DNA of 64,000 nt, taken from the NCBI RefSeq assembly GCF_002850745.1, contig NZ_KZ559472.1, positions 166,313 to 230,312 of the forward strand. Reading direction: 5' to 3'. Shown here piece after piece: positions 1 to 64,000 of this stretch (positions within the stretch are counted from its first letter, which is position 1; each line of letters begins with the position of its first letter). A program made the position numbers and the translations under genes. This stretch comes from Nonomuraea indica. Its GTDB lineage: Bacteria > Actinomycetota > Actinomycetes > Streptosporangiales > Streptosporangiaceae. The notes beneath the pieces were generated by a model. The model was not told the DNA's origin. It saw only the letters and a program-made list of their open reading frames with translations, and ran no database searches.

Positions 1-728
1 CCGTGCACCTGCGCCTGGACGGCGGTGCCGTGCTCGTGCACGTCCACGCCGAGGACGAGCAGCCGGCCGGACACCTGCTCGGGGTCGGGATCGGCGGGCA
101 GGCCCTGCGCCAGCAGGACGGCGCGGGCCCACAGGTCGGCCCAGCGGCGGGCCGGCACGCGGGGCGCCGTGGCGATCGGGCAGCACGCGGCCAGCTCGGC
201 GGCCAGGCCGTCGAGCAGGACCGCGACGCGGCGCAGGCGGGGCTCGGCGAGCAGCGCCTCCACGGTCTGGCTGGAGGCGGAGACGAGGTCGTGGTCCACG
301 CCGCGCCAGCCGGTGATGGCCAGCTCGTGCAGCCAGGAGCGGGCGGCGGCGAGCAGGTGGTCGGCGGCGGGCGCCGGGGCGGCCGCCGCCTCCCAGGCCG
401 CCCTGGTGCGGCCGAGCGCGGTGTCGAGCCGGGCGAGGAGGGCGTCGTGCACGGCGCCGAGCAGGGCGGTGCGCGCCCCGGCCAGCGCGGTCAGGTGGTC
501 TCCGGCGACGGACCCGGCGGTGATCTTGTCGACGGCCTCGCCGGCCCGGTCGCCCAGGGGGGAGGCGGACACCGCGCCGGCCAGGGCGGCCAGCGCGGCG
601 GCCCGGTCGCCGCCGAGCCGGCCGAGCCCGTGGGTGAGCGCGTCGTCGAATCCGGTGACGAGGTCCAGCGTCTCGGTGACGCCCGGCGTCTCGCCGTCAA
701 GCAGGGCGGACAGCTGCACGGCGAGCAT
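1..728 (-). CDS. Hypothetical protein, C-terminus outside window
   Basis: About 242 residues are visible from an ATG whose first base overlaps the TGA of the upstream SWIM gene (TGATG), so the two are translationally coupled. The protein is rich in Ala, Leu, Arg and Asp and looks all-helical (for example the stretches around LTALAGARTALLGAV and RLRRVAVLLDGLAAELAAC). There is no signal peptide or membrane segment in the visible part. I do not recognise the family. The coupling to a SWIM zinc-finger protein recalls actinobacterial clusters that pair SWIM proteins with MoxR ATPases and VWA proteins, but the partners that would prove this lie outside the window. The reading frame is still open at base 1. 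Confidence 0.75.
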   Translation of the reverse strand, partial: MLAVQLSALLDGETPGVTETLDLVTGFDDALTHGLGRLGGDRAAALAALAGAVSASPLGDRAGEAVDKITAGSVAGDHLTALAGARTALLGAVHDALLARLDTALGRTRAAWEAAAAPAPAADHLLAAARSWLHELAITGWRGVDHDLVSASSQTVEALLAEPRLRRVAVLLDGLAAELAACCPIATAPRVPARRWADLWARAVLLAQGLPADPDPEQVSGRLLVLGVDVHEHGTAVQAQVH

Positions 729-1216
729 CAGCGCGCCACCCCCGCCGGGAACCAGTGGAGCTCGGGCACCGGCGTGGTCGCGCCGGGCAGCTCCAGGTAG
801 GTCAGGTGGCGCAGGAACCTGCTGAACACCATGGCCGCCGGCGTGCGCTCGACCCCGCCGCCGAGGGCGCCGATCAGGTCGCCGTCGTCTCCGACCTCGG
901 CCCGCAGGTAGCCGGCGACCCGGTCGAGGCCGTACTGGATGACCGCCTCGTCCACGAGCAGGCGCAGGTGCTTGCACGGGGCGCCGTAAAGGCCGCCGCA
1001 CGGGCGGTTGTTGTTGGTGCTGCAGTCATAGGTGTGGGTGCCGGCGGCGACGGACGAGACGTAGACCCGCCCGATGTCCGATCCGCTCGACACGACGCCC
1101 TGCAGCCGCCCGTCCGCCAGCTCGACGAAGGGCACCTTCGCCAGCTTGCGCGGCTGGACGGGCGACACGACCCGTGCCGTGCTGCGCTGCTCCCACGCGG
1201 GTGCGTCCGCGCTCAC
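728..1216 (-). CDS. SWIM zinc-finger family protein
   Basis: 162 residues from a GTG preceded by GGGGAGGT at good spacing. Residues around 64-85 carry YDCSTNNNRPCGG followed by APCKHL, which fits the CxnCxH zinc-binding pattern of SWIM domains, a fold used for DNA or protein contacts. The rest is a small alpha/beta N-terminus and a helical C-terminus. The stop codon overlaps the start of the next gene, so the two products probably act together. A longer open frame runs upstream but is only the antisense of the peptidase gene; the strong ribosome binding site fixes the start here. The precise function is unknown; family assignment rests on the Cys/His motif. Confidence 0.75.
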   Translation of the reverse strand: MSADAPAWEQRSTARVVSPVQPRKLAKVPFVELADGRLQGVVSSGSDIGRVYVSSVAAGTHTYDCSTNNNRPCGGLYGAPCKHLRLLVDEAVIQYGLDRVAGYLRAEVGDDGDLIGALGGGVERTPAAMVFSRFLRHLTYLELPGATTPVPELHWFPAGVAR

Positions 1217-1422
1217 AACTCTCGACCTCCCCGGCCGGACGGCTCGCGGGACGCCGGAAAAAAGGAGGTGGCACCAACGCGAACGGCTGATCAATGAGTC
1301 GGTAATGTACCCCATCGCCCCGACAGAATCGGGGGCATCGACGATCTTGCCGACGCCGGCCGGACAGCGCGGGGAGCCGTGCGGGAAGGCCCGGACGCCC
1401 GAGGCCGAAGACCGCCTGACCG

Positions 1423-3501
1423 TCAGGGGGCCGAAGGCAGGCCGAGGGCGCGGCGCAGGAAGCCGAGCTGGTGCAGCAGGAGGTTCTCGGCCACCGACTC
1501 CTGCGACGGCAGGTGCGTGGTGCGGGACAGCGGCAGCACCTCGTGCGGGCGGCCCGCTTCCAGGAGCGCCTGCGAGAACCTCAGGGTGTGCGCCGGGACC
1601 ACGTTGTCGTCGGCCAGGCCGTGGACGAGCAGCAGCGGGCGGGTGAGCGACGCGGCCTCCAGGATCGGGGAGCAGCGGTCGTACGCCTCCGGGTGCTCGT
1701 CGGGGTGGCCGAGGTGACGCTCGCGCCAGTGGGTGTCGTACAGGCGCTGGTCCATGACGGGCGCGCCGGCCACGGCGGCGTGGAAGACGTCGGGACGCCG
1801 GAGCACCGCGAGCGCGGCCAGGTAGCCGCCGAACGACCAGCCGCGGATGCCCACCCTGGCCAGGTCGAGCTCCGGACGGCGCGCCGCGGCCTCGCGCAGG
1901 CCGTCCACCTGGTCGGCCAGCACCGGGCCGGCCAGGTCGAGGTGGATCGCGCGTTCCCAGGCGGGGCCGCGGCCGGGGGTGCCGCGGCCGTCCACCGCGA
2001 GCACGGCGAAGCCCTCCTCGGCGAACCACTGCGAGACGTACGTCCACCACCCCTGCTCGGCGGTCACCTTGCGCAGGGCCGGACCGGCGTACGGGTCCAT
2101 GAGCACCGGCAGCGGGCCGTGGCCGGGAGTGTGCCAGGACGGCAGGAACAGCGCGGCGCGCAGCGCGCGGGGGCCGAGCGTGAGCAGCTCCATACGGAGG
2201 TCGAGGACGGGACGTTCGGCGTACGAGGCGATCTCCACCGAACCGGCGCGGACCTTCGTGCCGGGCCGGGCCGGCGAGCGCGACTGGAGGATCGTGGTGC
2301 CGCCGCGGCCGGTGCCGGTGTGGACGCCGGGCTCGTCGCTCAGCCGCCGGACCCCGCCGGCCGGGTCGTAGGCCCACAGGTGGGCCTGCGTCGGCTCGTC
2401 GGAGGCGGTGAAGAGGACCGTCTCGCCGTCCACGGCGACGACCGCGTGCAGCTGGAGGCCAGGGGGAGTGACGGGGTCGCCGGCCACCAGGAGCCGGCGC
2501 GTGTCGTCCAGGTCGGCGCTGGTCAGCAGCCTGCCGGCCGCGTCGCGGGCGGGCAGCCCCGGGACCAGCTCCACCCAGGCGTCGTCGCGCTGCTCGGCCA
2601 GCACGCGGGTGGCGCCGGTGGCCGGATCGACGCCGAGGACGAGCAGGCGCCGCTGGTCGCGGCTCTGCACCGCGGCGTACGGCCCGGCGGCGTCCCAGCC
2701 GGCGCCGGTGAGGTACTCGAACGACGCGGCGTCCCAGTCGACCCGGACCGCCGGGGCGCCGGGTGCGGTGATCCACAGGCTGACCTCGGCGTTCGGGGTG
2801 CCGGCGGCGGGATAGGGGAAGCTCACCGGCGGGCGGGCCGGGTCGGACGGGTCGGCCAGGTGCCAGCGCCGCACCCGCGCCGTGTCCACCCGGGCGACCA
2901 GCAGCCGCCGCCCGTCGGGAGACCACCAGTAGCCGCGGTGGCGGCCCATCGACTCGGCGGCGACGTGCTCGGCGAGCCCGTACGTGACCTCGGGGCCGTC
3001 GGGCTCGGCCACCACCTCGTCCGTGACGCCGTCGGCGGTCACCACGCGCAGCGCGCCGCCGCTGACGTAGGCGACACGCCGGCCGGTCGGATCGGGGCGA
3101 GGGTCGAGCACCGGCCCGGCCGTGGGGATCAGGCGCACGGCCCCGTCGGCGGGCCGTACCGTCCACAGGCGGCCGGACAGGGTGAAGGCGAGCAGCTCGC
3201 AGGTGTCGTCGGCGGCGTGGCCGACGATGCCGGTGGACATCTCACCGGCGCGCAGGCGACGGGTCCGCTCCTCGGCCGGCAGTTCCTCCTCCGCCCCGGC
3301 CAGGAGGGCGAGCGGGTCGGCGAGCAGGCGTTCGCGGCCGGTGGCGACGTCCAGCGACCACAGGCAGGAGACGGGGTCGTCGCCGGCGCGGCTGCGCAGG
3401 AAGAAGACGGTCGCGCCGTCGGGAGAGAGGGTGAACGCGCCGGGCGCGCCGAGGGTGAAGCGCCGGGTGCGGGCGAGCTGGCGGGGAAGTGACGTGGTCA
3501 A
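1423..3501 (-). CDS. S9 family prolyl oligopeptidase, DPP-IV type
   Basis: 692 residues with the two-part layout of the S9B family: an N-terminal beta-propeller region (about 1-430, recurring SPDG-like strands) and a C-terminal alpha/beta hydrolase domain. The nucleophile is Ser556 in GWSFGGY, with Asp631 in LADDNV and His663 in TTHLPS. The Ser-Asp-His spacings of 75 and 32 residues are nearly those of DPP-IV. No signal peptide is visible, so it is probably cytoplasmic and trims Xaa-Pro dipeptides from peptides. The start is TTG, chosen because AAGGAG lies five bases upstream and the protein aligns from there. It is a single gene; an open antisense frame covers it but has no family features. 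Confidence 0.92.
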   Translation of the reverse strand: MTTSLPRQLARTRRFTLGAPGAFTLSPDGATVFFLRSRAGDDPVSCLWSLDVATGRERLLADPLALLAGAEEELPAEERTRRLRAGEMSTGIVGHAADDTCELLAFTLSGRLWTVRPADGAVRLIPTAGPVLDPRPDPTGRRVAYVSGGALRVVTADGVTDEVVAEPDGPEVTYGLAEHVAAESMGRHRGYWWSPDGRRLLVARVDTARVRRWHLADPSDPARPPVSFPYPAAGTPNAEVSLWITAPGAPAVRVDWDAASFEYLTGAGWDAAGPYAAVQSRDQRRLLVLGVDPATGATRVLAEQRDDAWVELVPGLPARDAAGRLLTSADLDDTRRLLVAGDPVTPPGLQLHAVVAVDGETVLFTASDEPTQAHLWAYDPAGGVRRLSDEPGVHTGTGRGGTTILQSRSPARPGTKVRAGSVEIASYAERPVLDLRMELLTLGPRALRAALFLPSWHTPGHGPLPVLMDPYAGPALRKVTAEQGWWTYVSQWFAEEGFAVLAVDGRGTPGRGPAWERAIHLDLAGPVLADQVDGLREAAARRPELDLARVGIRGWSFGGYLAALAVLRRPDVFHAAVAGAPVMDQRLYDTHWRERHLGHPDEHPEAYDRCSPILEAASLTRPLLLVHGLADDNVVPAHTLRFSQALLEAGRPHEVLPLSRTTHLPSQESVAENLLLHQLGFLRRALGLPSAP

Positions 3502-3629
3502 GGCTGCTCCTTGGATGAAACGACTCCACCGAGCAGCGTGGCCGCCTCCGGTATCGGAGCGCGGCCTTGTCGAGGGACACTACAGCATCCGCGGCGCACC
3601 CGGCGCGCGCCACGGATGCCCGGCTCGTG

Positions 3630-3770
3630 TCACTCCTCGTCGGGGCGGGTCAGGTCCTCCACCGTCCGGCCGGACCGCGACAGTGCCTCTTCCATGGCGG
3701 CCTGGCCGGCGGTCTTCGGCTCGTCCCGGTCCTCGCCGGGCCCGGGCGTGTTCTCGTCGGGTGTGCTCAT
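3630..3770 (-). CDS. Small acidic hypothetical protein, 46 aa
   Basis: A short frame starting ATG (MSTPDENTPGPG) and ending RPDEE before TGA. The composition is strongly acidic with a Pro/Gly-rich N-terminus and a short amphipathic helix (AAMEEALSRSGRTVEDL). It lies between the S9 peptidase and the NmrA-like gene, all on the same strand. Codon third positions are GC-rich as in neighbouring real genes. I do not recognise a family; it may be a conserved actinobacterial microprotein or chance. Confidence 0.45.
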   Translation of the reverse strand: MSTPDENTPGPGEDRDEPKTAGQAAMEEALSRSGRTVEDLTRPDEE

Positions 3771-3853
3771 GAGGCGGTCGGTACCCCGCGTGGGCGGGTG
3801 AACACCTTGCGGCGCTCGCCGTACGGGAGCGCCGCCGTACGGGGAGCGCCGCC

Positions 3854-3921
3854 GACCGGCGTCGCGGGCCGACCGGTGTCGCGGGCCGACCGGTGTCGCG
3901 GGCCGACCGGTGTCGTGGGCG
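3854..3921. repeat. 17-bp tandem repeat, four copies
   Basis: Four head-to-tail units of GACCGGTGTCGCGGGCC, the first and last with one or two substitutions. The array is intergenic, just beyond the stop codon of the NmrA-like gene and upstream of the 46-aa gene. No spacer structure, so it is not a CRISPR. Confidence 0.9.
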
Positions 3922-3953
3922 GGCGGCGGCGCCCTGGCCGGGTGCCGGTGGTG

Positions 3954-4787
3954 TCAGGACCAGGCGCCCGCTTCGGCGGCGCGGGCCGCGTAGGTCTCGA
4001 AGGCCAGCGGGTCCCGGCCGAGCACCCGGCGGACGCCGTCGACCGGTTCGGCGGTGTGGCCGGCACGGTGCAGGGCGAACAGGACGTTGAGCGCGTCGGC
4101 CGCGACCTCCGGGTACCCGGCGGCGAGCAGCTCGGCCCGGTACGCCTCGGGCGTCAGCTCCTCGTACCGGACGGCGCGGCCCGCCGCCCGGGCGATCGTC
4201 TCCACGGCCTCGGCGAAGGTCAGCCCGCGCGGGCCGGACAGCTCGTACACCTGCCCGGCGTGCCCGTCGCCGGTGAGGACGGCCGCCGCCACCTCGGCCA
4301 CGTCCTCGACGTCGACGAAAGCCTCCGGCACGTCGCCGATGGGCAGCGCCAGCCGGCCCGACATCAGCGGCTGGTGCCACAGGTCCTCGTCGAAGTTCTG
4401 GTTGAAGTTGTTGGCCCGGAGGATCGTCCACTCCGCTCCCGAGCCGCGCACGGCCTCCTCGGCGGCCACCATGCCCTCGCCGAAACCGCCGCGGACGTGC
4501 TCGATGCCACGCCCGGACAGGACCGCGAACCGGCCCACGCCCGCCTCCACCGCCTGCTTGACGAAGTCGTTCACCGGCGCGGGGTCGTCCGGTGCCACGA
4601 GGTACACCGCCGAGGCGCCCGTCACGGCCGCCTGCCAGCTGTCCGGCCGGGTCCAGTCGAAGCGCGCCTCGCCCGTACGGGAGGCGGCCCGCACCGTCTC
4701 ACCCGCCGCGCGCAGCCGCCGCACCAGCCGGCGGCCCGTCTTGCCCGTCGCCGCGAGGACCAGGATCTCGTTCGCATGTGTCGTCAT
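3954..4787 (-). CDS. NAD(P)H-binding NmrA-family oxidoreductase
   Basis: 277 residues of an atypical short-chain dehydrogenase. The N-terminal Rossmann motif ILVLAATGKTGRRL (about 8-21) binds the dinucleotide; a second strand (SAVYLVAPDD) and a substrate-side region (PRGLTFAEAVETIARAAGR) match NmrA/HSCARG proteins and NAD(P)H-dependent azoreductase-like reductases. Members act as NADPH sensors or quinone/azo reductases. It is divergent from an AraC-family gene 245 bp away, a common pairing in which the regulator controls the reductase. The ATG start puts the Rossmann motif at the expected position. Substrate is unknown. Confidence 0.88.
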   Translation of the reverse strand: MTTHANEILVLAATGKTGRRLVRRLRAAGETVRAASRTGEARFDWTRPDSWQAAVTGASAVYLVAPDDPAPVNDFVKQAVEAGVGRFAVLSGRGIEHVRGGFGEGMVAAEEAVRGSGAEWTILRANNFNQNFDEDLWHQPLMSGRLALPIGDVPEAFVDVEDVAEVAAAVLTGDGHAGQVYELSGPRGLTFAEAVETIARAAGRAVRYEELTPEAYRAELLAAGYPEVAADALNVLFALHRAGHTAEPVDGVRRVLGRDPLAFETYAARAAEAGAWS

Positions 4788-4885
4788 GGCTTCGAGTCAA
4801 CCGGCGGCCCGGCCGCGCGGCCATGGCCGTCCGTTCGCGCTCCATGTCCGATCGTCCGGGCACCGGCCGCCCAGGAACCGTCCGG

Positions 4886-4960
4886 AGACCGACCGTCCGG
4901 CGACCGGCCGACCGGAGACCGACCGACCGGAGACCGACCGACCGGAGACCGGCCGACCGG
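4886..4960. repeat. 15-bp tandem repeat, five copies
   Basis: Five consecutive units close to AGACCGACCGACCGG, with one or two changes per copy. The array lies in the divergent promoter region between the NmrA-like gene and the AraC gene, about 70-145 bp upstream of the AraC start. It could be a length-variable spacer or a multi-copy regulator site. Confidence 0.9.
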
Positions 4961-5019
4961 AGGGACCGCCCCGGCGTCCTGGGGTCGGCGGCTTTCGATG
5001 GGCCGGGAGGCGGCGCGCC

Positions 5020-5025
5020 TATCGT
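5020..5025 (+). promoter_or_regulatory. Leaderless-type -10 box for the AraC gene
   Basis: TATCGT lies exactly six bases before the ATG at 5032, and no Shine-Dalgarno sequence intervenes. In actinobacteria TAnnnT six or seven bases before a start codon marks leaderless transcripts. Confidence 0.5.
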
Positions 5026-5031
5026 GGGGGC

Positions 5032-6000
5032 ATGGACCCGTTCGACGATCTGTTGCGTGGTGTGCGGGCCGACGGCGCGATCTTCGGCCGGTCGGTGCTG
5101 ACGCCGCCGTGGGCTCTGCGGTTCGCCGACGAGGCGTCGCTGACGCTGCTCGTGCTGCTGCGCGGCGAGGGCTGGATCGCCGGGGAGGCGGGCGGGGAGC
5201 CCCGGCGGCTGCGTACGGGTGAGGCGGCGATCGTGCGCGGGCCCGAGCCGTTCGTCTTCGCCACCGAGCCGCCCGGGGCGGGCTCGCCGGTGCGGGAGGT
5301 CCGCGCCGGCCGGACGCCAGGCGACGGCGGCGGACCTGGCGGCCACGGCACGGACCTGGTGGGACCCACCGTGCTGCTGGCCGGGGCCTACCACATGCGT
5401 GGACAGGTGCCGCGGCGGCTGCTCGGCGTGCTGCCGCCGCTGCTCCTCGTGCCGGACGAGCACGACTGCGCGTCCATGAACGACTACCTGGAGTCCCAGC
5501 TCATCGGGGCGCGGCCGGGCCGGCAGGTCGTGCTGGACCGGCTGCTCGACTGGCTGCTGGTGTGCACGCTGCGCGACTGGTTCGACCGGCCGGAGGCGGT
5601 GCGTCCGGGGTGGTACCACGCGCTGGGCGACGACGTGGTCGGCCCGGTGCTGCGGGCCATGCACCGGGCCCCCGACCGGCCGTGGACGCTCGCCTCGCTG
5701 GCCGCCGAGGCGGGGGTGTCACGCACCACGCTGGCCAAGCGGTTCGCCGAGCTGGTGGGCGAGCCGCCGCTCGCCTACCTGACGGAGTGGCGGATGGCGC
5801 TGGCCGCCGACATGCTGGCGGACTCGGCGGAGACGGTGGCGACGGTGGCGCGCCGGATGGGCTACGCCGACGCGTTCGGTTTCAGCTCGGCCTTCAAACG
5901 AGTCCAGGGGGTGAGCCCGAGCGAGTACCGGCGGCAGCGGGAAGGCCGGCCGGCGGCCCTGGGCTCCGGGCCGGAAGACGGGAGATCGGCCTCGGGCTGA
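5032..6000 (+). CDS. AraC-family transcriptional regulator with N-terminal cupin
   Basis: 322 residues. The N-terminal half (about 1-180) is a cupin_6/AraC ligand-binding-like domain with MDPFDDLLRGVRADGAIF at the start, typical of AraC proteins controlling NmrA-like or SDR genes. The C-terminal half (about 210-300) has two helix-turn-helix units: WTLASLAAEAGVSRTTLAKRF and ETVATVARRMGYADAFGFSSAF, ending with the family signature GVSPSEYRRQ. It probably regulates the divergent NmrA-like reductase. The ATG is placed by the family start and by the leaderless -10 box just upstream; the frame is open far upstream but that part is antisense to the reductase. Confidence 0.93.
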   Translation: MDPFDDLLRGVRADGAIFGRSVLTPPWALRFADEASLTLLVLLRGEGWIAGEAGGEPRRLRTGEAAIVRGPEPFVFATEPPGAGSPVREVRAGRTPGDGGGPGGHGTDLVGPTVLLAGAYHMRGQVPRRLLGVLPPLLLVPDEHDCASMNDYLESQLIGARPGRQVVLDRLLDWLLVCTLRDWFDRPEAVRPGWYHALGDDVVGPVLRAMHRAPDRPWTLASLAAEAGVSRTTLAKRFAELVGEPPLAYLTEWRMALAADMLADSAETVATVARRMGYADAFGFSSAFKRVQGVSPSEYRRQREGRPAALGSGPEDGRSASG

Positions 6001-6084
6001 CGGCCGGCGGCGGAGGATCAAAGGCGGCGGCGATGGGTAGAGGGTGGGATGCCGCCCCGATCGCCACTGAAGGGGACCACGTAC

Positions 6085-6351
6085 ATGGTTGCCGCCGATC
6101 CCTCCGACACGTCGCCCAGGACGCTCCGGTCAGGTCGTACGGACCGGCTGGAGGAGGCACTGGAGACGCTGAGCCGCGCTTACACCGAGGCCGTCGCCGC
6201 CGTCACCTCGGCGACCGACCCGCAGGCCGTCTTCGCGGGCGCCGCCCGGGTGGGCGAGGTGCTGCGGGAGCTGGACGAGGACCTCGCCGCCAGACGGGCC
6301 AAGCTGTCCGCTGAGGTCCGGATGGGGCTGATCCAGTCGGCGGTGCGCTGA
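6085..6351 (+). CDS. Small helical hypothetical protein, 88 aa
   Basis: 88 residues with a disordered N-terminus (MVAADPSDTSPRTLRSGRTD) and two long helices (RLEEALETLSRAYTEAVAAV and GEVLRELDEDLAARRAKLSAEVR) separated by a short turn. That is a helical-hairpin outline. The start at 6085 is preferred over an in-frame ATG at 6049 because GAAGGGGA lies close upstream. It precedes a 39-aa membrane peptide and the WXG100-like gene on the same strand, so it may belong to that set, but I do not recognise the family. Confidence 0.6.
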   Translation: MVAADPSDTSPRTLRSGRTDRLEEALETLSRAYTEAVAAVTSATDPQAVFAGAARVGEVLRELDEDLAARRAKLSAEVRMGLIQSAVR

Positions 6352-6436
6352 TCGGCACGTTTTCGGGCGGCGCACCCAGGGGACACTGCATTCAGTGACA
6401 ACTCGTCACTGTCCGTGATGCAGTGGGAAGTGCACC

Positions 6437-6556
6437 ATGATCAAGGTAATACTCGTCCTCGGGGCCCTCGTCGCGGCCGCGACGGCGGTGACGTTCGGCG
6501 TCATGACGTTCCGCGAGGGCCCGCGACCGGCCCACGCGAGGGGGCGCCGCTCCTGA
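6437..6556 (+). CDS. Single-pass membrane microprotein, 39 aa
   Basis: MIKVILVLGALVAAA begins a single strongly hydrophobic helix of about 18 residues, followed by a basic tail ending GRRS. It sits between the 88-aa helical protein and the WXG100-like gene. Ribosome binding is weak (GGGAAG upstream). Such peptides are often missed. No family recognised; it may be a small membrane anchor or a chance frame. Confidence 0.4.
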   Translation: MIKVILVLGALVAAATAVTFGVMTFREGPRPAHARGRRS

Positions 6557-6701
6557 CGGCGTCGCCCGGGAGGCGACCGCCAGGAGATCCACAGCCTTTC
6601 GATCACACCGGCACGGGCGCGCGGCTTTCGAGTATGGTGACGCTTGCGTGCCCGCGCGGATCTTCACGCGGGCGCCACGACGACTTCGGTGGACGGGTGT
6701 G

Positions 6702-6989
6702 ATGGCAGGGCTTTCTCTCCAGTACCGAGCGCTAGAAGACGGCGAGGCCGCCGCCAACAGGCTGTCGAAGCACTTCAGGGAACTCGGGACCGGCTACCCG
6801 GCCGGCACCACGGCTTCCTCGATCTTCGGCGATCTCGACGACTCCTCCGCGCTGGCGGGACTCGTCAACGAGCTGGAGACCGAGGCGGGCGACGAGATGG
6901 GGGCGGCGCAGAGCAAGCTCTCCAGCGTCGGGTCCGCCCTGGACAAGGTGTGGACGTACGTCCGCAGAGCGGACACAGCGGACGTCTGA
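6702..6989 (+). CDS. WXG100/ESX-like small helical protein
   Basis: 95 residues (MAGLSLQYRALEDGEAAANRL...) predicted as an antiparallel helical hairpin, the size of type VII secretion (ESX) substrates. The middle region GTGYPAGTTASSIFGDLDD separates the helices; there is no clear W-x-G, so it is a divergent member or a partner of one. The stop TGA overlaps the ATG of the next gene (TGATG), which encodes a helical/NlpC-P60 fusion: coupled translation suggests a heterodimer. An in-frame GTG at 6648, nine bases after a TATGGT box, is an alternative leaderless start adding 18 residues. No ESX secretion ATPase or membrane gene lies in the window. Confidence 0.65.
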   Translation: MAGLSLQYRALEDGEAAANRLSKHFRELGTGYPAGTTASSIFGDLDDSSALAGLVNELETEAGDEMGAAQSKLSSVGSALDKVWTYVRRADTADV

Positions 6990-8083
6990 TGGGTGTGAGT
7001 GAGGACCTCGCGACGTTACCCGGCGGCGGCGAGCTGGCCGGCATCCTGAAAAGCGTCAACGGCGATCCGGGCGCCATCCGCGGCATCGCGAAACGGTGGC
7101 GGGGCACGGCGAAGAGCGTCGGCGAGTACACCGGCACCCTGCGCAAAGCCGTCAAGGCCATCGACGCCGCCTGGGAGGGCGGCTCCGCCGACGACTTCGT
7201 GGGGCACATGGAGGGCTACCACACGGCCGGTGACGGGCTGCATGACGCGCTGACCAACTCCGCCACCGCTCTCGAGGCGGCGGCCACGGCGCTGGAGACG
7301 GCCGAGTCCGAGGTGCGCGGCCTGTGCAACGACGTCATCAGCCAGGCCAACGCCTTCCGCCTGAACAACCCCAAGGCGACGCAGAAACAGTTCGACGACG
7401 CCATGGCGCCGCTGGTGCGCCAGGCTGTCTCCGCCGCCAAGACCTATCTCAAGTCCGCGAACACGATGGTCGGCAACGCCAGGACGACGATCAGGTCCCA
7501 GCTCGACGGCAGGCGCAAGACCTTCGTGACCCTGACGCCACCGCAGGCCGGCCGCGACTGGCAGCCGACGCCCATCCCCGACTGGTCGAAGACCACGCTG
7601 GCGAGCACGAACGGCGGCGGCGGCCGCACCGGCGTCACCGCCGCGCCGGCCGGTTTCAGCGGCTACTCGGGCTCCGCACCCGCCGGCGGTCCCGGTGGCG
7701 ACGGCGGCGCGCAGGCCATCCCGTACGTACAGGGCAACGGCACGGGCGCCGACATCATCGCGGCCGCCCGCAAGCACATCGGCAAGCCGTACATCTGGGG
7801 CGCCAACGGGCCGTCGGCCTTCGACTGCAGCGGCCTGGTCTACTACGCCCTGAACCAGGCGGGCATCGAGATCGGCGACACGACGGCGGCGGGCTACCAG
7901 AAGAGCGGCCAGCCCGTCACGGACCCGCAGCCGGGCGACATCGTCTTCTTCGGCCAGCCGGCCACCCACGTCGGCATCTACGTGGGCGATGGGCAGATGA
8001 TCCACGCGCCGCGTCCGGGTGCCACCGTGACACAGGGCCAGGTGTCCGGCAACGCGCCGATCACATTCCGCCGCTTCACCTGA
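6989..8083 (+). CDS. Helical (WXG100-like) domain fused to NlpC/P60 peptidase
   Basis: 364 residues. The first 190 or so are helical and resemble a WXG100/ESX protein (KAIDAAWEGGSADDFVGHM contains the W-x-G turn). A Gly/Ser/Pro-rich linker follows (about 205-250), then an NlpC/P60 domain with nucleophile Cys280 in FDCSGLVYY, His327 in THVGIYVG and His339 in MIHAPRPG. NlpC/P60 enzymes cleave gamma-D-Glu-diaminopimelate bonds in peptidoglycan stem peptides. There is no Sec signal, so the N-terminal ESX-like domain may direct type VII export together with the coupled upstream 95-aa protein. Role could be wall remodelling or an antibacterial effector; no immunity gene is evident next to it. Confidence 0.85.
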   Translation: MGVSEDLATLPGGGELAGILKSVNGDPGAIRGIAKRWRGTAKSVGEYTGTLRKAVKAIDAAWEGGSADDFVGHMEGYHTAGDGLHDALTNSATALEAAATALETAESEVRGLCNDVISQANAFRLNNPKATQKQFDDAMAPLVRQAVSAAKTYLKSANTMVGNARTTIRSQLDGRRKTFVTLTPPQAGRDWQPTPIPDWSKTTLASTNGGGGRTGVTAAPAGFSGYSGSAPAGGPGGDGGAQAIPYVQGNGTGADIIAAARKHIGKPYIWGANGPSAFDCSGLVYYALNQAGIEIGDTTAAGYQKSGQPVTDPQPGDIVFFGQPATHVGIYVGDGQMIHAPRPGATVTQGQVSGNAPITFRRFT

Positions 8084-8331
8084 CCCACCGTCCCACCCGA
8101 CCCGCCGTCCCGCAGGACCCGTTCACCCGACCCGCCGTTTCACCCGACCAGCCGTCCGGTGCCGCCGGGGTCGCCTCCGGGGGCCGGCGCGCGGCCTTGC
8201 GCCTCGCCGTGGTGGCGGGCCTGCGGAAAGGCGCCCCGCCGCCTGTCCCCTGCCGGATACGCTCGAGTGAGGCCGCGTTCGACACGCGCCATAACCTTAT
8301 TTCCCTACCAAATATGTGGGACAATCAGGTC

Positions 8332-9666
8332 ATGAGTCGGGACGAGAACCGCCCGCGAGGCGCGGGCGCCGAGTCACCGCTGTCGGCGGCGATCCTGGCC
8401 GGCCGGTGGATCAGGTCCGCCGCGGTCGACGACGAGCGGGGCCGGTGGTGGCAGGCCAACCCGGATACGCGCGGCAGGTCCGCCGTCACCGCGGAGCCCT
8501 GGTCGCTGTACTCGGGGGCCGCCGGGATCGTGCTGTTCTTCCTGGAGCTGGCCACCGCGACCGGCCACGAGGCGTACCTCGACGACGCGCGGGCGGGCGC
8601 GCGCCGGCTGGCCGCGACCTGGCGGGAGCAGCACGACCTCTCCCTCTACCACGGCCTGACCGGCGTCATGATCGCACTGATGGAGGCCGGCTGGGCGCTC
8701 GGCGACGAGTCGTTCGAGGTCGAGGCACGGGCGATCGCGGACGCGATCGTCGCACGCGGGCGGGCGGCCGACGGCGGCATCGGCTGGTCGCCCGACCCGG
8801 CGCAGCGCGGCGACGGCGGCATCGTGCTCGGCCTGCTGCGCGCCGCCGCCCACCTGGGCGTGCCCGCCTACGAGGAGACCGCCGTGGAGGCGGGCCTGCG
8901 CATCGCGCGGCTGCCCGTGCCCGGCCATCGTTTCGGCGACTGCGCCGACCTGCCCGTCGACGCGGTCACGCCGGGCTTCCTGGCCGGTACGGCCGGCACG
9001 GCGTTCCTGCTCGCCCGCCTGTACGGTCTCACCGGCGAGCCGCTCTTCCTGCGGGCCGCGCGCAGCGGCGCCGACTTCGTACGCGAGGTCAGCACCGTCG
9101 CCGGCGGGTGCGCCGTCGTCCCGCACCACGTGCCGCAGGCGCGCACCCTGCACTACCTGGGCTTCTGCTCCGGTTCGGCCGGGGTCGCCCGGATGTTCTA
9201 CGAACTGCACCAGGTGGCCGGCGATCCGGGCGACCGCGACTGGGTCGAACGGCTGGCCCGCGGCATCGTCCGGGCGGGCGTGCCGCACCGCAACAGCGAG
9301 GGCTTCTGGAACACCGCCTGCCAGTGCTGCGGCACCGCCGGCCTGATCGAGCTGTTCGTCGGCCTGTGGGCGGCCACCGGCCGTGAGAGCCACCTCGACT
9401 TCGCCCGGGTGCTGGCCGGGCACCTGACCGGCCGGGCCAGCGGCCACGACGGGCGGGGCTACCGCTGGTACCAGGCCTACCGGCGGCTGCGGCCCGAGGA
9501 GGTCAGCGCCGACACCGGCTACATGGTCGGCGCCGCCGGCATCGGTGCCGCGCTGCTCCACCTCGACGCCGCCGGCCAGGCCGACCGGCCCCGTCGCGTC
9601 ATCCTGCTGCCCGACAACCCGTTCCCCGTCATCCCGCTGCCGACGTCGTCACCGCTCAGCCGGTAG
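8332..9666 (+). CDS. Lanthionine synthetase C-like protein (orphan)
   Basis: 444 residues with the repeated GxxG helical-barrel motifs of LanC (YSGAAGIVLF, YHGLTGVMIA, FLAGTAGTAF, GFCSGSAGVAR, CCGTAGLIEL, GAAGIGAAL). The predicted zinc ligands are Cys279 (GFCSG) and Cys332-Cys333 (CQCCGTAG). Most LanC enzymes have Cys-His-Gly at the second site; Cys-Cys-Gly gives an all-cysteine zinc site as in the relaxed ProcM-type cyclases. No lantibiotic dehydratase, kinase domain or precursor peptide is seen nearby, so it may be a stand-alone glutathione-adduct type (LanC-like) enzyme rather than a lanthipeptide cyclase. An in-frame ATG at 8314 is also possible. An AT-rich patch at 8288-8316 probably holds the promoter. 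Confidence 0.88.
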   Translation: MSRDENRPRGAGAESPLSAAILAGRWIRSAAVDDERGRWWQANPDTRGRSAVTAEPWSLYSGAAGIVLFFLELATATGHEAYLDDARAGARRLAATWREQHDLSLYHGLTGVMIALMEAGWALGDESFEVEARAIADAIVARGRAADGGIGWSPDPAQRGDGGIVLGLLRAAAHLGVPAYEETAVEAGLRIARLPVPGHRFGDCADLPVDAVTPGFLAGTAGTAFLLARLYGLTGEPLFLRAARSGADFVREVSTVAGGCAVVPHHVPQARTLHYLGFCSGSAGVARMFYELHQVAGDPGDRDWVERLARGIVRAGVPHRNSEGFWNTACQCCGTAGLIELFVGLWAATGRESHLDFARVLAGHLTGRASGHDGRGYRWYQAYRRLRPEEVSADTGYMVGAAGIGAALLHLDAAGQADRPRRVILLPDNPFPVIPLPTSSPLSR

Positions 9667-9849
9667 CCGGGCGGGTTGCGCTGTCGCCCACCGGCGACCG
9701 AGGCTGGACGGGCGCCGTCACGCGGGCTTTCCGCCGGCGCCGTCACGCGGGCGTTCCCCTGGCGGCCGAACCGCACGGCGGGACGCCGCGTATCTCCCAG
9801 GAAGCGGCCGGTCCTGCGAGAGGCCGGCCCTCGGGTGGAAGGGGCCGAC

Positions 9850-10452
9850 ATGCTGGGAGTCTCCTGGCGATCGAGAAGGGTGAGCGTGGCGGTGGCCGGC
9901 GCCGCGCTGTGCCTGCCGCTGGCCGCGGGCTGCGCCACGGCGTCCGGCGAGTCCTCGCCCGCCGCGCGGACGACCACGGCCGTGGGTGCGGGAGGGACGG
10001 TCGGCTACCTGGAGGAGGACGTCCAGTTCTCCCTGCAGATGATCCCGCACCACCGGCAGACCATCGAGCTGGCCGAGCTGTCCGACGGCCGCACGTCCAA
10101 CGCCTACGTCCGGCGGCTCAGCGAGGAGCTCATCGAGGACGAGCGGGCCGACATCACGCTGATGACGTCGTGGCTGACGTCCTGGAACGTGAGCCCGCCG
10201 CCGGAGCACGCGGCGGGGCACGACATGCCGGGGATGCTCGGCAAGACGCAGATCGCGGAGCTGAGGCGGCGTTCGGGAGCGCCGTTCGACCGCATGTGGC
10301 TGACCCTGCTGGCCAAGCACCTCGACAGCGGCGTGCAGATGGCCGAGGCGGTCCAGGGCAAGGGCATGCACGGCCCCACCGCCGAGCTCGCCGGAAAGAT
10401 CATCACCAACCAGCGCGAGCTGATCGGCGAGATCGTCAAGCAGGTGGCATGA
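9850..10452 (+). CDS. DUF305 family lipoprotein
   Basis: 200 residues. The N-terminus has a basic start, a hydrophobic stretch and the lipobox LPLAAGC, so the mature protein is lipid-anchored at the extracellular face. The DUF305 (ferritin-like, PF03713) domain follows: FSLQMIPHHRQTIELAEL at the start, a central HAAGHDMPGM and GVQMAEAVQGKGMH later. Conserved His/Met pairs suggest copper or other metal binding, as in CopM-like proteins. It stands alone; upstream are short direct repeats with the sequence CGCCGTCACGCGGGC. ATG chosen because the signal peptide begins directly after it. Confidence 0.92.
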   Translation: MLGVSWRSRRVSVAVAGAALCLPLAAGCATASGESSPAARTTTAVGAGGTVGYLEEDVQFSLQMIPHHRQTIELAELSDGRTSNAYVRRLSEELIEDERADITLMTSWLTSWNVSPPPEHAAGHDMPGMLGKTQIAELRRRSGAPFDRMWLTLLAKHLDSGVQMAEAVQGKGMHGPTAELAGKIITNQRELIGEIVKQVA

Positions 10453-10623
10453 CGTGCCGCAGCAGGGAGGTGTCCGTGACCCGGCCCCAGGCACGCGGTT
10501 CGGCCGCCTCGGGAGCGGGCCGGACTCCAGGCCCTCCGGCCGGGGTGACCAGGTAGGAGCCGCTTCCCGCGCGAGTGTGTGCCGGAGCATACGATATTGC
10601 CGCGCGAGTCCCCGAGGAGGCAT

Positions 10624-11019
10624 GTGAATCTCGTCGATCGCGGTGACGGTTTTGCCGAGTTCTGGCGGGAGCGGCACCTGTGCACGCTGGCCACCGCCCG
10701 GCCCGACGGCCCCCCGCACGTGGTGCCGGTCGGCGCCACGCTGGACCTGGCCGCCGGCATCGCCCGCGTGATCACCTCCGGCACGTCGAAGAAGGCCCGG
10801 CTCGTCGCGGCGGCGGGGCCCGAAGGGGCGGAGGTGGCGCTCTGCCAGGTGGACGGGCGCAGATGGTCGACGCTGGAGGGCCGGGCCGTGCTGCGCGCGG
10901 GGGCCGACCAGGTCGCCGACGCCGAGCGCCGCTACGCCGGACGCTACCGCGAGCCCCGGCCGAACCCCTCGCGGGTGGTCCTGGAGATCCGGGTCACGCG
11001 CGTCCTGGGCAACGCGTGA
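10624..11019 (+). CDS. PPOX-class flavin/F420-dependent oxidoreductase
   Basis: 131 residues with the split-barrel fold of pyridoxamine-phosphate-oxidase-like proteins: FWRERHLCTLATARPDGPPH opens the barrel, followed by SGTSKKARLV and the C-terminal strand VVLEIRVTRVLG. Actinobacterial members bind FMN or F420 and reduce small substrates. The GTG start follows GAGGAGG closely; an upstream GTG at 10579 would add 15 residues that do not look like the family. A possible -10 (TACGAT at 10590) lies upstream. The substrate is unknown. Confidence 0.85.
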   Translation: MNLVDRGDGFAEFWRERHLCTLATARPDGPPHVVPVGATLDLAAGIARVITSGTSKKARLVAAAGPEGAEVALCQVDGRRWSTLEGRAVLRAGADQVADAERRYAGRYREPRPNPSRVVLEIRVTRVLGNA

Positions 11020-11066
11020 CCACCGACGTCGCCTAGAGTGATCACCGACGTGTCGAGGAGGCTGTC

Positions 11067-11864
11067 ATGCGCGACCCCCTGAGCCCCGCGGTGAACCCGA
11101 ACGTGCCCAGCGTCGCCCGGGTCTACGACTACCTGCTCGGCGGCAAGGACAACTTCGCCGCCGACCGGGCGGTGGGCGACCAGATCCTCGCGCTCAGCGC
11201 GCAGTCCCGGTGGGCGACGCTGGAGAACAGGTACGTCCTGGCCCGGGCGGTGCGTCACCTCGCCGCCGAGGCGGGCATCGACCAGTTCCTCGACCTCGGC
11301 TCCGGCCTGCCCACCCAGCGCAACGTCCACCAGGTCGCGCAGGAGGTCAACCGCGACGCCAGGGTGGTGTACGTCGACAACGACCCGATCGTGCTGGCGC
11401 ACGGCCGCGCCCTGCTGGCCGAGAACGACCGGACCGCGGTCGTCCAGGCCGACATGCGCGACCCGGACGAGGTCCTCGCCCGCGACGAGGTCACCGCGCT
11501 CCTCGACCTGTCGCGTCCCGTCGGCGTCATCATGTGCGGGGTGTTGCACCACCTGGACGACGAGGAGGACCCGGCGGGCCTGGTCGCCTCCTACATGGCA
11601 CGCGTGCCGTCAGGAAGCCGCGTGTTCGTCACCCACTTCGCCCGGTCGGGCCCGAACAGCGCCGAGGCCGAGCGCATCCTCATCGCGGGCATCGGCTCCG
11701 GCCGTTTCCGCACCGCCGCCGAGATCGAGGCCCTGTTCGGCGGCCTGGACCTGGTCGAGCCCGGCGTCGTCTTCGTGCCGCGCTGGCGTCCCGACGAGCC
11801 CCTCGGCGAGGAGCTCGAAGAGTGGCAGATGCTCCTCATGGGCGGCGTGGCGGTCAAGCCCTAG
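11067..11864 (+). CDS. SAM-dependent methyltransferase, PF04672 family
   Basis: 265 residues. The N-terminus (NVPSVARVYDYLLGGKDNFAADR) is the signature of the actinobacterial Methyltransf_19 family (former DUF574). The SAM-binding site is FLDLGSGLPTQRNVHQVAQ with the acidic strand VVYVDNDPIV. These are multi-copy proteins of unknown substrate in filamentous actinobacteria, often near regulatory genes. GAGGAGG precedes the ATG. The stop overlaps the stop of the convergent DUF6223 gene by four bases. Confidence 0.95.
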   Translation: MRDPLSPAVNPNVPSVARVYDYLLGGKDNFAADRAVGDQILALSAQSRWATLENRYVLARAVRHLAAEAGIDQFLDLGSGLPTQRNVHQVAQEVNRDARVVYVDNDPIVLAHGRALLAENDRTAVVQADMRDPDEVLARDEVTALLDLSRPVGVIMCGVLHHLDDEEDPAGLVASYMARVPSGSRVFVTHFARSGPNSAEAERILIAGIGSGRFRTAAEIEALFGGLDLVEPGVVFVPRWRPDEPLGEELEEWQMLLMGGVAVKP

Positions 11865-12238
11865 CGTCGCGGTCGGCCGGCGCGGCGCGAGCGGGCCAGG
11901 GCCAGGCCGCCGAGGACCACGGCGAGCAGCCCCACCGCCAGGGCCACGTAGCCGCCGACTATGCCGTAACCGGTGCCGGGACCGCCTTCGGCCGCGGCCA
12001 CGACCAGCCCGCCGCCGACCGCGGCGGCCAGCCCCACCGCGAGCGCCACGAGCGCCCCTCGCCGCCCCGAGCCGGTGCCCGTACGACGGGATCGGGCCAG
12101 CGCCCACCCGCCGACGACCACGCCGGCGATCCCGACCAGCGCGGCCACCGCGGACCAGAGACGCCCGGAGGTCATGGCGTAGGCGCCGACGTCGGCCGGC
12201 TGGACCGAGGCGGCGGCGATCAGGTGGCGGACGGACAT
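11861..12238 (-). CDS. DUF6223 family membrane protein
   Basis: 125 residues with three hydrophobic segments (about 28-48, 62-82, 93-113) separated by basic loops containing ALARSRR twice, suggesting an internal duplication. The pattern MTSGRLWSAVAALVGIAGVV and the motif EGGPGTGYGIVGGY fit DUF6223. Function unknown. It is convergent with the methyltransferase (4-bp overlap of stop codons). The ribosome binding site AAGGAG lies at the end of a 12-bp tandem array in the leader. Confidence 0.85.
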   Translation of the reverse strand: MSVRHLIAAASVQPADVGAYAMTSGRLWSAVAALVGIAGVVVGGWALARSRRTGTGSGRRGALVALAVGLAAAVGGGLVVAAAEGGPGTGYGIVGGYVALAVGLLAVVLGGLALARSRRAGRPRR

Positions 12239-12247
12239 GAGACGCTC

Positions 12248-12329
12248 CTTCTGCTGCGACTTCTGTTACGGCTTCTGGTACGGCTTCTGGTACGGCTTCT
12301 GCTACGACATGTGACAGCTTCTGCTACGA
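12248..12329. repeat. 12-bp tandem repeat in the DUF6223 leader
   Basis: Five contiguous units close to CTTCTGGTACGG plus a sixth after a 10-bp gap. Read on the minus strand the unit ends in CAGAAG, and the last one runs into CAGAAGGAG, the likely ribosome binding site of DUF6223. The rest of the 307-bp gap up to the histidine kinase shows no other gene. Confidence 0.88.
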
Positions 12330-12533
12330 CGCGTGACGAGTTCCGCTGCGGCGGGACGTCGCCCGATCATGTCCGCCGGGCCCGTCGCCGGTCGTCGTGC
12401 GGGCGCAGGCAGTTCGTGCTGCCGCCGATGCCGTAACCGGCTGCCACGGGCGTCGCAGGAATTCCGTCGGTACCGCGGGCGCGGTAGGCGGCGGATGGTC
12501 CGTGTGCGGGATTCGCCCGCGTGAGCGTCCGGC

Positions 12534-12539
12534 TAGGGT
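12534..12539 (+). promoter_or_regulatory. Leaderless-type -10 box for the histidine kinase
   Basis: TAGGGT ends six bases before the ATG at 12546, with no ribosome binding site between them. Confidence 0.5.
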
Positions 12540-12545
12540 GCACGC

Positions 12546-13664
12546 ATGGCAAGGGGACGGATCGGTGTCGGGGACTGGGCGATCGCCGTCGGCGTGGCGA
12601 CGGTCCTGCTGGTGACCGGGCTGTCCGGGCATCATCCCGTCACGGATCTCGGCCCGCTGGGCTACGCGCTGCTGCTGGCCGGCGCCCTGTCGCTGGCGGC
12701 GCACCGCCTGGCTCCGGTCGCGGTGCTGGCCGTGACCGGAGTGTCCGTGCTGGGCCACCAGGCCGTCGGCCTGGACGTGCCGGCCGTCGCGTACCTGGTC
12801 GCGGTGTACGCCACGGTCCGGGCCGGGCACCGCATCGTCGCGGTGGCGGGCTCGCTGGGCATGATCCTCGCTCTTCCGGTCGTGCTGCTGGCCTCCGCCC
12901 AGGACAGGCTCTTGGGGGAGGCGTTCACGCACAGCCGGGACATCCTCCAGGTGGCCTGGCTGGTCGCCGCCGGGGCGGCCGGGGAAGCGCTGCGGCAGGC
13001 CGAGCGCCGGGCCGACGAGGCCGAACGTACCCGGGAGGAGACCGCGCGGCGCCGCGCCGACGAGGAGCGGCTGCACATCGCGCGGGAGTTGCACGATTCG
13101 CTCACCCACCAGATCTCCGTCATCAAGGTGCAGGCCGAGGTCGCCGTCCACGTCGCCCGCAGGCGGGGCGAACAGGTGCCGGAGGCTCTGCTGGCGATCC
13201 GGGAGGCCGGTCGTGAGGCGGCCCGGGAGCTGCGCGCGACGCTGGAGGCGCTGCGCGACGACACCGGGAGCCCGCCGCATGGGGTCGAGCAGGTCCCGGC
13301 GCTGGTGGAACGCGCCCGGACGACCGGCCTGGACGCGACGCTGACGATCGGGGGCCACCGCGACGACGTGCCGGTCGCGGTGGACCGGACCGCTTACCGG
13401 ATCGTTCAGGAGTCGCTGACCAACATCGCCCGGCACGCCGCCGCCACCACCGCGTCGGTCCGGATCGACTACCGTCCCGACGCCGTCGTCATCCGGGTCG
13501 ACGACGACGGCAAGGCCAGACCGGACACCGCCCTGGTGCCCGGCGTCGGGCTGCTCGGGATGCGCGAACGGGTCACCGCGCTCGGCGGTCGCCTGCGGGC
13601 GGAACCACGCGGCGAGGGCGGCTTCACCGTCCAGGCCGAACTTCCCGTGGAGCGCCCGTCATGA
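12546..13664 (+). CDS. Sensor histidine kinase, NarL-type (HisKA_3)
   Basis: 372 residues. Four or five N-terminal membrane segments (about 12-125) form a sensor without an extracellular domain. A short coiled coil (ALRQAERRADEAERTREETARRRADEE) leads into the dimerisation helix with phospho-acceptor His183 in ARELHDSLTH. The ATPase domain has the N box (VQESLTNIARHA), G1 (VDDDG) and G2 (GVGLLGMRERV). The stop overlaps the ATG of the response regulator (ATGA), giving a coupled two-component system. The signal is unknown; location next to the stress-gene island may be functional. Confidence 0.95.
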   Translation: MARGRIGVGDWAIAVGVATVLLVTGLSGHHPVTDLGPLGYALLLAGALSLAAHRLAPVAVLAVTGVSVLGHQAVGLDVPAVAYLVAVYATVRAGHRIVAVAGSLGMILALPVVLLASAQDRLLGEAFTHSRDILQVAWLVAAGAAGEALRQAERRADEAERTREETARRRADEERLHIARELHDSLTHQISVIKVQAEVAVHVARRRGEQVPEALLAIREAGREAARELRATLEALRDDTGSPPHGVEQVPALVERARTTGLDATLTIGGHRDDVPVAVDRTAYRIVQESLTNIARHAAATTASVRIDYRPDAVVIRVDDDGKARPDTALVPGVGLLGMRERVTALGGRLRAEPRGEGGFTVQAELPVERPS

Positions 13665-14323
13665 TCCGCGTCCTGCTGGCCGACGACCAGCCGCTCATCC
13701 GCAGCGGATTCCGCGCGCTCCTCGACCTCGAAAGCGACATCCAGGTGGTGGCCCAGGCCTCCAACGGCGCCGAGGCCCTCGCCCTGGCCCGCGAACACCT
13801 GCCCGACATCGCGCTCATCGACATCCAGATGCCCGTCGTGGACGGCATCGAGGCGACCCGGCGCATCGCCGCCGACCCAGCCCTGGCAGGGGTGCACGTC
13901 GTCATCCTGACCAACTACGGCCTGGACGAGTACGTGCTCAACGCGCTGCGCGCCGGCGCCGCCGGGTTCCTCGTCAAGGACATCGTGCCGGAGGACTTCC
14001 TGCACGCCGTACGCGTCGCCGCGCGCGGCGACGCCCTGCTCGCCCCGTCGATCACCCGGCAGCTGATCAACCGGTACGTCACCCAGTCGCCCGACATCGG
14101 CACCCGGGCGGTGCTGGAGGAGCTGACCAACCGCGAACGCGAGGCCGTCGCCCTGGTCGCGCGGGGCCTGTCCAACGACGAGATCGCCGCTCACATGGTG
14201 ATCAGCCCGCTGACCGCGAAAACCCACGTCAACCGGGCCATGGCGAAGCTCCACGCCCGCGACCGCGCCCAGCTCGTGGTCATCGCCTACGAGTCCGGGC
14301 TGGTGAGCCCGCGCGACTCCTGA
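13661..14323 (+). CDS. NarL/LuxR-type response regulator
   Basis: 220 residues. The receiver domain (1-120) has the acidic pair DDQ, phospho-acceptor Asp54 in LIDIQMP, Thr in ILTNYG and Lys in FLVKD. The C-terminal LuxR helix-turn-helix is at about 148-210 (LTNREREAVALVARGLSNDEIAAHMVIS, then TAKTHVNRAMAKLHARDR). It overlaps the kinase gene by four bases. The family commonly regulates membrane stress or transport. It is the nearest candidate regulator for the DosR-like sites downstream, although its DNA-reading helix is not especially DosR-like. Confidence 0.95.
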   Translation: MIRVLLADDQPLIRSGFRALLDLESDIQVVAQASNGAEALALAREHLPDIALIDIQMPVVDGIEATRRIAADPALAGVHVVILTNYGLDEYVLNALRAGAAGFLVKDIVPEDFLHAVRVAARGDALLAPSITRQLINRYVTQSPDIGTRAVLEELTNREREAVALVARGLSNDEIAAHMVISPLTAKTHVNRAMAKLHARDRAQLVVIAYESGLVSPRDS

Positions 14324-14350
14324 CGCGTCACCAGCCGGAAGGAGGTCGCG

Positions 14351-14617
14351 TCACCGTTCGTCGACGGGCCCGCCCAGCCGGGCGACGTCGTCCACGGCGT
14401 CGCCGATCAGCTTGTCGGCCAGGTCCATCAGCGCCCGACCGGCCGCCAGCTCGTCGCCGATCTCCGGCACCGGGCGGTCGTGCGGGTTGCGCCGGGCGAC
14501 CCCCACGCTCTCGTGCCACTTGCTGCCCAGGGCGTACAGGACGGCGCGCGCCTGCGTGCGCTCGTCGCCGTCGTCCTCGCTGATGTAGATCTGCACGGTC
14601 CACTGCTTGGCCTGCAT
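14351..14617 (-). CDS. DUF1876 family protein (Rv1738-like)
   Basis: 88 residues (MQAKQWTVQIYISEDDGDERTQARA...) matching PF08962, with the SKWHESVGVARRNPHDRPVPEIGDELAAGRAL core. The mycobacterial relative Rv1738 belongs to the DosR dormancy regulon and structurally resembles ribosome-hibernation factors. The ATG at 14617 has GGGGGAG upstream; an upstream start at 14650 would add a tail not seen in the family. A GGGAC half-palindrome lies 41 bp upstream of the start, and more complete DosR-like sites lie further along, which fits stress control. Confidence 0.9.
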   Translation of the reverse strand: MQAKQWTVQIYISEDDGDERTQARAVLYALGSKWHESVGVARRNPHDRPVPEIGDELAAGRALMDLADKLIGDAVDDVARLGGPVDER

Positions 14618-14657
14618 GACTCCCCCTCGCTGCTCCCCTGACACCAGCATCCGCCGA

Positions 14658-14671
14658 GGGACGGGCCCTTG
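14658..14671. promoter_or_regulatory. DosR-like half palindrome before DUF1876
   Basis: GGGACGGGCCCTTG: the left arm GGGAC is perfect for the DosR/DevR core (GGGAC-TWWA-GTCCC) but the right arm is poor. It is about 41 bp upstream of the DUF1876 start. Confidence 0.3.
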
Positions 14672-14798
14672 ACCACCCCGGTGTGACGGACCGGCGGCCC
14701 GCCGAACCCGGAGAGGTGGACGGCGCCACCCGGGCCGTCCACGATCTCGTAGCCGCGCGCCGGCCCAGCCGCGTGGGCGGCTGCGGAGCCCGCGGCAA

Positions 14799-14812
14799 GG
14801 GTCGAAGGTCCC
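14799..14812. promoter_or_regulatory. DosR-like palindrome before the integrase-N-domain gene
   Basis: GGGTCGAAGGTCCC has a perfect right arm (GTCCC) and one mismatch in the left arm of the 14-nt DosR core. A GGGAC half site follows 22 bp later (14821). It is about 105 bp upstream of the GTG at 14915 and 180 bp upstream of the divergent DUF1876 gene. Confidence 0.5.
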
Positions 14813-14914
14813 GGCTGCCGGGGACCTGAGCGGGTGCCGCCCCGCCCCCTGTCTCCCCTAACGTCATCCCGGGGAACCCCGGCCCCTGCCTCCGCCACCC
14901 GAAGGGAGTGCCTC

Positions 14915-15250
14915 GTGCCCTCACGGACCACGCCGCCTCCGCTCCCGGCGCCCTACGACAGGATGCTGTCGGCGTACGCCGCCGCGCTGGCCGGCTCCCG
15001 GCTGGCCGGGTCCAGCCGGGTCACGTACCTGTCCCGCACCCGGCGCTTCCTCGCCTGGACGGCCGGAACTGCGGCCGGCGACCCGCGCCCGCTCGCCGAG
15101 ATGGCCGCGGCCGCGCGGACGGCCCGCGCCTACCGTCTCCACCTGGAGGGAGGCGGTTACGCCCGGGGCACGATCGCCAACCATCTCATCGCGATCGAGG
15201 ACTTCTTCGCCCGCACGGGGCTCGGCTCGACCGGCCTGCGCCGGAGCTGA
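14915..15250 (+). CDS. Integrase SAM-like N-terminal domain protein, no catalytic domain
   Basis: 111 residues. The sequence (YDRMLSAYAAALAGSRLAGSSRVTYLSRTRRFLAWT ... ANHLIAIEDFFARTGL) is the core-binding, SAM-like N-terminal domain of tyrosine recombinases. It stops where the catalytic domain should begin, and no R-K-HxxR-Y sequence follows in any frame before the next gene. It is either a remnant or a stand-alone DNA-binding protein; good codon use, the AAGGGAG site six bases before the GTG, and a DosR-like upstream site favour an expressed gene. A longer frame from 14834 lacks this ribosome site. Confidence 0.7.
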   Translation: MPSRTTPPPLPAPYDRMLSAYAAALAGSRLAGSSRVTYLSRTRRFLAWTAGTAAGDPRPLAEMAAAARTARAYRLHLEGGGYARGTIANHLIAIEDFFARTGLGSTGLRRS

Positions 15251-15274
15251 CGAGCCGCCCCGGCTCCGGTGGAA

Positions 15275-15288
15275 AGGACTTTGGTCCC
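15275..15288. promoter_or_regulatory. DosR-like palindrome before the PPOX gene
   Basis: AGGACTTTGGTCCC, inside AAGGACTTTGGTCCCT, matches the 14-nt DosR core with 12 of 14 positions, including both GGAC and GTCCC arms. It lies about 70 bp upstream of the ATG at 15357, a typical activator position. Confidence 0.6.
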
Positions 15289-15356
15289 TGTTCCGGGCAC
15301 CGCACCCGCCACCATCATGTTGGAGTGAACTCGACCTACATGGGCGGATCGTCGAG

Positions 15357-15779
15357 ATGACGTCCCGCGATCTCGAAGAACTGTCAACGGCGGAGGCGCT
15401 GCGCCTGCTGGCCGGGGTGCCGATCGGCCGCATCGTGTTCACCCGGCACGCGCTCCCCGCGATCCGGCCGGTGAACTACCTCGTCGCCGACGGTCAGATC
15501 GTCATCCGGTCCAATCCGGGCACCGTGCTGAGCACGGAGGTGGCGCCGTCGGGCTCGGTGGTGGCGTTCGAGGCCGACGAACTGGACGCCGAACGCCGCC
15601 TGGGCTGGAGCGTGATCGTCACCGGCGTGGCCCGGCTGGTGGACGACCCGGAGGAGGCGGCGCGCTACAAGGCGAGGCTGCGCCCGTGGGTGGCGGGGGA
15701 GATGGACCAGGTGGTCCGCATCAGCCCCGAGATCGTCACAGGTTTCCGCCTGCGCCCCGCCTCACCCGCACTCACCTGA
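15357..15779 (+). CDS. PPOX-family flavin-binding protein (PF12900-like)
   Basis: 140 residues with the split barrel: LLAGVPIGRIVFTRHALPAIRPVNY, then GQIVIRSNPGT, VVAFEADELD and GWSVIVTGVARLV, ending with a C-terminal ITGFRL-like strand (IVTGFRLRP). This is the pyridoxamine-5'-phosphate-oxidase-related, flavin-nucleotide-binding group that is frequent in actinobacterial stress regulons. The ATG at 15357 follows GGGCGGATCGTCGAG. A DosR-like palindrome lies 70 bp upstream. It is convergent with the two-TM gene, 31 bp apart. The substrate is unknown. Confidence 0.9.
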   Translation: MTSRDLEELSTAEALRLLAGVPIGRIVFTRHALPAIRPVNYLVADGQIVIRSNPGTVLSTEVAPSGSVVAFEADELDAERRLGWSVIVTGVARLVDDPEEAARYKARLRPWVAGEMDQVVRISPEIVTGFRLRPASPALT

Positions 15780-15810
15780 CCCCCGCCGCCGCACCCCCCA
15801 CCACGCTCGC

Positions 15811-16305
15811 TCACGCCCGGCGGCCGTCCCCGTCGGCGAGCAGCCAGGCCGCCGTGGCCGTCAGCGCCGCGCCCGATCCGGTCAGCAGCGTTCCAAGGCC
15901 GATGACCAGCGTCGTGACCTCCCACGCCTGGTAGGCGTTCAGCAGCGAGGCGCGCAGCATCTGACCGGTGAACGCGGTCTGCCGCAGCGCCGCGAGCTTC
16001 TCGTCCGTGCCCCCGGCGGCCATCAGGTCGGCGCTGACCTGGGCGTAGGTCCGGCCGCCCGTCGCCGTCCGCACGTTGCCCTCGATCATCTGCGCGTACC
16101 GGCGGGCCTCGGGCCCCGTCAGCACCTCCCTGCCCGCGTCGGCGTCGTGTCCCTTGTCCGGAAAGGTGATCGACTGCGCGCGCAGCTCGGCCTGGATCTC
16201 GGCCCGCCCCTTCCGGCCTCGGACCACCATGACCGGGCCCGCGGCCAGCATCGACGCACCGGCGGCACCCAGCAGCGCCACCGCCGTCCTCCGGACAACA
16301 CTCAT
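15811..16305 (-). CDS. Two-TM hypothetical protein with periplasmic-side loop
   Basis: 164 residues: an N-terminal membrane helix (about 7-30), a soluble 85-residue loop with alternating charged residues (TFPDKGHDADAGREVLTGPEARRYAQMI), and a C-terminal hairpin (about 117-160) rich in Gly, Ala and Leu. AAGGAG lies seven bases before the ATG, which decides the start over an upstream one at 16383. It is divergent from the universal stress gene; a pair of DosR-like sites lies between them. I recognise no named family; similar proteins of unknown function occur in actinobacterial stress clusters. Confidence 0.75.
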   Translation of the reverse strand: MSVVRRTAVALLGAAGASMLAAGPVMVVRGRKGRAEIQAELRAQSITFPDKGHDADAGREVLTGPEARRYAQMIEGNVRTATGGRTYAQVSADLMAAGGTDEKLAALRQTAFTGQMLRASLLNAYQAWEVTTLVIGLGTLLTGSGAALTATAAWLLADGDGRRA

Positions 16306-16376
16306 CTCCCACTCCTTCCGGCGGCCGCTCTTCGGGGCCGCTCTACGAGTCTTGGAGCAGCGGCCGCCCGGCGTGA

Positions 16377-16412
16377 GGGCCACTGGTCCCGGCGAAACGG
16401 CCCGAAGGTCCC
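16377..16412. promoter_or_regulatory. Tandem DosR-like palindromes, 22 bp apart
   Basis: GGGCCACTGGTCCC (16377-16390) and GGCCCGAAGGTCCC (16399-16412) each have a perfect right arm (GTCCC) with one or two mismatches in the left arm. The 22-bp (two-turn) spacing matches paired DosR dimers. They lie between the divergent two-TM gene and the universal stress gene, so both may be controlled. Confidence 0.6.
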
Positions 16413-16508
16413 GCGTGAGCGCACGGGAAGGCTCCGACGCGGCTGCCCGGCGACATGCGCTACTGAGCCGGTGCCCTTCGGGTAGTGGTCGTGGTGGGAG
16501 GCGAATGC

Positions 16509-17339
16509 ATGATGGCTGGTCAGATCGTGGTGGGTGTGGACGGGTCCGCGCCGGCGACCGCTGCCGTGGAGTGGGCGGCGGCCGACGCCGGGAGACGCCG
16601 GCTCGGCCTGAGGCTGGTGCACGTGTGCGAGCAGTGGACGCCCGAACGGGGGGAGCCGGAGCACTGCGCCGGGGCGTTGGAGGCCGCCGCCGGCAGGGCG
16701 CGCACGCTCGCCCCGGGGGTGGACGTGGGCACCGAGATGCTGACGGGCCGGGTGATCAACACCCTGGTGGCGGCGTCGGCCGCGGCCGACAGCCTGGTCG
16801 TGGGGAGCCGGGGTCTCGGCGGGTTCGCCCAGCTGATCCTCGGCTCGACCAGCCTGGCCCTGGCCGGGCACGCCGCCGGGCCGGTGGTGATCGTACGCGA
16901 GGGGGAGATGGCCCGCCACGGGGAGATCGTGGTCGGCGACGACGGGTCGGAGCCCGCGAAGGCGGCCGTGGAGTACGCCGTCGAGCAGGCCCGCGCCCGC
17001 GACGCGCGACTGCGCGTGGTGTACGCCTGGCAGGCGCCGCTGCTGGCGCCGTACGCCGCCGCCTACAGCGTGCTGGACGACGAGGACTACCGGCAGGCGT
17101 CCCAGGCGGCGGCGCAGCGCGTGCTCGCCTGGCGGGAGCGGGCCCCGGACGTGTCGATCGCCGACGACCAGGTGTGCGACCATCCCGTCGCCGCGCTGAT
17201 GAAGGCGGCGGCCACGGCGGACCTGGTGGTGGTCGGCGCACGCGGGCTCGGCGGGTTCGCCTCCACCGTGCTGGGGTCGGTCAGTCACGGCGTGCTGCAC
17301 CACGTGACGTGCCCGGTCGCGGTGGTACGGCCGCGCTAG
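16509..17339 (+). CDS. Tandem universal stress protein (two USP domains)
   Basis: 276 residues made of two UspA domains (about 1-135 and 137-276). Each starts with IVVG(V/D)DGS and ends with the ATP-binding G-2x-G-9x-G(S/T) motif: GSRGLGGFAQLILGSTS and GARGLGGFASTVLGSVS. This is the ATP-binding subfamily, like the DosR-regulated mycobacterial proteins Rv2005c and Rv2623. GGGAGG lies seven bases before the first of two adjacent ATG codons (16509, 16512). Paired DosR-like sites are about 100 bp upstream. It probably acts in slow-growth or hypoxia adaptation. Confidence 0.95.
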   Translation: MMAGQIVVGVDGSAPATAAVEWAAADAGRRRLGLRLVHVCEQWTPERGEPEHCAGALEAAAGRARTLAPGVDVGTEMLTGRVINTLVAASAAADSLVVGSRGLGGFAQLILGSTSLALAGHAAGPVVIVREGEMARHGEIVVGDDGSEPAKAAVEYAVEQARARDARLRVVYAWQAPLLAPYAAAYSVLDDEDYRQASQAAAQRVLAWRERAPDVSIADDQVCDHPVAALMKAAATADLVVVGARGLGGFASTVLGSVSHGVLHHVTCPVAVVRPR

Positions 17340-17440
17340 CACGTACGCACTCACCCGGCCGGCCGCCCGATACGCACGTACTCACCCGGCCGGCCGGCGG
17401 GCACGTACGCGCTCACCCGGCAGCGCTCACCCGGGAACGC
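17340..17440. repeat. Degenerate direct repeats after the stress gene
   Basis: Three or four imperfect copies of a unit containing CACGTACGCACTCACCCGG and runs of GGCCGGCC. It fills the convergent gap between the stress gene and the 135-aa gene. No hairpin terminator with a T tract is seen. Confidence 0.7.
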
Positions 17441-17848
17441 TCACCTCTCCTCGTCCTCAGGCGGCGGACGGCCCGGTTCGCGGAACTCGGGCACCTCCGG
17501 CTCGGACGCGGCCGGCGTCGGGTTCAGCGCCTCCAGGGGAGTGTCGTCCCACGCGGCCCGCGCCGCCTCGGCGGTGCTCTCCACCGCCTCGATCGGCGGA
17601 GGCCTCTCCAGCAGGCCCAGCGTGTCCTGCCGGCCCCGGCCGCGGACGACGCCGTTGATCGCCTCGGCCATCTCGCGCCGGGTGTAGGCGCCCTCCGGCA
17701 CTTCGTTGAGCTGCGCCAGCATGTCGGCGGTCAGGTGGACGTGGGCGGACGCGCAGGAGTAGACCTCGCGTACCGCGGCCCTGTCACGATCACGGTAGAC
17801 CTCGTCGAGGACCTGCCGCATCTCCTCCAGCCAGACCTGGTCGGCCAT
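17441..17848 (-). CDS. Hypothetical protein, 135 aa
   Basis: MADQVWLEEMRQVLDEVYRDRDRAAV opens a helical domain of about 85 residues with the motif YTRREMAEAINGVVRGRGRQD, followed by a disordered Pro/Glu-rich tail ending PPPEDEER. Cys43 (VYSCASAHVHL) is the only cysteine. No membrane segment. The ATG at 17848 has GGAGGGGG upstream; an ATG at 17881 is less likely. I do not recognise the family. Confidence 0.65.
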   Translation of the reverse strand: MADQVWLEEMRQVLDEVYRDRDRAAVREVYSCASAHVHLTADMLAQLNEVPEGAYTRREMAEAINGVVRGRGRQDTLGLLERPPPIEAVESTAEAARAAWDDTPLEALNPTPAASEPEVPEFREPGRPPPEDEER

Positions 17849-18226
17849 CTCGTCCCCCTCCCAGCCGTTCGGACCGGTCACTGTCCCGTTCCGGCCTCAT
17901 GATGCTCGACGGGGGAGTGCCGAAACCTGGCTCCGCGCCGTCGGTCCCGCCGGGCGGGTTCCTTCCCCAGCAGGTACGGGCTCGCCGGTGGCGCTGCCGG
18001 GAAGGGGATCGGCCCCTTGGCGCCGACCGTGACCGGCGGCGCCCATGACCTCGGCCCCGCCCTTTCGTGCTTCGTGCCGGGAAACCGGTGGAGGGATCGG
18101 ATCCGCGTCTCGGGTAGTGTCGTTGCGCCCCGCCAACTTTCTCCCGACGGCACGGTGAGCCATCTTCTGCGAAACGACCGCGGCGTGCGACCACGGCCGC
18201 GTTCCGCCGACGTACCGGCCCCGGCC
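17849..18226. other. 378-bp gap with a palindrome, no gene seen
   Basis: Between the divergent 135-aa gene and the YihY-type gene. A palindrome, AAGGGG-ATCGG-CCCCTT, lies near 18001-18017. Open frames here on both strands lack ribosome sites and family features. Confidence 0.6.
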
Positions 18227-19150
18227 ATGAGCGTCGCCCGGCGCTGGGCCGGCCGGATGTCCACAGGCTGGAGGCGAGCGCGAAGCCGGCACGGCTGGTT
18301 GGACCACACGGTGCGGGCCCTGGTCCGCTACGACAAGGCCGACGCCGGCCGGCTCTCGGCGGCCCTCACCTACTACTCCTTCTTCGCCACCTTCGCCCTG
18401 GCCCTGCTGGGGTTCGCGATCCTCAGCCGCATCCTCGACTACCCGCCGGCGCTGGCCGAGGTGCAGCGCTACCTGAGCGACACCTTCCCGCGCCTGGACG
18501 TCCAGGCGCTTCGCGACGCCGGCGGGACGGCCGGGCTGGTGGCCTGCGTGGCTCTGCCGCTGACGGGCCTGTTCTGGATGGACACCCTGCGCTCGGCGAC
18601 CAGGGCGATCTGGCGGCTCGAGGAGTACCCGGGCAACTTCTTCCTGCGCCAGCTCATCGACCTGGGCGTGGTGGCCGGGCTCGGGCTGCTGCTCTCCCTG
18701 TCGCTCACCGTCGTCTTCGCCGCCGAGTCGGCCCTGACCTGGCTCGCGGTGCACACCGTGGGCGTGGACGCCACCCCCGCCCGGTGGGTGCTGTCAGCCG
18801 CGGCGTTCGTGCTCGGCATCGCCGTCAACACCCTGCTGGCCATGGCGCTGCTGACCGCGCCACCGCGGCTGCACCTGCCGCTGCGCCGGGTGATCGGCCC
18901 GGCGCTCGTCATCACGACCGGCCTGGAGATCCTCAAGACCCTGGGTCAGGCCGTGCTCAACCTCACCGCCGCCAACCCCGCCTACCAGGTCGTCACGGGA
19001 GCGGTGGCGATGCTGCTGTTCCTCAAGATGCTCAACCAGCTCATCCTGTTCGCCACCGCGCTGGCGGCCACCAGCCTCACCGGCGGCGTCACCGACCTGG
19101 CCACCCCGTCGAGCCGGCCACGTCCGGCCTCGACGAACGCCAGGTCATGA
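18227..19150 (+). CDS. YihY/virulence factor BrkB family membrane protein
   Basis: 307 residues with six hydrophobic segments (about 48-70, 100-125, 140-160, 175-195, 215-235, 245-270). The family signature is present in DKADAGRLSAALTYYSFFATFALALL and later NFFLRQLIDLGVVAGLGLLLSLS. Formerly called ribonuclease BN; the true role is a membrane transporter or envelope protein. Start at 18227 (MSVARRW) chosen as the nearest ATG before the family region; an in-frame ATG at 18257 is possible and the upstream extension is unlikely. A TPR gene follows 18 bp later but with its own promoter. Confidence 0.9.
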   Translation: MSVARRWAGRMSTGWRRARSRHGWLDHTVRALVRYDKADAGRLSAALTYYSFFATFALALLGFAILSRILDYPPALAEVQRYLSDTFPRLDVQALRDAGGTAGLVACVALPLTGLFWMDTLRSATRAIWRLEEYPGNFFLRQLIDLGVVAGLGLLLSLSLTVVFAAESALTWLAVHTVGVDATPARWVLSAAAFVLGIAVNTLLAMALLTAPPRLHLPLRRVIGPALVITTGLEILKTLGQAVLNLTAANPAYQVVTGAVAMLLFLKMLNQLILFATALAATSLTGGVTDLATPSSRPRPASTNARS

Positions 19151-19156
19151 TGGTGG

Positions 19157-19162
19157 TATACA
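19157..19162 (+). promoter_or_regulatory. Leaderless-type -10 box for the TPR gene
   Basis: TATACA, six bases (CGGGCG) before the ATG at 19169. It is a near-consensus -10 box at the distance expected for a leaderless transcript. Confidence 0.55.
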
Positions 19163-19168
19163 CGGGCG

Positions 19169-20344
19169 ATGAACGAGCCGAATGCCGATGTGCTTCAACC
19201 TGCGATGCTCGAACGTCGAGTCGAGCCAAGCCGCTACGGGGGCGTGGTCCGGCCGGACAAGACCGTACGGTGGGCGAGGGACGAGCTCGATCAGGTCAGG
19301 CGGATGCGTGGGCGGTCCCCCGACGCGTGGCCCACGCCGACCGCCTTGCCCGAGTCGCTGGACCGGCTCGCCCAGCTGCTGACAGAGCTGGGATGGGACG
19401 ACCTCGCCTGTCTGGCTCGCCGGGAAGAACTGGCGGTCTGTCGCACACTGTCCGCCGGCCGACCGGGCCTGTTCACCGACCGGGTCGTCCGTGCCCTGGT
19501 CGCGTTACGCGACAACCTCCTGGACTGCAAGCGGTACGAGGAAGCACTCGAGGTCGTCGAGGAGCTCCTGCGGCTGTCGGAGACCGACCGATCCGCGCGG
19601 GAAGAAGCCCCGCGGGCCCGCTACTGGCGGACGAAGTTCCTGACCAGGCTCGGCCGTGACCGCGAGGCGGTGGAGTCCGCGGCCGAGGCGGTGACCGAGA
19701 TCCGCGAACGGCTCCAGCACGCCCGGGCCGCATCGGCCGGCGTCGAGCTCATCCACGCGTTGACGGCCTACGCGGACGGCCTGGACAGGACCGGCCGTGC
19801 CGCCGAGGCCGCCGAGGTGAGCGCCGAGATCACGGCGGCCTGGTGGCAACAGGACGACTGCACGTTCCAGTTCCTCGACGCGCTGGACCTGCGCAGCGAA
19901 CGGCTCGTCCGCAGCGGGCAGCCCGAACAGGCGCACGCGTGCATCGTCGAGGGGATCGAGAAGATGCGGCGCCGCAAGCGCGAGACCTCCCAGGCAGAGG
20001 GCTGGCGCAGCCTCGGCGTCCGCCTGCTCGACCTGGGTGCGCCGGAAGCGGCGCTGACCGCCGTCGAGGAAGCGGTACAGCTCTACCGCCTCAGAGCGCG
20101 TGCTCGTCAGGAGGGGCACCGGCGGCTGGAGGCGGAGGACGACTGGGACGACGATCACCGCTTCTCCGAGGCCTACCTGCTGGAGCGGCGAAGCAAGGAG
20201 CTGAAGGCCACGCGGAAGGAGGTCCGTCGAGCCGAACGGGACCTGCGTGACGCCCTGCTCGCCTTGAGCGCCTGCCTGCGGCGGCTCGGCCGCGTCGACG
20301 AGGCTTCGGCGGCCGACGCCGAAGCCGCCACTCTTCCCGGTTAG
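19169..20344 (+). CDS. Tetratricopeptide-repeat protein
   Basis: 391 residues of paired helices typical of TPR solenoids, for example RYEEALEVVEELLRLSE, RDREAVESAAEAVTEIRERL, RAAEAAEVSAEITAAW and APEAALTAVEEAVQLYRL. No enzyme or DNA-binding domain is visible, so it is a scaffold or a sensor of unknown partners. A charged region, RRLEAEDDWDDDHRF, and a final helical pair end the protein. The start is supported by the leaderless -10 box. Such TPR proteins are abundant in filamentous actinobacteria, often next to regulators. Confidence 0.8.
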   Translation: MNEPNADVLQPAMLERRVEPSRYGGVVRPDKTVRWARDELDQVRRMRGRSPDAWPTPTALPESLDRLAQLLTELGWDDLACLARREELAVCRTLSAGRPGLFTDRVVRALVALRDNLLDCKRYEEALEVVEELLRLSETDRSAREEAPRARYWRTKFLTRLGRDREAVESAAEAVTEIRERLQHARAASAGVELIHALTAYADGLDRTGRAAEAAEVSAEITAAWWQQDDCTFQFLDALDLRSERLVRSGQPEQAHACIVEGIEKMRRRKRETSQAEGWRSLGVRLLDLGAPEAALTAVEEAVQLYRLRARARQEGHRRLEAEDDWDDDHRFSEAYLLERRSKELKATRKEVRRAERDLRDALLALSACLRRLGRVDEASAADAEAATLPG

Positions 20345-20464
20345 GGTCGCTCCGAACGGCGACCTCCTGACGGACGGCGAGCCTGTCGTCCCTGATCGCT
20401 GTGACCGTCGGCGTCCTCTTGCGGCATTCTGGACCGAGCTCGGCGGCTCAGCCACGATGAGGGC

Positions 20465-21069
20465 ATGACGAAGAACGGATCAACGCGGCCGCCGGCGGCT
20501 GCCGGGGGAGCAGGCTCACGCCCGAACTGGCCGGCCGTGAGCGCTCTTGCGGGGGCGATCGCCGCCCTGATCGCGCTGATCGCCTACCTGAGGCCGCCTG
20601 TCCCGCCCCACTCCAACACGACACTCCCCACCCCGGCCCCGCAGTCCTCGTCACCGGACCCGGGCAGCACCCCGTCCGCACCGCCGACCCCACTCCATCG
20701 CCCGAGTCCAGCACGCCCGAGCCACCGCCGCCAAGTTCCACGCGACCGGTTCCGGTTTCCCCCGCGCCGCTGCCGGCGATCCGTCCCGGCGGCTGCGACG
20801 AGGCGGCGGCGGCGCTGACCGCGTACCACCGGAACGCCGGGACCGTCCGCAGCAGCCAGGCAGCCGCGGCTCAGCAGACGTACCAGGACCTGATGGGCGC
20901 TGTCCTCGACGCGCAAGGAGTGGTGGGGGCGAAGATCAGCCGACTGGCCCGCGAGTTCCAGGAACTGAGCTTCCGCTTGTCCGGCATGGTCAACGCCGAC
21001 CCCGAACAGGTGCTCGCGGATATCAACACCGACGCCGCGGAGCTCAGGAGGCTCTGCGAAGCCACCTGA
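20465..21069 (+). pseudogene. Membrane-anchored helical protein broken by a one-base frameshift
   Basis: The first frame encodes MTKNGSTRPP, one membrane helix (WPAVSALAGAIAALIALIAY) and a Pro/Ser/Thr linker up to PSAPPTP near 20690. From the same place the -1 frame continues the linker (TPSPESSTPEPPPPSS) and a helical domain (CDEAAAALTAYHRN ... QELSFRLSGMVNAD ... LRRLCEAT) to a TGA at 21067. The change falls in a CCCC run (20688-20691). One extra C would restore a single 202-residue protein with the order TM - linker - helical domain. This is a recent frameshift mutation or a sequencing error; the second part keeps coding character. Family unknown. Confidence 0.75.
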
Positions 21070-21198
21070 CCTGACGACACGTCACAACCGCACCGCCACT
21101 GTCGAGCGGGAGATCCACACGCACGAACGGGCCGTCACGGCACCCTCAACCGGGCGAAGAGCCGGCATTGTCGTCGGTCCATGCCAAGATCGGCCGTC

Positions 21199-21789
21199 AT
21201 GGACATCGACGAGTTCTGGCACCTGATCGAGGAGTCCGCACGTGAAACCACCGGGAAGGTGGCACGCGCGCAATGGCTCCATGAGCGATTGGTGACCCGT
21301 CCAGCGGAGGACATCATCGATTACGCCTCATGGATGGAGGTCGCCCGACGCAGGGTGGACACACATCTGATGGGGGGCGCTGCGTCCGCCTTACACCTGG
21401 TGGGCGGTATGGACAGCGTCTGGTACTTCTACTCGTGGGTCATCAGCCTGGGCCGGGAGACCTTCGAACGGGTCACGAGCGACCCCGACACCCTCATGGA
21501 CGTTCCAGAGATCCGCCGCTTCAACCTCATACAACGAGACCGCGCCCCGCGCACGGACGAGGACCTGCCGGAGTTCGAGGCGTTCGGCTACGTGGCAGGC
21601 ATGGCGTGGGAGCAAGCGACAGGCAGGGACCGGGGCGCCCTTGACGCTGCCCTTGAGGCCCGCGGTCATGAGCTCCACGCCTTGCCCGATCCCACTGATG
21701 AGGAGTGGGATTCGGACGACGAGGAGGAGTCGGCACGCAGATTGCCCCGCACCAACCGCTACATCCGCGAGCTGTATGGCCGTGCCTAG
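21199..21789 (+). CDS. DUF4240 domain protein
   Basis: 196 residues starting MDIDEFWHLIEESA, the classic start of DUF4240, with WMEVARRRVDTHLMGGAA, DSVWYFYSWVISLGRETFERV and EIRRFNLIQR following. The C-terminus is acidic (DEEWDSDDEEES). DUF4240 proteins are small cytoplasmic proteins of unknown function, common in actinobacteria and sometimes near toxin or polymorphic genes. The second in-frame ATG is preferred to 21181 because the family begins there. Confidence 0.88.
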   Translation: MDIDEFWHLIEESARETTGKVARAQWLHERLVTRPAEDIIDYASWMEVARRRVDTHLMGGAASALHLVGGMDSVWYFYSWVISLGRETFERVTSDPDTLMDVPEIRRFNLIQRDRAPRTDEDLPEFEAFGYVAGMAWEQATGRDRGALDAALEARGHELHALPDPTDEEWDSDDEEESARRLPRTNRYIRELYGRA

Positions 21790-21834
21790 ATCACCGTTGC
21801 AGTACTCGCTGCAGTACGCGTCCGCCGGAACCCC

Positions 21835-22194
21835 TCACTGCCCGAAGGAGAACCGGAGCTGAGCGTTGATCAGGAAGTTGAGCCGGTGACGCAGACGACC
21901 GATCACGGCCTGTTCCGGAGCTTCCGCAGGTGTGAGCAGCGTCCAGCGCAGTGAGCACCCGCCATCATCGGCCGGCCGGAGGTCGTACCGGATCTCGTCA
22001 TCGGGCCTTTCCGGCCACAGTGACGACCAGACCACGAGCTCCGGCTCCACCGCCCTCAGAATGCGTGGGCTGACTTCGTCGGGGTTCAGGTCCAGCCACT
22101 GCCGTCCGCCAGGTCGCCAGGGGTCGGTCAGGCTCTCCCACACGATGCGAGGGGGCGGCGGCTGCCTACGCTCTCGCGCACCCAGTTCGATCAT
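21835..22194 (-). CDS. Hypothetical protein, SRPBCC-like, 119 aa
   Basis: 119 residues with a beta-rich region (EPELVVWSSLWPERPDDEIRYDL, CSLRWTLLTPAEA) and an ending helix (IGRLRHRLNFLINAQLRFSF). The outline resembles a short START/SRPBCC ligand-binding fold (polyketide cyclase/Bet v1 type), but no diagnostic motif is visible. It is convergent with DUF4240. Base composition is a little less GC-extreme than the neighbours, as in the flanking region near tRNA-Ile. Confidence 0.65.
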   Translation of the reverse strand: MIELGARERRQPPPPRIVWESLTDPWRPGGRQWLDLNPDEVSPRILRAVEPELVVWSSLWPERPDDEIRYDLRPADDGGCSLRWTLLTPAEAPEQAVIGRLRHRLNFLINAQLRFSFGQ

Positions 22195-22378
22195 TTCCGC
22201 AGTCTAGAAGGCAGCCGTCACACGGCCGTTGTCCACCAGGCACATGACCTCTGGACCTGCTGCGGCACAGATCAGCGTGACAGCCATCCTGCCCGCGCTT
22301 CCCCGCCACCCCGTCGTTGACCACCCTGACAGGCACGACCGCGACATCGACAGAAGTCAGTCTCAGGGCTTCGAGAGG

Positions 22379-22612
22379 ATGGCCACATCCCGCCGACAGG
22401 GCAGACTCGAAACCATGACCCGGCACGGCATCGACCACAACAGGCTCAAGGTCACCTCCCGGCGGCAGATCGCCCACCTGCGCGCTCGACGCGCCCATGA
22501 ACGTCAATGGCGCGACGTGCGCAAATTGGCCCGCCTCTATCGGCAGGTACGGCTCGCCGCGATCCTGATCGGCATCACCGCGACGATCGTCGTAGCCCTG
22601 CTGCGTACGTAG
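22379..22612 (+). CDS. Small basic protein with C-terminal membrane helix
   Basis: 77 residues from ATG 22379 (65 from 22415). A strongly basic helical part (RRQIAHLRARRAHERQWRDVRKLARLYRQ) is followed by one membrane helix (LAAILIGITATIVVALL) at the C-terminus. No clear ribosome site. It lies just before the integrase remnant, so it may be cargo of the decayed element. No family recognised. Confidence 0.4.
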   Translation: MATSRRQGRLETMTRHGIDHNRLKVTSRRQIAHLRARRAHERQWRDVRKLARLYRQVRLAAILIGITATIVVALLRT

Positions 22613-22626
22613 GACGTCCTGCCGCC

Positions 22627-22722
22627 GCGTCACATCGGGTCACGATGGAGATCTACACCCACATTGACGGCGCGAGCCAGGAGGACGCGATCGATAAGCT
22701 CGTGGGCCGTCCGCTGGTGGGG
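22627..22722 (+). pseudogene. Tyrosine integrase C-terminal remnant
   Basis: The frame HRVTMEIYTHIDGASQEDAI followed by DKLVGRP is the typical tail of actinobacterial tyrosine recombinases, with the catalytic tyrosine in IYTHI. Only the last 30 residues survive; upstream the frame is not integrase-like. It runs directly into the 43-nt copy of the tRNA-Ile 3' half, the usual int-att arrangement of actinomycete integrative elements. Confidence 0.7.
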
Positions 22723-22758
22723 CTCCCAGACTCGAACCTGGGACCTCTGCCTTATCAG
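22716..22758. repeat. Attachment-site copy of tRNA-Ile 3' half
   Basis: 43 nt that match 23420-23463 (tRNA-Ile from the discriminator base to the anticodon loop) with three substitutions and one single-base gap, in the same orientation. This is what an att core left by site-specific integration into the tRNA gene looks like. After CCTTATCAG the two sequences diverge. Confidence 0.8.
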
Positions 22759-22990
22759 CACGATCGTTCACCGCGTCGTACGACTCCCGCCACGAAACCC
22801 CTGGTGTGGCGGACTGAATTCATGCGTGCTCGTTCGGCAGAGTTGCTGTCTTCGTTGCCGTCAACGTCCCCGGCCAGAACCCCGTGATCGCCTCTTACTT
22901 CCTCCCGTGCCAGGGCTTACGCCAGCCACTCGACCACTCGCCGTCACTCCGATTCCGCGATCATCCCGGAGCTGAGTCCCCACCGGAGGC

Positions 22991-23245
22991 TCACTCTTGC
23001 TTTAGTTTGCCGGCACGCCATGGATGATCCTTGTAGCGGAGAGCGTCAATCAGAAACCGGCTGTAACCGCTGGCCTGCACAACTTCGTCAATCTTCTCGG
23101 TGCGAGCATGCGGCGGTAACAGCTGCTGAATGAGGCGGGCGATCTGAGCGCGAGTCTGCTGGAGTTCGCCGGCCATGTAGCGCTCTTCTTCTCCTAGTCG
23201 GCGCAGCTCGGCATACCGCCCGTCGGTCTGTGTGCTGTCGGACAT
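22991..23245 (-). CDS. Small coiled-coil/HTH-like protein, 84 aa
   Basis: 84 residues starting MSDSTQTDGRYAELRRLGEEE. A coiled coil (RRLGEEERYMAGELQQTRAQIARLIQQ) is followed by a helix-turn-helix-like stretch (TEKIDEVVQASGYSRFLIDALRY). Proteins of this type accompany actinomycete integrative elements and may bind DNA. It lies inside the segment bounded by the att copy (22716) and tRNA-Ile. A start at 23356 is possible but the MSDS start is more natural. Confidence 0.6.
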   Translation of the reverse strand: MSDSTQTDGRYAELRRLGEEERYMAGELQQTRAQIARLIQQLLPPHARTEKIDEVVQASGYSRFLIDALRYKDHPWRAGKLKQE

Positions 23246-23382
23246 GCCGTCACTGTAAGGCCACGGTGGTTTGTCTCCTTGCGCGTGGCTCGCGCGAGAC
23301 CGGCCACAGGCCGCATGCTCGCGTCTTTCCCGGCGAGGACTGAGAGGCATAGTCACTCACTTGGTCACCCAGAAGATCAAAA

Positions 23383-23411
23383 AGGCCACTTCCCGCGATG
23401 GGAAATGGCCT
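23383..23411 (-). terminator. Rho-independent terminator of tRNA-Ile
   Basis: A 12-bp stem with one mismatch (AGGCCATTTCCC and GGGAAGTGGCCT on the minus strand), loop ATCGC-like, followed by TTTTT on the minus strand. It ends just 11 nt beyond the tRNA. Confidence 0.85.
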
Positions 23412-23421
23412 CTGAGCTGGG

Positions 23422-23495
23422 TGGGGCTACCAGGACTTGAACCTGGGACCTCTTCCTTATCAGGGAAGCGCTCTAACCGACTGAGCTATAGCCCC
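23422..23495 (-). tRNA. tRNA-Ile (GAT anticodon)
   Basis: 74 nt without encoded CCA. The acceptor stem GGGGCTA pairs with TAGCCCC; discriminator A. D arm AGCTCAGTCGGTTAGAGC, anticodon stem CTTCC/GGAAG with loop CTGATAA (anticodon GAT), T arm CCAGGTTCAAGTCCTGG. The gyrA-DUF3566-tRNA-Ile order is that of mycobacteria (ileT), but the usual next tRNA-Ala is not found in the window. The 3' half is duplicated at 22716-22758. Confidence 0.97.
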
Positions 23496-23578
23496 GCGCA
23501 CACCGAACGTATCGCATCCCGCTCAGGGGCGCGAACCGGTTGCTCGGACGAGGAAAAGCTTACAGCCTTCCGGACCGT

Positions 23579-23613
23579 GCTTGCGCCGCACTCCGAGGGA
23601 ATGCGGCGCAAGC
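23579..23613 (-). terminator. Hairpin after DUF3566
   Basis: A perfect 12-bp stem (GCTTGCGCCGCA with TGCGGCGCAAGC), 11-nt loop, then an AAGCTTTTCC stretch on the minus strand. It probably ends the gyrB-gyrA-DUF3566 operon. Confidence 0.75.
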
Positions 23614-23628
23614 TCGCGAATCCGGCCG

Positions 23629-24300
23629 CTACTCGGCCTCGCTGAAGGTCACCTCGACGCCGCCCACGAGGTCGGAGGCGACGTTGTAGATGACGGCCCC
23701 CAGCGTGGCGAGGGCCGTGATGAGCACCACGTTCACGGCGCCGATGAGCGCCGTGTAGCCCAGGATGCGGACCGGCTCGAACCAGGAGGCGATGTCGAGG
23801 GGCAGCGCCTGCTGCCCCTGCTCGCCCTTGCCGAGCTGGTTGACCAGGTCCACGAGCGAGTCGAACACGCCCAGAGCGGACAGCACGCCGTACAGGACGG
23901 CCACTGCCACGAACAGCACCACGAAGCAGACCAGTGACACCACGAAGCTGAACTTCATGGCCGACCACGGCTCGATGCGGCGCAGGACCAGATGGGCCTT
24001 GCGGGGGAGTCGGGCCCCCGACGAGTTGGAGCTCTTCTTCTTCGGCAGCTCGATCTTCGGGGGAGCCTCGGAGGTCAGGGAGGGGCGGATGCGGCCGCCG
24101 TCCTTGCCGTCCTTGGCTTCCTCCCTCGACGGGCCCTGCGAGGGAGGCGCCGGAGCGGCCGGCACGGGGTGCACGGCCGTGGCGTTGTCCTCGTCGGGCT
24201 TGTCGAAGATCTCCGTTTCGCTGGACTTCTTAGGCTGCTGCTTCCCGTTTTCCCGAGCCGCCTTGGTCCTGGCGCTGGCGCTGCCGCCCTGGGCGCTCAT
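23629..24300 (-). CDS. DUF3566 domain membrane protein
   Basis: 223 residues. A long disordered, charged N-terminus (1-100, rich in Lys, Pro, Ser and Glu) precedes the DUF3566 domain (LRRIEPWSAMKFSFVVSLVCF...) with two membrane helices (about 118-145 and 183-210). The gene follows gyrA at a 3-bp distance, as in mycobacteria (Rv0007) and Streptomyces, which suggests co-transcription with gyrase. Function unknown; it may be connected with envelope or growth. A signature APVRILGYTALIGAVN-like region (FEPVRILGYTALIGAVNVV) links the two helices. Confidence 0.93.
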   Translation of the reverse strand: MSAQGGSASARTKAARENGKQQPKKSSETEIFDKPDEDNATAVHPVPAAPAPPSQGPSREEAKDGKDGGRIRPSLTSEAPPKIELPKKKSSNSSGARLPRKAHLVLRRIEPWSAMKFSFVVSLVCFVVLFVAVAVLYGVLSALGVFDSLVDLVNQLGKGEQGQQALPLDIASWFEPVRILGYTALIGAVNVVLITALATLGAVIYNVASDLVGGVEVTFSEAE

Positions 24301-24303
24301 GAC

Positions 24304-26811
<2,508 letters not shown>

Positions 26812-26844
26812 GTGTGTAGATCCTTTTCTGATGTACGGCTGTCG

Positions 26845-28884
<2,040 letters not shown>

Positions 28885-28957
28885 TCACCCAGGGGAGTCG
28901 GCGTCGCGCTGCGCGCCGGGGGTGACACGCAAGCGGACGTGTCCGGAATCCGGTTTC

Positions 28958-28963
28958 ATTCTA
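28958..28963 (-). promoter_or_regulatory. Possible -10 box of gyrB
   Basis: TAGAAT on the minus strand, 170 bp upstream of the TTG start of gyrB, in the least GC-rich part of the gap. The -35 is not obvious. Confidence 0.4.
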
Positions 28964-29338
28964 CCGGCTCTCAGGCGCCGTGGTGGCATTGAACGCGCCT
29001 GAAATGGCCTGTCGCTTGTTTTCCCCCCATGCGAGCCTTCCCCCACGCGGGTGGAGGGTCATCGCGTCTGCGGCTGTCTGATCGGTCCTCGTGCAGTGCG
29101 GCCGTCGGAAGCGTACGCCGCCCGACCGACAGAACGGCCCGCTCGGGAGGCGGCGAAACGGGATCCCGCCGCGTCCGGAATCGCGCCCTCGCCACGACGC
29201 CCGCGGCGTCCCCGGCCCGGCCCGGCGCCCATGGGGCGGCGGCGCGTGAGGATGGGCTCGTACGTGGGGCGCGAGCCGCCCCGGCACGGCCCGCGCCCGG
29301 CGCCCACCGCACAGGCCGTGAACGGCTCGGGCCGTCAC

Positions 29339-29462
29339 CGCGCCTCGCCGTGCGAATCATCACCGCGCCTCGCCGTGCGGGCCATCACCGCTTCTCACCG
29401 TGCGGATCACCACCGCGCCTCGCCGTGCGGGCGGGCGCACGGGTCTCGCCGTGCGGGCGGGC
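29339..29462. repeat. 25-bp tandem repeat, four to five copies
   Basis: Units such as CGCGCCTCGCCGTGCGGGCC(ATCAC) at 29339, 29364, 29389 and 29414, then a degenerate fifth. It sits in the gap between gyrB and DUF721. Confidence 0.88.
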
Positions 29463-29638
29463 GCTGGTCAGGTCCGGCGGCCACCGAGGTCCGCGGGCAG
29501 GGGCTGTGGCCTGCCGGGTGGGCGGGCGCACAGGTCGCTCCTGGGGCGTGCGGGTGGCACTCCGCGTGCTTGGGCGGCGCTCGACGGGTTCGTACGAGGG
29601 CTGCCGACAGCCGACCCGGGCCCGGAACGGCACGGGGA

Positions 29639-30136
29639 TCAGCCGTAGGTGTCGCCGGGGCCCTTGCTGCCCCGCACCCGCAGGCCGCCCGAGCGGGGCC
29701 CGTGCTGGGGACCCCGCACCTTGACCCGGGTCACCGTGCCGTCGCCGAGCTCCTCGTTGAGGCGGCGGACGAGGGTGCGGGCGAGCAGGCGCACCTGCGT
29801 GGCCCACGCCGTGGAGTCGGCCGAGACGATCACCTCGCCGTCCTCGAACGTCTCCGGCTTGGTGTGGGCGGCCAGGTCGGGACCGACGATGTCGGCCCAC
29901 CGGCCGAACACGCCGCCCACGGCCGCCGACCGCTGCCAGCCCCGGTCGGCCAGCAGGTCCATGATGGCGCGCCCGAACAGCTGGGGATCGCCGCCCTCAC
30001 GACGCGGACCCGCCGCCCTGCGTCTCGGCTCGCGGCGGGGGAGCTGCCCGCGCCGGGCGGCGTCGGCCTTGGCCTGGGCGAGCTTCTCCCTGGCCATGGC
30101 CGCCCCGCGGGCCGTGGGGTTGTCGTCAGCGGACAC
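29639..30136 (-). CDS. DUF721 (DciA-like) protein
   Basis: 165 residues. A basic disordered N-terminus ([15 protein letters not shown]) is followed by the DUF721 domain ([46 protein letters not shown], then [20 protein letters not shown]). DciA/DUF721 proteins load or recruit the replicative helicase DnaB where DnaC is absent, which fits the location next to recF and dnaN. The start overlaps the end of recF by 11 bp, a conserved actinobacterial arrangement (Rv0004 in mycobacteria). Confidence 0.9.
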
Positions 30137-31358
30137 GGGTCACTCTCCCCTCTGCGACGTCGAACCTGGCCCCGGCCAGCTCGGGGGGCACGTCGTCGGG
30201 CACGGCGGCGGTGATGAGCACCTGCTCGGCCGGCGCCACGATCTCGGCGAGGCGGCGTCGGCGCTGGCTGTCGAGCTCGGCGAAGACGTCGTCGAGGATG
30301 AGCACCGGGTCGCCGCCGTCGGCGCGCAGCAGGTCGTAGGCCGCGAGGCGCAACGCCAGGGCGAACGACCACGACTCACCGTGACTGGCGTAGCCACGGG
30401 CGGGCAGGTCGCCGAGGCCGAGGATCAGGTCGTCGCGGTGCGGGCCGACGAGCGTGACGCCACGTTCGAGCTCGGCCGAGCGCATCTCCAATAGCCGCTC
30501 GCGCAGACGTTCTTCAAGGGTTTTCCCCAAGTCTGTGGATAACGTCTGCGCATCGGAAGATCCCGTCTCACCGGGGGTTTCTTCCTCAGCCGTGTCCCCG
30601 CCTGTGGACAACGTGCTCCGATAGGCGAGGCTCGCGGGGGCGCTCGTGGGGGCCAGGGCGGCGTAGGCTCCGGCGACCAGCGGCCGCAGCGCCTCGACGA
30701 GATCGAGGCGGGCCCGCAACAGCTCGGCGCCGTGCCGCGCCAGATGGGCGTCCCAGACCTCCAGAGTGCTCGTCACGTCGCCCGCGCCCGCCGCCGCGAA
30801 CCCGGAGTCACCCTCGGCCCTACGGGCGCTCCTGGAGCCTCTACGGGCCTGCGCGGCGGTGCGCAGCAGGGCGCTGCGTTGTTTGAGCACCCGGTCGTAG
30901 TCGGCCCGCACGCCGGCGAACCGCGGCGTCCTGGCCACCAGCAGGTCGTCGAGGAAGCGCCGCCGCTCCGACGGGTCGCCCTTGGCCAGCGACAGGTCCT
31001 CGGGGGCGAACAGGACCGTGCGCAGCAGGCCGATGACGTCGCGGGGCCGGGAGACGGGGGAGCGGTTGAGCCGCGCGCGGTTGGCCCGGCCGGGGTTGAT
31101 CTCAAGCTCGACCAGGGCCCGCCGGTCGTCCCTGTGGACGGCGCAGCGCACGATCGCCCGGCTCGCGCCCTGCCGCACGAGCGGCGCGTCGGTCGCCACC
31201 CGGTGGCTGGACTGCGTCGCGACGTAGCCGAGGGCCTCGACCAGGTTGGTCTTGCCCTGGCCGTTGGGCCCCACGAACGCCGTGACACCCGGCTCCAGGC
31301 CGAGCTCCACGGAGGCGTAGGACCGGAAGTCGGTCAGCGACAGGTGGGCGACATGCAC
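30126..31358 (-). CDS. recF: DNA replication/repair protein RecF
   Basis: 410 residues. Walker [11 protein letters not shown] (about 30-39), ABC signature region [11 protein letters not shown], Walker [12 protein letters not shown]. RecF loads RecA at gaps with RecO and RecR. The stretch [16 protein letters not shown] to [12 protein letters not shown] (about 235-280) is an unusual insertion between the arms of the ABC domain. In DNA it contains two perfect DnaA boxes (30534-30542, 30603-30611). DUF721 overlaps its 3' end. ATG start. Confidence 0.97.
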
Positions 31359-31542
31359 CCCACGAAGGTTAGTCGGCCACGCAGGTCACTGGCACAACCG
31401 GCGGGCCGCCTGTGGAAAACGAGACGGGTCCGCCGCCGGCTTGTGCACAACCGCGCCCGCGCCGGTGGCGTTCCCGTCCTCCACAACCCCGTCCGCAGGG
31501 GCTGTGGACACGCGAAGGGGGACGCGCGGCGCCGTCCCGGTG

Positions 31543-32484
31543 CTACTCGGCCTCGCGCGGCGGGGTGACGTCCGCGCCGGGGGAGTCGGCGCCCTTGGCC
31601 ACGGAGCCCTCGGCCGCGGCCGTCGCGTGCCCGCCGAACTGGTTGCGCAGCGCCGCGACCACCTTCATCGCGGGCGAGTCGTCCTGGCGTGAGGCGAACC
31701 TGGCGTACAGCGCGGCGGTGATCACCGGCAGCGGGACGGCGTGGTCCACGGCCGCCTGGACGGTCCACCGGCCCTCGCCGGAGTCCTGGGCGTAGCCGCG
31801 CAGCCGCTCCAGGTGCTCGTCGTCGTCCAGCGCGCGCACCAGCAGGTCGAGCAGCCACGACCGGATCACCGTGCCGGTGCGCCAGCTGCTGAACGACCCC
31901 TTGACGTCCTTGACGACGTCGGAGGCCTCCAGCAGCTCCCAGCCCTCGGCGAAGGCCTGCATCATGCCGTACTCGATGCCGTTGTGGACCATCTTCGCGA
32001 AGTGCCCGGCGCCGACGTCGCCGGCGTGGACGAAGCCGTCCTCGCCCTCGGGCTTGAGCGTCTCGAAGATCGGCATCAGACGGTCCACGGTGGCCTTGTC
32101 GCCGCCGCACATGAGCGCGTAGCCGTTCTCCAGGCCCCAGACGCCGCCGCTCACCCCGCAGTCGACGAAGGAGATCCCCTTGTCGGCCAGCTCGGCGGCG
32201 TGCCGCTGGTCGTCCACGTAGTGCGAGTTTCCGCCGTCGACGACGACGTCACCCTCGCCCAGCAACCGCCCGAGCTCGTCAATCGTGTGCTGGGTGGGCT
32301 CGCCGGCCGGCACCATCACCCACACCGCGCGCGGCGTCTCCAGCCGTTCGACCAGCTCTTTCAGGCTGCCCACGTCGCTGAGCGCCGGGTCGCGGTCGTA
32401 GCCCACCACCTCGTGGCCGCCGCGGCGCAGCCGCTCGGCCATGTTGCCGCCCATCTTGCCGAGCCCGATCATGCCGATCTGCAT
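31543..32484 (-). CDS. gnd: 6-phosphogluconate dehydrogenase, decarboxylating, short form
   Basis: 313 residues of the short NAD-type 6PGDH: Rossmann start MQIGMIGLGKMGGNMAERL, substrate motifs VVDGGNSHYVDD and VDCGVSGGVWGLENGYALMCGG, catalytic Lys/Asn in KMVHNGIEYGMMQ. It converts 6-phosphogluconate to ribulose 5-phosphate with CO2 release in the pentose phosphate pathway. A gnd gene between recF and dnaN is a known actinobacterial arrangement. The last 30 residues are disordered. ATG with TCTCAAGGGGG-type ribosome site upstream. Confidence 0.96.
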   Translation of the reverse strand: MQIGMIGLGKMGGNMAERLRRGGHEVVGYDRDPALSDVGSLKELVERLETPRAVWVMVPAGEPTQHTIDELGRLLGEGDVVVDGGNSHYVDDQRHAAELADKGISFVDCGVSGGVWGLENGYALMCGGDKATVDRLMPIFETLKPEGEDGFVHAGDVGAGHFAKMVHNGIEYGMMQAFAEGWELLEASDVVKDVKGSFSSWRTGTVIRSWLLDLLVRALDDDEHLERLRGYAQDSGEGRWTVQAAVDHAVPLPVITAALYARFASRQDDSPAMKVVAALRNQFGGHATAAAEGSVAKGADSPGADVTPPREAE

Positions 32485-32558
32485 GCTGATCTACCCCCTT
32501 GAGAGCTGCAAGGTGATCTACCCCCCTTGTCAGGGTTCCATCATCTCCGATGGCTTTT

Positions 32559-33704
32559 TCAGCCTGACAGACGGATCGGCATGATCAGGTAGCGGTAGTC
32601 AGGGGCTCCGCCGTCCTCCACAGGCTTGCCTCCGGTGAGGATGGCCGGCTTGGTGGAGGTCGTCATCTGCAGCCGGGCGACGTCGGAGTCGATGGCCCCC
32701 AGCCCTTCGAGCAGGAACTGGTGGTTGAAGGCGATGTTCATCTCCTCGCCGTCGTAGTCCACCGGCAGCACCTCGACGGCCTGCGCCTCGTCGCCGCTGC
32801 CGGCCTCGAGGACGACCTCACCGTTGCGGAACGCCAGCCGTACGGGGGTGTTGCGCTCGGCGACCAGGGCGACGCGCTTGACGGCCTCGACGAACGGGCC
32901 TGTGGACAGGTCGGCCCGGGCGGAGAACTCGGTGGGGAGCAGCGAGCGGTACTTGGGGAACTCGGGGTCGAGCAGCCGCGTGGTGGTGCGCCGCCCGGCG
33001 CTGGAGAAACCGATCATGCCTTCGCCGGTGCCTCCGACGGAGCTGAGGGCGATCTCCACCTCGGCTCCGGTCGAGCCGAGGGCCTTGGCCGTGTCGGCGA
33101 GCGTCTTGCCGGGGATCATGGCGACGGCCGAGAAGTCGGCCTGGCCGGGCTGCCAGCGCAGCTCGCGCACGGCCAGGCGGTAGCGGTCGGTCGCGGCGAG
33201 GGTGACCACGTCGCCCTCGATCTCCATGCGTACGCCGGTGAGCATGGGCAGCGTGTCGTCGCGGCCCGCGGCGACGGCGACCTGGCCGACGGCGGAGGCG
33301 AAGACGTCGCTGCCGACCCGTCCGGCGGCGGGCGGCATGGCGGGCAGCGACGGGTAGTCCTCCACGGGCATGGTCAGGAGGGTGAACCGGGCGCTGCCAC
33401 AGGTGACGACCGCCTTGGCGCCCTCGACGACGACATCCACAGGCTGTGCGGGAAGCGCGCGCGTGATCTCGGCGAGCAGCTTGCCCGAGACGAGGACGAC
33501 TCCGGGCTCGCCGGTGTGGAGCTCGAGCGTCACCTCGGCGGAGACCTCGTAGTCGAAGCCGGACAGCTTCAGCCGCTGCTCGTCGGTGACCTCCAGGCGC
33601 ATGCCGGCGAGGACGGGCACGGACGGACGGGCGGGCAGGCTGCGTGCCGTCCATGCCACCGCCTCAGCGAGGACGTCTCGCTCGATTCGGAACATCACGG
33701 TCAT
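32559..33704 (-). CDS. dnaN: DNA polymerase III sliding clamp (beta subunit)
   Basis: 381 residues, three clamp domains. N-terminus FRIERDVLAEAVAWTARSLPARPSVPVLAGM, C-terminus PDYRYLIMPIRLSG, both standard. The dimer ring encircles DNA and holds polymerase. The start may be ATG 33704 (AGGAGG three bases before), GTG 33698 or ATG 33695 (AGGAGG nine or twelve bases before); the later ones give a more usual spacing. oriC lies directly upstream. Confidence 0.98.
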   Translation of the reverse strand: MTVMFRIERDVLAEAVAWTARSLPARPSVPVLAGMRLEVTDEQRLKLSGFDYEVSAEVTLELHTGEPGVVLVSGKLLAEITRALPAQPVDVVVEGAKAVVTCGSARFTLLTMPVEDYPSLPAMPPAAGRVGSDVFASAVGQVAVAAGRDDTLPMLTGVRMEIEGDVVTLAATDRYRLAVRELRWQPGQADFSAVAMIPGKTLADTAKALGSTGAEVEIALSSVGGTGEGMIGFSSAGRRTTTRLLDPEFPKYRSLLPTEFSARADLSTGPFVEAVKRVALVAERNTPVRLAFRNGEVVLEAGSGDEAQAVEVLPVDYDGEEMNIAFNHQFLLEGLGAIDSDVARLQMTTSTKPAILTGGKPVEDGGAPDYRYLIMPIRLSG

Positions 33705-33719
33705 CAGCCTCCTGAGCTC

Positions 33720-34219
33720 GTTGTCGATTCAAGTTTCGCCCCTCCCGAGCCTCGGGTCCGGGCGAACCCCTCTATGGGTCTTGAGTTCTTTGTAAGAGAG
33801 ATAAGTGGTCATCACACTAGGTTCTGTGGATACTGTGGAAAACCTGTGTTTCCGCAGCTCAGACCGCCTGTTTTTATCCACTGCCCGTGTGGGTGACGCC
33901 TGGGGAGAACTTCGCCGCCTGGGGATGACGATCCGTTGCCCACAGGCCGTCCCCAGATCATGGGCCGTTCATCCACCGGTTATCCACTGGGTTTCAACAG
34001 GTTATCCACGGGGTAAACGCCCTCTCCGGCCGCCCTCTGACGACTGTGCACAGGGCATCCACAAGTCATCCACCGGATGTCCCCAGGTTGTCCGCAGGAT
34101 GTCCCCACCTTTATCCCCAGGCCTTGTGGGCGAAATATCCGGGCATTGTGGGGCGCGAATCGGCCGTCCACGCGCGTTTCCCCTGGTCCACAGTGTTATC
34201 CACAGGCTGTGCATGACGG
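33720..34219. other. Origin of replication (oriC)
   Basis: The dnaN-dnaA gap of about 510 bp has many DnaA boxes. A perfect TTATCCACA lies at 34196-34204; near-perfect boxes include TTATCCACT (33874-33882, 33980-33988) and TTATCCACG (34002-34010). Weaker ones are CATCCACA, GTCATCCACC, TTGTCCGCA, TTATCCCCA and TTGCCCACA at 33940-34115. They occur in both orientations. The least GC-rich part, near 33780-33880, is the probable unwinding element. This is the standard actinobacterial origin position. Confidence 0.95.
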
Positions 34220-35791
34220 CTACGACCCGCGAGTTGTCTGCTTGATGCGCATTGTTAGCTCGTTGACCTGGTTGTACATCGACCTGCGCTCGGCGATGAG
34301 TGACCGGATCTTGCGCTCGGCGTGCATGACCGTCGTGTGGTCGCGTCCGCCGAACTGCTGGCCGATCTTCGGCAGTGACAGCTCGGTCAGCTCCCTCGCG
34401 AGGTACATCGCGATCTGCCGGGCGTTGACGAGCGCCCGGCTGCGCGAGCTGCCGCACAGGTCGTCGATGCTGATGCCGAAGTACTCGGCCGTCTTGGCCA
34501 TGATCGTGGCGATCGTGATCTCCGCGCCCGACTCCGACGTGATCAGGTCCTTGAGCACGACCTCGGCGAGCTGCAGGTCGACGCCCTGCCTGTTGAGGCT
34601 GGCGAACGCCGTCACCCTGATCAGGGCGCCCTCCAGCTCGCGGATGTTGGTGGAGATGCGGCTGGCGATGTACTCGAGCACCTCGGGCGGCGCGGCCAGG
34701 CCCTCCTGGATGGCCTTCTTGCGCAGGATCGCGATGCGGGTCTCCAGCTCGGGCGGCTGGACGTCGGTGATCAACCCCCACTCGAACCGGTTGCGCAGCC
34801 GGTCCTCCAGCGTGATCAGCTGCTTGGGCGCGCGGTCGCTGGAGATGACGATCTGCTTGTTGGCGTTGTGGAGGGTGTTGAAGGTGTGGAAGAACTCCTC
34901 CTGCGTCTGCTCCTTGCCCTCCAGGAACTGGATGTCGTCCACGAGCAGGATGTCGATCGCGCGGTAGCGGCCGCGGAACCCGTCGGCCTTGTGGTCGCGG
35001 ATGCTGTTGATGAAGTCGTTGGTGAACTCCTCGGAGCTCACGTATCTCACCCGTGCGCCGTCGTACAGACTCTGCGCGTAGTGCCCGATGGCATGCAGCA
35101 GGTGCGTCTTGCCCAACCCCGAGTCGCCGTAGATGAAGAGTGGGTTGTACGCCTTCGCGGGGGATTCGGCCACGGCCACGGCCGCCGCGTGCGCGAAGCG
35201 GTTGCTGGCCCCGATGACGAATGTCTCAAATGTGTACTTTTGGTTGAGACGTGCCGGTTCGCTCGGTTTATTGCTCTTGGCTTCCCACCGGTTCGGCGCC
35301 GACTCCGGCGCTTTCTCCACAGCCGGCTGGGCCTGTTCAAAAGAGAATCCGGGCTGTGGATATTCGGTGGACGACGGGCCCGGCTCCGCCTGTGGAGAGT
35401 AGAACTGCGGGGGCTCCGAAGCCTGGAAATGCTGGGGTGACGCGGGCTGTGCATAACGTGGCTGCTGCTCCGGACCCTGGGGATAACCTTGACCCACAGG
35501 CTGTGGATGAACATCCGGAGCGGGCTGCTCGGGGGCCGTCGTGTCGATCATCACGGCCAGCCGCATGGCCTTGCCGAGCTCCTGTGACAGCGCGTGGGCC
35601 ACGAGCGGGCGCAGCTTGCCCTCGATGAGGTCCTTGAGGAAGTCGTTGGGGACGCCCAGCACGATCGTGTCGCCGGCCAGCGCGATCGGCCGGACCATGG
35701 ACAGCCATGTGCGCTGCTGGATGGGCACGTTCTCGTTGAGGAAGTTGCCCAGCGCCCTCGACCAGACGGCGGCGAGGTCGACAGCGTTCAT
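34220..35791 (-). CDS. dnaA: Chromosomal replication initiator DnaA
   Basis: 523 residues from an ATG with AAGGGAG nine bases upstream. Domain I (1-90) binds DnaB/other partners; a Pro/Gln-rich domain II (about 95-195) contains [14 protein letters not shown]; domain III AAA+ (about 195-400) has Walker [12 protein letters not shown], Walker [14 protein letters not shown] and arginine finger region RLRNRFEWG; domain IV has the DnaA-box helix [15 protein letters not shown]. It opens oriC. The domain II coding DNA holds several near-consensus DnaA boxes (TGTGGATAT near 35355, TGTGCATAA near 35448, TGTGGATGA near 35502). The frame is open up to 36010, but the start at 35791 matches the family. Confidence 0.98.
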
Positions 35792-36275
35792 GGCGCGGCT
35801 CCCTTTCCCTTCTTTTCGCGGCCCCCCGCGATCGTTTATCCACACCGGGCACTGCCCGTGTGCCGATCGGCCCCGCCCGTCCACAGCGTGCTGCCGGGGC
35901 TTCGCCCCCACGGCATCCACAGGAGATCCACAGGATGTCCACAGCCCGGGGGTGGCCCCGAAGAGGCCGACAGTAGCCATGTGCACACCTGTGTACAAGA
36001 CGTTGTCCACAGCCTAGTGGTAGCCGCGTGCACATACTGTGGACACGGCGGGGGCGGTGGAAAACCCGCATGTGGATACGTGGATAACCTCGCGGGCGGC
36101 CGGCCGGGACGGCGGGCGGGAAGTGCGCCGGTTTGACCTCGGCGGTGGTTGACCCGTAACGTACGACGGTCGGCTTGCCACGCGACGGCTATTTCGCGTG
36201 CCCTCGCTCCCCTGGCAGGCCAGCCATGTGTGTTGAAGCGCCCCCGTGGCGCACCATCAAGCCTGGAGCCCACCC
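35792..36275. other. dnaA-rpmH intergenic region with a second DnaA-box cluster
   Basis: 484 bp without a gene. DnaA boxes: perfect TTATCCACA at 35836-35844, perfect TTGTCCACA at 36003-36011, and near-matches GATCCACAGG, TGTCCACAGC, TGTGGACAC, TGTGGATAC and GTGGATAAC up to about 36090. Likely used for dnaA autoregulation or as part of a bipartite origin. The rpmH promoter is in the right third. Confidence 0.9.
36133..36162 (+). promoter_or_regulatory. Promoter of rpmH-rnpA operon
   Basis: TTGACC (36133-36138) and TAACGT (36157-36162) with an 18-bp spacer, 115 bp before the rpmH start. This is the best sigma-70-like (SigA/HrdB) match in the region. Confidence 0.65.
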
Positions 36276-36413
36276 GTGAGCAAGCGTACTTTCCAGCCGA
36301 ACAACCGTCGCCGCGCGAAGACCCACGGCTTCCGGCTGCGGATGCGCACCCGGGCCGGTCGCGCCATCCTGGCCGCTCGTCGCCGCAAGGGCCGCGAGAA
36401 GCTGTCGGCCTGA
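36276..36413 (+). CDS. rpmH: 50S ribosomal protein L34
   Basis: 45 residues ([18 protein letters not shown] ... [17 protein letters not shown]), complete. GTG start with GGAGCCC upstream. L34 is a late-assembly protein of the large ribosomal subunit. It is followed by rnpA after a hairpin, the universal rpmH-rnpA order at the origin. Confidence 0.99.
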
Positions 36414-36435
36414 TCGCCCTGCGCCAGATAGCCCC

Positions 36436-36462
36436 GCCCGTCGGTGACATCCACCGGCGGGC
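36436..36462 (+). other. Hairpin between rpmH and rnpA
   Basis: An 11-bp stem with one G-U pair (GCCCGTCGGTG with CACCGGCGGGC) and a five-base loop. No T tract, so it is more likely an attenuator or processing site that lowers rnpA expression relative to rpmH. Confidence 0.7.
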
Positions 36463-36487
36463 AATAGGCGCATGAGGTGCAATTGCT

Positions 36488-36850
36488 GTGCTGTCCCGAC
36501 ATTCCCGCATGCGGCGCGGGGAGGAATTTCAGGCGGCCATCAAGCGCGGCAAACGCGCAGGCCGTCCCACTTTGGTGGCACATCTCAGCGTTTCCGGGGA
36601 TGAGGCGCCACGGGTCGGATTCGTGGTCAGCCGGGCCGTAGGGGGCGCCGTGGTCCGCAACAAGGTCAAGCGTCGGCTTCGACACCTGATGCGAGACCGT
36701 CTCGACCGGCTGCCGCGAGGTAGCCTGCTTGTGGTACGCGCCAATCCACCGGCCGCGTCAGCGCGATCCGAGCACCTTGCCGCCGAGCTCGACCTCGCAT
36801 TGGATCGTCTGCTGAGGCGGCGCGAGTCCGCGACGGATGGACACAGATGA
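36488..36850 (+). CDS. rnpA: Ribonuclease P protein component
   Basis: 120 residues. The conserved basic helix is [22 protein letters not shown], after VGFVVS; N-terminus [24 protein letters not shown]. It binds RNase P RNA and helps cleave tRNA 5' leaders. GTG start. The stop overlaps the yidD ATG (ATGA). Confidence 0.98.
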
Positions 36851-37125
36851 CGGAGCAGCCGCAGGGGATGCCGAGCCTCGCCGCTCGGGCACTCATCGTC
36901 CCCATCCGGTTCTACCGGGCGTTCATCAGCCCGATGCTCGGTCCACGCTGCCGGTTCTACCCGTCGTGCAGCGCCTACGGGCTCGAGGCGATCGCCGTAC
37001 ACGGAGCATTGCGCGGCACATGGCTGACTGCCCGGCGTATCGGGCGGTGCCACCCATTCCATCCCGGAGGTATAGACCCGGTGCCCCCACGCCCGGTTCG
37101 GTCCCACGAATTGCAAGGGAGATAG
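36847..37125 (+). CDS. yidD: Membrane protein insertion efficiency factor YidD
   Basis: 92 residues with the family signature [20 protein letters not shown], then [13 protein letters not shown] and [17 protein letters not shown]. Three cysteines are conserved. It assists YidC-dependent insertion. Overlaps rnpA by four bases and precedes yidC by five. Confidence 0.98.
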
Positions 37126-37129
37126 CTCG

Positions 37130-38080
37130 GTGGAGCTGTCCTGGCTCAGCTGGCTCTATGCAGCCGTCGCCCAAGTCATCATCTGGATCCATACCGGATT
37201 CAGCACGTTCCTGAACCCGGACGGCGGCCTGACCTGGGCGCTGACGATCATCACGCTGACCGTGTTCATGCGGGTGCTCATCTTCCCGCTGTTCCTCAAG
37301 CAGATGCGCTCGTCGCGGAAGATGCAGGAGCTCGCCCCCAAGGTCGCGGAGCTGCGCAAGCGCTACAAGAACGACAAGCAGCGCATGAACCAGGAGGTCA
37401 TGGCGCTGTACCAGGGCGCGGGCGCCAACCCCCTCGGCGGGTGCCTGCCCATTCTGGCACAGTTCCCGATCTTCATCTCGATGTTCACCGTGCTGCAGGC
37501 GATGGCCAACGGCGAGCCCAAGTGGGGGATGACGCAGGAGCTCGTCGACAGCGCCCGCAAGGCCCACATCTTCGGCGCGCCGCTGCCGGCCAACTTCTTC
37601 ATGTCGTCGGCCGACATCGAGGGCTTCGACGCCGGCGTCGTGCAGACGAAGGTCGTGCTCGCCATCTTCGTGGCCATCAGCTCGCTGACCACGTTCCTCA
37701 CCGTCCGGCAGAGCGTCACGCGCTCCATGGCCCAGATGCCGGACAACCCCATGGCGCAGCAGCAGAAGATCCTCATGTACATCTCTCCGCTGTTCGCCTT
37801 CTTCAGCCTGAACTTCCCGCTCGGTCTGATCCTCTACTGGGTGACCACCAACGTGTGGACGCTCGGCCAGCAGCACTGGTTCTACAGCCGTCACCCGATG
37901 CCCGAGTTCGACGCCAAGGGCAACGTGGTCCCCGCCAAGCCCAAGCCCGGCCTGCTGGGCAAGATTCGCGGCACCACCCCCGAGGAGCAGGCGCCTCCCC
38001 CGCCGCCGGAGCCTAAGATCATCAGGCAGCAGCCCAGCCGCCAGCCCCGCAGCAAGCGCACCGGCAGCAAGAAGTCGTGA
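37130..38080 (+). CDS. yidC: Membrane protein insertase YidC
   Basis: 316 residues, the short Gram-positive form without a signal peptide. Five membrane segments; the hydrophilic groove Arg is in LIFPLFLKQMRSSRKMQEL. Motifs: GANPLGGCLPILAQFPIFISMF and SPLFAFFSLNFPLGLILYW. The C-terminal tail is basic (QPRSKRTGSKKS), as in ribosome-binding YidC proteins. GTG start after GGGAGATAGCTCG. It inserts membrane proteins with SecYEG or alone. Confidence 0.98.
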   Translation: MELSWLSWLYAAVAQVIIWIHTGFSTFLNPDGGLTWALTIITLTVFMRVLIFPLFLKQMRSSRKMQELAPKVAELRKRYKNDKQRMNQEVMALYQGAGANPLGGCLPILAQFPIFISMFTVLQAMANGEPKWGMTQELVDSARKAHIFGAPLPANFFMSSADIEGFDAGVVQTKVVLAIFVAISSLTTFLTVRQSVTRSMAQMPDNPMAQQQKILMYISPLFAFFSLNFPLGLILYWVTTNVWTLGQQHWFYSRHPMPEFDAKGNVVPAKPKPGLLGKIRGTTPEEQAPPPPPEPKIIRQQPSRQPRSKRTGSKKS

Positions 38081-38100
38081 ACACGAAGGAGAGGCCGGCC

Positions 38101-38589
38101 ATGACCGAGGCCGAGCAGGACAAGGCTCCTGATCTCACCGCACTCGAGCAGGAGGGTGAGATCGCGGCCGACTACGTCGAGGGGCTTCTCGACATCGCCG
38201 ACATCGACGGCGACATCGACATGGACGTCGAGGGCGACCGCGCGCTCGTCTCCGTCGTCGGCGTCAAGGGCAACGAACTGGTCGGGCCCGGTGGCGAGGT
38301 GCTGGAGGCCCTGCAGGAGCTGACCCGGCTGGCCGTCCACCGGCAGACGGGGGAGCGGTCGCGGCTCATGCTCGACGTCGCGGGTTATCGCGAACGGCGG
38401 CGCGCCGAGCTGACCAAGCTCGGCACCGAGGTCGCGGAGCAGGTCCGGGACAAGGGCGAACCCAAGTCGCTCAAGCCCATGACCCCCTTCGAGCGCAAGA
38501 TCGTCCACGACGCGGTGGCCGCCGCCGGGCTCCGGAGCGAGTCCGAGGGTGAGGAGCCGCAGCGTTACGTGGTGGTCTTCCCCGCCTGA
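38101..38589 (+). CDS. jag: Jag/KhpB-type RNA-binding protein (KH-R3H)
   Basis: 162 residues: a KH-like domain (DYVEGLLDIADIDGDIDMDVEGDRALVSVVG, GxxG as VGPGGEVLEALQELTRLA) and an R3H domain (RLMLDVAGYRERRRAELTKLG ... LKPMTPFERKIVHDAVAAA). KhpB-like proteins bind RNA and act in cell division and elongation. ATG 38101 has AAGGAGAGG upstream; a GTG at 38077, overlapping the yidC stop, is an alternative. The conserved yidC-jag-rsmG order is kept. Confidence 0.96.
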   Translation: MTEAEQDKAPDLTALEQEGEIAADYVEGLLDIADIDGDIDMDVEGDRALVSVVGVKGNELVGPGGEVLEALQELTRLAVHRQTGERSRLMLDVAGYRERRRAELTKLGTEVAEQVRDKGEPKSLKPMTPFERKIVHDAVAAAGLRSESEGEEPQRYVVVFPA

Positions 38590-38609
38590 CCACCTGCTCG
38601 GTACTCCCA

Positions 38610-38652
38610 CGAACGGCCGTCAGCCCCGGTGCCCGGGACTGACGGCCGTTCG
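38610..38652 (+). terminator. Strong hairpin after jag
   Basis: A perfect 14-bp stem (CGAACGGCCGTCAG with CTGACGGCCGTTCG), whose loop CCCCGGTGCCCGGGA pairs further. It lies 21 bp after the jag stop and probably ends the rpmH-jag operon; no T tract. Confidence 0.8.
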
Positions 38653-39100
38653 CGTACGACCCTTGAGGACCGGCGATGCCCGGCGTGCGATCCCTGTGAC
38701 CGGCGGTGGCTGGCGTGCGATCCCTGGGGCCGCGTCGGCTCGCGGACGGCCCCAAGGACCGGCGGCGACCGGTGTGCGACCCCTGCGACGGACGGTGGTT
38801 CGCGTGCGACCTGGGACCGGCGGCGGCTCGCGTGCGGCCTCAGGGCCCAGGGGCGTTCGCGCACGACCTGGGACCGGTGGCGGCTCGCGTGCGGCCTCAG
38901 GGCCCAGCGGGCTTTCGCGCACGACCTCCGGCGCGGGCGTCGGTTGGCGTACGACCTCCGGCATGGGGCGTCGGTTGACGTACGGCTCTCAGGGCCGGCG
39001 TCGGCCGGCGTACGGCGATGGGGTCGGCGTCGGTTGGCGTGTGGCCGTCAACTTTGGCAGTCGTACGCGTACGGCACGAATGGGGAGGGTCGCGACGCCG
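38653..39100. repeat. Degenerate direct repeats in the jag-rsmG gap
   Basis: A 57-bp unit is present twice in tandem (38809-38865, 38866-38922) with about 90% identity. Around it many shorter degenerate copies of ACCGGCGGCGGCTCGCGTGC and CGTCGGTTGGCGTACG occur. The whole 790-bp gap (38590-39381) shows no real gene; open frames follow the GC bias. Confidence 0.8.
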
Positions 39101-39381
39101 CCGTACGCCCCCCACTCGGACAGCCGACCGCGGGTGTCCCGGCGGGAGCGGGAGTGCCCCGCCGGGCGGGGGCGGGGAGCCCCGGCGGTACGCGCGAGTG
39201 GGTGGCACCCGCTGGTCGTCCGGCGCGGTCCCACGCCCTAGCCTTGAGTGGGACACCGTCCCGGACCGCCCCCGGCGCGGCCCTTGACAGCCCGGCACCG
39301 GGGCCGCCCGGACACCGGTCAGTCAGCCTGTGCCGGCGAGCGTCATTCAGCGACCACGAACCCGAGAAAGGCCATCGACCA

Positions 39382-40053
39382 GTGAGCGAAGAGCTGCCTG
39401 CTCCGCCCGACATCGCCAGGGACGTCTTCACCGGCGAGGCGTGGGAGCGAGCGAACGCCTTCGCCGAGCTCCTGGCGGGAGCCGGGGTCGTCCGCGGACT
39501 GCTCGGCCCGCGGGAGGTGCCGCGCATCTGGGACCGCCACCTTCTCAACTGTGCCGTCGTCGCCGAGGCCGTTCCCCCGGACGTGCACCTCGTCGACATC
39601 GGCTCGGGTGCCGGTCTGCCCGGGCTCGTGCTGGCGATCGTCCGGCCGGATATCACGGTCACGCTGCTGGAGCCGCTGCTTCGCCGTACCGTATATCTGG
39701 AGGAGTGCGTGGACGCGCTCAAGCTGGACAACGTCGAGGTGCTGCGCGGCAGGGCGGAGGAGCTGGCCGGCAAGCGGGAGTTCGACGTCGCCAGCGCGCG
39801 TGCCGTCGCCCCGCTCGACCGGTTGCTGAAGTGGGCCATGCCGTTGCTCCGCGAGGGCGGCGAGCTGATCGCCATGAAGGGGGAACGCGCCGCGGAGGAG
39901 CTGGCCGAGGCCGGGCCCCAGCTACGGGCGAGCGGAGCCAAGACGGCCGAGCTTGTCACCGTCGGGCGCGGTAAGGTCGAGCCGCCCGCAACATTGGTTC
40001 GGGTGGTAGCGGGTCGCGCGCCGGAGACCGGTAGGCGGCGACGAAGGAGGTGA
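39382..40053 (+). CDS. rsmG: 16S rRNA (guanine527-N7)-methyltransferase
   Basis: 223 residues from GTG (family start SEELPAPPDIARDVF; GAAAGG upstream). Signature motifs: GVVRGLLGPREVPRIWDRHLLN, SAM site LVDIGSGAGLPGLVLA, LLEPLLRRTVYLEE, and RAVAPLDRLLKWAMPLL. It methylates G527 of 16S rRNA; loss gives low-level streptomycin resistance. The C-terminus is basic (GRRRRRR). The longer open frame upstream is not part of the protein. Confidence 0.97.
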   Translation: MSEELPAPPDIARDVFTGEAWERANAFAELLAGAGVVRGLLGPREVPRIWDRHLLNCAVVAEAVPPDVHLVDIGSGAGLPGLVLAIVRPDITVTLLEPLLRRTVYLEECVDALKLDNVEVLRGRAEELAGKREFDVASARAVAPLDRLLKWAMPLLREGGELIAMKGERAAEELAEAGPQLRASGAKTAELVTVGRGKVEPPATLVRVVAGRAPETGRRRRRR

Positions 40054-40058
40054 CGGTT

Positions 40059-41120
40059 GTGCCAGTCGCGTCAAGCGGTCTTGGCTGGCCTGGCGAGCCT
40101 CCGTCCGAGAGTCCCTCGGGGGTCGGCTGGCCTGAAAAGGGCGTGTCGCGACGGCCACTTCCCGACCCCGGCATGCCTCTGGTTGAAAGGATGGCGATCG
40201 TGACCCAGACCCCACTGAACCCCGGCGATTCACCCCTGGTACGAGAGGCACTCAGCTCTGTGGTTTCACGTGAAACATCTGCGACTCAGGCGGCTGATCC
40301 GGCGGGGGAGACCTCCAGGGTCGTCGAGGGGGGCTGGCCGAGGCCGGCCAAGTGCAGAGTGATCGCCGTGGCCAACCAGAAGGGCGGCGTGGGCAAGACC
40401 ACCACCTCCGTCAACATCGCCGCCGCCCTCTCGATGAACGGCCAGCGGGTGCTCGTTGTGGACCTCGACCCGCAGGGCAACGCTTCCACTGCGCTGGCCA
40501 CCGAGCACCGTGGCGACGTGCCGGACGTCTACCAGGTGCTGGTCGACGATCTCCCCTTGGCGGACATCGTCAAGCAGGTGCCCGACATGCCGGGCCTCTA
40601 CTGCGCACCGGCCACGATCGACCTGGCCGGTGCGGAGATCGAGCTGGTCTCGCTCGTCGCCCGCGAGGCGAGGCTGCGCCGGGCCCTCACCGCCTACAGC
40701 GCCGAGCTCGACTACATCATCATCGACTGCCCCCCGTCGCTCGGGCTGCTCACCGTGAACGCGCTGGTGGCGGCGGACGAGGTCATGATCCCCATCCAGT
40801 GCGAGTACTACGCGCTGGAGGGCCTCGGTCAGCTCCTGCGCAACGTCGATCTCATCAAGGTGCACCTCAACCCGACGCTTCGCCTGTCCACGATCGTCCT
40901 CACCATGTACGACGGTCGCACCCGGCTGGCGTCCCAGGTTGCCGAGGAGGTCCGAGCACATTTCGGTGAGACCGTGCTGAAGACGGTGATCCCACGCAGC
41001 GTCCGTCTGTCGGAGGCGCCCAGCTACGGGCAGTCGGTCATGACGTACGACCCGGGTTCGAGTGGCGCGATGGCGTACATGGACGCGGCCCGCGAAATCG
41101 CGCACCGCGCTCTCGTCTGA
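40059..41120 (+). CDS. parA: Chromosome partitioning ATPase ParA (Soj)
   Basis: 353 residues from a GTG with AAGGAGG seven bases upstream. A disordered N-terminus of about 100 residues precedes the deviant Walker A NQKGGVGKTTTSVN; then VVDLDPQGNAS, IIIDCPPSLG and SVRLSEAPSYGQSV. ParA forms ATP-dependent gradients on the nucleoid and moves ParB-parS complexes. ATG 40191 is an alternative but its ribosome site is too close. A parS site (40262-40277) lies within the N-terminal coding region (VVSRETSA). Confidence 0.97.
   Translation: MPVASSGLGWPGEPPSESPSGVGWPEKGVSRRPLPDPGMPLVERMAIVTQTPLNPGDSPLVREALSSVVSRETSATQAADPAGETSRVVEGGWPRPAKCRVIAVANQKGGVGKTTTSVNIAAALSMNGQRVLVVDLDPQGNASTALATEHRGDVPDVYQVLVDDLPLADIVKQVPDMPGLYCAPATIDLAGAEIELVSLVAREARLRRALTAYSAELDYIIIDCPPSLGLLTVNALVAADEVMIPIQCEYYALEGLGQLLRNVDLIKVHLNPTLRLSTIVLTMYDGRTRLASQVAEEVRAHFGETVLKTVIPRSVRLSEAPSYGQSVMTYDPGSSGAMAYMDAAREIAHRALV
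40262..40277. promoter_or_regulatory. parS site 1, inside parA
   Basis: GGTTTCACGTGAAACA, 15 of 16 matches to the parS consensus TGTTTCACGTGAAACA. Binding site for ParB. Confidence 0.95.
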
Positions 41121-41639
41121 GGGAGACGGCCAGCCAGTCAGGTGGCTTCCGCTCAGGGGATGACCCCGGCTGGAGCGGACGGTCGTGACTGCCTGCTCCC
41201 ACGGGCGAGGGCCGACTTCACCGCCACCACCGCCGATGATCAGATCCGCTCGGAAGGCGAGCGGACTTTTCGGCTCTGTGCTGTCGCGAGGCTCGCGTCC
41301 GCAGTGGACCGGGCGACCTGCTGTCAGCGCGTGCCCGCCACCGGATCTCCCGGTCGCGCAGCACTGCCAAGGCCTCGTCGACCCGCCGCGCGCGTCTCTG
41401 GCTTCTTCGCGCTGTCGATGGCGAGCAGCTGTTCGCGCTTGCGGCTGTGGGCCAGGCGGTCGTACGCGCGGCGCGGCCGGGGCGGATGGCTCACCTCGGA
41501 AGCGGGCGGGACGGGGTGTGCGGGGCCGTCGTGGTGTAAATCCGACACGCGCCCGTGTGGCGAGGCGGCACCCGGCTGCGTTCACGACGGTAACCTTCCC
41601 TGGAGTGACCGGAATCGGCCGGGTGGATGAGGAGACGCA
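41121..41639. other. 519-bp gap between parA and parB, no gene seen
   Basis: Overlapping open frames on both strands lack ribosome sites and recognisable families; composition is GC-rich, low-complexity. The parB promoter must be here. The gap is unusually long for a parAB pair. Confidence 0.65.
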
Positions 41640-42602
41640 GTGAGTCAGCAGCGGCGGGGATTGGGCAAGGGGCTCGGAGCACTCATCCCGACCGGTCCCA
41701 CTGACGGCACGGGCTCGGCTGCCCCCGCCGAGGGGGCCACGGCGGAGACCGGCCCCAAGCCGATCGCCGGCGCGTACTTCAAGGAGATCCCGCTCGCCGC
41801 CATCGTGCCGAACCCGCGCCAGCCGCGTGACATCTTCGACGGTGAGCGCCTGGACGACCTCGCGGCCTCCATCCGCGAGGTGGGCCTGCTGCAGCCGATC
41901 GTGGTACGCCCCGTCGGTGGCGGCAGCTACGAGCTGATCATGGGGGAGCGGCGCTGGCGGGCGTGCAAGCAGGTCGGGCTCGACGCCGTTCCGGCGATCG
42001 TCCGCAACACCCAGGACGATGCCCTCCTCCTTGACGCCCTCATCGAGAACCTGCAGCGCGAGCAGCTCAACCCGCTGGAAGAGGCCGCCGCCTACCAGCA
42101 ACTGCTGGACGACTTCCAGGCCACACACGACCAGCTCGCCAAGAAGGTCGGCCGCTCCCGGTCCCACATCACCAACACCCTCCGGTTGCTCAACCTCCCG
42201 CCCGAGGTTCAGACCTCCGTCGCCGCCGGCACCGTGAGCGCCGGTCACGCCCGCGCCATCCTCCGGCTGGACGACCCCGAAGAGCAGATCCAGCTCGCCA
42301 AGCGAATCGTCGCCGAGCTGCTGTCGGTCAGGGCCGTCGAGGAGATCGTCGCCCTCGGCAGCGCCCAGGCGGCGGCTGCCCCGAAGCCGCCCCGCGAACG
42401 CCGGCTCAACAGGCCGACCGCTCCCGGCCTCACCCATCTGGCGGACCGCCTGTCGGATCACTTCGAGACGAAGGTGAAGGTGGATCTGGGTCGGCGCAAG
42501 GGGCGGATCGTGGTCGAGTTCGCCACCATCGACGATCTCGAGCGCATCATCGGCACCATGGCGCCCGAGGCCGCCCGCGCCATGCGGGAGCGGGTGGAGT
42601 GA
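41640..42602 (+). CDS. parB: Chromosome partitioning protein ParB
   Basis: 320 residues. Start [21 protein letters not shown] after GAGGAG at seven bases. The CTP-binding ParB/Srx domain (about 45-135) has box [13 protein letters not shown] and [10 protein letters not shown]; the helix-turn-helix is [23 protein letters not shown] (about 160-190); C-terminal dimerisation domain at about 265-320. ParB loads at parS, slides as a CTP clamp and recruits SMC. Four parS sites are found close by. Confidence 0.98.
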
Positions 42603-42610
42603 CCGGCCGA

Positions 42611-42626
42611 TGTTTCACGTGAAACC
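42611..42626. promoter_or_regulatory. parS site 2
   Basis: TGTTTCACGTGAAACC, one mismatch to consensus, nine bp after the parB stop. Confidence 0.95.
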
Positions 42627-42648
42627 GCCGCGCCACGCCGGCCACGAG

Positions 42649-42664
42649 TGTTTCACGTGAAACA
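42649..42664. promoter_or_regulatory. parS site 3 (perfect)
   Basis: TGTTTCACGTGAAACA, a perfect palindrome, 38 bp from site 2. Confidence 0.97.
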
Positions 42665-42708
42665 TCGCCTGCGGAGGCGTCCGGCCGGGCCCTGTGGTTC
42701 AGTGCCCC

Positions 42709-42867
42709 CGCCGCCCGCCGCCCGCCGCCCGCCGCCCGCCGCCCGCCGCCCGCCGTCGGCTCTGCCCTCATCTCTGACCCGTGACCCGTGACCCGTGACC
42801 CGTGACCCGTGACCCGGGGCCGTGACCCGTGACCCGGTCATGCGCCGCCTGTCGCCTGTCGCCTGTC
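42709..42867. repeat. Three 7-bp-period microsatellites
   Basis: CCGCCGC repeated seven times (42709-42757), GTGACCC repeated about seven times with one interruption (about 42774-42836), and GCCTGTC repeated three times (42847-42867). All three have a 7-bp period but different units. They lie between parS sites 3 and 4 in the 379-bp gap after parB, which holds no gene. Confidence 0.92.
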
Positions 42868-42950
42868 GTCGCTCGTTCGCCCGTAGTCCGTCGCCCGTCA
42901 GTTGGCTGGCCATCGCCGTCGGTGTGTTGTGCCTCGTTGTGGGACGGCGA

Positions 42951-42966
42951 TGTTTCACGTGAAACC
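42951..42966. promoter_or_regulatory. parS site 4
   Basis: TGTTTCACGTGAAACC, one mismatch, 16 bp from the end of the threonine aldolase gene. Confidence 0.95.
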
Positions 42967-42981
42967 GTGCTCGGGCCAGTG

Positions 42982-44025
42982 TCAGGCGACGGCTTTGCGG
43001 AGGGCGTCCAGCAGGTCGTCCACCTCCTCTGGTGTCGTGTCGAAGGCAGTCATCCACCGGACCACGCAGGCGGCCTCGTCCCAGTAGTGGAAGAGGAAGC
43101 GTTCCTTGAGCGCGGCCGCCACGGCGGGCGGCAGGGCGACGAACACGGCGTTCGACTCGACGGGCTGGACGATCCGCGCGCCCGGCACGTCGGCGATACC
43201 CGCCGCCAGGCGCGCGGCCATGGCGTTGGCATGAGTGGCATTGCGTCTCCAGAGGTCGTCGGTGAGCAGTACGGTGAGCTGCGCCGAGATGAAGCGCATC
43301 TTCGAGGCCAGCTGGAGGGACTGCCTGCGCAGGAATGGCACGCCGGGCACGAGGGAGGCGTCCAGGACGACCACGGCCTCCGCGGCGAGCGCGCCGTTCT
43401 TGGTGCCGCCGAAGCTGAACACGTCCACGCCCACGTCCGTGGTGATCGCCCTCAGGTCACAGGACAGGTGCGCGGCAGCGTTGGCCAGGCGCGCGCCGTC
43501 CACGTGCAGCCGCATCCCGGAGCTGTGGGCCGCCTCGGCGAGGGCGGCCAGCTCGGCGGGGGAGTAGCAGGTTCCGAGCTCGGTCACCTGTGAGACCGAG
43601 ACGACGCGAGGCTGTGACTCGTGGTGGACGCCCAGGACGCCACTGCGGCTGGTGATGTCGCCAGGCCGCAACTTCCCGTCAGCGGTGGGGACGGTGATGA
43701 GTTTGACGCCGAGCAGCCGCTCCGCCGCTCCGGTCTCGTGGGTGGCGATGTGTGCGCTGTCAGGGCAGATGACAGCGTCGTACCGGCCGAGCATGAGCGC
43801 CAGGCCGACCATGTTCGCCCCCGCTCCGTTGAGCACCGCGAAGCCTTCCGCCGCGTCCCCGAAGGCCTCCTTGGTTCGGCGCTCGAAGTCCGCCGTCCAC
43901 CTGTCGTCCCCGTACGCCGGGGCGTCGCCGCGGTTGGCCGCCGTCATGGCGTCGAGGACGTCAGGGTGCACGCCGGCGTGGTTGTCGCTGGCGAAGCTCT
44001 TGGGGTACATGGAATCGGTCAGCAC
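42982..44025 (-). CDS. Low-specificity L-threonine aldolase family protein
   Basis: 347 residues, PLP fold type I. Motifs: FASDNHAGVHPDVLDAM, AYGDDRWTADFE, substrate-side HIATHETGA, Asp in LHVDGARLANAA and Schiff-base Lys in SFGGTKNGAL. It splits L-threonine (or beta-hydroxy amino acids) into glycine and an aldehyde. The GTG start is leaderless-like: TAGCCT ends six bases before it, without a ribosome site. An internal ATG (44010) is an alternative. Confidence 0.93.
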   Translation of the reverse strand: MLTDSMYPKSFASDNHAGVHPDVLDAMTAANRGDAPAYGDDRWTADFERRTKEAFGDAAEGFAVLNGAGANMVGLALMLGRYDAVICPDSAHIATHETGAAERLLGVKLITVPTADGKLRPGDITSRSGVLGVHHESQPRVVSVSQVTELGTCYSPAELAALAEAAHSSGMRLHVDGARLANAAAHLSCDLRAITTDVGVDVFSFGGTKNGALAAEAVVVLDASLVPGVPFLRRQSLQLASKMRFISAQLTVLLTDDLWRRNATHANAMAARLAAGIADVPGARIVQPVESNAVFVALPPAVAAALKERFLFHYWDEAACVVRWMTAFDTTPEEVDDLLDALRKAVA

Positions 44026-44309
44026 ACGGCCAGGCTACTGAGCCGGCGTGCGAGCGCGGTCGTGGGCGTCCGGCGTTCTCGTACCGAGCCAAGCGGCGAC
44101 GGAGGAGGCACGGGACGCCAGACGCGTGTGACGCAGGCCTACGCGTGAGGGCAGGCGCACGTGTGACGGGGCTACGCATGAAAGGGGGCCCGCGTATGAC
44201 AGCGAGGCTGTGTGGGCGCGGGCCCGCGTATGACGGCGAAGTAGGGCCCAGGTGTGAAGGTGGGCTTCGCTCGCGGTGAGGGGCGTGGTCGGGGGAGGAG
44301 CGCGGGGCG

Positions 44310-45266
44310 TCAGTGGGTGGCGCGGGAGGCGGCGTTGCGGAGGAGGGCGCGGCAGACGTCGCCGAGGTCCTGGCCGGCAGACTCCACCGCCATCGGCAGC
44401 AGGCTCGTCTCAGTCATGCCCGGCGCCACGTTCACCTCCAGGAAGTGCGGCTGCCCGTCGGCGTCCACGATGAGGTCGGTGCGGGAGACGTCGCGCAACC
44501 CCAACGCGGTGTGCGCCTTCACCGCGGTCTCCGCGCAGGCGGCGGCGGTCTCGGGGGAGAGGCGGGCCGGTGCGAAGAACTCGGTGTGTCCGGCCGTGTA
44601 ACGGGCGGCGTAGTCGTACACGCCCTCGTCGGGCACGATCTCGACGGCGGGCAGGGCGACCGGCCCGTTGCCGAGGTCGACGACGGAGACCGCCACCTCG
44701 ACGCCTTCGACATACCGCTCGATCAGCGCCGTGTCGCCGTACGCGAAGCAGCCCACCATGGCGGCCGGCAGTTCCTCGGCGGTGCGGACGATGGAGGCGC
44801 CCAGCGCGGAGCCGCCCCGGGCCGGCTTGACGAACAGGGGAAGCCCGAGGCGCTCCACGATCCGCCCGAGCACCACGGTGGCCCCGAGGTCGTGGAAGGT
44901 CTCCTTGGGCAGCGTCACGGAACGCGGGGTGCGCAGGCCGACCGACCGCACCACCGCCTTGGCGGTGGGCTTGTCGAAGGCCACTCGGCAGGCGTCGGGG
45001 TCGGCGCCGACGTAGGGCACGTCGAGCAGCTCCAGCACCGACCGGATCGCTCCGTCCTCACCGGCGCCGCCATGGAGGGTGACGAACACGGCGTCCGGCG
45101 GGTCGGCCAGGATCGACGGCACGAGCGACGCGTCCGTGTCGCGGGTCTCCACGTCGATGCCCGCCGCCCGAAGCACCTCGCTCACCCGGCGGCCGGAGCG
45201 CAGGGACACCTCCCGCTCGTAGGAGAGACCCCCCGCCAGCACGAGCACGTGCCCCACATCGCTCAT
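44310..45266 (-). CDS. D-alanine--D-alanine ligase family (ATP-grasp)
   Basis: 318 residues. N-terminal domain LVLAGGLSYEREVSLRSGRRV with TLHGGAGEDGAIRSVLELL and YVGADPDACRVAFDKPTAKA; ATP-grasp core LPLFVKPARGGSALGASIV and C-terminal FLEVNVAPGMTETSLLPMA. It has the Ddl signature HGGAGEDG (classic HGxxGEDG). A ddl-like paralogue near parB is frequent in actinobacteria; whether it makes D-Ala-D-Ala or another dipeptide cannot be seen. ATG 45266 has AGGAG five bases before; GTG 45269 is too close. Confidence 0.93.
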   Translation of the reverse strand: MSDVGHVLVLAGGLSYEREVSLRSGRRVSEVLRAAGIDVETRDTDASLVPSILADPPDAVFVTLHGGAGEDGAIRSVLELLDVPYVGADPDACRVAFDKPTAKAVVRSVGLRTPRSVTLPKETFHDLGATVVLGRIVERLGLPLFVKPARGGSALGASIVRTAEELPAAMVGCFAYGDTALIERYVEGVEVAVSVVDLGNGPVALPAVEIVPDEGVYDYAARYTAGHTEFFAPARLSPETAAACAETAVKAHTALGLRDVSRTDLIVDADGQPHFLEVNVAPGMTETSLLPMAVESAGQDLGDVCRALLRNAASRATH

Positions 45267-45833
45267 CACATCTCCTCAGCCGATCGAACGCTGTCCAACG
45301 GTACCGGCGTGCGGGGGCGAGGGTGTACGCCAGCCCTGCGTCAGGGGGTCGCGAGTCGAGCTCGGGCCGCCTGCCGCTCGGCGGTGTCGCGCGTCCGGCG
45401 GTGGCGTCGTCTGTCGTCCGGCGGTGTCGCGCGTCCGGCGGTGGCGGTCGCCTGCCGCTCGGCGGTCTCGCGCATTCGGCGGTAGTGGCGCCTGTCGCTT
45501 GAAGGCGCGGCGCGTCCGGCGGTAGTGGCGCCTGTCGCTCGAAGGCACGGCGCGTCGGTCCACTGGATGACGGTTCGCAGGATGATGGCCCGTCGCGCCG
45601 ACGGGCCGGCGGTCGTCAGCCTTGTGCCGACGGGCCGGGCGGACGGCAGTGCAGGAGAGCGCCGGCGTCCGACCCGGACGGCCAGCTCCAACGCACGGCG
45701 TCCAACGCACGGCGTCCAGCGGACGGTGTCCAGCGGACGGTGTCCAACGCACGGTGTCCAGCGGACGTGGGCAACGCAGGCGGCCGGCGTTCCCTGAGGA
45801 GGGGACGCCGGCCGTTCTGGTGGAGATTGACGG
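45267..45833. repeat. 567-bp gap with two repeat arrays
   Basis: Array 1 (about 45381-45550) has 40-bp units in two versions: GCGGTGTCGCGCGTCCGGCG at 45381 and 45421, and GGTAGTGGCGCCTGTCGCT at 45481 and 45521. Array 2 (45687-45770) has six 14-bp units close to TCCAGCGGACGGTG. No gene is seen. The gap lies between the divergently reading-away ends of ddl and the aminotransferase. Confidence 0.85.
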
Positions 45834-47159
45834 TCAGGCCAGGTCGGGGCCCGGTGTGTCGACTCCGATGTGGCCACGCGTGCTGCCCGTGCCGAACGTG
45901 TCGCGGAGCTGGATCTCCTGCTCGATGACCCCGGCCAGCCGGCGCACGCCCTCGCGGATGCGGTCCGGCTCCGGGTAGCAGTAGGACAGCCGCATCTGCC
46001 GGGCCCCGCTCCCGTCGGAGAAGAACCCTGTGCCGGGCACGAACGCCACCCGCTCGGCCACCGCGCGCGGCAGGATGGCCTTGGAGTCGAGCCCCTCGGG
46101 CAGGGTGGCCCACACGAAGAACCCGCCACCCGGGCGGGTCCAGGTGACCTCGGGCGGCATGAGCGCGCCCAGGGCCTCCAGCATCGCGTCGCGGCGCTCG
46201 CGATAGAGCTCCCGGAACGTCTTGATCTGCTCCTGCCACGGCTGCGTGGCGAGGTACGCGCCCACGGCCAGCTGCGTGAAGGACGAGTGCGACAGCACGG
46301 CCGACTCCATGGCCAGCACGAGCTTGTCGCGGACGGCGTGCGGGGCCAGCGCCCACCCGACGCGGAACCCGGGAGCGAGCGTCTTGGAGAACGACCCCAG
46401 GTAGACGACGCCTTCGGGGTTGTCGGCCCGCAGGGCGCGCATCGGCTCGCCGTCGAAGCCGAGCAGCCCGTACGGGTTGTCCTCGACGATGAGCACCCCG
46501 GCGCGCTGGCAGATGTCGAGCACCTGCTGGCGGCGGGCGACGTTGAGCGTCACGCCGGCGGGGTTCTGGAAGGTCGGGATCGTGTAGAGGAACTTGATCG
46601 GCGCCCCGGCGGTCTCCAGGGCGTAGATGGTCTGGGCCAGGGACTCGGGCACGATGCCCTGGTCGTCCATGGCGATATGCACGACTTTGGCCTGATAGGC
46701 GGAGAAGGTGCCCAAGGCGCCCACGTAGGAGGGCCCCTCGGCCAGCACCACGTCACCGGGGTCGATGAAGATCCGGGTGATGAGGTCGAGCGCCTGCTGG
46801 GATCCCACCGTGACGACGACGTCGTTGGCCCCGGCGTTGATCCCCTCCATTCGCATGACCTCGCAGATCTGCTCGCGCAGGTGCGGATCACCCTGCCCTG
46901 AGCCGTACTGGAGCGCGACCGGGCCGCGCCTGGTCACCAGGTCGGAGACGAGCTCGCCGACCATGTCGAGGGGAAGGGCGGTGACGTACGGCATGCCGCC
47001 CGCGAGCGAGACCACCTCGGGCCTCGACGCGACGGCGAACAGAGCTCGGACCTCGGAGGCGACCATCCCGGTAGCTCGTGCGGCGTACCGATCGACGTAG
47101 GCGTCGATGCGCGACCCGTGGGTCGCGGGCGTCTGACCGTGATCCTGCTCATCCGTCAC
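45834..47159 (-). CDS. PLP-dependent aminotransferase, class I/II (2-aminoadipate type)
   Basis: 441 residues from GTG with AGGAGG six bases before. Motifs: VSLAGGMPYVTALPLD, QYGSGQGDPHLREQI, TVGSQQALDLI, VLAEGPSYVGAL, YTIPTFQNPAGVTLN, EDNPYGLL and the Schiff-base Lys in LGSFSKTLAPGFRVGW. This is the aminotransferase group of LysN/MocR-like enzymes without a GntR domain; substrates are usually 2-aminoadipate or aromatic/branched amino acids. A short intergenic region separates it from a divergent GNAT gene. Confidence 0.94.
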   Translation of the reverse strand: MTDEQDHGQTPATHGSRIDAYVDRYAARATGMVASEVRALFAVASRPEVVSLAGGMPYVTALPLDMVGELVSDLVTRRGPVALQYGSGQGDPHLREQICEVMRMEGINAGANDVVVTVGSQQALDLITRIFIDPGDVVLAEGPSYVGALGTFSAYQAKVVHIAMDDQGIVPESLAQTIYALETAGAPIKFLYTIPTFQNPAGVTLNVARRQQVLDICQRAGVLIVEDNPYGLLGFDGEPMRALRADNPEGVVYLGSFSKTLAPGFRVGWALAPHAVRDKLVLAMESAVLSHSSFTQLAVGAYLATQPWQEQIKTFRELYRERRDAMLEALGALMPPEVTWTRPGGGFFVWATLPEGLDSKAILPRAVAERVAFVPGTGFFSDGSGARQMRLSYCYPEPDRIREGVRRLAGVIEQEIQLRDTFGTGSTRGHIGVDTPGPDLA

Positions 47160-47333
47160 GGTCCACCTCCTAGGTGTCATGGAGACCTGGAATATCAGGT
47201 TACGCCAGTCGGACATGTCGCCCGTGACCGGGCTGGCGGCCGTGGTGCCCGCTGGCGGCGCCGTCACTGGGCTACGATGCCAGCTGGGGACGCGGTTTTC
47301 CCGCGCTTTTCGGGTCGACGATAGGGGCCGTAG

Positions 47334-47948
47334 TTGTCGCGCCGGCTGGTCAATATCACCCTGGACAACCTTGACGATCTTCCGCGCCGCTGCCGCCGGT
47401 GCGTCTTCTGGGAGCTCGACCCCGTCAACGGGGAGCGGGCCGTCCAGTCGGGCGACCCGGGCCTGGAGAAGGAGGCGTGGATCTCCGCCACGCTGCTCGA
47501 ATGGGGGAGCTGCGGCAAGATCGTATACGTCGACGGGGTGCCGGCCGGGTTCGTCCTGTACGCGCCGCCGCTCTACACGCCGCGGTCGGTGGCGTTCCCG
47601 ACCTCGCCGGTCAGCGCCGACGCGGTGCTGCTCATGACGGCCCACGTGATCCCGGAGTTCTCCGGCGGCGGCCTGGGGCGCATGCTCATCCAGGGGGTGG
47701 CCAAGGACCTCACGCGGCGCGGGGTCAAGGCGATCGAGGCGTTCGGGGACCTCAAGTGGGAGGAGCCGAGCTGCGTGGTGCCGGCCGAGTACCTCCTTTC
47801 GGTCGGGTTCAAGACCGTACGACCGCATCTGCGCTTCCCGCGGTTGCGGCTGGAGCTCAAGACGGCCGTGTCGTGGCGTGAGGTCGAGGTGGCCCTGGAA
47901 CGCCTCCTGGGCTCCATGAGCCCCGAGCGCGCCCTGCGTCCCGTCTAG
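47334..47948 (+). CDS. GNAT family N-acetyltransferase
   Basis: 204 residues. Core: PAGFVLYAPPLYTPRSVAFPTSP, acetyl-CoA site LLMTAHVIPEFSGGGLGRMLIQGVAKDL, and SVGFKTVRPHLRFPRLRLEL. N-terminus NITLDNLDDLPRRCRRCVFWELDP has a Cys pair (CRRCVFWE) of the type also seen in mycobacterial relatives near parB. TTG start; a TACGAT box about 60 bp upstream may be the -10. The substrate is unknown. Confidence 0.9.
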   Translation: MSRRLVNITLDNLDDLPRRCRRCVFWELDPVNGERAVQSGDPGLEKEAWISATLLEWGSCGKIVYVDGVPAGFVLYAPPLYTPRSVAFPTSPVSADAVLLMTAHVIPEFSGGGLGRMLIQGVAKDLTRRGVKAIEAFGDLKWEEPSCVVPAEYLLSVGFKTVRPHLRFPRLRLELKTAVSWREVEVALERLLGSMSPERALRPV

Positions 47949-47969
47949 CCGTCCTGGGGCCGCGCGAGG

Positions 47970-48608
47970 TCACGGGCTCCAGACCATCGTCCGCTGGTGC
48001 GTCCGCCTGCCCTCGTGCCGGATGCCGGGGACCAGCGGTGTCGGGCCGTACGAGGTGAAGCCCATGCGGGCGAAGAACCGCACCGCCCGGGTGTTCTCGA
48101 CCAGGGTCTGCAGGTGGCAGCCTGGCGACCCGGCCGTCCTCAGCCGGTCGAGCCAGCCACGCATCAGCGCGTCGGCGGCACCGGTGCCCCGTGCTTCGCG
48201 TGCGACGTTGATGTGCAGGTGCGCGGGCCATCGGGGGTCGTCGAAGTCTCCCGCGGTGGGCTCCTTCCTGAGCCCGGCCCACACCGCGTCGGCCAGGGCG
48301 CGGGCGAAGAAGGCCACCGGGCGGGCCCGGAACATCAGCCGGTGCCTCCTGATCGCCCGTTCCATGCGCTCGCTCTCGCGGGGGAACGCCGAGGTGTCGA
48401 GGCATCCCGCCAGGTAGCCGACCAGCGCCCCGTCGGCCACGGCGAGGAAGAGCGAATCTGGGGCCAGGTCCATGTACGGCTCCAGGTACACCGCCGCCTC
48501 CGACTCCACGTGCCCCCACAGCGACGCGGTCGGCGCTCCTTCGCCCGCGCGGGCGAACAGCTCACGCAACGCGGCGCGGTCGCTCTCCTCGAACGTCCGG
48601 ATCTCCAT
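47970..48608 (-). CDS. GNAT family N-acetyltransferase
   Basis: 212 residues. MEIRTFEESDRAALRELFARAG start, acetyl-CoA site HLHINVAREARGTGAADALMRGWLDRL and the ending LVENTRAVRFFARMGFTSYG are the GNAT hallmarks (family like Streptomyces NAT near TetR). Convergent with the other GNAT by 21 bp and divergent from a TetR gene; the shared operator suggests it is regulated by that repressor. Substrate unknown; often aminoglycoside-like, polyamine or small amines. Confidence 0.92.
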   Translation of the reverse strand: MEIRTFEESDRAALRELFARAGEGAPTASLWGHVESEAAVYLEPYMDLAPDSLFLAVADGALVGYLAGCLDTSAFPRESERMERAIRRHRLMFRARPVAFFARALADAVWAGLRKEPTAGDFDDPRWPAHLHINVAREARGTGAADALMRGWLDRLRTAGSPGCHLQTLVENTRAVRFFARMGFTSYGPTPLVPGIRHEGRRTHQRTMVWSP

Positions 48609-48632
48609 CGACTCCCCTTACTGTGTATGATC

Positions 48633-48653
48633 TACTGTGTAGAACGTACAGTA
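48633..48653. promoter_or_regulatory. Operator-like inverted repeat between GNAT and TetR genes
   Basis: TACTGT-N9-ACAGTA, perfect 6-bp arms in the 60-bp divergent gap. A second ACTGTGTA copy lies 14 bp to the left (48620). The AT-rich composition against a GC-rich background fits promoters for both genes with a TetR dimer site. Confidence 0.6.
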
Positions 48654-48668
48654 TTAGTGGGGAGTCCG

Positions 48669-49418
48669 ATGACCGAGCTGCCGCCGGTGGTGGCACGGAT
48701 GTGGGGGCGCGAGCCCGGGACGCGCCGGGGTCCGCGACCGCGCCTCGACCTGGCGACGATCACGGCCGCGGCGATCGAGATCGCCGACGCCGACGGGCTG
48801 GCCGGGGTCTCCATGAGCGGGGTCGCCGCCCGCGTGGGCGTCGCGCCGATGGCGCTGTACCGGTACGTCGGCAGCAAGGACGAGCTGCTGACCGTCATGG
48901 CCGACGGCGCCGTCCCGCCGCCGCCCGAGCGGGACGGCCGGTCCTGGCGCGACTACCTGGTCGCCTGGACCCGGGCGAACCGCGACCTGCTGCTGCGGCG
49001 CCCGTGGCTGCTGTCCCTGCCGGGCCTCGATCCGCCGATGGGGCCGCGGCGGCTGCGCTGGCTCGACCGGGCCCTGGACGCGCTCGGCGACACCCCGCTC
49101 GACGACGGCGAGAGGTTCAACGTCGTCACCGCCCTCACCGGGTACGCGCTGACCGACGCCACGCTCACGCACCGGATGAGCAGCGGCGGCCGGGGGCTCG
49201 ACGACGCGGGGATCACCGGGGCCGCCGACTACGGCGAGGTGCTCGCCGAGGTGCTCGACCCGCAGGCCTATCCCGCGCTGACGGCCATGATGCGGGCCGG
49301 GCTGCTCCGGGAGTCCGAGGGGTGGACGGAGGACGCCGACTTCCGGTTCGGCCTCGATCTGCTGCTCGACGGCGTCGAGGCGCTGATCGCCCGGCGGGCG
49401 ACCAACGCCGGCGCCTGA
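48669..49418 (+). CDS. TetR/AcrR family regulator (TetR_C-type)
   Basis: 249 residues. The N-terminal helix-turn-helix (about 30-75) reads LDLATITAAAIEIADADGLAGVSMSGVAARVGVAPMALYRYVGSKDELL, with the start GREPGTRRGPRPRL. The C-terminal domain (about 85-245) is the TetR_C tetracycline-repressor-like form, with two predicted ligand-pocket helices. It probably represses the divergent GNAT gene. GGGGAG precedes the ATG at 48669. The last codons and stop lie within a 30-bp tandem repeat. Confidence 0.93.
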   Translation: MTELPPVVARMWGREPGTRRGPRPRLDLATITAAAIEIADADGLAGVSMSGVAARVGVAPMALYRYVGSKDELLTVMADGAVPPPPERDGRSWRDYLVAWTRANRDLLLRRPWLLSLPGLDPPMGPRRLRWLDRALDALGDTPLDDGERFNVVTALTGYALTDATLTHRMSSGGRGLDDAGITGAADYGEVLAEVLDPQAYPALTAMMRAGLLRESEGWTEDADFRFGLDLLLDGVEALIARRATNAGA

Positions 49419-49490
49419 GCACGTCGGGCGACCAACGCCGGCGCCTGAGCACGTCGGGCGACCAGCCCCGGCGCTTGAGCGCGCCGGGCG
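49401..49490. repeat. 30-bp tandem repeat overlapping the TetR stop codon
   Basis: Three units starting ACCAACGCCGGCGCCTGAGC at 49401, 49431 and 49461 (the third with four changes). The TGA stop is within each unit; the repeat has a length divisible by three so each copy would give the tail TNAGA-stop. It points to recent duplication of the gene end. Confidence 0.93.
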
Positions 49491-49506
49491 GCGTCCGGAC
49501 ACGCGC

Positions 49507-49536
49507 AGAGCCCCCCGCGCGTACGCGGAGGGCTCT
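49507..49536. terminator. Bidirectional hairpin between TetR and trxA
   Basis: AGAGCCCCCCGCG with CGCGGAGGGCTCT around a short CGTA loop. It separates the convergent tetR and trxA genes. T tracts are short. Beyond it (49600-49655) two 28-bp direct repeats with CCCGGCCGA and GCCCGGGTGAACG are present. Confidence 0.75.
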
Positions 49537-49656
49537 CGTGGACGCCTGGCGACTCAGGCCCGCTCGCTCACGGCCCGGTGCTCAGTGGTGGTCGCTCAGC
49601 CCGGCCGAACGAGCCCGGGTGAACGACCCCGGCCGAGCGGGCCCGGGTGAACGGGT

Positions 49657-49971
49657 CTAGATGATGCCGTCGAGCTCGCGCAGCAGCATCGCCTTCGGCT
49701 TGGCGCCGATGATCTGCTTGACGACCTCGCCGCCCTTGTAGACGTTCATCGTCGGGATCTGCAGGACGCCGTAGTCGCGCGGGACCTGAGGGTTCTCGTC
49801 GATGTTGAGCTTGACGATCTCCAGCTTGTCGCCGTGGTCGCGGGCGATCTCCTCGAGGATGGGCGCGACCTGACGGCACGGGCCGCACCACTCGGCCCAG
49901 AAGTCGACCAGAACGGGCTTGTCGCTCTTGAGGACCTCAGCCTCGAACGTGGCGTCGGTTACTGCCTTCAC
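49657..49971 (-). CDS. trxA: Thioredoxin
   Basis: 104 residues, classic thioredoxin: FWAEWCGPCRQV (Cys29, Cys32), cis-Pro in QIPTMNVYKGG. It is the last gene of the sigM-trxB-trxA operon, nine bp after trxB. It reduces cytoplasmic disulfides with electrons from TrxB. Confidence 0.98.
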   Translation of the reverse strand: MKAVTDATFEAEVLKSDKPVLVDFWAEWCGPCRQVAPILEEIARDHGDKLEIVKLNIDENPQVPRDYGVLQIPTMNVYKGGEVVKQIIGAKPKAMLLRELDGII

Positions 49972-49980
49972 GGTGCGCTC

Positions 49981-50922
49981 CTAACTTTCCTGTGCGGCCA
50001 GCCAGCGCTCGGAGTCGAGCGACGCCGAGCAGCCGGTGCCGGCCGCGGTGATGGCCTGACGGTAGGTGTGGTCGACGACGTCGCCGGCGGCGAACACGCC
50101 CGGGATGTTGGTGGCGGTCGAGGGGGAGGTGACCTTGATGTAGCCCTCGTCGTCCAGCTCGATCTGCCCCTTGACCAGCTCGGTGCGCGGGTCGTGGCCG
50201 ATCGCGAGGAACAGGGCGTCGGTGGCCAGCTCGCACTCCTCGCCCGACTTGACGTTGCGCAGCCTGACGGCCTCGACCCGGTTCTCGCCGAGGACGTCGA
50301 CCACTTCGCTGTCCCAGACGAAGCGGATCTTGTCGTTGGCGAACGCCCGCTCCTGCATGATCTTGCTGGCCCGGAGCTCGTCACGCCGGTGCACCACGGT
50401 GACCATGCGCGCGAACCGGGTCAGGAAGGTGGCCTCCTCCATCGCCGTGTCGCCGCCGCCGACGACCACGATGTCCTTGTTGCGGAAGAAGAAGCCGTCA
50501 CACGTGGCGCACCACGACACGCCGCGGCCGGAGAGCCGCTTCTCGTTCTCCAGGCCGAGCTCGCGGTAACCGGAGCCCATCGCCAGGATGACGGACTTGG
50601 CGTAGTAGGTGTCGGTGTAGGTCTTGACGACCTTGGGGTCGGCCGCGAGGTCCACCTCGACGACGTCGTCGGCGACCAGCTCGGCGCCGAAGCGCTCGGC
50701 CTGCTTGCGCAGGTTGTCCATCAGGTCGGGGCCCATGATGCCGTCGGGGAACCCGGGGAAGTTCTCCACGTCGGTGGTGTTCATCAGCGCACCACCCGCC
50801 GTGACGGAGCCCTCGAAGACCAGCGGCTTCAGCTCGGCGCGGGCGGAGTAGACGGCCGCGGTGTAGCCAGCGGGTCCGGACCCGATAATGATCACGTTAC
50901 GAACGTCGCTCAACGCTCCCAC
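49981..50922 (-). CDS. trxB: Thioredoxin-disulfide reductase
   Basis: 313 residues from GTG (GAGGAAGG five bases before). FAD motif [15 protein letters not shown], redox pair Cys138-Cys141 in [15 protein letters not shown] motif [13 protein letters not shown] and C-terminal FAD motif [11 protein letters not shown]. It passes NADPH electrons to thioredoxin. A longer frame from 50958 has no ribosome site. Position after the sigM/anti-sigma genes is conserved in actinobacteria and suggests oxidative stress control. Confidence 0.98.
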
Positions 50923-51054
50923 GCTGCCTTCCTCGTCTGCTGTTGCCAGTGGCGTCAACAGATCCTAGGCCGCCGCCATTCCCTGCTCCCACCCGCGACA
51001 CCGCCGCAAACCGAAAGAGCCCGCCGAAGCGGGCTCTGACGTGGGAGAACGATG

Positions 51055-52029
51055 CTACCAGCGGCCGATCGTCGGCTTGCGGAGGTTCTTGCAGCGGAAC
51101 GGATCGACGATGTCGAGCCGGATCTTCTTGGCGTTCTCGCTCTTGCGCGAGGCCAGGATGACCGCCTCCTGGCCGTTGTACTGGCCCTGGTCCACCGCGA
51201 AGATGGTGAGCTTCGTCCGGCTGGACACCCGGTCCACGCACTTGGCCACCTGGGCGGCGTCCTCGGAGGCCCCCTTGAAGATGGGGGCCGGGCCGAAGAA
51301 GCCTTCGAGAGGCTGGCGCAGCTCGGCGTCGCTGTAGTTGTGGCCGCTGTCGGTCAGCGCGTACGGCCTGGCCCGCAGCGAGTCCTTGGCCGGCGTGGAC
51401 GACTTGGCGGGCGTGGACGGCTGGGCGACGACCTGCCGCCCCGCGCCGTCCGTACCCGTGCCCGAAGCGAGCATCCCCGTCGAGACCACCGCCGTGCCGA
51501 CCACGGCGGCAGCGGCGGCCGCGGCCACGGCGGGCATCGCCCACCGGCGCCGCCGGGACGCGCGCCGCTCGGTCAGCGCGGCCGGGACGATGGAGCCGTC
51601 GTCGGCCACCACCCCCAGGCGCACCGGCTCGGAGACCCGCTCGGCCGCGGGCTCCTCGACGGAGGGCTGCCCGGCGGCGGGCTCGGAAACGCGCCGGAAC
51701 GCCGGCTCGTACACGGCCGCCGTCCGCTCCCACGGGGCGTCCCGCATGAGCTCGTCCCAGTCAGGTGTTTCCGCGAGGCCCACACCTCCCTTCCGGGACT
51801 CGGCCTCGGCGGCGAGCGCCTTGTCGATGCGCAGTGCGACCCCCATCGGCATGGCCGGGGTGGGAGTCGCCGCGAGCACCTCGCGAACCGCCGCAAGGTC
51901 GGCCAGGAGCTCCCCACATGGGTCGCATACCGCGAGATGGTCGCGGACCTGGCGGGCCTTGCCGGCGTCCAGGAGACCCTCGGCCAGATCGGCCAGGGTG
52001 TCCAGATCGTAGTGCGTATCACCCGTCAC
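51055..52029 (-). CDS. Anti-sigma factor with zinc-binding N-terminus (RsmM-like)
   Basis: 324 residues. The N-terminal ZAS-type anti-sigma domain has His-x3-Cys-x2-Cys (DHLAVCDPCGE) at about 32-39. A central disordered region leads to one membrane helix (about 165-190, AMPAVAAAAAAAVVGTAVVS), and an outer C-terminal domain of about 110 residues (GHNYSDAELRQPLEGFFGPAPIF ... RCKNLRKPTIGRW) that may sense a signal. It overlaps sigM by 11 bp, as anti-sigma partners do. GTG start. It likely sequesters SigM at the membrane. Confidence 0.88.
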   Translation of the reverse strand: MTGDTHYDLDTLADLAEGLLDAGKARQVRDHLAVCDPCGELLADLAAVREVLAATPTPAMPMGVALRIDKALAAEAESRKGGVGLAETPDWDELMRDAPWERTAAVYEPAFRRVSEPAAGQPSVEEPAAERVSEPVRLGVVADDGSIVPAALTERRASRRRRWAMPAVAAAAAAAVVGTAVVSTGMLASGTGTDGAGRQVVAQPSTPAKSSTPAKDSLRARPYALTDSGHNYSDAELRQPLEGFFGPAPIFKGASEDAAQVAKCVDRVSSRTKLTIFAVDQGQYNGQEAVILASRKSENAKKIRLDIVDPFRCKNLRKPTIGRW

Positions 52030-52654
52030 GAAGTTCTGCTCCCTTCGCGGATGAGACGCGAGTGAAGTCGGAACGGTTCCGTAGATGCGAAAGAATTGGG
52101 GCGAGTTTGGCTCTTCCCCGAGCGCAGCGGCTCTTCACCGTCCCGCTCGGCACCTGCAGCACCTGAGCTGCGTCTTCGACCGAATAACCCATCATGTCGA
52201 CCAGGACGAGGGCGGCGCGCTGGTCGGCGGGCAGGAGTTTCAACGCGGCGGAGACCTCCATGGAGACTTCGCGCTCGCCCGTCTGGTCGGGCAGCGGCGT
52301 GTCGCGCTCGGCGGCCTCGATCAGCTCGTCGTCGGCGACCGGCCGGATGGACTTGCGGCGCATCCGGTCGAGGCAGGCGTTGACGACGATCCGGTGCAGC
52401 CAGGTGGTTACGGCCGCCTCACCCCGGAAGGTGGCGGCCTTGCGGTAGGCGGAGACGAAGGCGTCCTGCACGGCGTCGGCGGCCTCGTCGGGGTCGCCCA
52501 GCGTGCGCAGGGCGACGGCCCACATGCGGTCGCGGTGCCTCTTGACGATCTCGCTGAACGCGTGTGGATCCCCGTTGATGTGCGCGGTCAGCAGCTCGGC
52601 GTCGCTGACCGCCGGCCGTTCCGCGGATGAGGGTGTCTCGGGTGGGGAGTTCAC
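52019..52654 (-). CDS. sigM: ECF RNA polymerase sigma factor SigM
   Basis: 211 residues. Region 2 DPDEAADAVQDAFVSAYRKAATFRGEAAVTTWLHRIVVNACLDRMRR recognises the -10; region 4 LPADQRAALVLVDMMGYSVEDAAQVLQVPSGTVKSRCARGRAKLA reads the -35. It groups with mycobacterial SigM/ECF19-like by sequence and by place (murJ-kinase-sigM-anti-sigma-trxB-trxA). GTG start. Likely controls envelope or oxidative stress genes, under the anti-sigma protein coded downstream. Confidence 0.95.
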   Translation of the reverse strand: MNSPPETPSSAERPAVSDAELLTAHINGDPHAFSEIVKRHRDRMWAVALRTLGDPDEAADAVQDAFVSAYRKAATFRGEAAVTTWLHRIVVNACLDRMRRKSIRPVADDELIEAAERDTPLPDQTGEREVSMEVSAALKLLPADQRAALVLVDMMGYSVEDAAQVLQVPSGTVKSRCARGRAKLAPILSHLRNRSDFTRVSSAKGAELRDG

Positions 52655-52671
52655 AAGAGGGGTTCCTGAAA

Positions 52672-54183
52672 TTATGCCGATCCGGGGGAGTGCACCACTA
52701 CTTCATAGATGGTGCCACGGTACCCGTCCGAGTCGGCCGGAAGTTTCGTAAACCAGATCAAAACGTACTGGCCGCTTGCGGCTTCCTCGGGCGTCAGTGT
52801 GATCTTGCCAGAAGCGTCCTTGGCGCGGGCGACGGTTTTCAACGACGACAGCTCCGGCCTGTCGCCGACCTTGAGCTCGACCGTGGCCCCCGACGCCTTC
52901 GACAGCGTCGCCACCACGTCGCTGATCTGCATGGACTTGCCCATGTCGAGCATCAGGCCGACGCCGTCCTTGAGATTGCCGAACTCGGCGTTGGCGTAGG
53001 TGTCGGTCTTCCACAACGTGCTCGGCTTGCCGTCGAGGGTCAGCTCGGCGCCTTCGTTCTCCTCGTTGTCGCCGGGCGGGGGGTCGAAGGCCGCGGCCTT
53101 CTTCGGCTTGACCGCGTGCGGCGCCGCCTTGGGGGTGGCGGAGCCGGCCGTCGGCGAGGTCTGCGCCTCCGGCGTGTTCGGGCTGCCGAGGCTGCGCCCG
53201 ATCGTCCAGGCGCCGACGCCCACCGCGGCGATGACGAGCAGCACCACGACGGTCATCAGCACCCGGTTGACCGTGCCGCCGTGCTGGACGGGCGCCGGTC
53301 GCTGCATGGTGGGGCGGGGCTGCGGAATCGCGGTGTGCCGGTCGGTGCCGGGCCCCTCGGAGGGGGACGCCGACGTCACCGAGGGCGGCGACGAGTGGTA
53401 GGGCAGCGGGATCGGCATGGGCCTGGCCACGCCCGCCAGCGACTCCGCGACTTCGGCCGGGCTGGCGAGCGCCGGCTGCCCCCTGCGCGACTCGGGCAGG
53501 CAGGCCCGCACGGTGACCGTGTCGAGATAGCTCGGCACCCCGGCGGTGACCTGGCGCGGGGTGCAGAAATGCCCGTCGTCCATGGGGGCGGCGGGCAGGC
53601 TGTCGTCCTCCTCGTCGCCGGGCCAGTGGCCGGTCAGCCCCGCGTAGAGGAGCCGGCCGAGGCCCTCGGCGTCGTCGAGCGCGGGCTGGTCGGTGGTGAG
53701 CCCGGACAGGGCGGCGTCGACGGCCACACCGAGCACCTTGACCGTGTTGCCGGTCGTCCAGATCAGATGGGACGGCCGCAGGCACAGGTGGTGGAGGTTG
53801 GCCTCGTGGGCGTGGGCGAGGGCCTCGGCCGCCTCGGCGACCAGCCCGGCGGCCCGCTCCGGGTCCAGCGGGCCGGAGGCCACCAGGTCGGCGAGCGTGT
53901 CACCGGTCACCCACTCGCTGACCACGTACGAGTGGTCGTCGTCCTCGGCCGCGTCGAACACCTGGGTCAGGCGCGGGTCGGTGAGCCGGCTGGCGGCCCG
54001 CGCGGCCGTGACGACCTCGTGGACGCGGGGGAAGTCGGGGGAGAAGGTGAGGACGGCGACGGGACGGGCGAGGATCTCGTCGATGGCCTTCCACAGGGTG
54101 GCGCCGTCGGACTCCGCGACGCGGTCTTCGAGCCGGAAGCGCTCGGCGAGACGGGTGCCGGGTTCGACCGCCGACGTGCTCAC
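52672..54183 (-). CDS. Membrane pseudokinase associated with MurJ
   Basis: 503 residues. The cytoplasmic N-terminal 260 have a protein-kinase-like fold (LAERFRLEDRVAESDGATLWKAI ... SYVVSEWVTGDTLADLV) but lack key residues: the HRD site reads HLCLRPSHLIW and the DFG site VLGVAVD, so it is a pseudokinase. A Pro/Ser linker, one membrane helix (about 325-345) and an outer beta-sandwich domain (LDGKPSTLWKTDTYANAEFG...) of the discoidin/F5-8 type follow. In mycobacteria this unit is fused to MurJ (Rv3910); here it is a separate gene. GTG 54183 with GGAG; downstream genes are sigM and the anti-sigma gene. Confidence 0.88.
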   Translation of the reverse strand: MSTSAVEPGTRLAERFRLEDRVAESDGATLWKAIDEILARPVAVLTFSPDFPRVHEVVTAARAASRLTDPRLTQVFDAAEDDDHSYVVSEWVTGDTLADLVASGPLDPERAAGLVAEAAEALAHAHEANLHHLCLRPSHLIWTTGNTVKVLGVAVDAALSGLTTDQPALDDAEGLGRLLYAGLTGHWPGDEEDDSLPAAPMDDGHFCTPRQVTAGVPSYLDTVTVRACLPESRRGQPALASPAEVAESLAGVARPMPIPLPYHSSPPSVTSASPSEGPGTDRHTAIPQPRPTMQRPAPVQHGGTVNRVLMTVVVLLVIAAVGVGAWTIGRSLGSPNTPEAQTSPTAGSATPKAAPHAVKPKKAAAFDPPPGDNEENEGAELTLDGKPSTLWKTDTYANAEFGNLKDGVGLMLDMGKSMQISDVVATLSKASGATVELKVGDRPELSSLKTVARAKDASGKITLTPEEAASGQYVLIWFTKLPADSDGYRGTIYEVVVHSPGSA

Positions 54184-54339
54184 TGACTTACTCCGCTCGT
54201 GGGCGTGCTCATGACTCGTCTCACCTGCGTGGTGTCCCACGTAGGCACGCTATGCCGGGTGGATCCGCCCACGCCCCTCCTGCTTCCATTCGCGCGTGTG
54301 GGCACCATGCTAGTGCCGTGTCGGTTCCGCCCGTGTTCT

Positions 54340-55953
54340 TTACCGGCCTACCCGCCCGGCAACCGTCCCGACGATCGAGTTGACCTCCGGGATGCGCATC
54401 CGGTGGGCGACCCCCAGGTACAGCAGCATGCCGAGCCCGCCGCCGACCGCCAGGACGATCAGCGAGCTGACGAACCCGAGCCCGCCGAAGATCAGTTGTA
54501 CCGCCCAGACCGAGGCCAGCGCCAGCGCGGCCGTGGGCAGCGCGGCGAGGTACATCCGGGTCAGCGCCCAGCCGATCTGCCAGCCGCCGAGCCCGCGGAC
54601 GCGGCGGCTCGCCAGCCACCAGGCGCCCACAGCGCCGAGAGCATAGGCGACCGCGTAGGCGAAAGCCAGCCCCATCACGGTGTAGGCGAACGGCAGCAGC
54701 TGGTACATGATCCACATGAGCAGCGCGTTCACCGCCGTCGTGGCCGCTCCGATGTACACCGGGGTACGCGTGTCGCCGAAGGCGTAGAAGACCCGCAGCA
54801 GCAACTGGAAGATCGCGAACGGCACCAGCGCCAGGCCGTACACCTGGAGGACGTTGCCGATGTAGACGGCGTCCTGCACGGTGGTGACGCCGTGGGCGTA
54901 GATCGGCACGGTGATCGCCGGCCCGAGCACCATGAGCAGCAGCGACACCGGCACCATGATCGATGCGATCAGCCGCACGCTCGACCCGAACTCGCCGCGC
55001 ACGTCGCCGAAGCGCTGCTCCGTCACCGCCCGGCTCATCCGCGGCAGCATGGCCGTGATCACCGAGACGCCGATGACGCCGTACGGGAGCTGGAAGAGCT
55101 GGAAGGCGAACGTGTACGGCGTGATGCCGTGGTTGGGCACCGCGTCACCCGCCGCGCTGGCCAGGTTGGTGGTCAGCATGAAGCCGAGCTGGGTGACGAT
55201 CACGTAGCCGATCGTCCACACGCCGGCCTTGCCCATCTCGCCGAGCCGCGCGTTGCGCACGTCGAAGCGGGGGGTGAAGACGAACCCGGTCCGCTTCAGA
55301 GCGGCGACCAGGACGGCGGCCTGGGCCACGATGCCGGCGGTGGTGCCGAGGCCGAGCAGGGCGAGCTGGCCGTCGGTGACGCGGGAGACGTCGCCGTCCA
55401 GGTCGCCGGCCACCATCGCGAAGAGGAGCAGCACGCCGATGACCACGATGTTGTTGAGCACCGGCGCCCACATGGGCGCGGCGAAGCGGTCGCGGGTGTT
55501 GAGGATGGCTCCGGCGACCGCGCCGACGCCGAAGAACGCGAGCTGGGGCAGGATCAGCCTGGCCAGCAGCACCGCGACCTCGTACTTGCGGCTGCCCGGC
55601 TCCCAGCCGGTGGTGTAGAGGTCGATGAGCAGCGGGGCGGCGATCACCGCGAGCAGGGCGACGACGGCCAGCGCCACCGTGGAGAGCGTGAGCAGGCGCT
55701 GCTCGTAGGCCCGGCCGCCGTCGGGGTCCTCCTTCTGCGCCCGCACGATCATCGGCACCACGACGCTGCTGAGCACGCCGAGCAGGAGCAGGTCGAGGAT
55801 GCTGTAGGGGATGGCGTAGGCCACGTTGTAGGCGTCGCCCAGCACGGCGGTGCCGACCGCGTACGCCAGCACCATGGTCCGCACGAAGCCGGTGACCCTC
55901 GACACCATGGTGCCCGCGGCCATGACGGCACTGGCCCGCAGCATGCGGCTCAT
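54340..55953 (-). CDS. murJ: Lipid II flippase MurJ (MviN)
   Basis: 537 residues with 14 predicted membrane helices of the MOP fold. Start MSRMLRASAVMAAGTMVSRVTGFVRTMVLAYAVG; central motifs NTRDRFAAPMWAPVLNN and SVITAMLPRMSRAV match MurJ. It flips lipid II across the membrane for wall synthesis. It overlaps the DUF6049 gene stop by four bases (ATGA). The kinase-like protein follows 156 bp later. Confidence 0.97.
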   Translation of the reverse strand: MSRMLRASAVMAAGTMVSRVTGFVRTMVLAYAVGTAVLGDAYNVAYAIPYSILDLLLLGVLSSVVVPMIVRAQKEDPDGGRAYEQRLLTLSTVALAVVALLAVIAAPLLIDLYTTGWEPGSRKYEVAVLLARLILPQLAFFGVGAVAGAILNTRDRFAAPMWAPVLNNIVVIGVLLLFAMVAGDLDGDVSRVTDGQLALLGLGTTAGIVAQAAVLVAALKRTGFVFTPRFDVRNARLGEMGKAGVWTIGYVIVTQLGFMLTTNLASAAGDAVPNHGITPYTFAFQLFQLPYGVIGVSVITAMLPRMSRAVTEQRFGDVRGEFGSSVRLIASIMVPVSLLLMVLGPAITVPIYAHGVTTVQDAVYIGNVLQVYGLALVPFAIFQLLLRVFYAFGDTRTPVYIGAATTAVNALLMWIMYQLLPFAYTVMGLAFAYAVAYALGAVGAWWLASRRVRGLGGWQIGWALTRMYLAALPTAALALASVWAVQLIFGGLGFVSSLIVLAVGGGLGMLLYLGVAHRMRIPEVNSIVGTVAGRVGR

Positions 55954-58139
55954 ACGGTCTCACTTTCCCGTGTCCTGGCGGCCCGCGCGAGCCGTCGCTG
56001 CGATCTGCGCCTGAGCACCCGCGTGACCACCGCGGCCAGCATCACCGTCAGCGCCGCCCCCACGATCACCAGGGCGATGCCGGTGTAGCCCGTGGTCCGG
56101 ATGGTCAGTTTGACGGGCTTGCCGTACGCCTGGCCGTCGGACGTCCTGAGCTGCACGGTCACCGTGGCGTCTCCGCTGCCGCTCGGCGAGGCCGTCAGCG
56201 GGACCTGCAGGGTGCCGCTCTGCCCGTCGCCGCCGATCACCAGCCGGTTGGACGGCAGGCGCTCCACCCGCAGCAGCCGGGGGTTGTTGGAGGTGACCTC
56301 GACGTCGACCGTGACCTCGTCGGACATGGTGTTCTTGACACTGACGGGGACCACGCCGTTGGACCCCGCCAGGGTGAGGAGCCGGTCGGGGTCGGCTCCG
56401 GTGATCGACACCTTGTTCATGATGGCCTGCACCTTGCCGTCGACCGTACGGGTCACCGCGCGCCCGGCGCGCGTCTGGTTGCGCCAGGCCGACGAGGCCA
56501 GCCGCAGGACGGCGGCGTCGAAGGAGGACACCCGCTTGTCGGTCGTGATGAGCGAGGTGAGCTGCGCCTTCTCCCAGGCGGTCTTGATCGGGTCGAGGTA
56601 CTTGCCGCCGAGCTCCTCCTTGCGGTCGGCGTCGGTGTAGGTCAGGCCGGCCCGCGGCGTCCGCGTCTTGGCGGGCTTGATCGAGTCGAGCGGGGTGAGG
56701 GTCAGCCACGGCAGGCTGCCCGCCGTCTTGAGCAGGGAGGAGACGAGCGTGGGGTTGGGGTCCCAGCGGCGTGACGGCGCCACCACGAGGGATCGCGGCC
56801 TCGTCTGGCCGGGCTCCGCCGCGATCGTCGCGGTCTCGGCGATGAAGCGCTGCCTGCTGAGCACCGTCGAGGTCGATCCGCCGGGCTCGAACGTGCGGCT
56901 CAGCCCGGCGTCGGCGACGAGCGCGGTGACGGGGCCGTTGACGGTGTCGAGCGTCGTGGCGGCGTCGGGGGTGACCGCGGGAATCGTGGCGGGCGTGCCG
57001 GCGGTGGCGGGCGTGGAGGTGGTGGTCGAGGTGGCGCTCTGGAGCGGCAGATTGGTCGCGTTGAGGAGCACCTTGCGCACCTGGGCGGAGCCCTTGCCCA
57101 CGGCGAGCGCGTCGAGCGCGTCGGCGTCGATCAGGCCGTTCGGCGGCCAGTTGACGGACGTCTGCACGCCGGGCCTGAGCAGCTCGCTCGCCTTCTGGGC
57201 GCCGAGTTCGAGAGCCCTGCCGGTCAGCGCGTCGAGTCCCTGGTGCACGAGGCCGGTGACGTCGGGGTCGGCGTACGGCGTGGCCACGACCGGCGGCGCG
57301 GCCAGGGCCGAGCGCATGTCGGCCAGCCACTGCGCCGCCTCGGCGTTGGCGGGCCTGGTCTCCTCGCCGCTCTTGGCGGTGGCGACGCGGTAGCCCTTGA
57401 CCATGGCGTTGACGTCGTCGAGCAGCGCCGGATCGACGAACCAGGTGACGGTCGGGGGCGCCGTCCTGGCGATGCGCGCCAGGTCGGCGAGCCGTCCCTT
57501 GCCGGTCAGCGCGGCGCCCAGCTTGTCGTCGGCGAAGGTGCCGTCGTCGGCGCGGTGCGGCTGGTCGATGACCGGCAGGACGACGGCCAGGCGGTTGCGC
57601 GGGAGCTTGGGCTGGGTCGGCGGCGCGTAGGTGAGGAGCGTGCGCTGCACCGCGAGCCGGGGCCAGCTCTGCTGCATGACCTCGACGGCGATGGGGTAGG
57701 CGCCGAACGAGGAGAGCAGCAACTGCGCCGGGGTGAGGGTGAACTCCCACGGCATGGAGGCTCCGGCGGCGAGCGTCGCGACGGACACGCTCGACTGGCT
57801 GGACACCTGGCCCGGGAGCGTCGCGTCGGTCTGGTCGGCGAGGTAGGTCTCGATCGCGGCCCGGTCGGGGAGCCGCTGGGACGAGTAGCGCAGCCGTACC
57901 GAAAGCTGGGAAAGGGCGGCGCCGGTGTCGTTGCGGATCGTGCCCGAGATTTTGATCACGTCGGCGCGGCTCTTGGCCCACTCGGGCGTGACGGCCGACA
58001 CCGTGAGGCTGAGCCCCTGGCGGGCGCTCGCGGCGGTGCTCGTACGGGTCGTGGCGGCAGCCGTGCCAGGCGTCGTCGCGACCATGGGCGCGAGCAACGC
58101 GGTGGACAGAACGGCGAGCAGCGTGGCCTTCCGGATCAC
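55950..58139 (-). CDS. DUF6049 family extracellular protein
   Basis: 729 residues. Signal peptide (RKATLLAVLSTALLAPMVA), a large extracytoplasmic part with a beta-rich N-terminal domain, a central region with TIM-like character (AVVLPVIDQPHRADDGTFADDKLG ... VTWFVDPALLDD ... ATPYADPDVTGLV), a C-terminal beta domain and one last membrane helix (GIALVIVGAALTVMLAAVVTRVL) with a basic cytoplasmic tail. It corresponds to Rv3909 in position (next to murJ) and is DUF6049 by actinobacterial pattern. Role unknown, perhaps polysaccharide binding with MurJ. GTG 58139 without obvious ribosome site; upstream frame excluded because the signal peptide starts here. Confidence 0.85.
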   Translation of the reverse strand: MIRKATLLAVLSTALLAPMVATTPGTAAATTRTSTAASARQGLSLTVSAVTPEWAKSRADVIKISGTIRNDTGAALSQLSVRLRYSSQRLPDRAAIETYLADQTDATLPGQVSSQSSVSVATLAAGASMPWEFTLTPAQLLLSSFGAYPIAVEVMQQSWPRLAVQRTLLTYAPPTQPKLPRNRLAVVLPVIDQPHRADDGTFADDKLGAALTGKGRLADLARIARTAPPTVTWFVDPALLDDVNAMVKGYRVATAKSGEETRPANAEAAQWLADMRSALAAPPVVATPYADPDVTGLVHQGLDALTGRALELGAQKASELLRPGVQTSVNWPPNGLIDADALDALAVGKGSAQVRKVLLNATNLPLQSATSTTTSTPATAGTPATIPAVTPDAATTLDTVNGPVTALVADAGLSRTFEPGGSTSTVLSRQRFIAETATIAAEPGQTRPRSLVVAPSRRWDPNPTLVSSLLKTAGSLPWLTLTPLDSIKPAKTRTPRAGLTYTDADRKEELGGKYLDPIKTAWEKAQLTSLITTDKRVSSFDAAVLRLASSAWRNQTRAGRAVTRTVDGKVQAIMNKVSITGADPDRLLTLAGSNGVVPVSVKNTMSDEVTVDVEVTSNNPRLLRVERLPSNRLVIGGDGQSGTLQVPLTASPSGSGDATVTVQLRTSDGQAYGKPVKLTIRTTGYTGIALVIVGAALTVMLAAVVTRVLRRRSQRRLARAARTRESETV

Positions 58140-58186
58140 GCGTCCGCCCGGGCAGGAGTACGGCGCACGCCCGCAATGGTACGGGC

Positions 58187-58708
58187 TCAGTGCCGCGACG
58201 CGACCGCCACGCGGGGTCCTTCGGGGCGCGGGATCGTCAGGTCCACGGTCTTGCCGGGGAGGACGGACAGCAGGTCGAGGGCACGGATGCGGAGCGCGGT
58301 GTGTCGTTCGCCGGTGGCCGTGAAGATCGGCTCGGTGTCGGGCCGGAGGCGGTCGTCGATCAGGATCCTGAGCCCGGCGGGCAGCAGGAGCGGGCAGACC
58401 AGGCCGGCGGCGTAGTCGGTGGCGGCGTTGACCGTGAAGGCGGAGGCCGGGCGTACCCGGCGCACGCCCAGGAGTCCCCCCACGACGCCGGGCAGCGGCG
58501 GCGCCGCCACGGAGGAGACGACGGCGACGACCTCCTCCTCCATCCGCGTGGCGACCTCGAACGTCGTCACGGCCACGCACCTGCCGGGGGGTGCGGAGAC
58601 GGCCCCGGGCAGTTCGTCCGCGCCTGTGATGGGACGGGGAAGGCGTACGATCTCATGGTGGACCTGGTGTGCGAGGAGCCAGCGGTGGATCGCGAGGGCG
58701 TCCTTCAT
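58187..58708 (-). CDS. YbaK/EbsC-type aminoacyl-tRNA deacylase
   Basis: 173 residues. The YbaK domain starts DALAIHRWLLAHQVHHEIVRLPRPI, and has the pocket around ATDYAAGLVCPLLLPAGLRILIDDRL and a GERHTALRI segment. This family hydrolyses mischarged tRNA (for example Cys-tRNA-Pro). AAGGAG lies seven bases before ATG 58708. It is divergent from the CCA-adding enzyme gene (107 bp), linking two tRNA quality genes. Confidence 0.85.
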   Translation of the reverse strand: MKDALAIHRWLLAHQVHHEIVRLPRPITGADELPGAVSAPPGRCVAVTTFEVATRMEEEVVAVVSSVAAPPLPGVVGGLLGVRRVRPASAFTVNAATDYAAGLVCPLLLPAGLRILIDDRLRPDTEPIFTATGERHTALRIRALDLLSVLPGKTVDLTIPRPEGPRVAVASRH

Positions 58709-58814
58709 AACACGCTCCTTCGTTCCTTGGCCCCCGACGGTCCTGTTGACCGACGGTAACCCGGACCTCAGGTGGCCCGGGGGATATGTTCCGGAATCGA
58801 AGGACCTACCCAGC

Positions 58815-60257
58815 TTGTCCGATTCAAATCTGACCGACAACCAGCAGCGGGCCATGACTGACCTGTTCCGAAAGATCGCCCCGGTGGCCGACGAGCTCGG
58901 CCGGCTCTTCGCCGACCACGGCCACGAGCTCGCCCTCGTCGGCGGCCCCGTGCGCGACATCCTCCTCGGCCGCGTCGGCAACGACCTCGACCTGACGACC
59001 GACGCCCACCCCGAGCGGGTCCTCGAACTCGTCCGCGACTGGGCCGACTCGGTGTGGACGATAGGCATCGACTTCGGCACGGTCGGGGTGCGCAAGGGAA
59101 GCTGGCAGATCGAGATCACCACCTACCGGAGCGAGTCCTACGACCCCAAGTCGCGCAAGCCCGAGGTGATGTACGGCGAGACGCTGGAGGCCGACCTGGA
59201 ACGGCGCGACTTCGCGGTCAACGCGATGGCCGTGCGCCTGCCCGGACACGAGTTCGCCGACCCCTACGGCGGCCTGCAGGACCTCGCGGCCCGGCGGCTG
59301 CGCACGCCCGGCACCCCCGAGCAGTCCTTCGGCGACGACCCCCTCCGCATGCTGCGCGCCGCCCGGTTCGCCTCCCAGCTCGGGTTCTCGGTGGACCCGG
59401 CCGTGGTCGACGCGATGACCGCGATGGCCGAGCGCATCGAGATCGTCTCGGCCGAGCGCATCCGCGACGAGCTCGACAAGCTGGTCTGCGGCGCCAACCC
59501 CCGCGAGGGCCTGAGCCTGCTCGTCGACACCGGCCTGGCCGCCCACGTGCTGCCCGAGCTGCCCAAGCTGCGCCTGGAGATCGACGAGCACCACCGGCAC
59601 AAGGACGTCTACGAGCACACCCTGACCGTGCTCGACCAGGCCATCGCCCAGGAGGAGGACGGCACCGCCGACCGGGTCCTGCGCTGGGCCGCGCTCATGC
59701 ACGACATCGGCAAGCCCAAGACGCGGCGGCACGAGCCGGGCGGGCGCGTCTCCTTCCACCACCACGAGGTGGTCGGCGCCCAGATGACCAAGAAGCGCAT
59801 GACGGAGCTGCGCTTCCCCAAGGACGTCGTGGCCGACGTGTCACGGCTGGTGGAGCTCCACCTGCGCTTCCACGGCTACGGCACGGGCGAGTGGACCGAC
59901 AGCGCGGTGCGCCGCTACGTGCGCGACGCCGGCCACCTGCTCAGCCGCCTGCACAAGCTCACCCGGGCCGACTGCACGACCCGCAACAAGCGCAAGGCCG
60001 CCGCCCTGTCGCGCACGTACGACCAGCTGGAGCAGCGCATCGCCCGGCTGGCCGACGAGGAGGAGCTGGCCAAGATCCGGCCGGAGCTCGACGGCAACGA
60101 CATCCAGCGGATCCTCGGCGTCGGGCCGGGCCCCGTCGTCGGCAAGGCGTACAAGTTCCTGCTCGACCTGCGCCTCGACAAGGGCGTCATCGGCAAGGAG
60201 GCCGCCACGGAGGCGCTGCTCGACTGGGCCCGCGACAACGGCGTCCCGGTCGCCTGA
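58815..60257 (+). CDS. CCA tRNA nucleotidyltransferase
   Basis: 480 residues from TTG (ATG 58854 is an alternative; the family's N-terminal QQRAMTDLFRKIAPVADEL favours TTG). The nucleotidyltransferase core: HELALVGGPVRDILLGRVGNDLDLTTDA (catalytic Asp pair in DLD), RRDFAVNAMAV, DPLRMLRAARFASQLGFSV. A C-terminal HD domain (about 280-380) has HKDVYEHTLTVLDQA and ALMHDIGKPKTRR. It adds or repairs CCA ends of tRNAs, needed here because tRNA-Ile lacks encoded CCA. In mycobacteria it is PcnA (Rv3907c), in the same neighbourhood. Confidence 0.97.
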   Translation: MSDSNLTDNQQRAMTDLFRKIAPVADELGRLFADHGHELALVGGPVRDILLGRVGNDLDLTTDAHPERVLELVRDWADSVWTIGIDFGTVGVRKGSWQIEITTYRSESYDPKSRKPEVMYGETLEADLERRDFAVNAMAVRLPGHEFADPYGGLQDLAARRLRTPGTPEQSFGDDPLRMLRAARFASQLGFSVDPAVVDAMTAMAERIEIVSAERIRDELDKLVCGANPREGLSLLVDTGLAAHVLPELPKLRLEIDEHHRHKDVYEHTLTVLDQAIAQEEDGTADRVLRWAALMHDIGKPKTRRHEPGGRVSFHHHEVVGAQMTKKRMTELRFPKDVVADVSRLVELHLRFHGYGTGEWTDSAVRRYVRDAGHLLSRLHKLTRADCTTRNKRKAAALSRTYDQLEQRIARLADEEELAKIRPELDGNDIQRILGVGPGPVVGKAYKFLLDLRLDKGVIGKEAATEALLDWARDNGVPVA

Positions 60258-60314
60258 CAGGCGGCCGGCGCCCCGATCCTCGGGCCCGGCGCCGCGAGTG
60301 CCCGGGAGGGCGGG

Positions 60315-61598
60315 TCAGGCCGAGGGCACCGAGGGCTTGGCGATCATCCGGTAGGCCAGCGCGGCCACCGGGTAGCCCACCGCGATGATCGCCACGGCCG
60401 GGTAGGACTTGCCGTCGGCCGGCAGGATCGCCGCCGCGACCGCCGCCGCGAGCACGTACATGCCGTTGAACAGCATGTCGTAGATCGAGAAGGCCCGGCC
60501 CAGGTAGGCGTCCTCGACGTCGCGCTGCACGGTGGTGTCGGCGCAGATCTTCACGCTCTGCCCGGCGACCCCCAGCACGAAGCCCGCCGCGGGCAGCCCC
60601 CACTCCTGGAACGGCATCACCAGCACGCCGGTCAGCACGCCGGCCGAGACGAGCGCCATCGGCACCCAGCGCTCGATCGTGAACCGCTCCGTGGCCCAGG
60701 GCGTCACGAGCACCGCGAGGAAGTAGCCGACCCCGGAGGTGGCCACCACCACGCCGATCCCGCGCAGCGCCGCGTCGGCGTCGCCGTCGGTGAAGTAGTA
60801 GCGGTAGAGGAGGATGCCCAGGGCCGTCGCCATGCCGTACAGGAACCGGTGCGCGGCCATCGCGCCCATCGTGGCGGCGGCGACACGGTGGCCGGCCAGG
60901 TGCCTGGCGCCGTCGAGCAGGCCGGCCACCACGTTGCGCACCGCCTCGCGGGCCTGCGGCCGGTCGGGGTCGTGGGACGGGCCGAGCAGCGAACGCTCCA
61001 TCGTGCGGGCGATCAGCGCGCTCAGGCCGAACACCACGCCTGAGATGACGAGCAGCAGCGCCGTGCCCGAGTCGCCGCCGCCGAACACCTCGCGCAGCGC
61101 GAACCCGAGGCCCACCCCCACGAACGTCACCACCGTGCCCGAGGTCGGCGTGACCGCGTTGGCGGCCATCAACCGGTCGGCCGGCACCACGTGCGGCAGC
61201 GAGGCGCCCAGCGCGGCCAGGAAGAACCTGTTGACCCCCAGCACGCCGAGCGCGGCGCCGTAGAACAGCGCGTCGGGCGTGTCGGCCGCCACGAGCGCGG
61301 CGGCCACGAGCAGCAGCGTGCCGCGCACGACCGGCGCGATCACCAGGATCTGCCGCCGCGACCAGCGGTCGATGAACACCCCGACGAACGGGCCCAGCAC
61401 GCTGTAGGGCAGCAGCAGCACGGCCAGCCCGGTCGCCACCGCGAGGGCGGTCGTCTGCTGCTCGGGGCTGAAGAACGCGAACCCCGTCACACCGAACTGG
61501 AAGATCCCGTCGGAGAACTGGGACACCAGCCGGGTGCCGAACAGCCGGCGGAAGTCCCGGCCTTGCAGGACAACGCGGAGATCGGCGACGAACGACAC
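60315..61598 (-). CDS. MFS transporter
   Basis: 427 residues, twelve predicted helices (first at about 35-55). N-terminus SFVADLRVVLQGRDFRRLFGTRLVSQFSDGIFQFG and the motif VFIDRWSRRQILV (MFS loop 2-3, G-x3-D-R-x-G-R-R type) fix it as major facilitator of the macrolide-efflux-like group (MefA/MFS_3). Substrate unknown. The GTG start is leaderless-like: TAGGCT ends six bases before it. It is convergent with the CCA enzyme. Confidence 0.92.
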   Translation of the reverse strand: MSFVADLRVVLQGRDFRRLFGTRLVSQFSDGIFQFGVTGFAFFSPEQQTTALAVATGLAVLLLPYSVLGPFVGVFIDRWSRRQILVIAPVVRGTLLLVAAALVAADTPDALFYGAALGVLGVNRFFLAALGASLPHVVPADRLMAANAVTPTSGTVVTFVGVGLGFALREVFGGGDSGTALLLVISGVVFGLSALIARTMERSLLGPSHDPDRPQAREAVRNVVAGLLDGARHLAGHRVAAATMGAMAAHRFLYGMATALGILLYRYYFTDGDADAALRGIGVVVATSGVGYFLAVLVTPWATERFTIERWVPMALVSAGVLTGVLVMPFQEWGLPAAGFVLGVAGQSVKICADTTVQRDVEDAYLGRAFSIYDMLFNGMYVLAAAVAAAILPADGKSYPAVAIIAVGYPVAALAYRMIAKPSVPSA

Positions 61599-61738
61599 GC
61601 AGTCAGCCTAGCCGGGCGTCCGGGCGCGGGGCCCGCCCCGAGGCCGGCGCCGGGCGGGAACCGGGCAGGGGAGAGGTTGGCGCCGCAGGTTGCCGATCGG
61701 GGCCCTGAGCACCTACATGATCACGTACGCTTCGAAGC

Positions 61739-62323
61739 GTGACGTCTGATGAACTCGTGGTACTCGTCGACGACGACGGCCACGCGATCGGCACCGCGCC
61801 CAAGGCATCGGTGCACGGTCAGGAGACTCCGCTCCACCTGGCGTTCTCCAGCTATGTCTTCGACCGCGACGGGCGCGTCCTGCTGACCAGGCGGGCCGCC
61901 CACAAGGTCACCTGGCCCGGCGTGCTCACCAACAGCTGCTGCGGCCACCCGCTGCCCGGCGAGCCGCTCGACCACGCGGTCAGCCGCCGGCTCTCCTACG
62001 AGCTGGGCCTGCCGCCGGCTCCCACCGACCTGATCCTGCCGACCTTCGCCTACCGCGCGGTCATGGGCAACGGCATCGTCGAGCACGAGCTGTGCCCCGT
62101 CTACCGCGTCATCGTGGAGGCCCCGGCGGTGCCCAACCCGGAGGAGGTGGGGGAGGCGCTGTGGATGCCGTGGAAGGAGTTCGCCGACGGGGTGCTCAGC
62201 GGTGAGCTGGCCATCTCGCCGTGGTGCGCGGAGCAGGTGCCGCTCCTCGTGGCGCTGGGCCCCGACCCCATGGACTGGGCCCCGGCCCGGACGTCGGACC
62301 TGCCGCCGGCCGCCCGCGCCTGA
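61739..62323 (+). CDS. idi: Isopentenyl-diphosphate delta-isomerase, type I
   Basis: 194 residues. Catalytic Cys68 in TNSCCGHP and Glu117 in EHELCPVY, near-identical to E. coli IDI positions. Nudix fold with metal ligands around HLAFSSYVFD. It interconverts IPP and DMAPP for isoprenoids such as the lipid carrier undecaprenyl phosphate. The GTG start has TACGCT seven bases before, so probably leaderless. It is convergent with ino1 and separated by a hairpin. Confidence 0.97.
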   Translation: MTSDELVVLVDDDGHAIGTAPKASVHGQETPLHLAFSSYVFDRDGRVLLTRRAAHKVTWPGVLTNSCCGHPLPGEPLDHAVSRRLSYELGLPPAPTDLILPTFAYRAVMGNGIVEHELCPVYRVIVEAPAVPNPEEVGEALWMPWKEFADGVLSGELAISPWCAEQVPLLVALGPDPMDWAPARTSDLPPAARA

Positions 62324-62335
62324 CCGGCACGCCGG

Positions 62336-62360
62336 ACCGGCCCCCGGGGAGGGGGCCGGT
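62336..62360. terminator. Hairpin between idi and ino1
   Basis: A perfect 10-bp stem (ACCGGCCCCC with GGGGGCCGGT) and GGGGA loop, between convergent gene ends. No T tract. Confidence 0.75.
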
Positions 62361-62392
62361 CGCGGGAGGGAGCCGTCGCGGGCGGGAGCCGG

Positions 62393-63472
62393 TCAGCGCT
62401 CGACTTCGCCGCGGATGAACTTCTCCACGTACTCGCGGGCCTCGTCGTCGGAGTGCTGGACGGGCGGCGACTTCATGAAGTAGGACGACGCGCTGAGGAT
62501 CGGGCCGCCGACGCCCCGGTCGAGGGCGATCTTGGCGGCGCGGACGGCGTCGATGATGATGCCGGCCGAGTTGGGCGAGTCCCACACCTCGAGCTTGTAC
62601 TCCAGGTTGAGCGGGGTGTCGCCGAACGAGCGCCCCTCCAGGCGGACGTAGGCCCACTTGCGGTCGTCGAGCCACGGCACGTGGTCCGACGGGCCGATGT
62701 GCACGTCGGCCTTGCGCATCTCGTGCGGGATCTGCGAGGTGACCGACTGCGTCTTGGAGATCTTCTTCGACTGGAGGCGGGTGCGCTCCAGCATGTTCAT
62801 GAAGTCCATGTTGCCGCCGAAGTTGAGCTGGTAGGTGCGCAGCAGCTCCACCCCGCGGTCCTCGAACAGCTTGGCCAGCACGCGGTGCGTGATCGTGGCG
62901 CCGACCTGCGACTTGATGTCGTCGCCGACGATCGGCACGCCGGCCTCGGTGAACTTCTCGGCCCACTCGGGGTCGGAGGCGATGAAGACCGGCAGCGCGT
63001 TGACGAACGCCACCTTGGCGTCGATGGCGCACTGGGCGTAGAAGCGGTCGGCCTCCTCCGAGCCCACCGGCAGGTAGGAGACGAGGACGTCGGCGCCGCT
63101 CTCGCGCAGCACCTTGACGACGTCGACGGGCTGCTCGTCGGACTCCTCGATGATCTCGCGGTAGTACTCGCCCAGACCGTCGAAGGTGTGTCCGCGCTGG
63201 ACGGTCACCCCGGTCGGCGGCACATCGGTGATCTTGATGGTGTTGTTCTCGCTGGCGACGATCGCCTCCGAGAGGTCACGGCCGACCTTCTTGGCGTCCA
63301 CGTCGAAGGCGGCGACGAACTCGACGTCCCCCACGTGGTAGTCACCGAACCGCACGTGCATCAGGCCCGGCACCCGTACGTCCGGGTCGGCGTCCTTGTA
63401 GTAGTGCACGCCCTGGACCAGCGACGCCGCGCAGTTGCCGACACCGACAATGGCCACGCGAACCGAACCCAT
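62393..63472 (-). CDS. ino1: Inositol-3-phosphate synthase
   Basis: 359 residues from ATG with AAGGGAG nine bases before. NAD site [48 protein letters not shown] and SKTQSV regions are the MIPS signature. It turns glucose-6-phosphate into myo-inositol-1-phosphate for mycothiol and phosphatidylinositol synthesis. A PadR regulator gene ends 13 bp upstream, the order of mycobacterial Rv0047c-Rv0046c, so they are probably one operon. Confidence 0.97.
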
Positions 63473-63485
63473 CGCACTAGCTCCC

Positions 63486-64000
63486 TTACTCATCAGTTGA
63501 CGTGGTCTCTTGCTCGGGCTCTTGCGAGGCCCGTCTCTCCGTCGCGATCAGCTCGTTCAGCCAACGCACCTCGCGTTCGACCGATTCGAGACCGTGACGC
63601 TGCAGCTCGAGCGTGTAGCTGTCGAGGCGCTCCCGGGTGCGCGCCAGCGCGGTGCGCACGCTGTCGAGCCGCTCTTCCAGACGGCTGCGGCGGCCTTCGA
63701 GGATGCGCAGGCGCACCTCTGCCTCCGTGTGCCTGAAGAACGCGAAGTGGACGCCGAAGCTCTCGTCCTCCCAGGCCGACGGCCCGGCCTGGGTGAGCAG
63801 CTCCTGCAGGCGCTCCTTGCCTTCGGCGGTCAGCTTGTAGACGATCTTCGATCGGCCGCCGACGATCGTCGTGGGAGCCGGCTGTTCCTCGGCGATGAGG
63901 CCCTGCGCGAGCAGGGACCGCAGACAGGGATACAGCGACCCGTACGAGAACGCGCGGAACATCCCCAGCAGGGCGTTGAGCCGTTTGCGCAGCTCGTAGC
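63486..64000 (-). CDS. PadR-family regulator, N-terminus outside window
   Basis: About 171 residues are visible; the frame continues past base 64000. The winged helix part ([38 protein letters not shown], then [16 protein letters not shown]) is the PadR DNA-binding domain without its first helix; a C-terminal coiled coil ([34 protein letters not shown]) makes the dimer. Like Rv0047c it probably controls ino1, which starts 13 bp after its stop. An internal ATG at 63962 is not the true start because the fold begins earlier. Confidence 0.93.

Follow-up and report, generated by a model that had tools for sequence, protein, structure and literature searches.

The OsdKR (SCO0203/SCO0204) regulon of Streptomyces coelicolor has the box consensus AGGGCCGATCGGCCCT, and the 14-mer GGGACCTTCGGCCC falls within OsdR sites of that organism, including the EMSA-bound SCO5978-5979 region (PMC5069765). 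The locus of Nonomuraea indica described here carries boxes of the same type: the exact 14-mer is listed among the S. coelicolor sites, and shared targets include the universal stress protein (USP), PPOX, nitroreductase, nitrate reductase and hemerythrin (PMC5069765). The two systems differ in that boxes of the Nonomuraea genome prefer an A/T core (YWWR) and that this genome carries DevR twice and DosS once. Moreover, the printed table of OsdR targets names neither of two proteins described below, integrase-N and a two-TM protein (PMC5069765).

The DosR/DevR dormancy regulon of Mycobacterium tuberculosis resembles the Nonomuraea system in its orthologous regulator (3c3w, E = 3e-80), its haem-GAF sensor and its targets of the USP and Rv1738/DUF1876 types. 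It differs in island content, the Nonomuraea island having two additional members. To our knowledge, the M. tuberculosis DosR gene list contains no standalone integrase core-binding domain.

Integrase-N is homologous to the N-terminal core-binding domain of tyrosine recombinases of the XerC/XerD type. The catalytic domain is ubiquitous in that family (PMC8138268). Integrase-N differs in having no catalytic domain, in forming a separate clade and in lying under hypoxia boxes. Rv2659c of M. tuberculosis, which we take to be the phiRv2 integrase, is a prophage integrase, unlike the standalone integrase-N. Rv2659c is named as a dormancy-associated protein (PMC9436120), and the likeness is that of an integrase gene product tied to dormancy. 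Literature searches on Nonomuraea and DosR found nothing on this island, and no paper was found on an integrase domain that stands alone and is controlled by hypoxia.

Organization of the island

The window is the whole stretch of 64,000 nucleotides that was analysed. The island occupies positions 14351-17339 and lies close to the replication origin of the chromosome. Its features are as follows.

14351-14617, minus strand: DUF1876 / Rv2632c-like (Rv1738-type) small protein, 88 aa (PF08962, E = 2.7e-26)
14799-14812, no strand assigned: DosR box GGGTCGAAGGTCCC, 188 bp from the DUF1876 start and 109 bp from the integrase-N start; score 16.9
14915-15250, plus strand: integrase-N (111 aa, starting with GTG), a standalone core-binding (SAM-like) domain of the tyrosine-integrase type (PF02899, E = 1.2e-4)
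15275-15288, no strand assigned: DosR box AGGACTTTGGTCCC, ~75 bp upstream of PPOX; score 16.8
15357-15779, plus strand: PPOX / pyridoxamine-5'-phosphate-oxidase-like flavin protein, 140 aa (PF12900, E = 1.5e-26)
15811-16305, minus strand: two-TM membrane protein of an unnamed conserved family, 164 aa, without Pfam or NCBIfam model
16377-16390, no strand assigned: weaker DosR box GGGCCACTGGTCCC, 78 bp from the two-TM gene and 125 bp from USP; score 7.0
16399-16412, no strand assigned: DosR box GGCCCGAAGGTCCC, 100 bp from the two-TM gene and 103 bp from USP; score 10.7
16509-17339, plus strand: tandem USP, 276 aa (PF00582 in two stretches, E = 1e-50)

Pfam agreed with the gene names given in a preliminary description of the window (DUF1876, PPOX, tandem USP and an integrase-N domain), the PF02899 match being weak and just above the curated cut-off. 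Gene starts were corrected to 16305 for the two-TM protein and to the GTG at 14915 for integrase-N. PPOX-like genes, assigned by N-terminal sequence, also lie downstream of boxes at loci L083, L153, L156 and L159. In the closest relative (L295), the USP gene lies outside the island.

The boxes and their distribution in the genome

The genome-wide motif search was run as pattern searches, supplemented with selected stretches. The search pattern was prompted by the window's own sites; the tests were made on other loci and genomes, and the box-scoring matrix was built solely from genome sites outside the window. The four 14-mers that had been read as DosR-type sites are present where they were reported and as they were quoted, and differ in strength: by this matrix, 14799 and 15275 are strong, and 16399 and 16377 are moderate, the score of 16377 taken alone being low. 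The 'weaker fifth' site proposed at 14658 scored -23 and was ruled out as a box. In the 603 bp of intergenic DNA of the island, two sites scored at least 15, where 2000 first-order shuffles gave 0.003 on average. The 22-bp spacing of 16377 and 16399 held, and coincides with the peak of box-pair spacings, that is, with the preferred distance.

Conservation was evaluated in the relative G148. Box 14799 lies within a conserved intergenic block, 15275 is identical and 16377 is conserved exactly, while the 14-mer of 16399 also occurs upstream of the G148 two-TM gene, on the opposite strand. The sequence of the moderate pair is thus kept in a related species. The N. indica genome contains the 14-mer GGGACCTTCGGCCC, which in G148 stands upstream of integrase-N.

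The plain consensus GGGACNNNNGTCCC was enriched neither in the window (52 matches versus 104 expected) nor genome-wide (442 versus 437 for the reversed control). The box signal emerged only with an A/T-rich core and by position. Specifically, motif RGGNCNWWGGTCCC was intergenic at 14 of 17 places and its reversed control at 1 of 15 (Fisher p = 1.9e-5). By Pfam, the genes following matches elsewhere were of hypoxia/anaerobic types: USP, CBS-BON, nitroreductase, Hsp20, cytochrome bd, narK/narGHJI, hemerythrin, phosphoketolase and pyruvate-formate-lyase. The genome scan suggested in the preliminary description thereby placed the matches outside the window between genes and ahead of classic hypoxia genes. 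One cluster of matches, at C3:257-280 kb, adjoins the DosS and DevR genes.

A DevR/DosS pair on another contig

The suggestion that a separate DosR might exist elsewhere in the genome was borne out by a DevR orthologue on contig C3 (283219-283857), beside a haem-GAF kinase, DosS (281079-282767). The best PDB match of this DevR is the M. tuberculosis protein in 3c3w, and its recognition helix, AEKTVKNYV, is identical to that of M. tuberculosis DevR, in which the DNA-contact residues are K179, K182 and N183 (PMC5999986). A second DevR, at C25:36623-37261, is 95% identical to the C3 copy. GAF-A of DosS aligns to DevS structures (E = 1e-53) and keeps the proximal His and distal Tyr whose roles in DosS/DevS have been described (PMC4082495). 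DosS is the sole haem-GAF kinase of that type in the genome.

Two proposed additional members of the regulon

The two-TM protein represents a family, as yet without a name, that is spread across Actinobacteria. No matching model was found in Pfam or NCBIfam. Its AF2 model had a pLDDT of 95.5, and a fold search of the PDB returned nothing at E ≤ 0.001. Boxes were found in 17 of 28 upstream regions of two-TM genes, versus 0.8 for permuted matrices, and in a second sample upstream at 30 of 76 loci, versus 2.2. The genes often neighbour nitrate reductase, nitroreductase and denitrification genes. These counts support the earlier proposal of a new regulon member: judging from its sequence context, the two-TM protein is a long-conserved membrane protein of the hypoxia regulon.

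Integrase-N is 44-49% identical to full-length relatives in the same bacterial family. A box was found within 200 bp upstream of 7 of the 14 standalone integrase-N genes in the genus, versus 0 of 19 full-length relatives (p = 8e-4), and the surroundings of the integrase-N genes contained 28 boxes in 233 kb, versus 1 in 247 kb of control DNA. The genes lie behind DosR boxes or within nitrate-reductase, cytochrome-bd or denitrification operons, and DevR is present in all 14 genomes. Seven of the 14 lack their own box, and the proposed regulation of these depends on the operon argument. The structure model of integrase-N was poor (pLDDT 60), and PDB searches, one of them with a profile alignment that had one wrong-frame row, returned no match supporting DNA binding.

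Two points count against the membership of DUF1876: the box lies 188 bp from its start, and orthologues had upstream boxes at only 9 of 29 other loci.

Alternative explanations

That the 14-mers are chance G+C-rich palindromes is scarcely credible: the relaxed consensus is not enriched, as chance would predict, but the boxes are enriched by position, clustered, conserved between species and paired at 22 bp, all of which speaks against this origin. The preliminary description had also named the adjacent NarL-type two-component system (12546-14323) as a candidate regulator. This system immediately adjoins the island, and its response regulator carries a LuxR/GerE output domain (PF00196). Nevertheless, the response regulator, at 13661, shares 33% identity with the C3 DevR; its helix, SPLTAKTHV, keeps only the equivalent of K182, so that two of the three base-contacting residues, K179 and N183, are missing; and its best PDB match is VraR (1.4e-40), DevR reaching just 3.5e-28. 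The adjacent kinase has HisKA_3 and HATPase_c domains only, without haem-GAF, and boxes on other contigs and in other genomes go with DevR rather than with this system. We consider it very unlikely that the adjacent system binds the boxes, and assign them to the DevR on C3 or its near-identical copy.

Integrase-N could instead be a decaying prophage remnant that lies by chance behind a box serving DUF1876, which runs divergently from the same box, 14799. The weak Pfam support fits such a remnant, as does a family-wide sample in which homologues outside the genus, among the matches listed, were mainly full-length integrases without boxes. This was the initial reading, and it was overturned by the genus-level search. 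The 14 standalone core-binding-domain proteins form one clade (support 100/99), apart from the full-length integrases, and have their C-terminal end in common. The catalytic domain with its nucleophilic Tyr is absent, and no remnant of it was found in the stretches searched around the 14 genes. Values of dN/dS within the clade were 0.25-0.61, consistent with purifying selection. Several copies are located inside nar operons, and at locus L240 the box follows the end of the hemerythrin gene and precedes the integrase-N start, and can therefore serve integrase-N only. A decaying remnant is thus improbable, and the clade together with the box counts upholds integrase-N as a new regulon member, as had been proposed.

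Proposed model and significance

The intergenic motif ahead of hypoxia genes and the DevR/DosS pair strongly support the DosR/DevR-regulon reading of the preliminary description. The island is very probably a satellite of the hypoxia regulon under DosR/OsdR (DevR) in this genome, with two new members included. In the model we propose from sequence, DosS would sense the loss of oxygen and phosphorylate DevR, which would then bind boxes 14799 and 15275 and the 22-bp-spaced pair 16377/16399. DevR would thereby turn on PPOX, USP, the two-TM protein and integrase-N under hypoxia, and probably DUF1876.

The integrase core-binding domain would have been recruited once within the genus and then retained as a hypoxia gene. 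We rate as about as likely as not the fuller proposal, in which the DNA-binding domain of a tyrosine integrase was left without its catalytic half and was domesticated once to become a DosR-controlled, hypoxia-induced DNA-binding protein. Our conjecture is that integrase-N most likely works as a small accessory protein that binds DNA; it may be an accessory factor of the nucleoid or of transcription, or a recombinase blocker in dormancy.

On this reading, the DosR/OsdR dormancy regulon extends to another actinobacterial genus and gains two members, integrase-N and an unnamed membrane-protein family that many Actinobacteria carry behind boxes of this kind. Integrase-N would clearly exemplify the recruitment of a DNA-binding domain from a mobile element into a hypoxia programme, and the two-TM family could hint that anaerobic survival involves a membrane function so far overlooked.

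Genes and boxes of the island

The island (window 14351-17339) lies in the 8.29-Mb, 58-contig genome of Nonomuraea indica, where the window spans 166313-230312 of contig C7, and contains the following genes, in order:

DUF1876: first gene, - strand, PF08962
Integrase-N: 14915..15250, + strand, second gene, after DUF1876; 111-aa standalone integrase core-binding domain protein (integrase SAM-like N domain, PF02899)
PPOX: third gene, between integrase-N and two-TM, PF12900
Two-TM: 15811..16305, - strand, fourth gene; 164-aa membrane protein, no Pfam or NCBIfam model matched
Tandem USP: last gene, PF00582

G148, the closest relative, keeps the entire DUF1876-integrase-N-PPOX-two-TM order. Gene order and N-terminal sequence placed the chromosomal origin region at window 29639-42602 (DUF721-like, recF, dnaN, dnaA, rpmH, yidC, jag, rsmG, parA, parB), with gyrB/gyrA at 24304-28788 and dnaA at 34220-35791, approximately 20 kb from the island. 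Short tandem repeat arrays occur between genes at 42707-42836 and 45368-45782, with 7-bp units (CCCGCCG and TGACCCG) as well as 14- and 40-bp units.

The preliminary description had located DosR/DevR-type 14-mers at 14799, 15275, 16377 and 16399, and all four were found there. Counts of the bare consensus, GGGACNNNNGTCCC, gave no enrichment. The A/T-core pattern RGGNCNWWGGTCCC occurred at just 17 places in the genome, five of them inside 23 kb on contig C3 and pairs on contig C1 and in the window. Fourteen of the 17 were intergenic versus 1 of 15 for a reversed control pattern (Fisher p=1.9e-5), which formed no clusters. Using a matrix built solely from sites outside the window, the boxes scored 16.9 (14799), 16.8 (15275), 10.7 (16399) and 7.0 (16377); the weaker fifth site proposed at 14658 scored -23 and was discarded. 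Intergenic DNA of the island (603 bp) held 2 sites scoring at least 15, versus 0.003 in first-order shuffles. The sequence AGGTCCCGGCTGCCGGGGACCT at 14807-14826 is an inverted repeat in which the box at 14799 contributes its right arm and a half-site downstream the other; it lies within a block conserved in G148.

Among 182 distinct strong boxes from all retrieved loci, 22 bp was the commonest spacing of neighbours no more than 100 bp apart: of 81 such pairs, 28 were separated by 20-24 bp and 17 by exactly 22. The weaker window pair, 16377 and 16399, has this spacing, and both its boxes are retained 5' of the two-TM gene in G148.

Regulon and regulator

Elsewhere in the genome, boxes preceded genes for USP (C3 and C18), CBS-BON proteins, a P-type ATPase, cytochrome bd and nitroreductases. 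Further genes behind boxes were narK (ahead of narGHJI) and those for phosphoketolase, zinc alcohol dehydrogenase, hemerythrin, Hsp20, a multicopper-oxidase/cupredoxin protein, flavodoxin and pyruvate-formate-lyase. The C3 box cluster is adjoined by DevR and the genome's only DosS-like kinase. The GAF-A domain of this kinase aligned with DevS crystal structures (E=1e-53) and retains the haem-ligating His and distal Tyr; the top PDB match of the C3 DevR was its M. tuberculosis namesake (E=3e-80), and the recognition helices of the two are identical (for the residue roles see PMC4082495 and PMC5999986). Contig C25 carries another DevR (36623-37261, L151), 95% identical to the C3 copy. It has no neighbouring DosS, a box lies directly upstream, and pyruvate-formate-lyase genes are nearby. 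Boxes of this type are also recognised by S. coelicolor OsdR, and GGGACCTTCGGCCC is found, as an exact 14-mer, among the sites listed for it (PMC5069765); the SCO5978-5979 region carrying it was OsdR-bound in EMSA (PMC5069765). The same 14-mer occurs in N. indica and 5' of the integrase-N gene of G148.

The adjacent two-component system (12546-14323, regulator gene at 13661) had been put forward as a candidate regulator, with a separate DosR allowed for elsewhere. The former was ruled out because its regulator has 33% identity to DevR and lacks two of three DNA-contact residues; the latter was found, on C3 and C25. Box placement, box-associated genes and the C3 DosS/DevR strongly support the proposed DosR/DevR regulon, and we infer that the island belongs to the known DosR/OsdR regulon. 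The original observation was essentially right, and its interpretation was wrong only on the adjacent regulator.

Among the proposed targets in the island, the least certain is DUF1876: the box lies 188 bp from the gene, and just 9 of 29 other orthologue loci have boxes. Two same-genus genomes without DevR, G003 and G101, have no box at this locus.

The two-TM family

The nearest named homologues of two-TM were from Nonomuraea (~70% identity). Within the family, 37 of the 121 genomes sampled had homologues, and a pattern scan found them in Streptomyces, Planobispora, Actinomadura, Actinoplanes-like genomes, Actinospica and others. Counting boxes no further than 300 bp upstream, 17 of 28 family loci had one, where permuted matrices gave 0.8 on average and at most 7. 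The same held for 30 of 76 named loci, with a permuted average of 2.2 and at most 11; the two sets overlap in some species. Many box-less two-TM genes sit within operons, e.g. behind narI, and DevR was present in 12/12 genomes of this genus carrying two-TM. These upstream boxes support the earlier suggestion that two-TM is a new regulon member. Its confident AlphaFold model (pLDDT 95.5) comprises a small helical domain flanked by two long helices; a fold search against the PDB gave no significant match. Small proteins beside the two-TM gene (L103, L106:1210-1755, L107:630-1166) may resemble M. tuberculosis Rv1733c; the two searched had no Pfam match.

Integrase-N as a standalone protein

In a family-wide sample, integrase-N homologues looked like full-length integrases, which first suggested a remnant. 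This was overturned by a genus search, which found standalone versions of 104-138 aa in 14 of 55 genomes. Across 343 family genomes, the standalone type separated cleanly by score (160-189 bits versus 141 or less) and was limited to this genus. The 14 proteins share roughly the same end point and form one clade (support 100/99) separate from 19 full-length integrases. No catalytic-domain remnant was found near their genes, and positive controls were detected. Pairwise dN/dS was 0.25-0.61. In G167 (L307:9122-9478), integrase-N starts with the two-TM N-terminal residues MSAVR.AAAILLGA, resembling the product of a deletion that joined the two genes.

A box lay within 200 bp upstream of 7/14 standalone genes versus 0/19 full-length relatives (p=8e-4); the other seven standalone genes are in operons after cydB, narI, nitronate monooxygenase, radical-SAM or two-TM genes. 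At locus L240, integrase-N is the only gene its box can serve. Thirteen integrase-N neighbourhoods contained 28 strong boxes in 233 kb, and 13 same-genus control stretches one in 247 kb. The upstream boxes and box-rich neighbourhoods favour the proposal that the integrase-like protein is also a new member. DevR was present in 14/14 integrase-N genomes versus 42/55 overall (p=0.012, hypergeometric test ignoring phylogeny).

Proposed mechanism

By orthology, oxygen loss would activate DosS. DevR would then be phosphorylated and bind the boxes, as the features of box and protein suggest, and PPOX, USP, two-TM and integrase-N, perhaps together with DUF1876, would be transcribed more strongly. The structure model of integrase-N was poor; its net charge is kept positive (+1 to +10), in keeping with DNA binding, and we conjecture that it may be a DNA-binding accessory protein. 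The regulon itself is known; what is new in it is the unnamed two-TM family and the apparently domesticated integrase domain.
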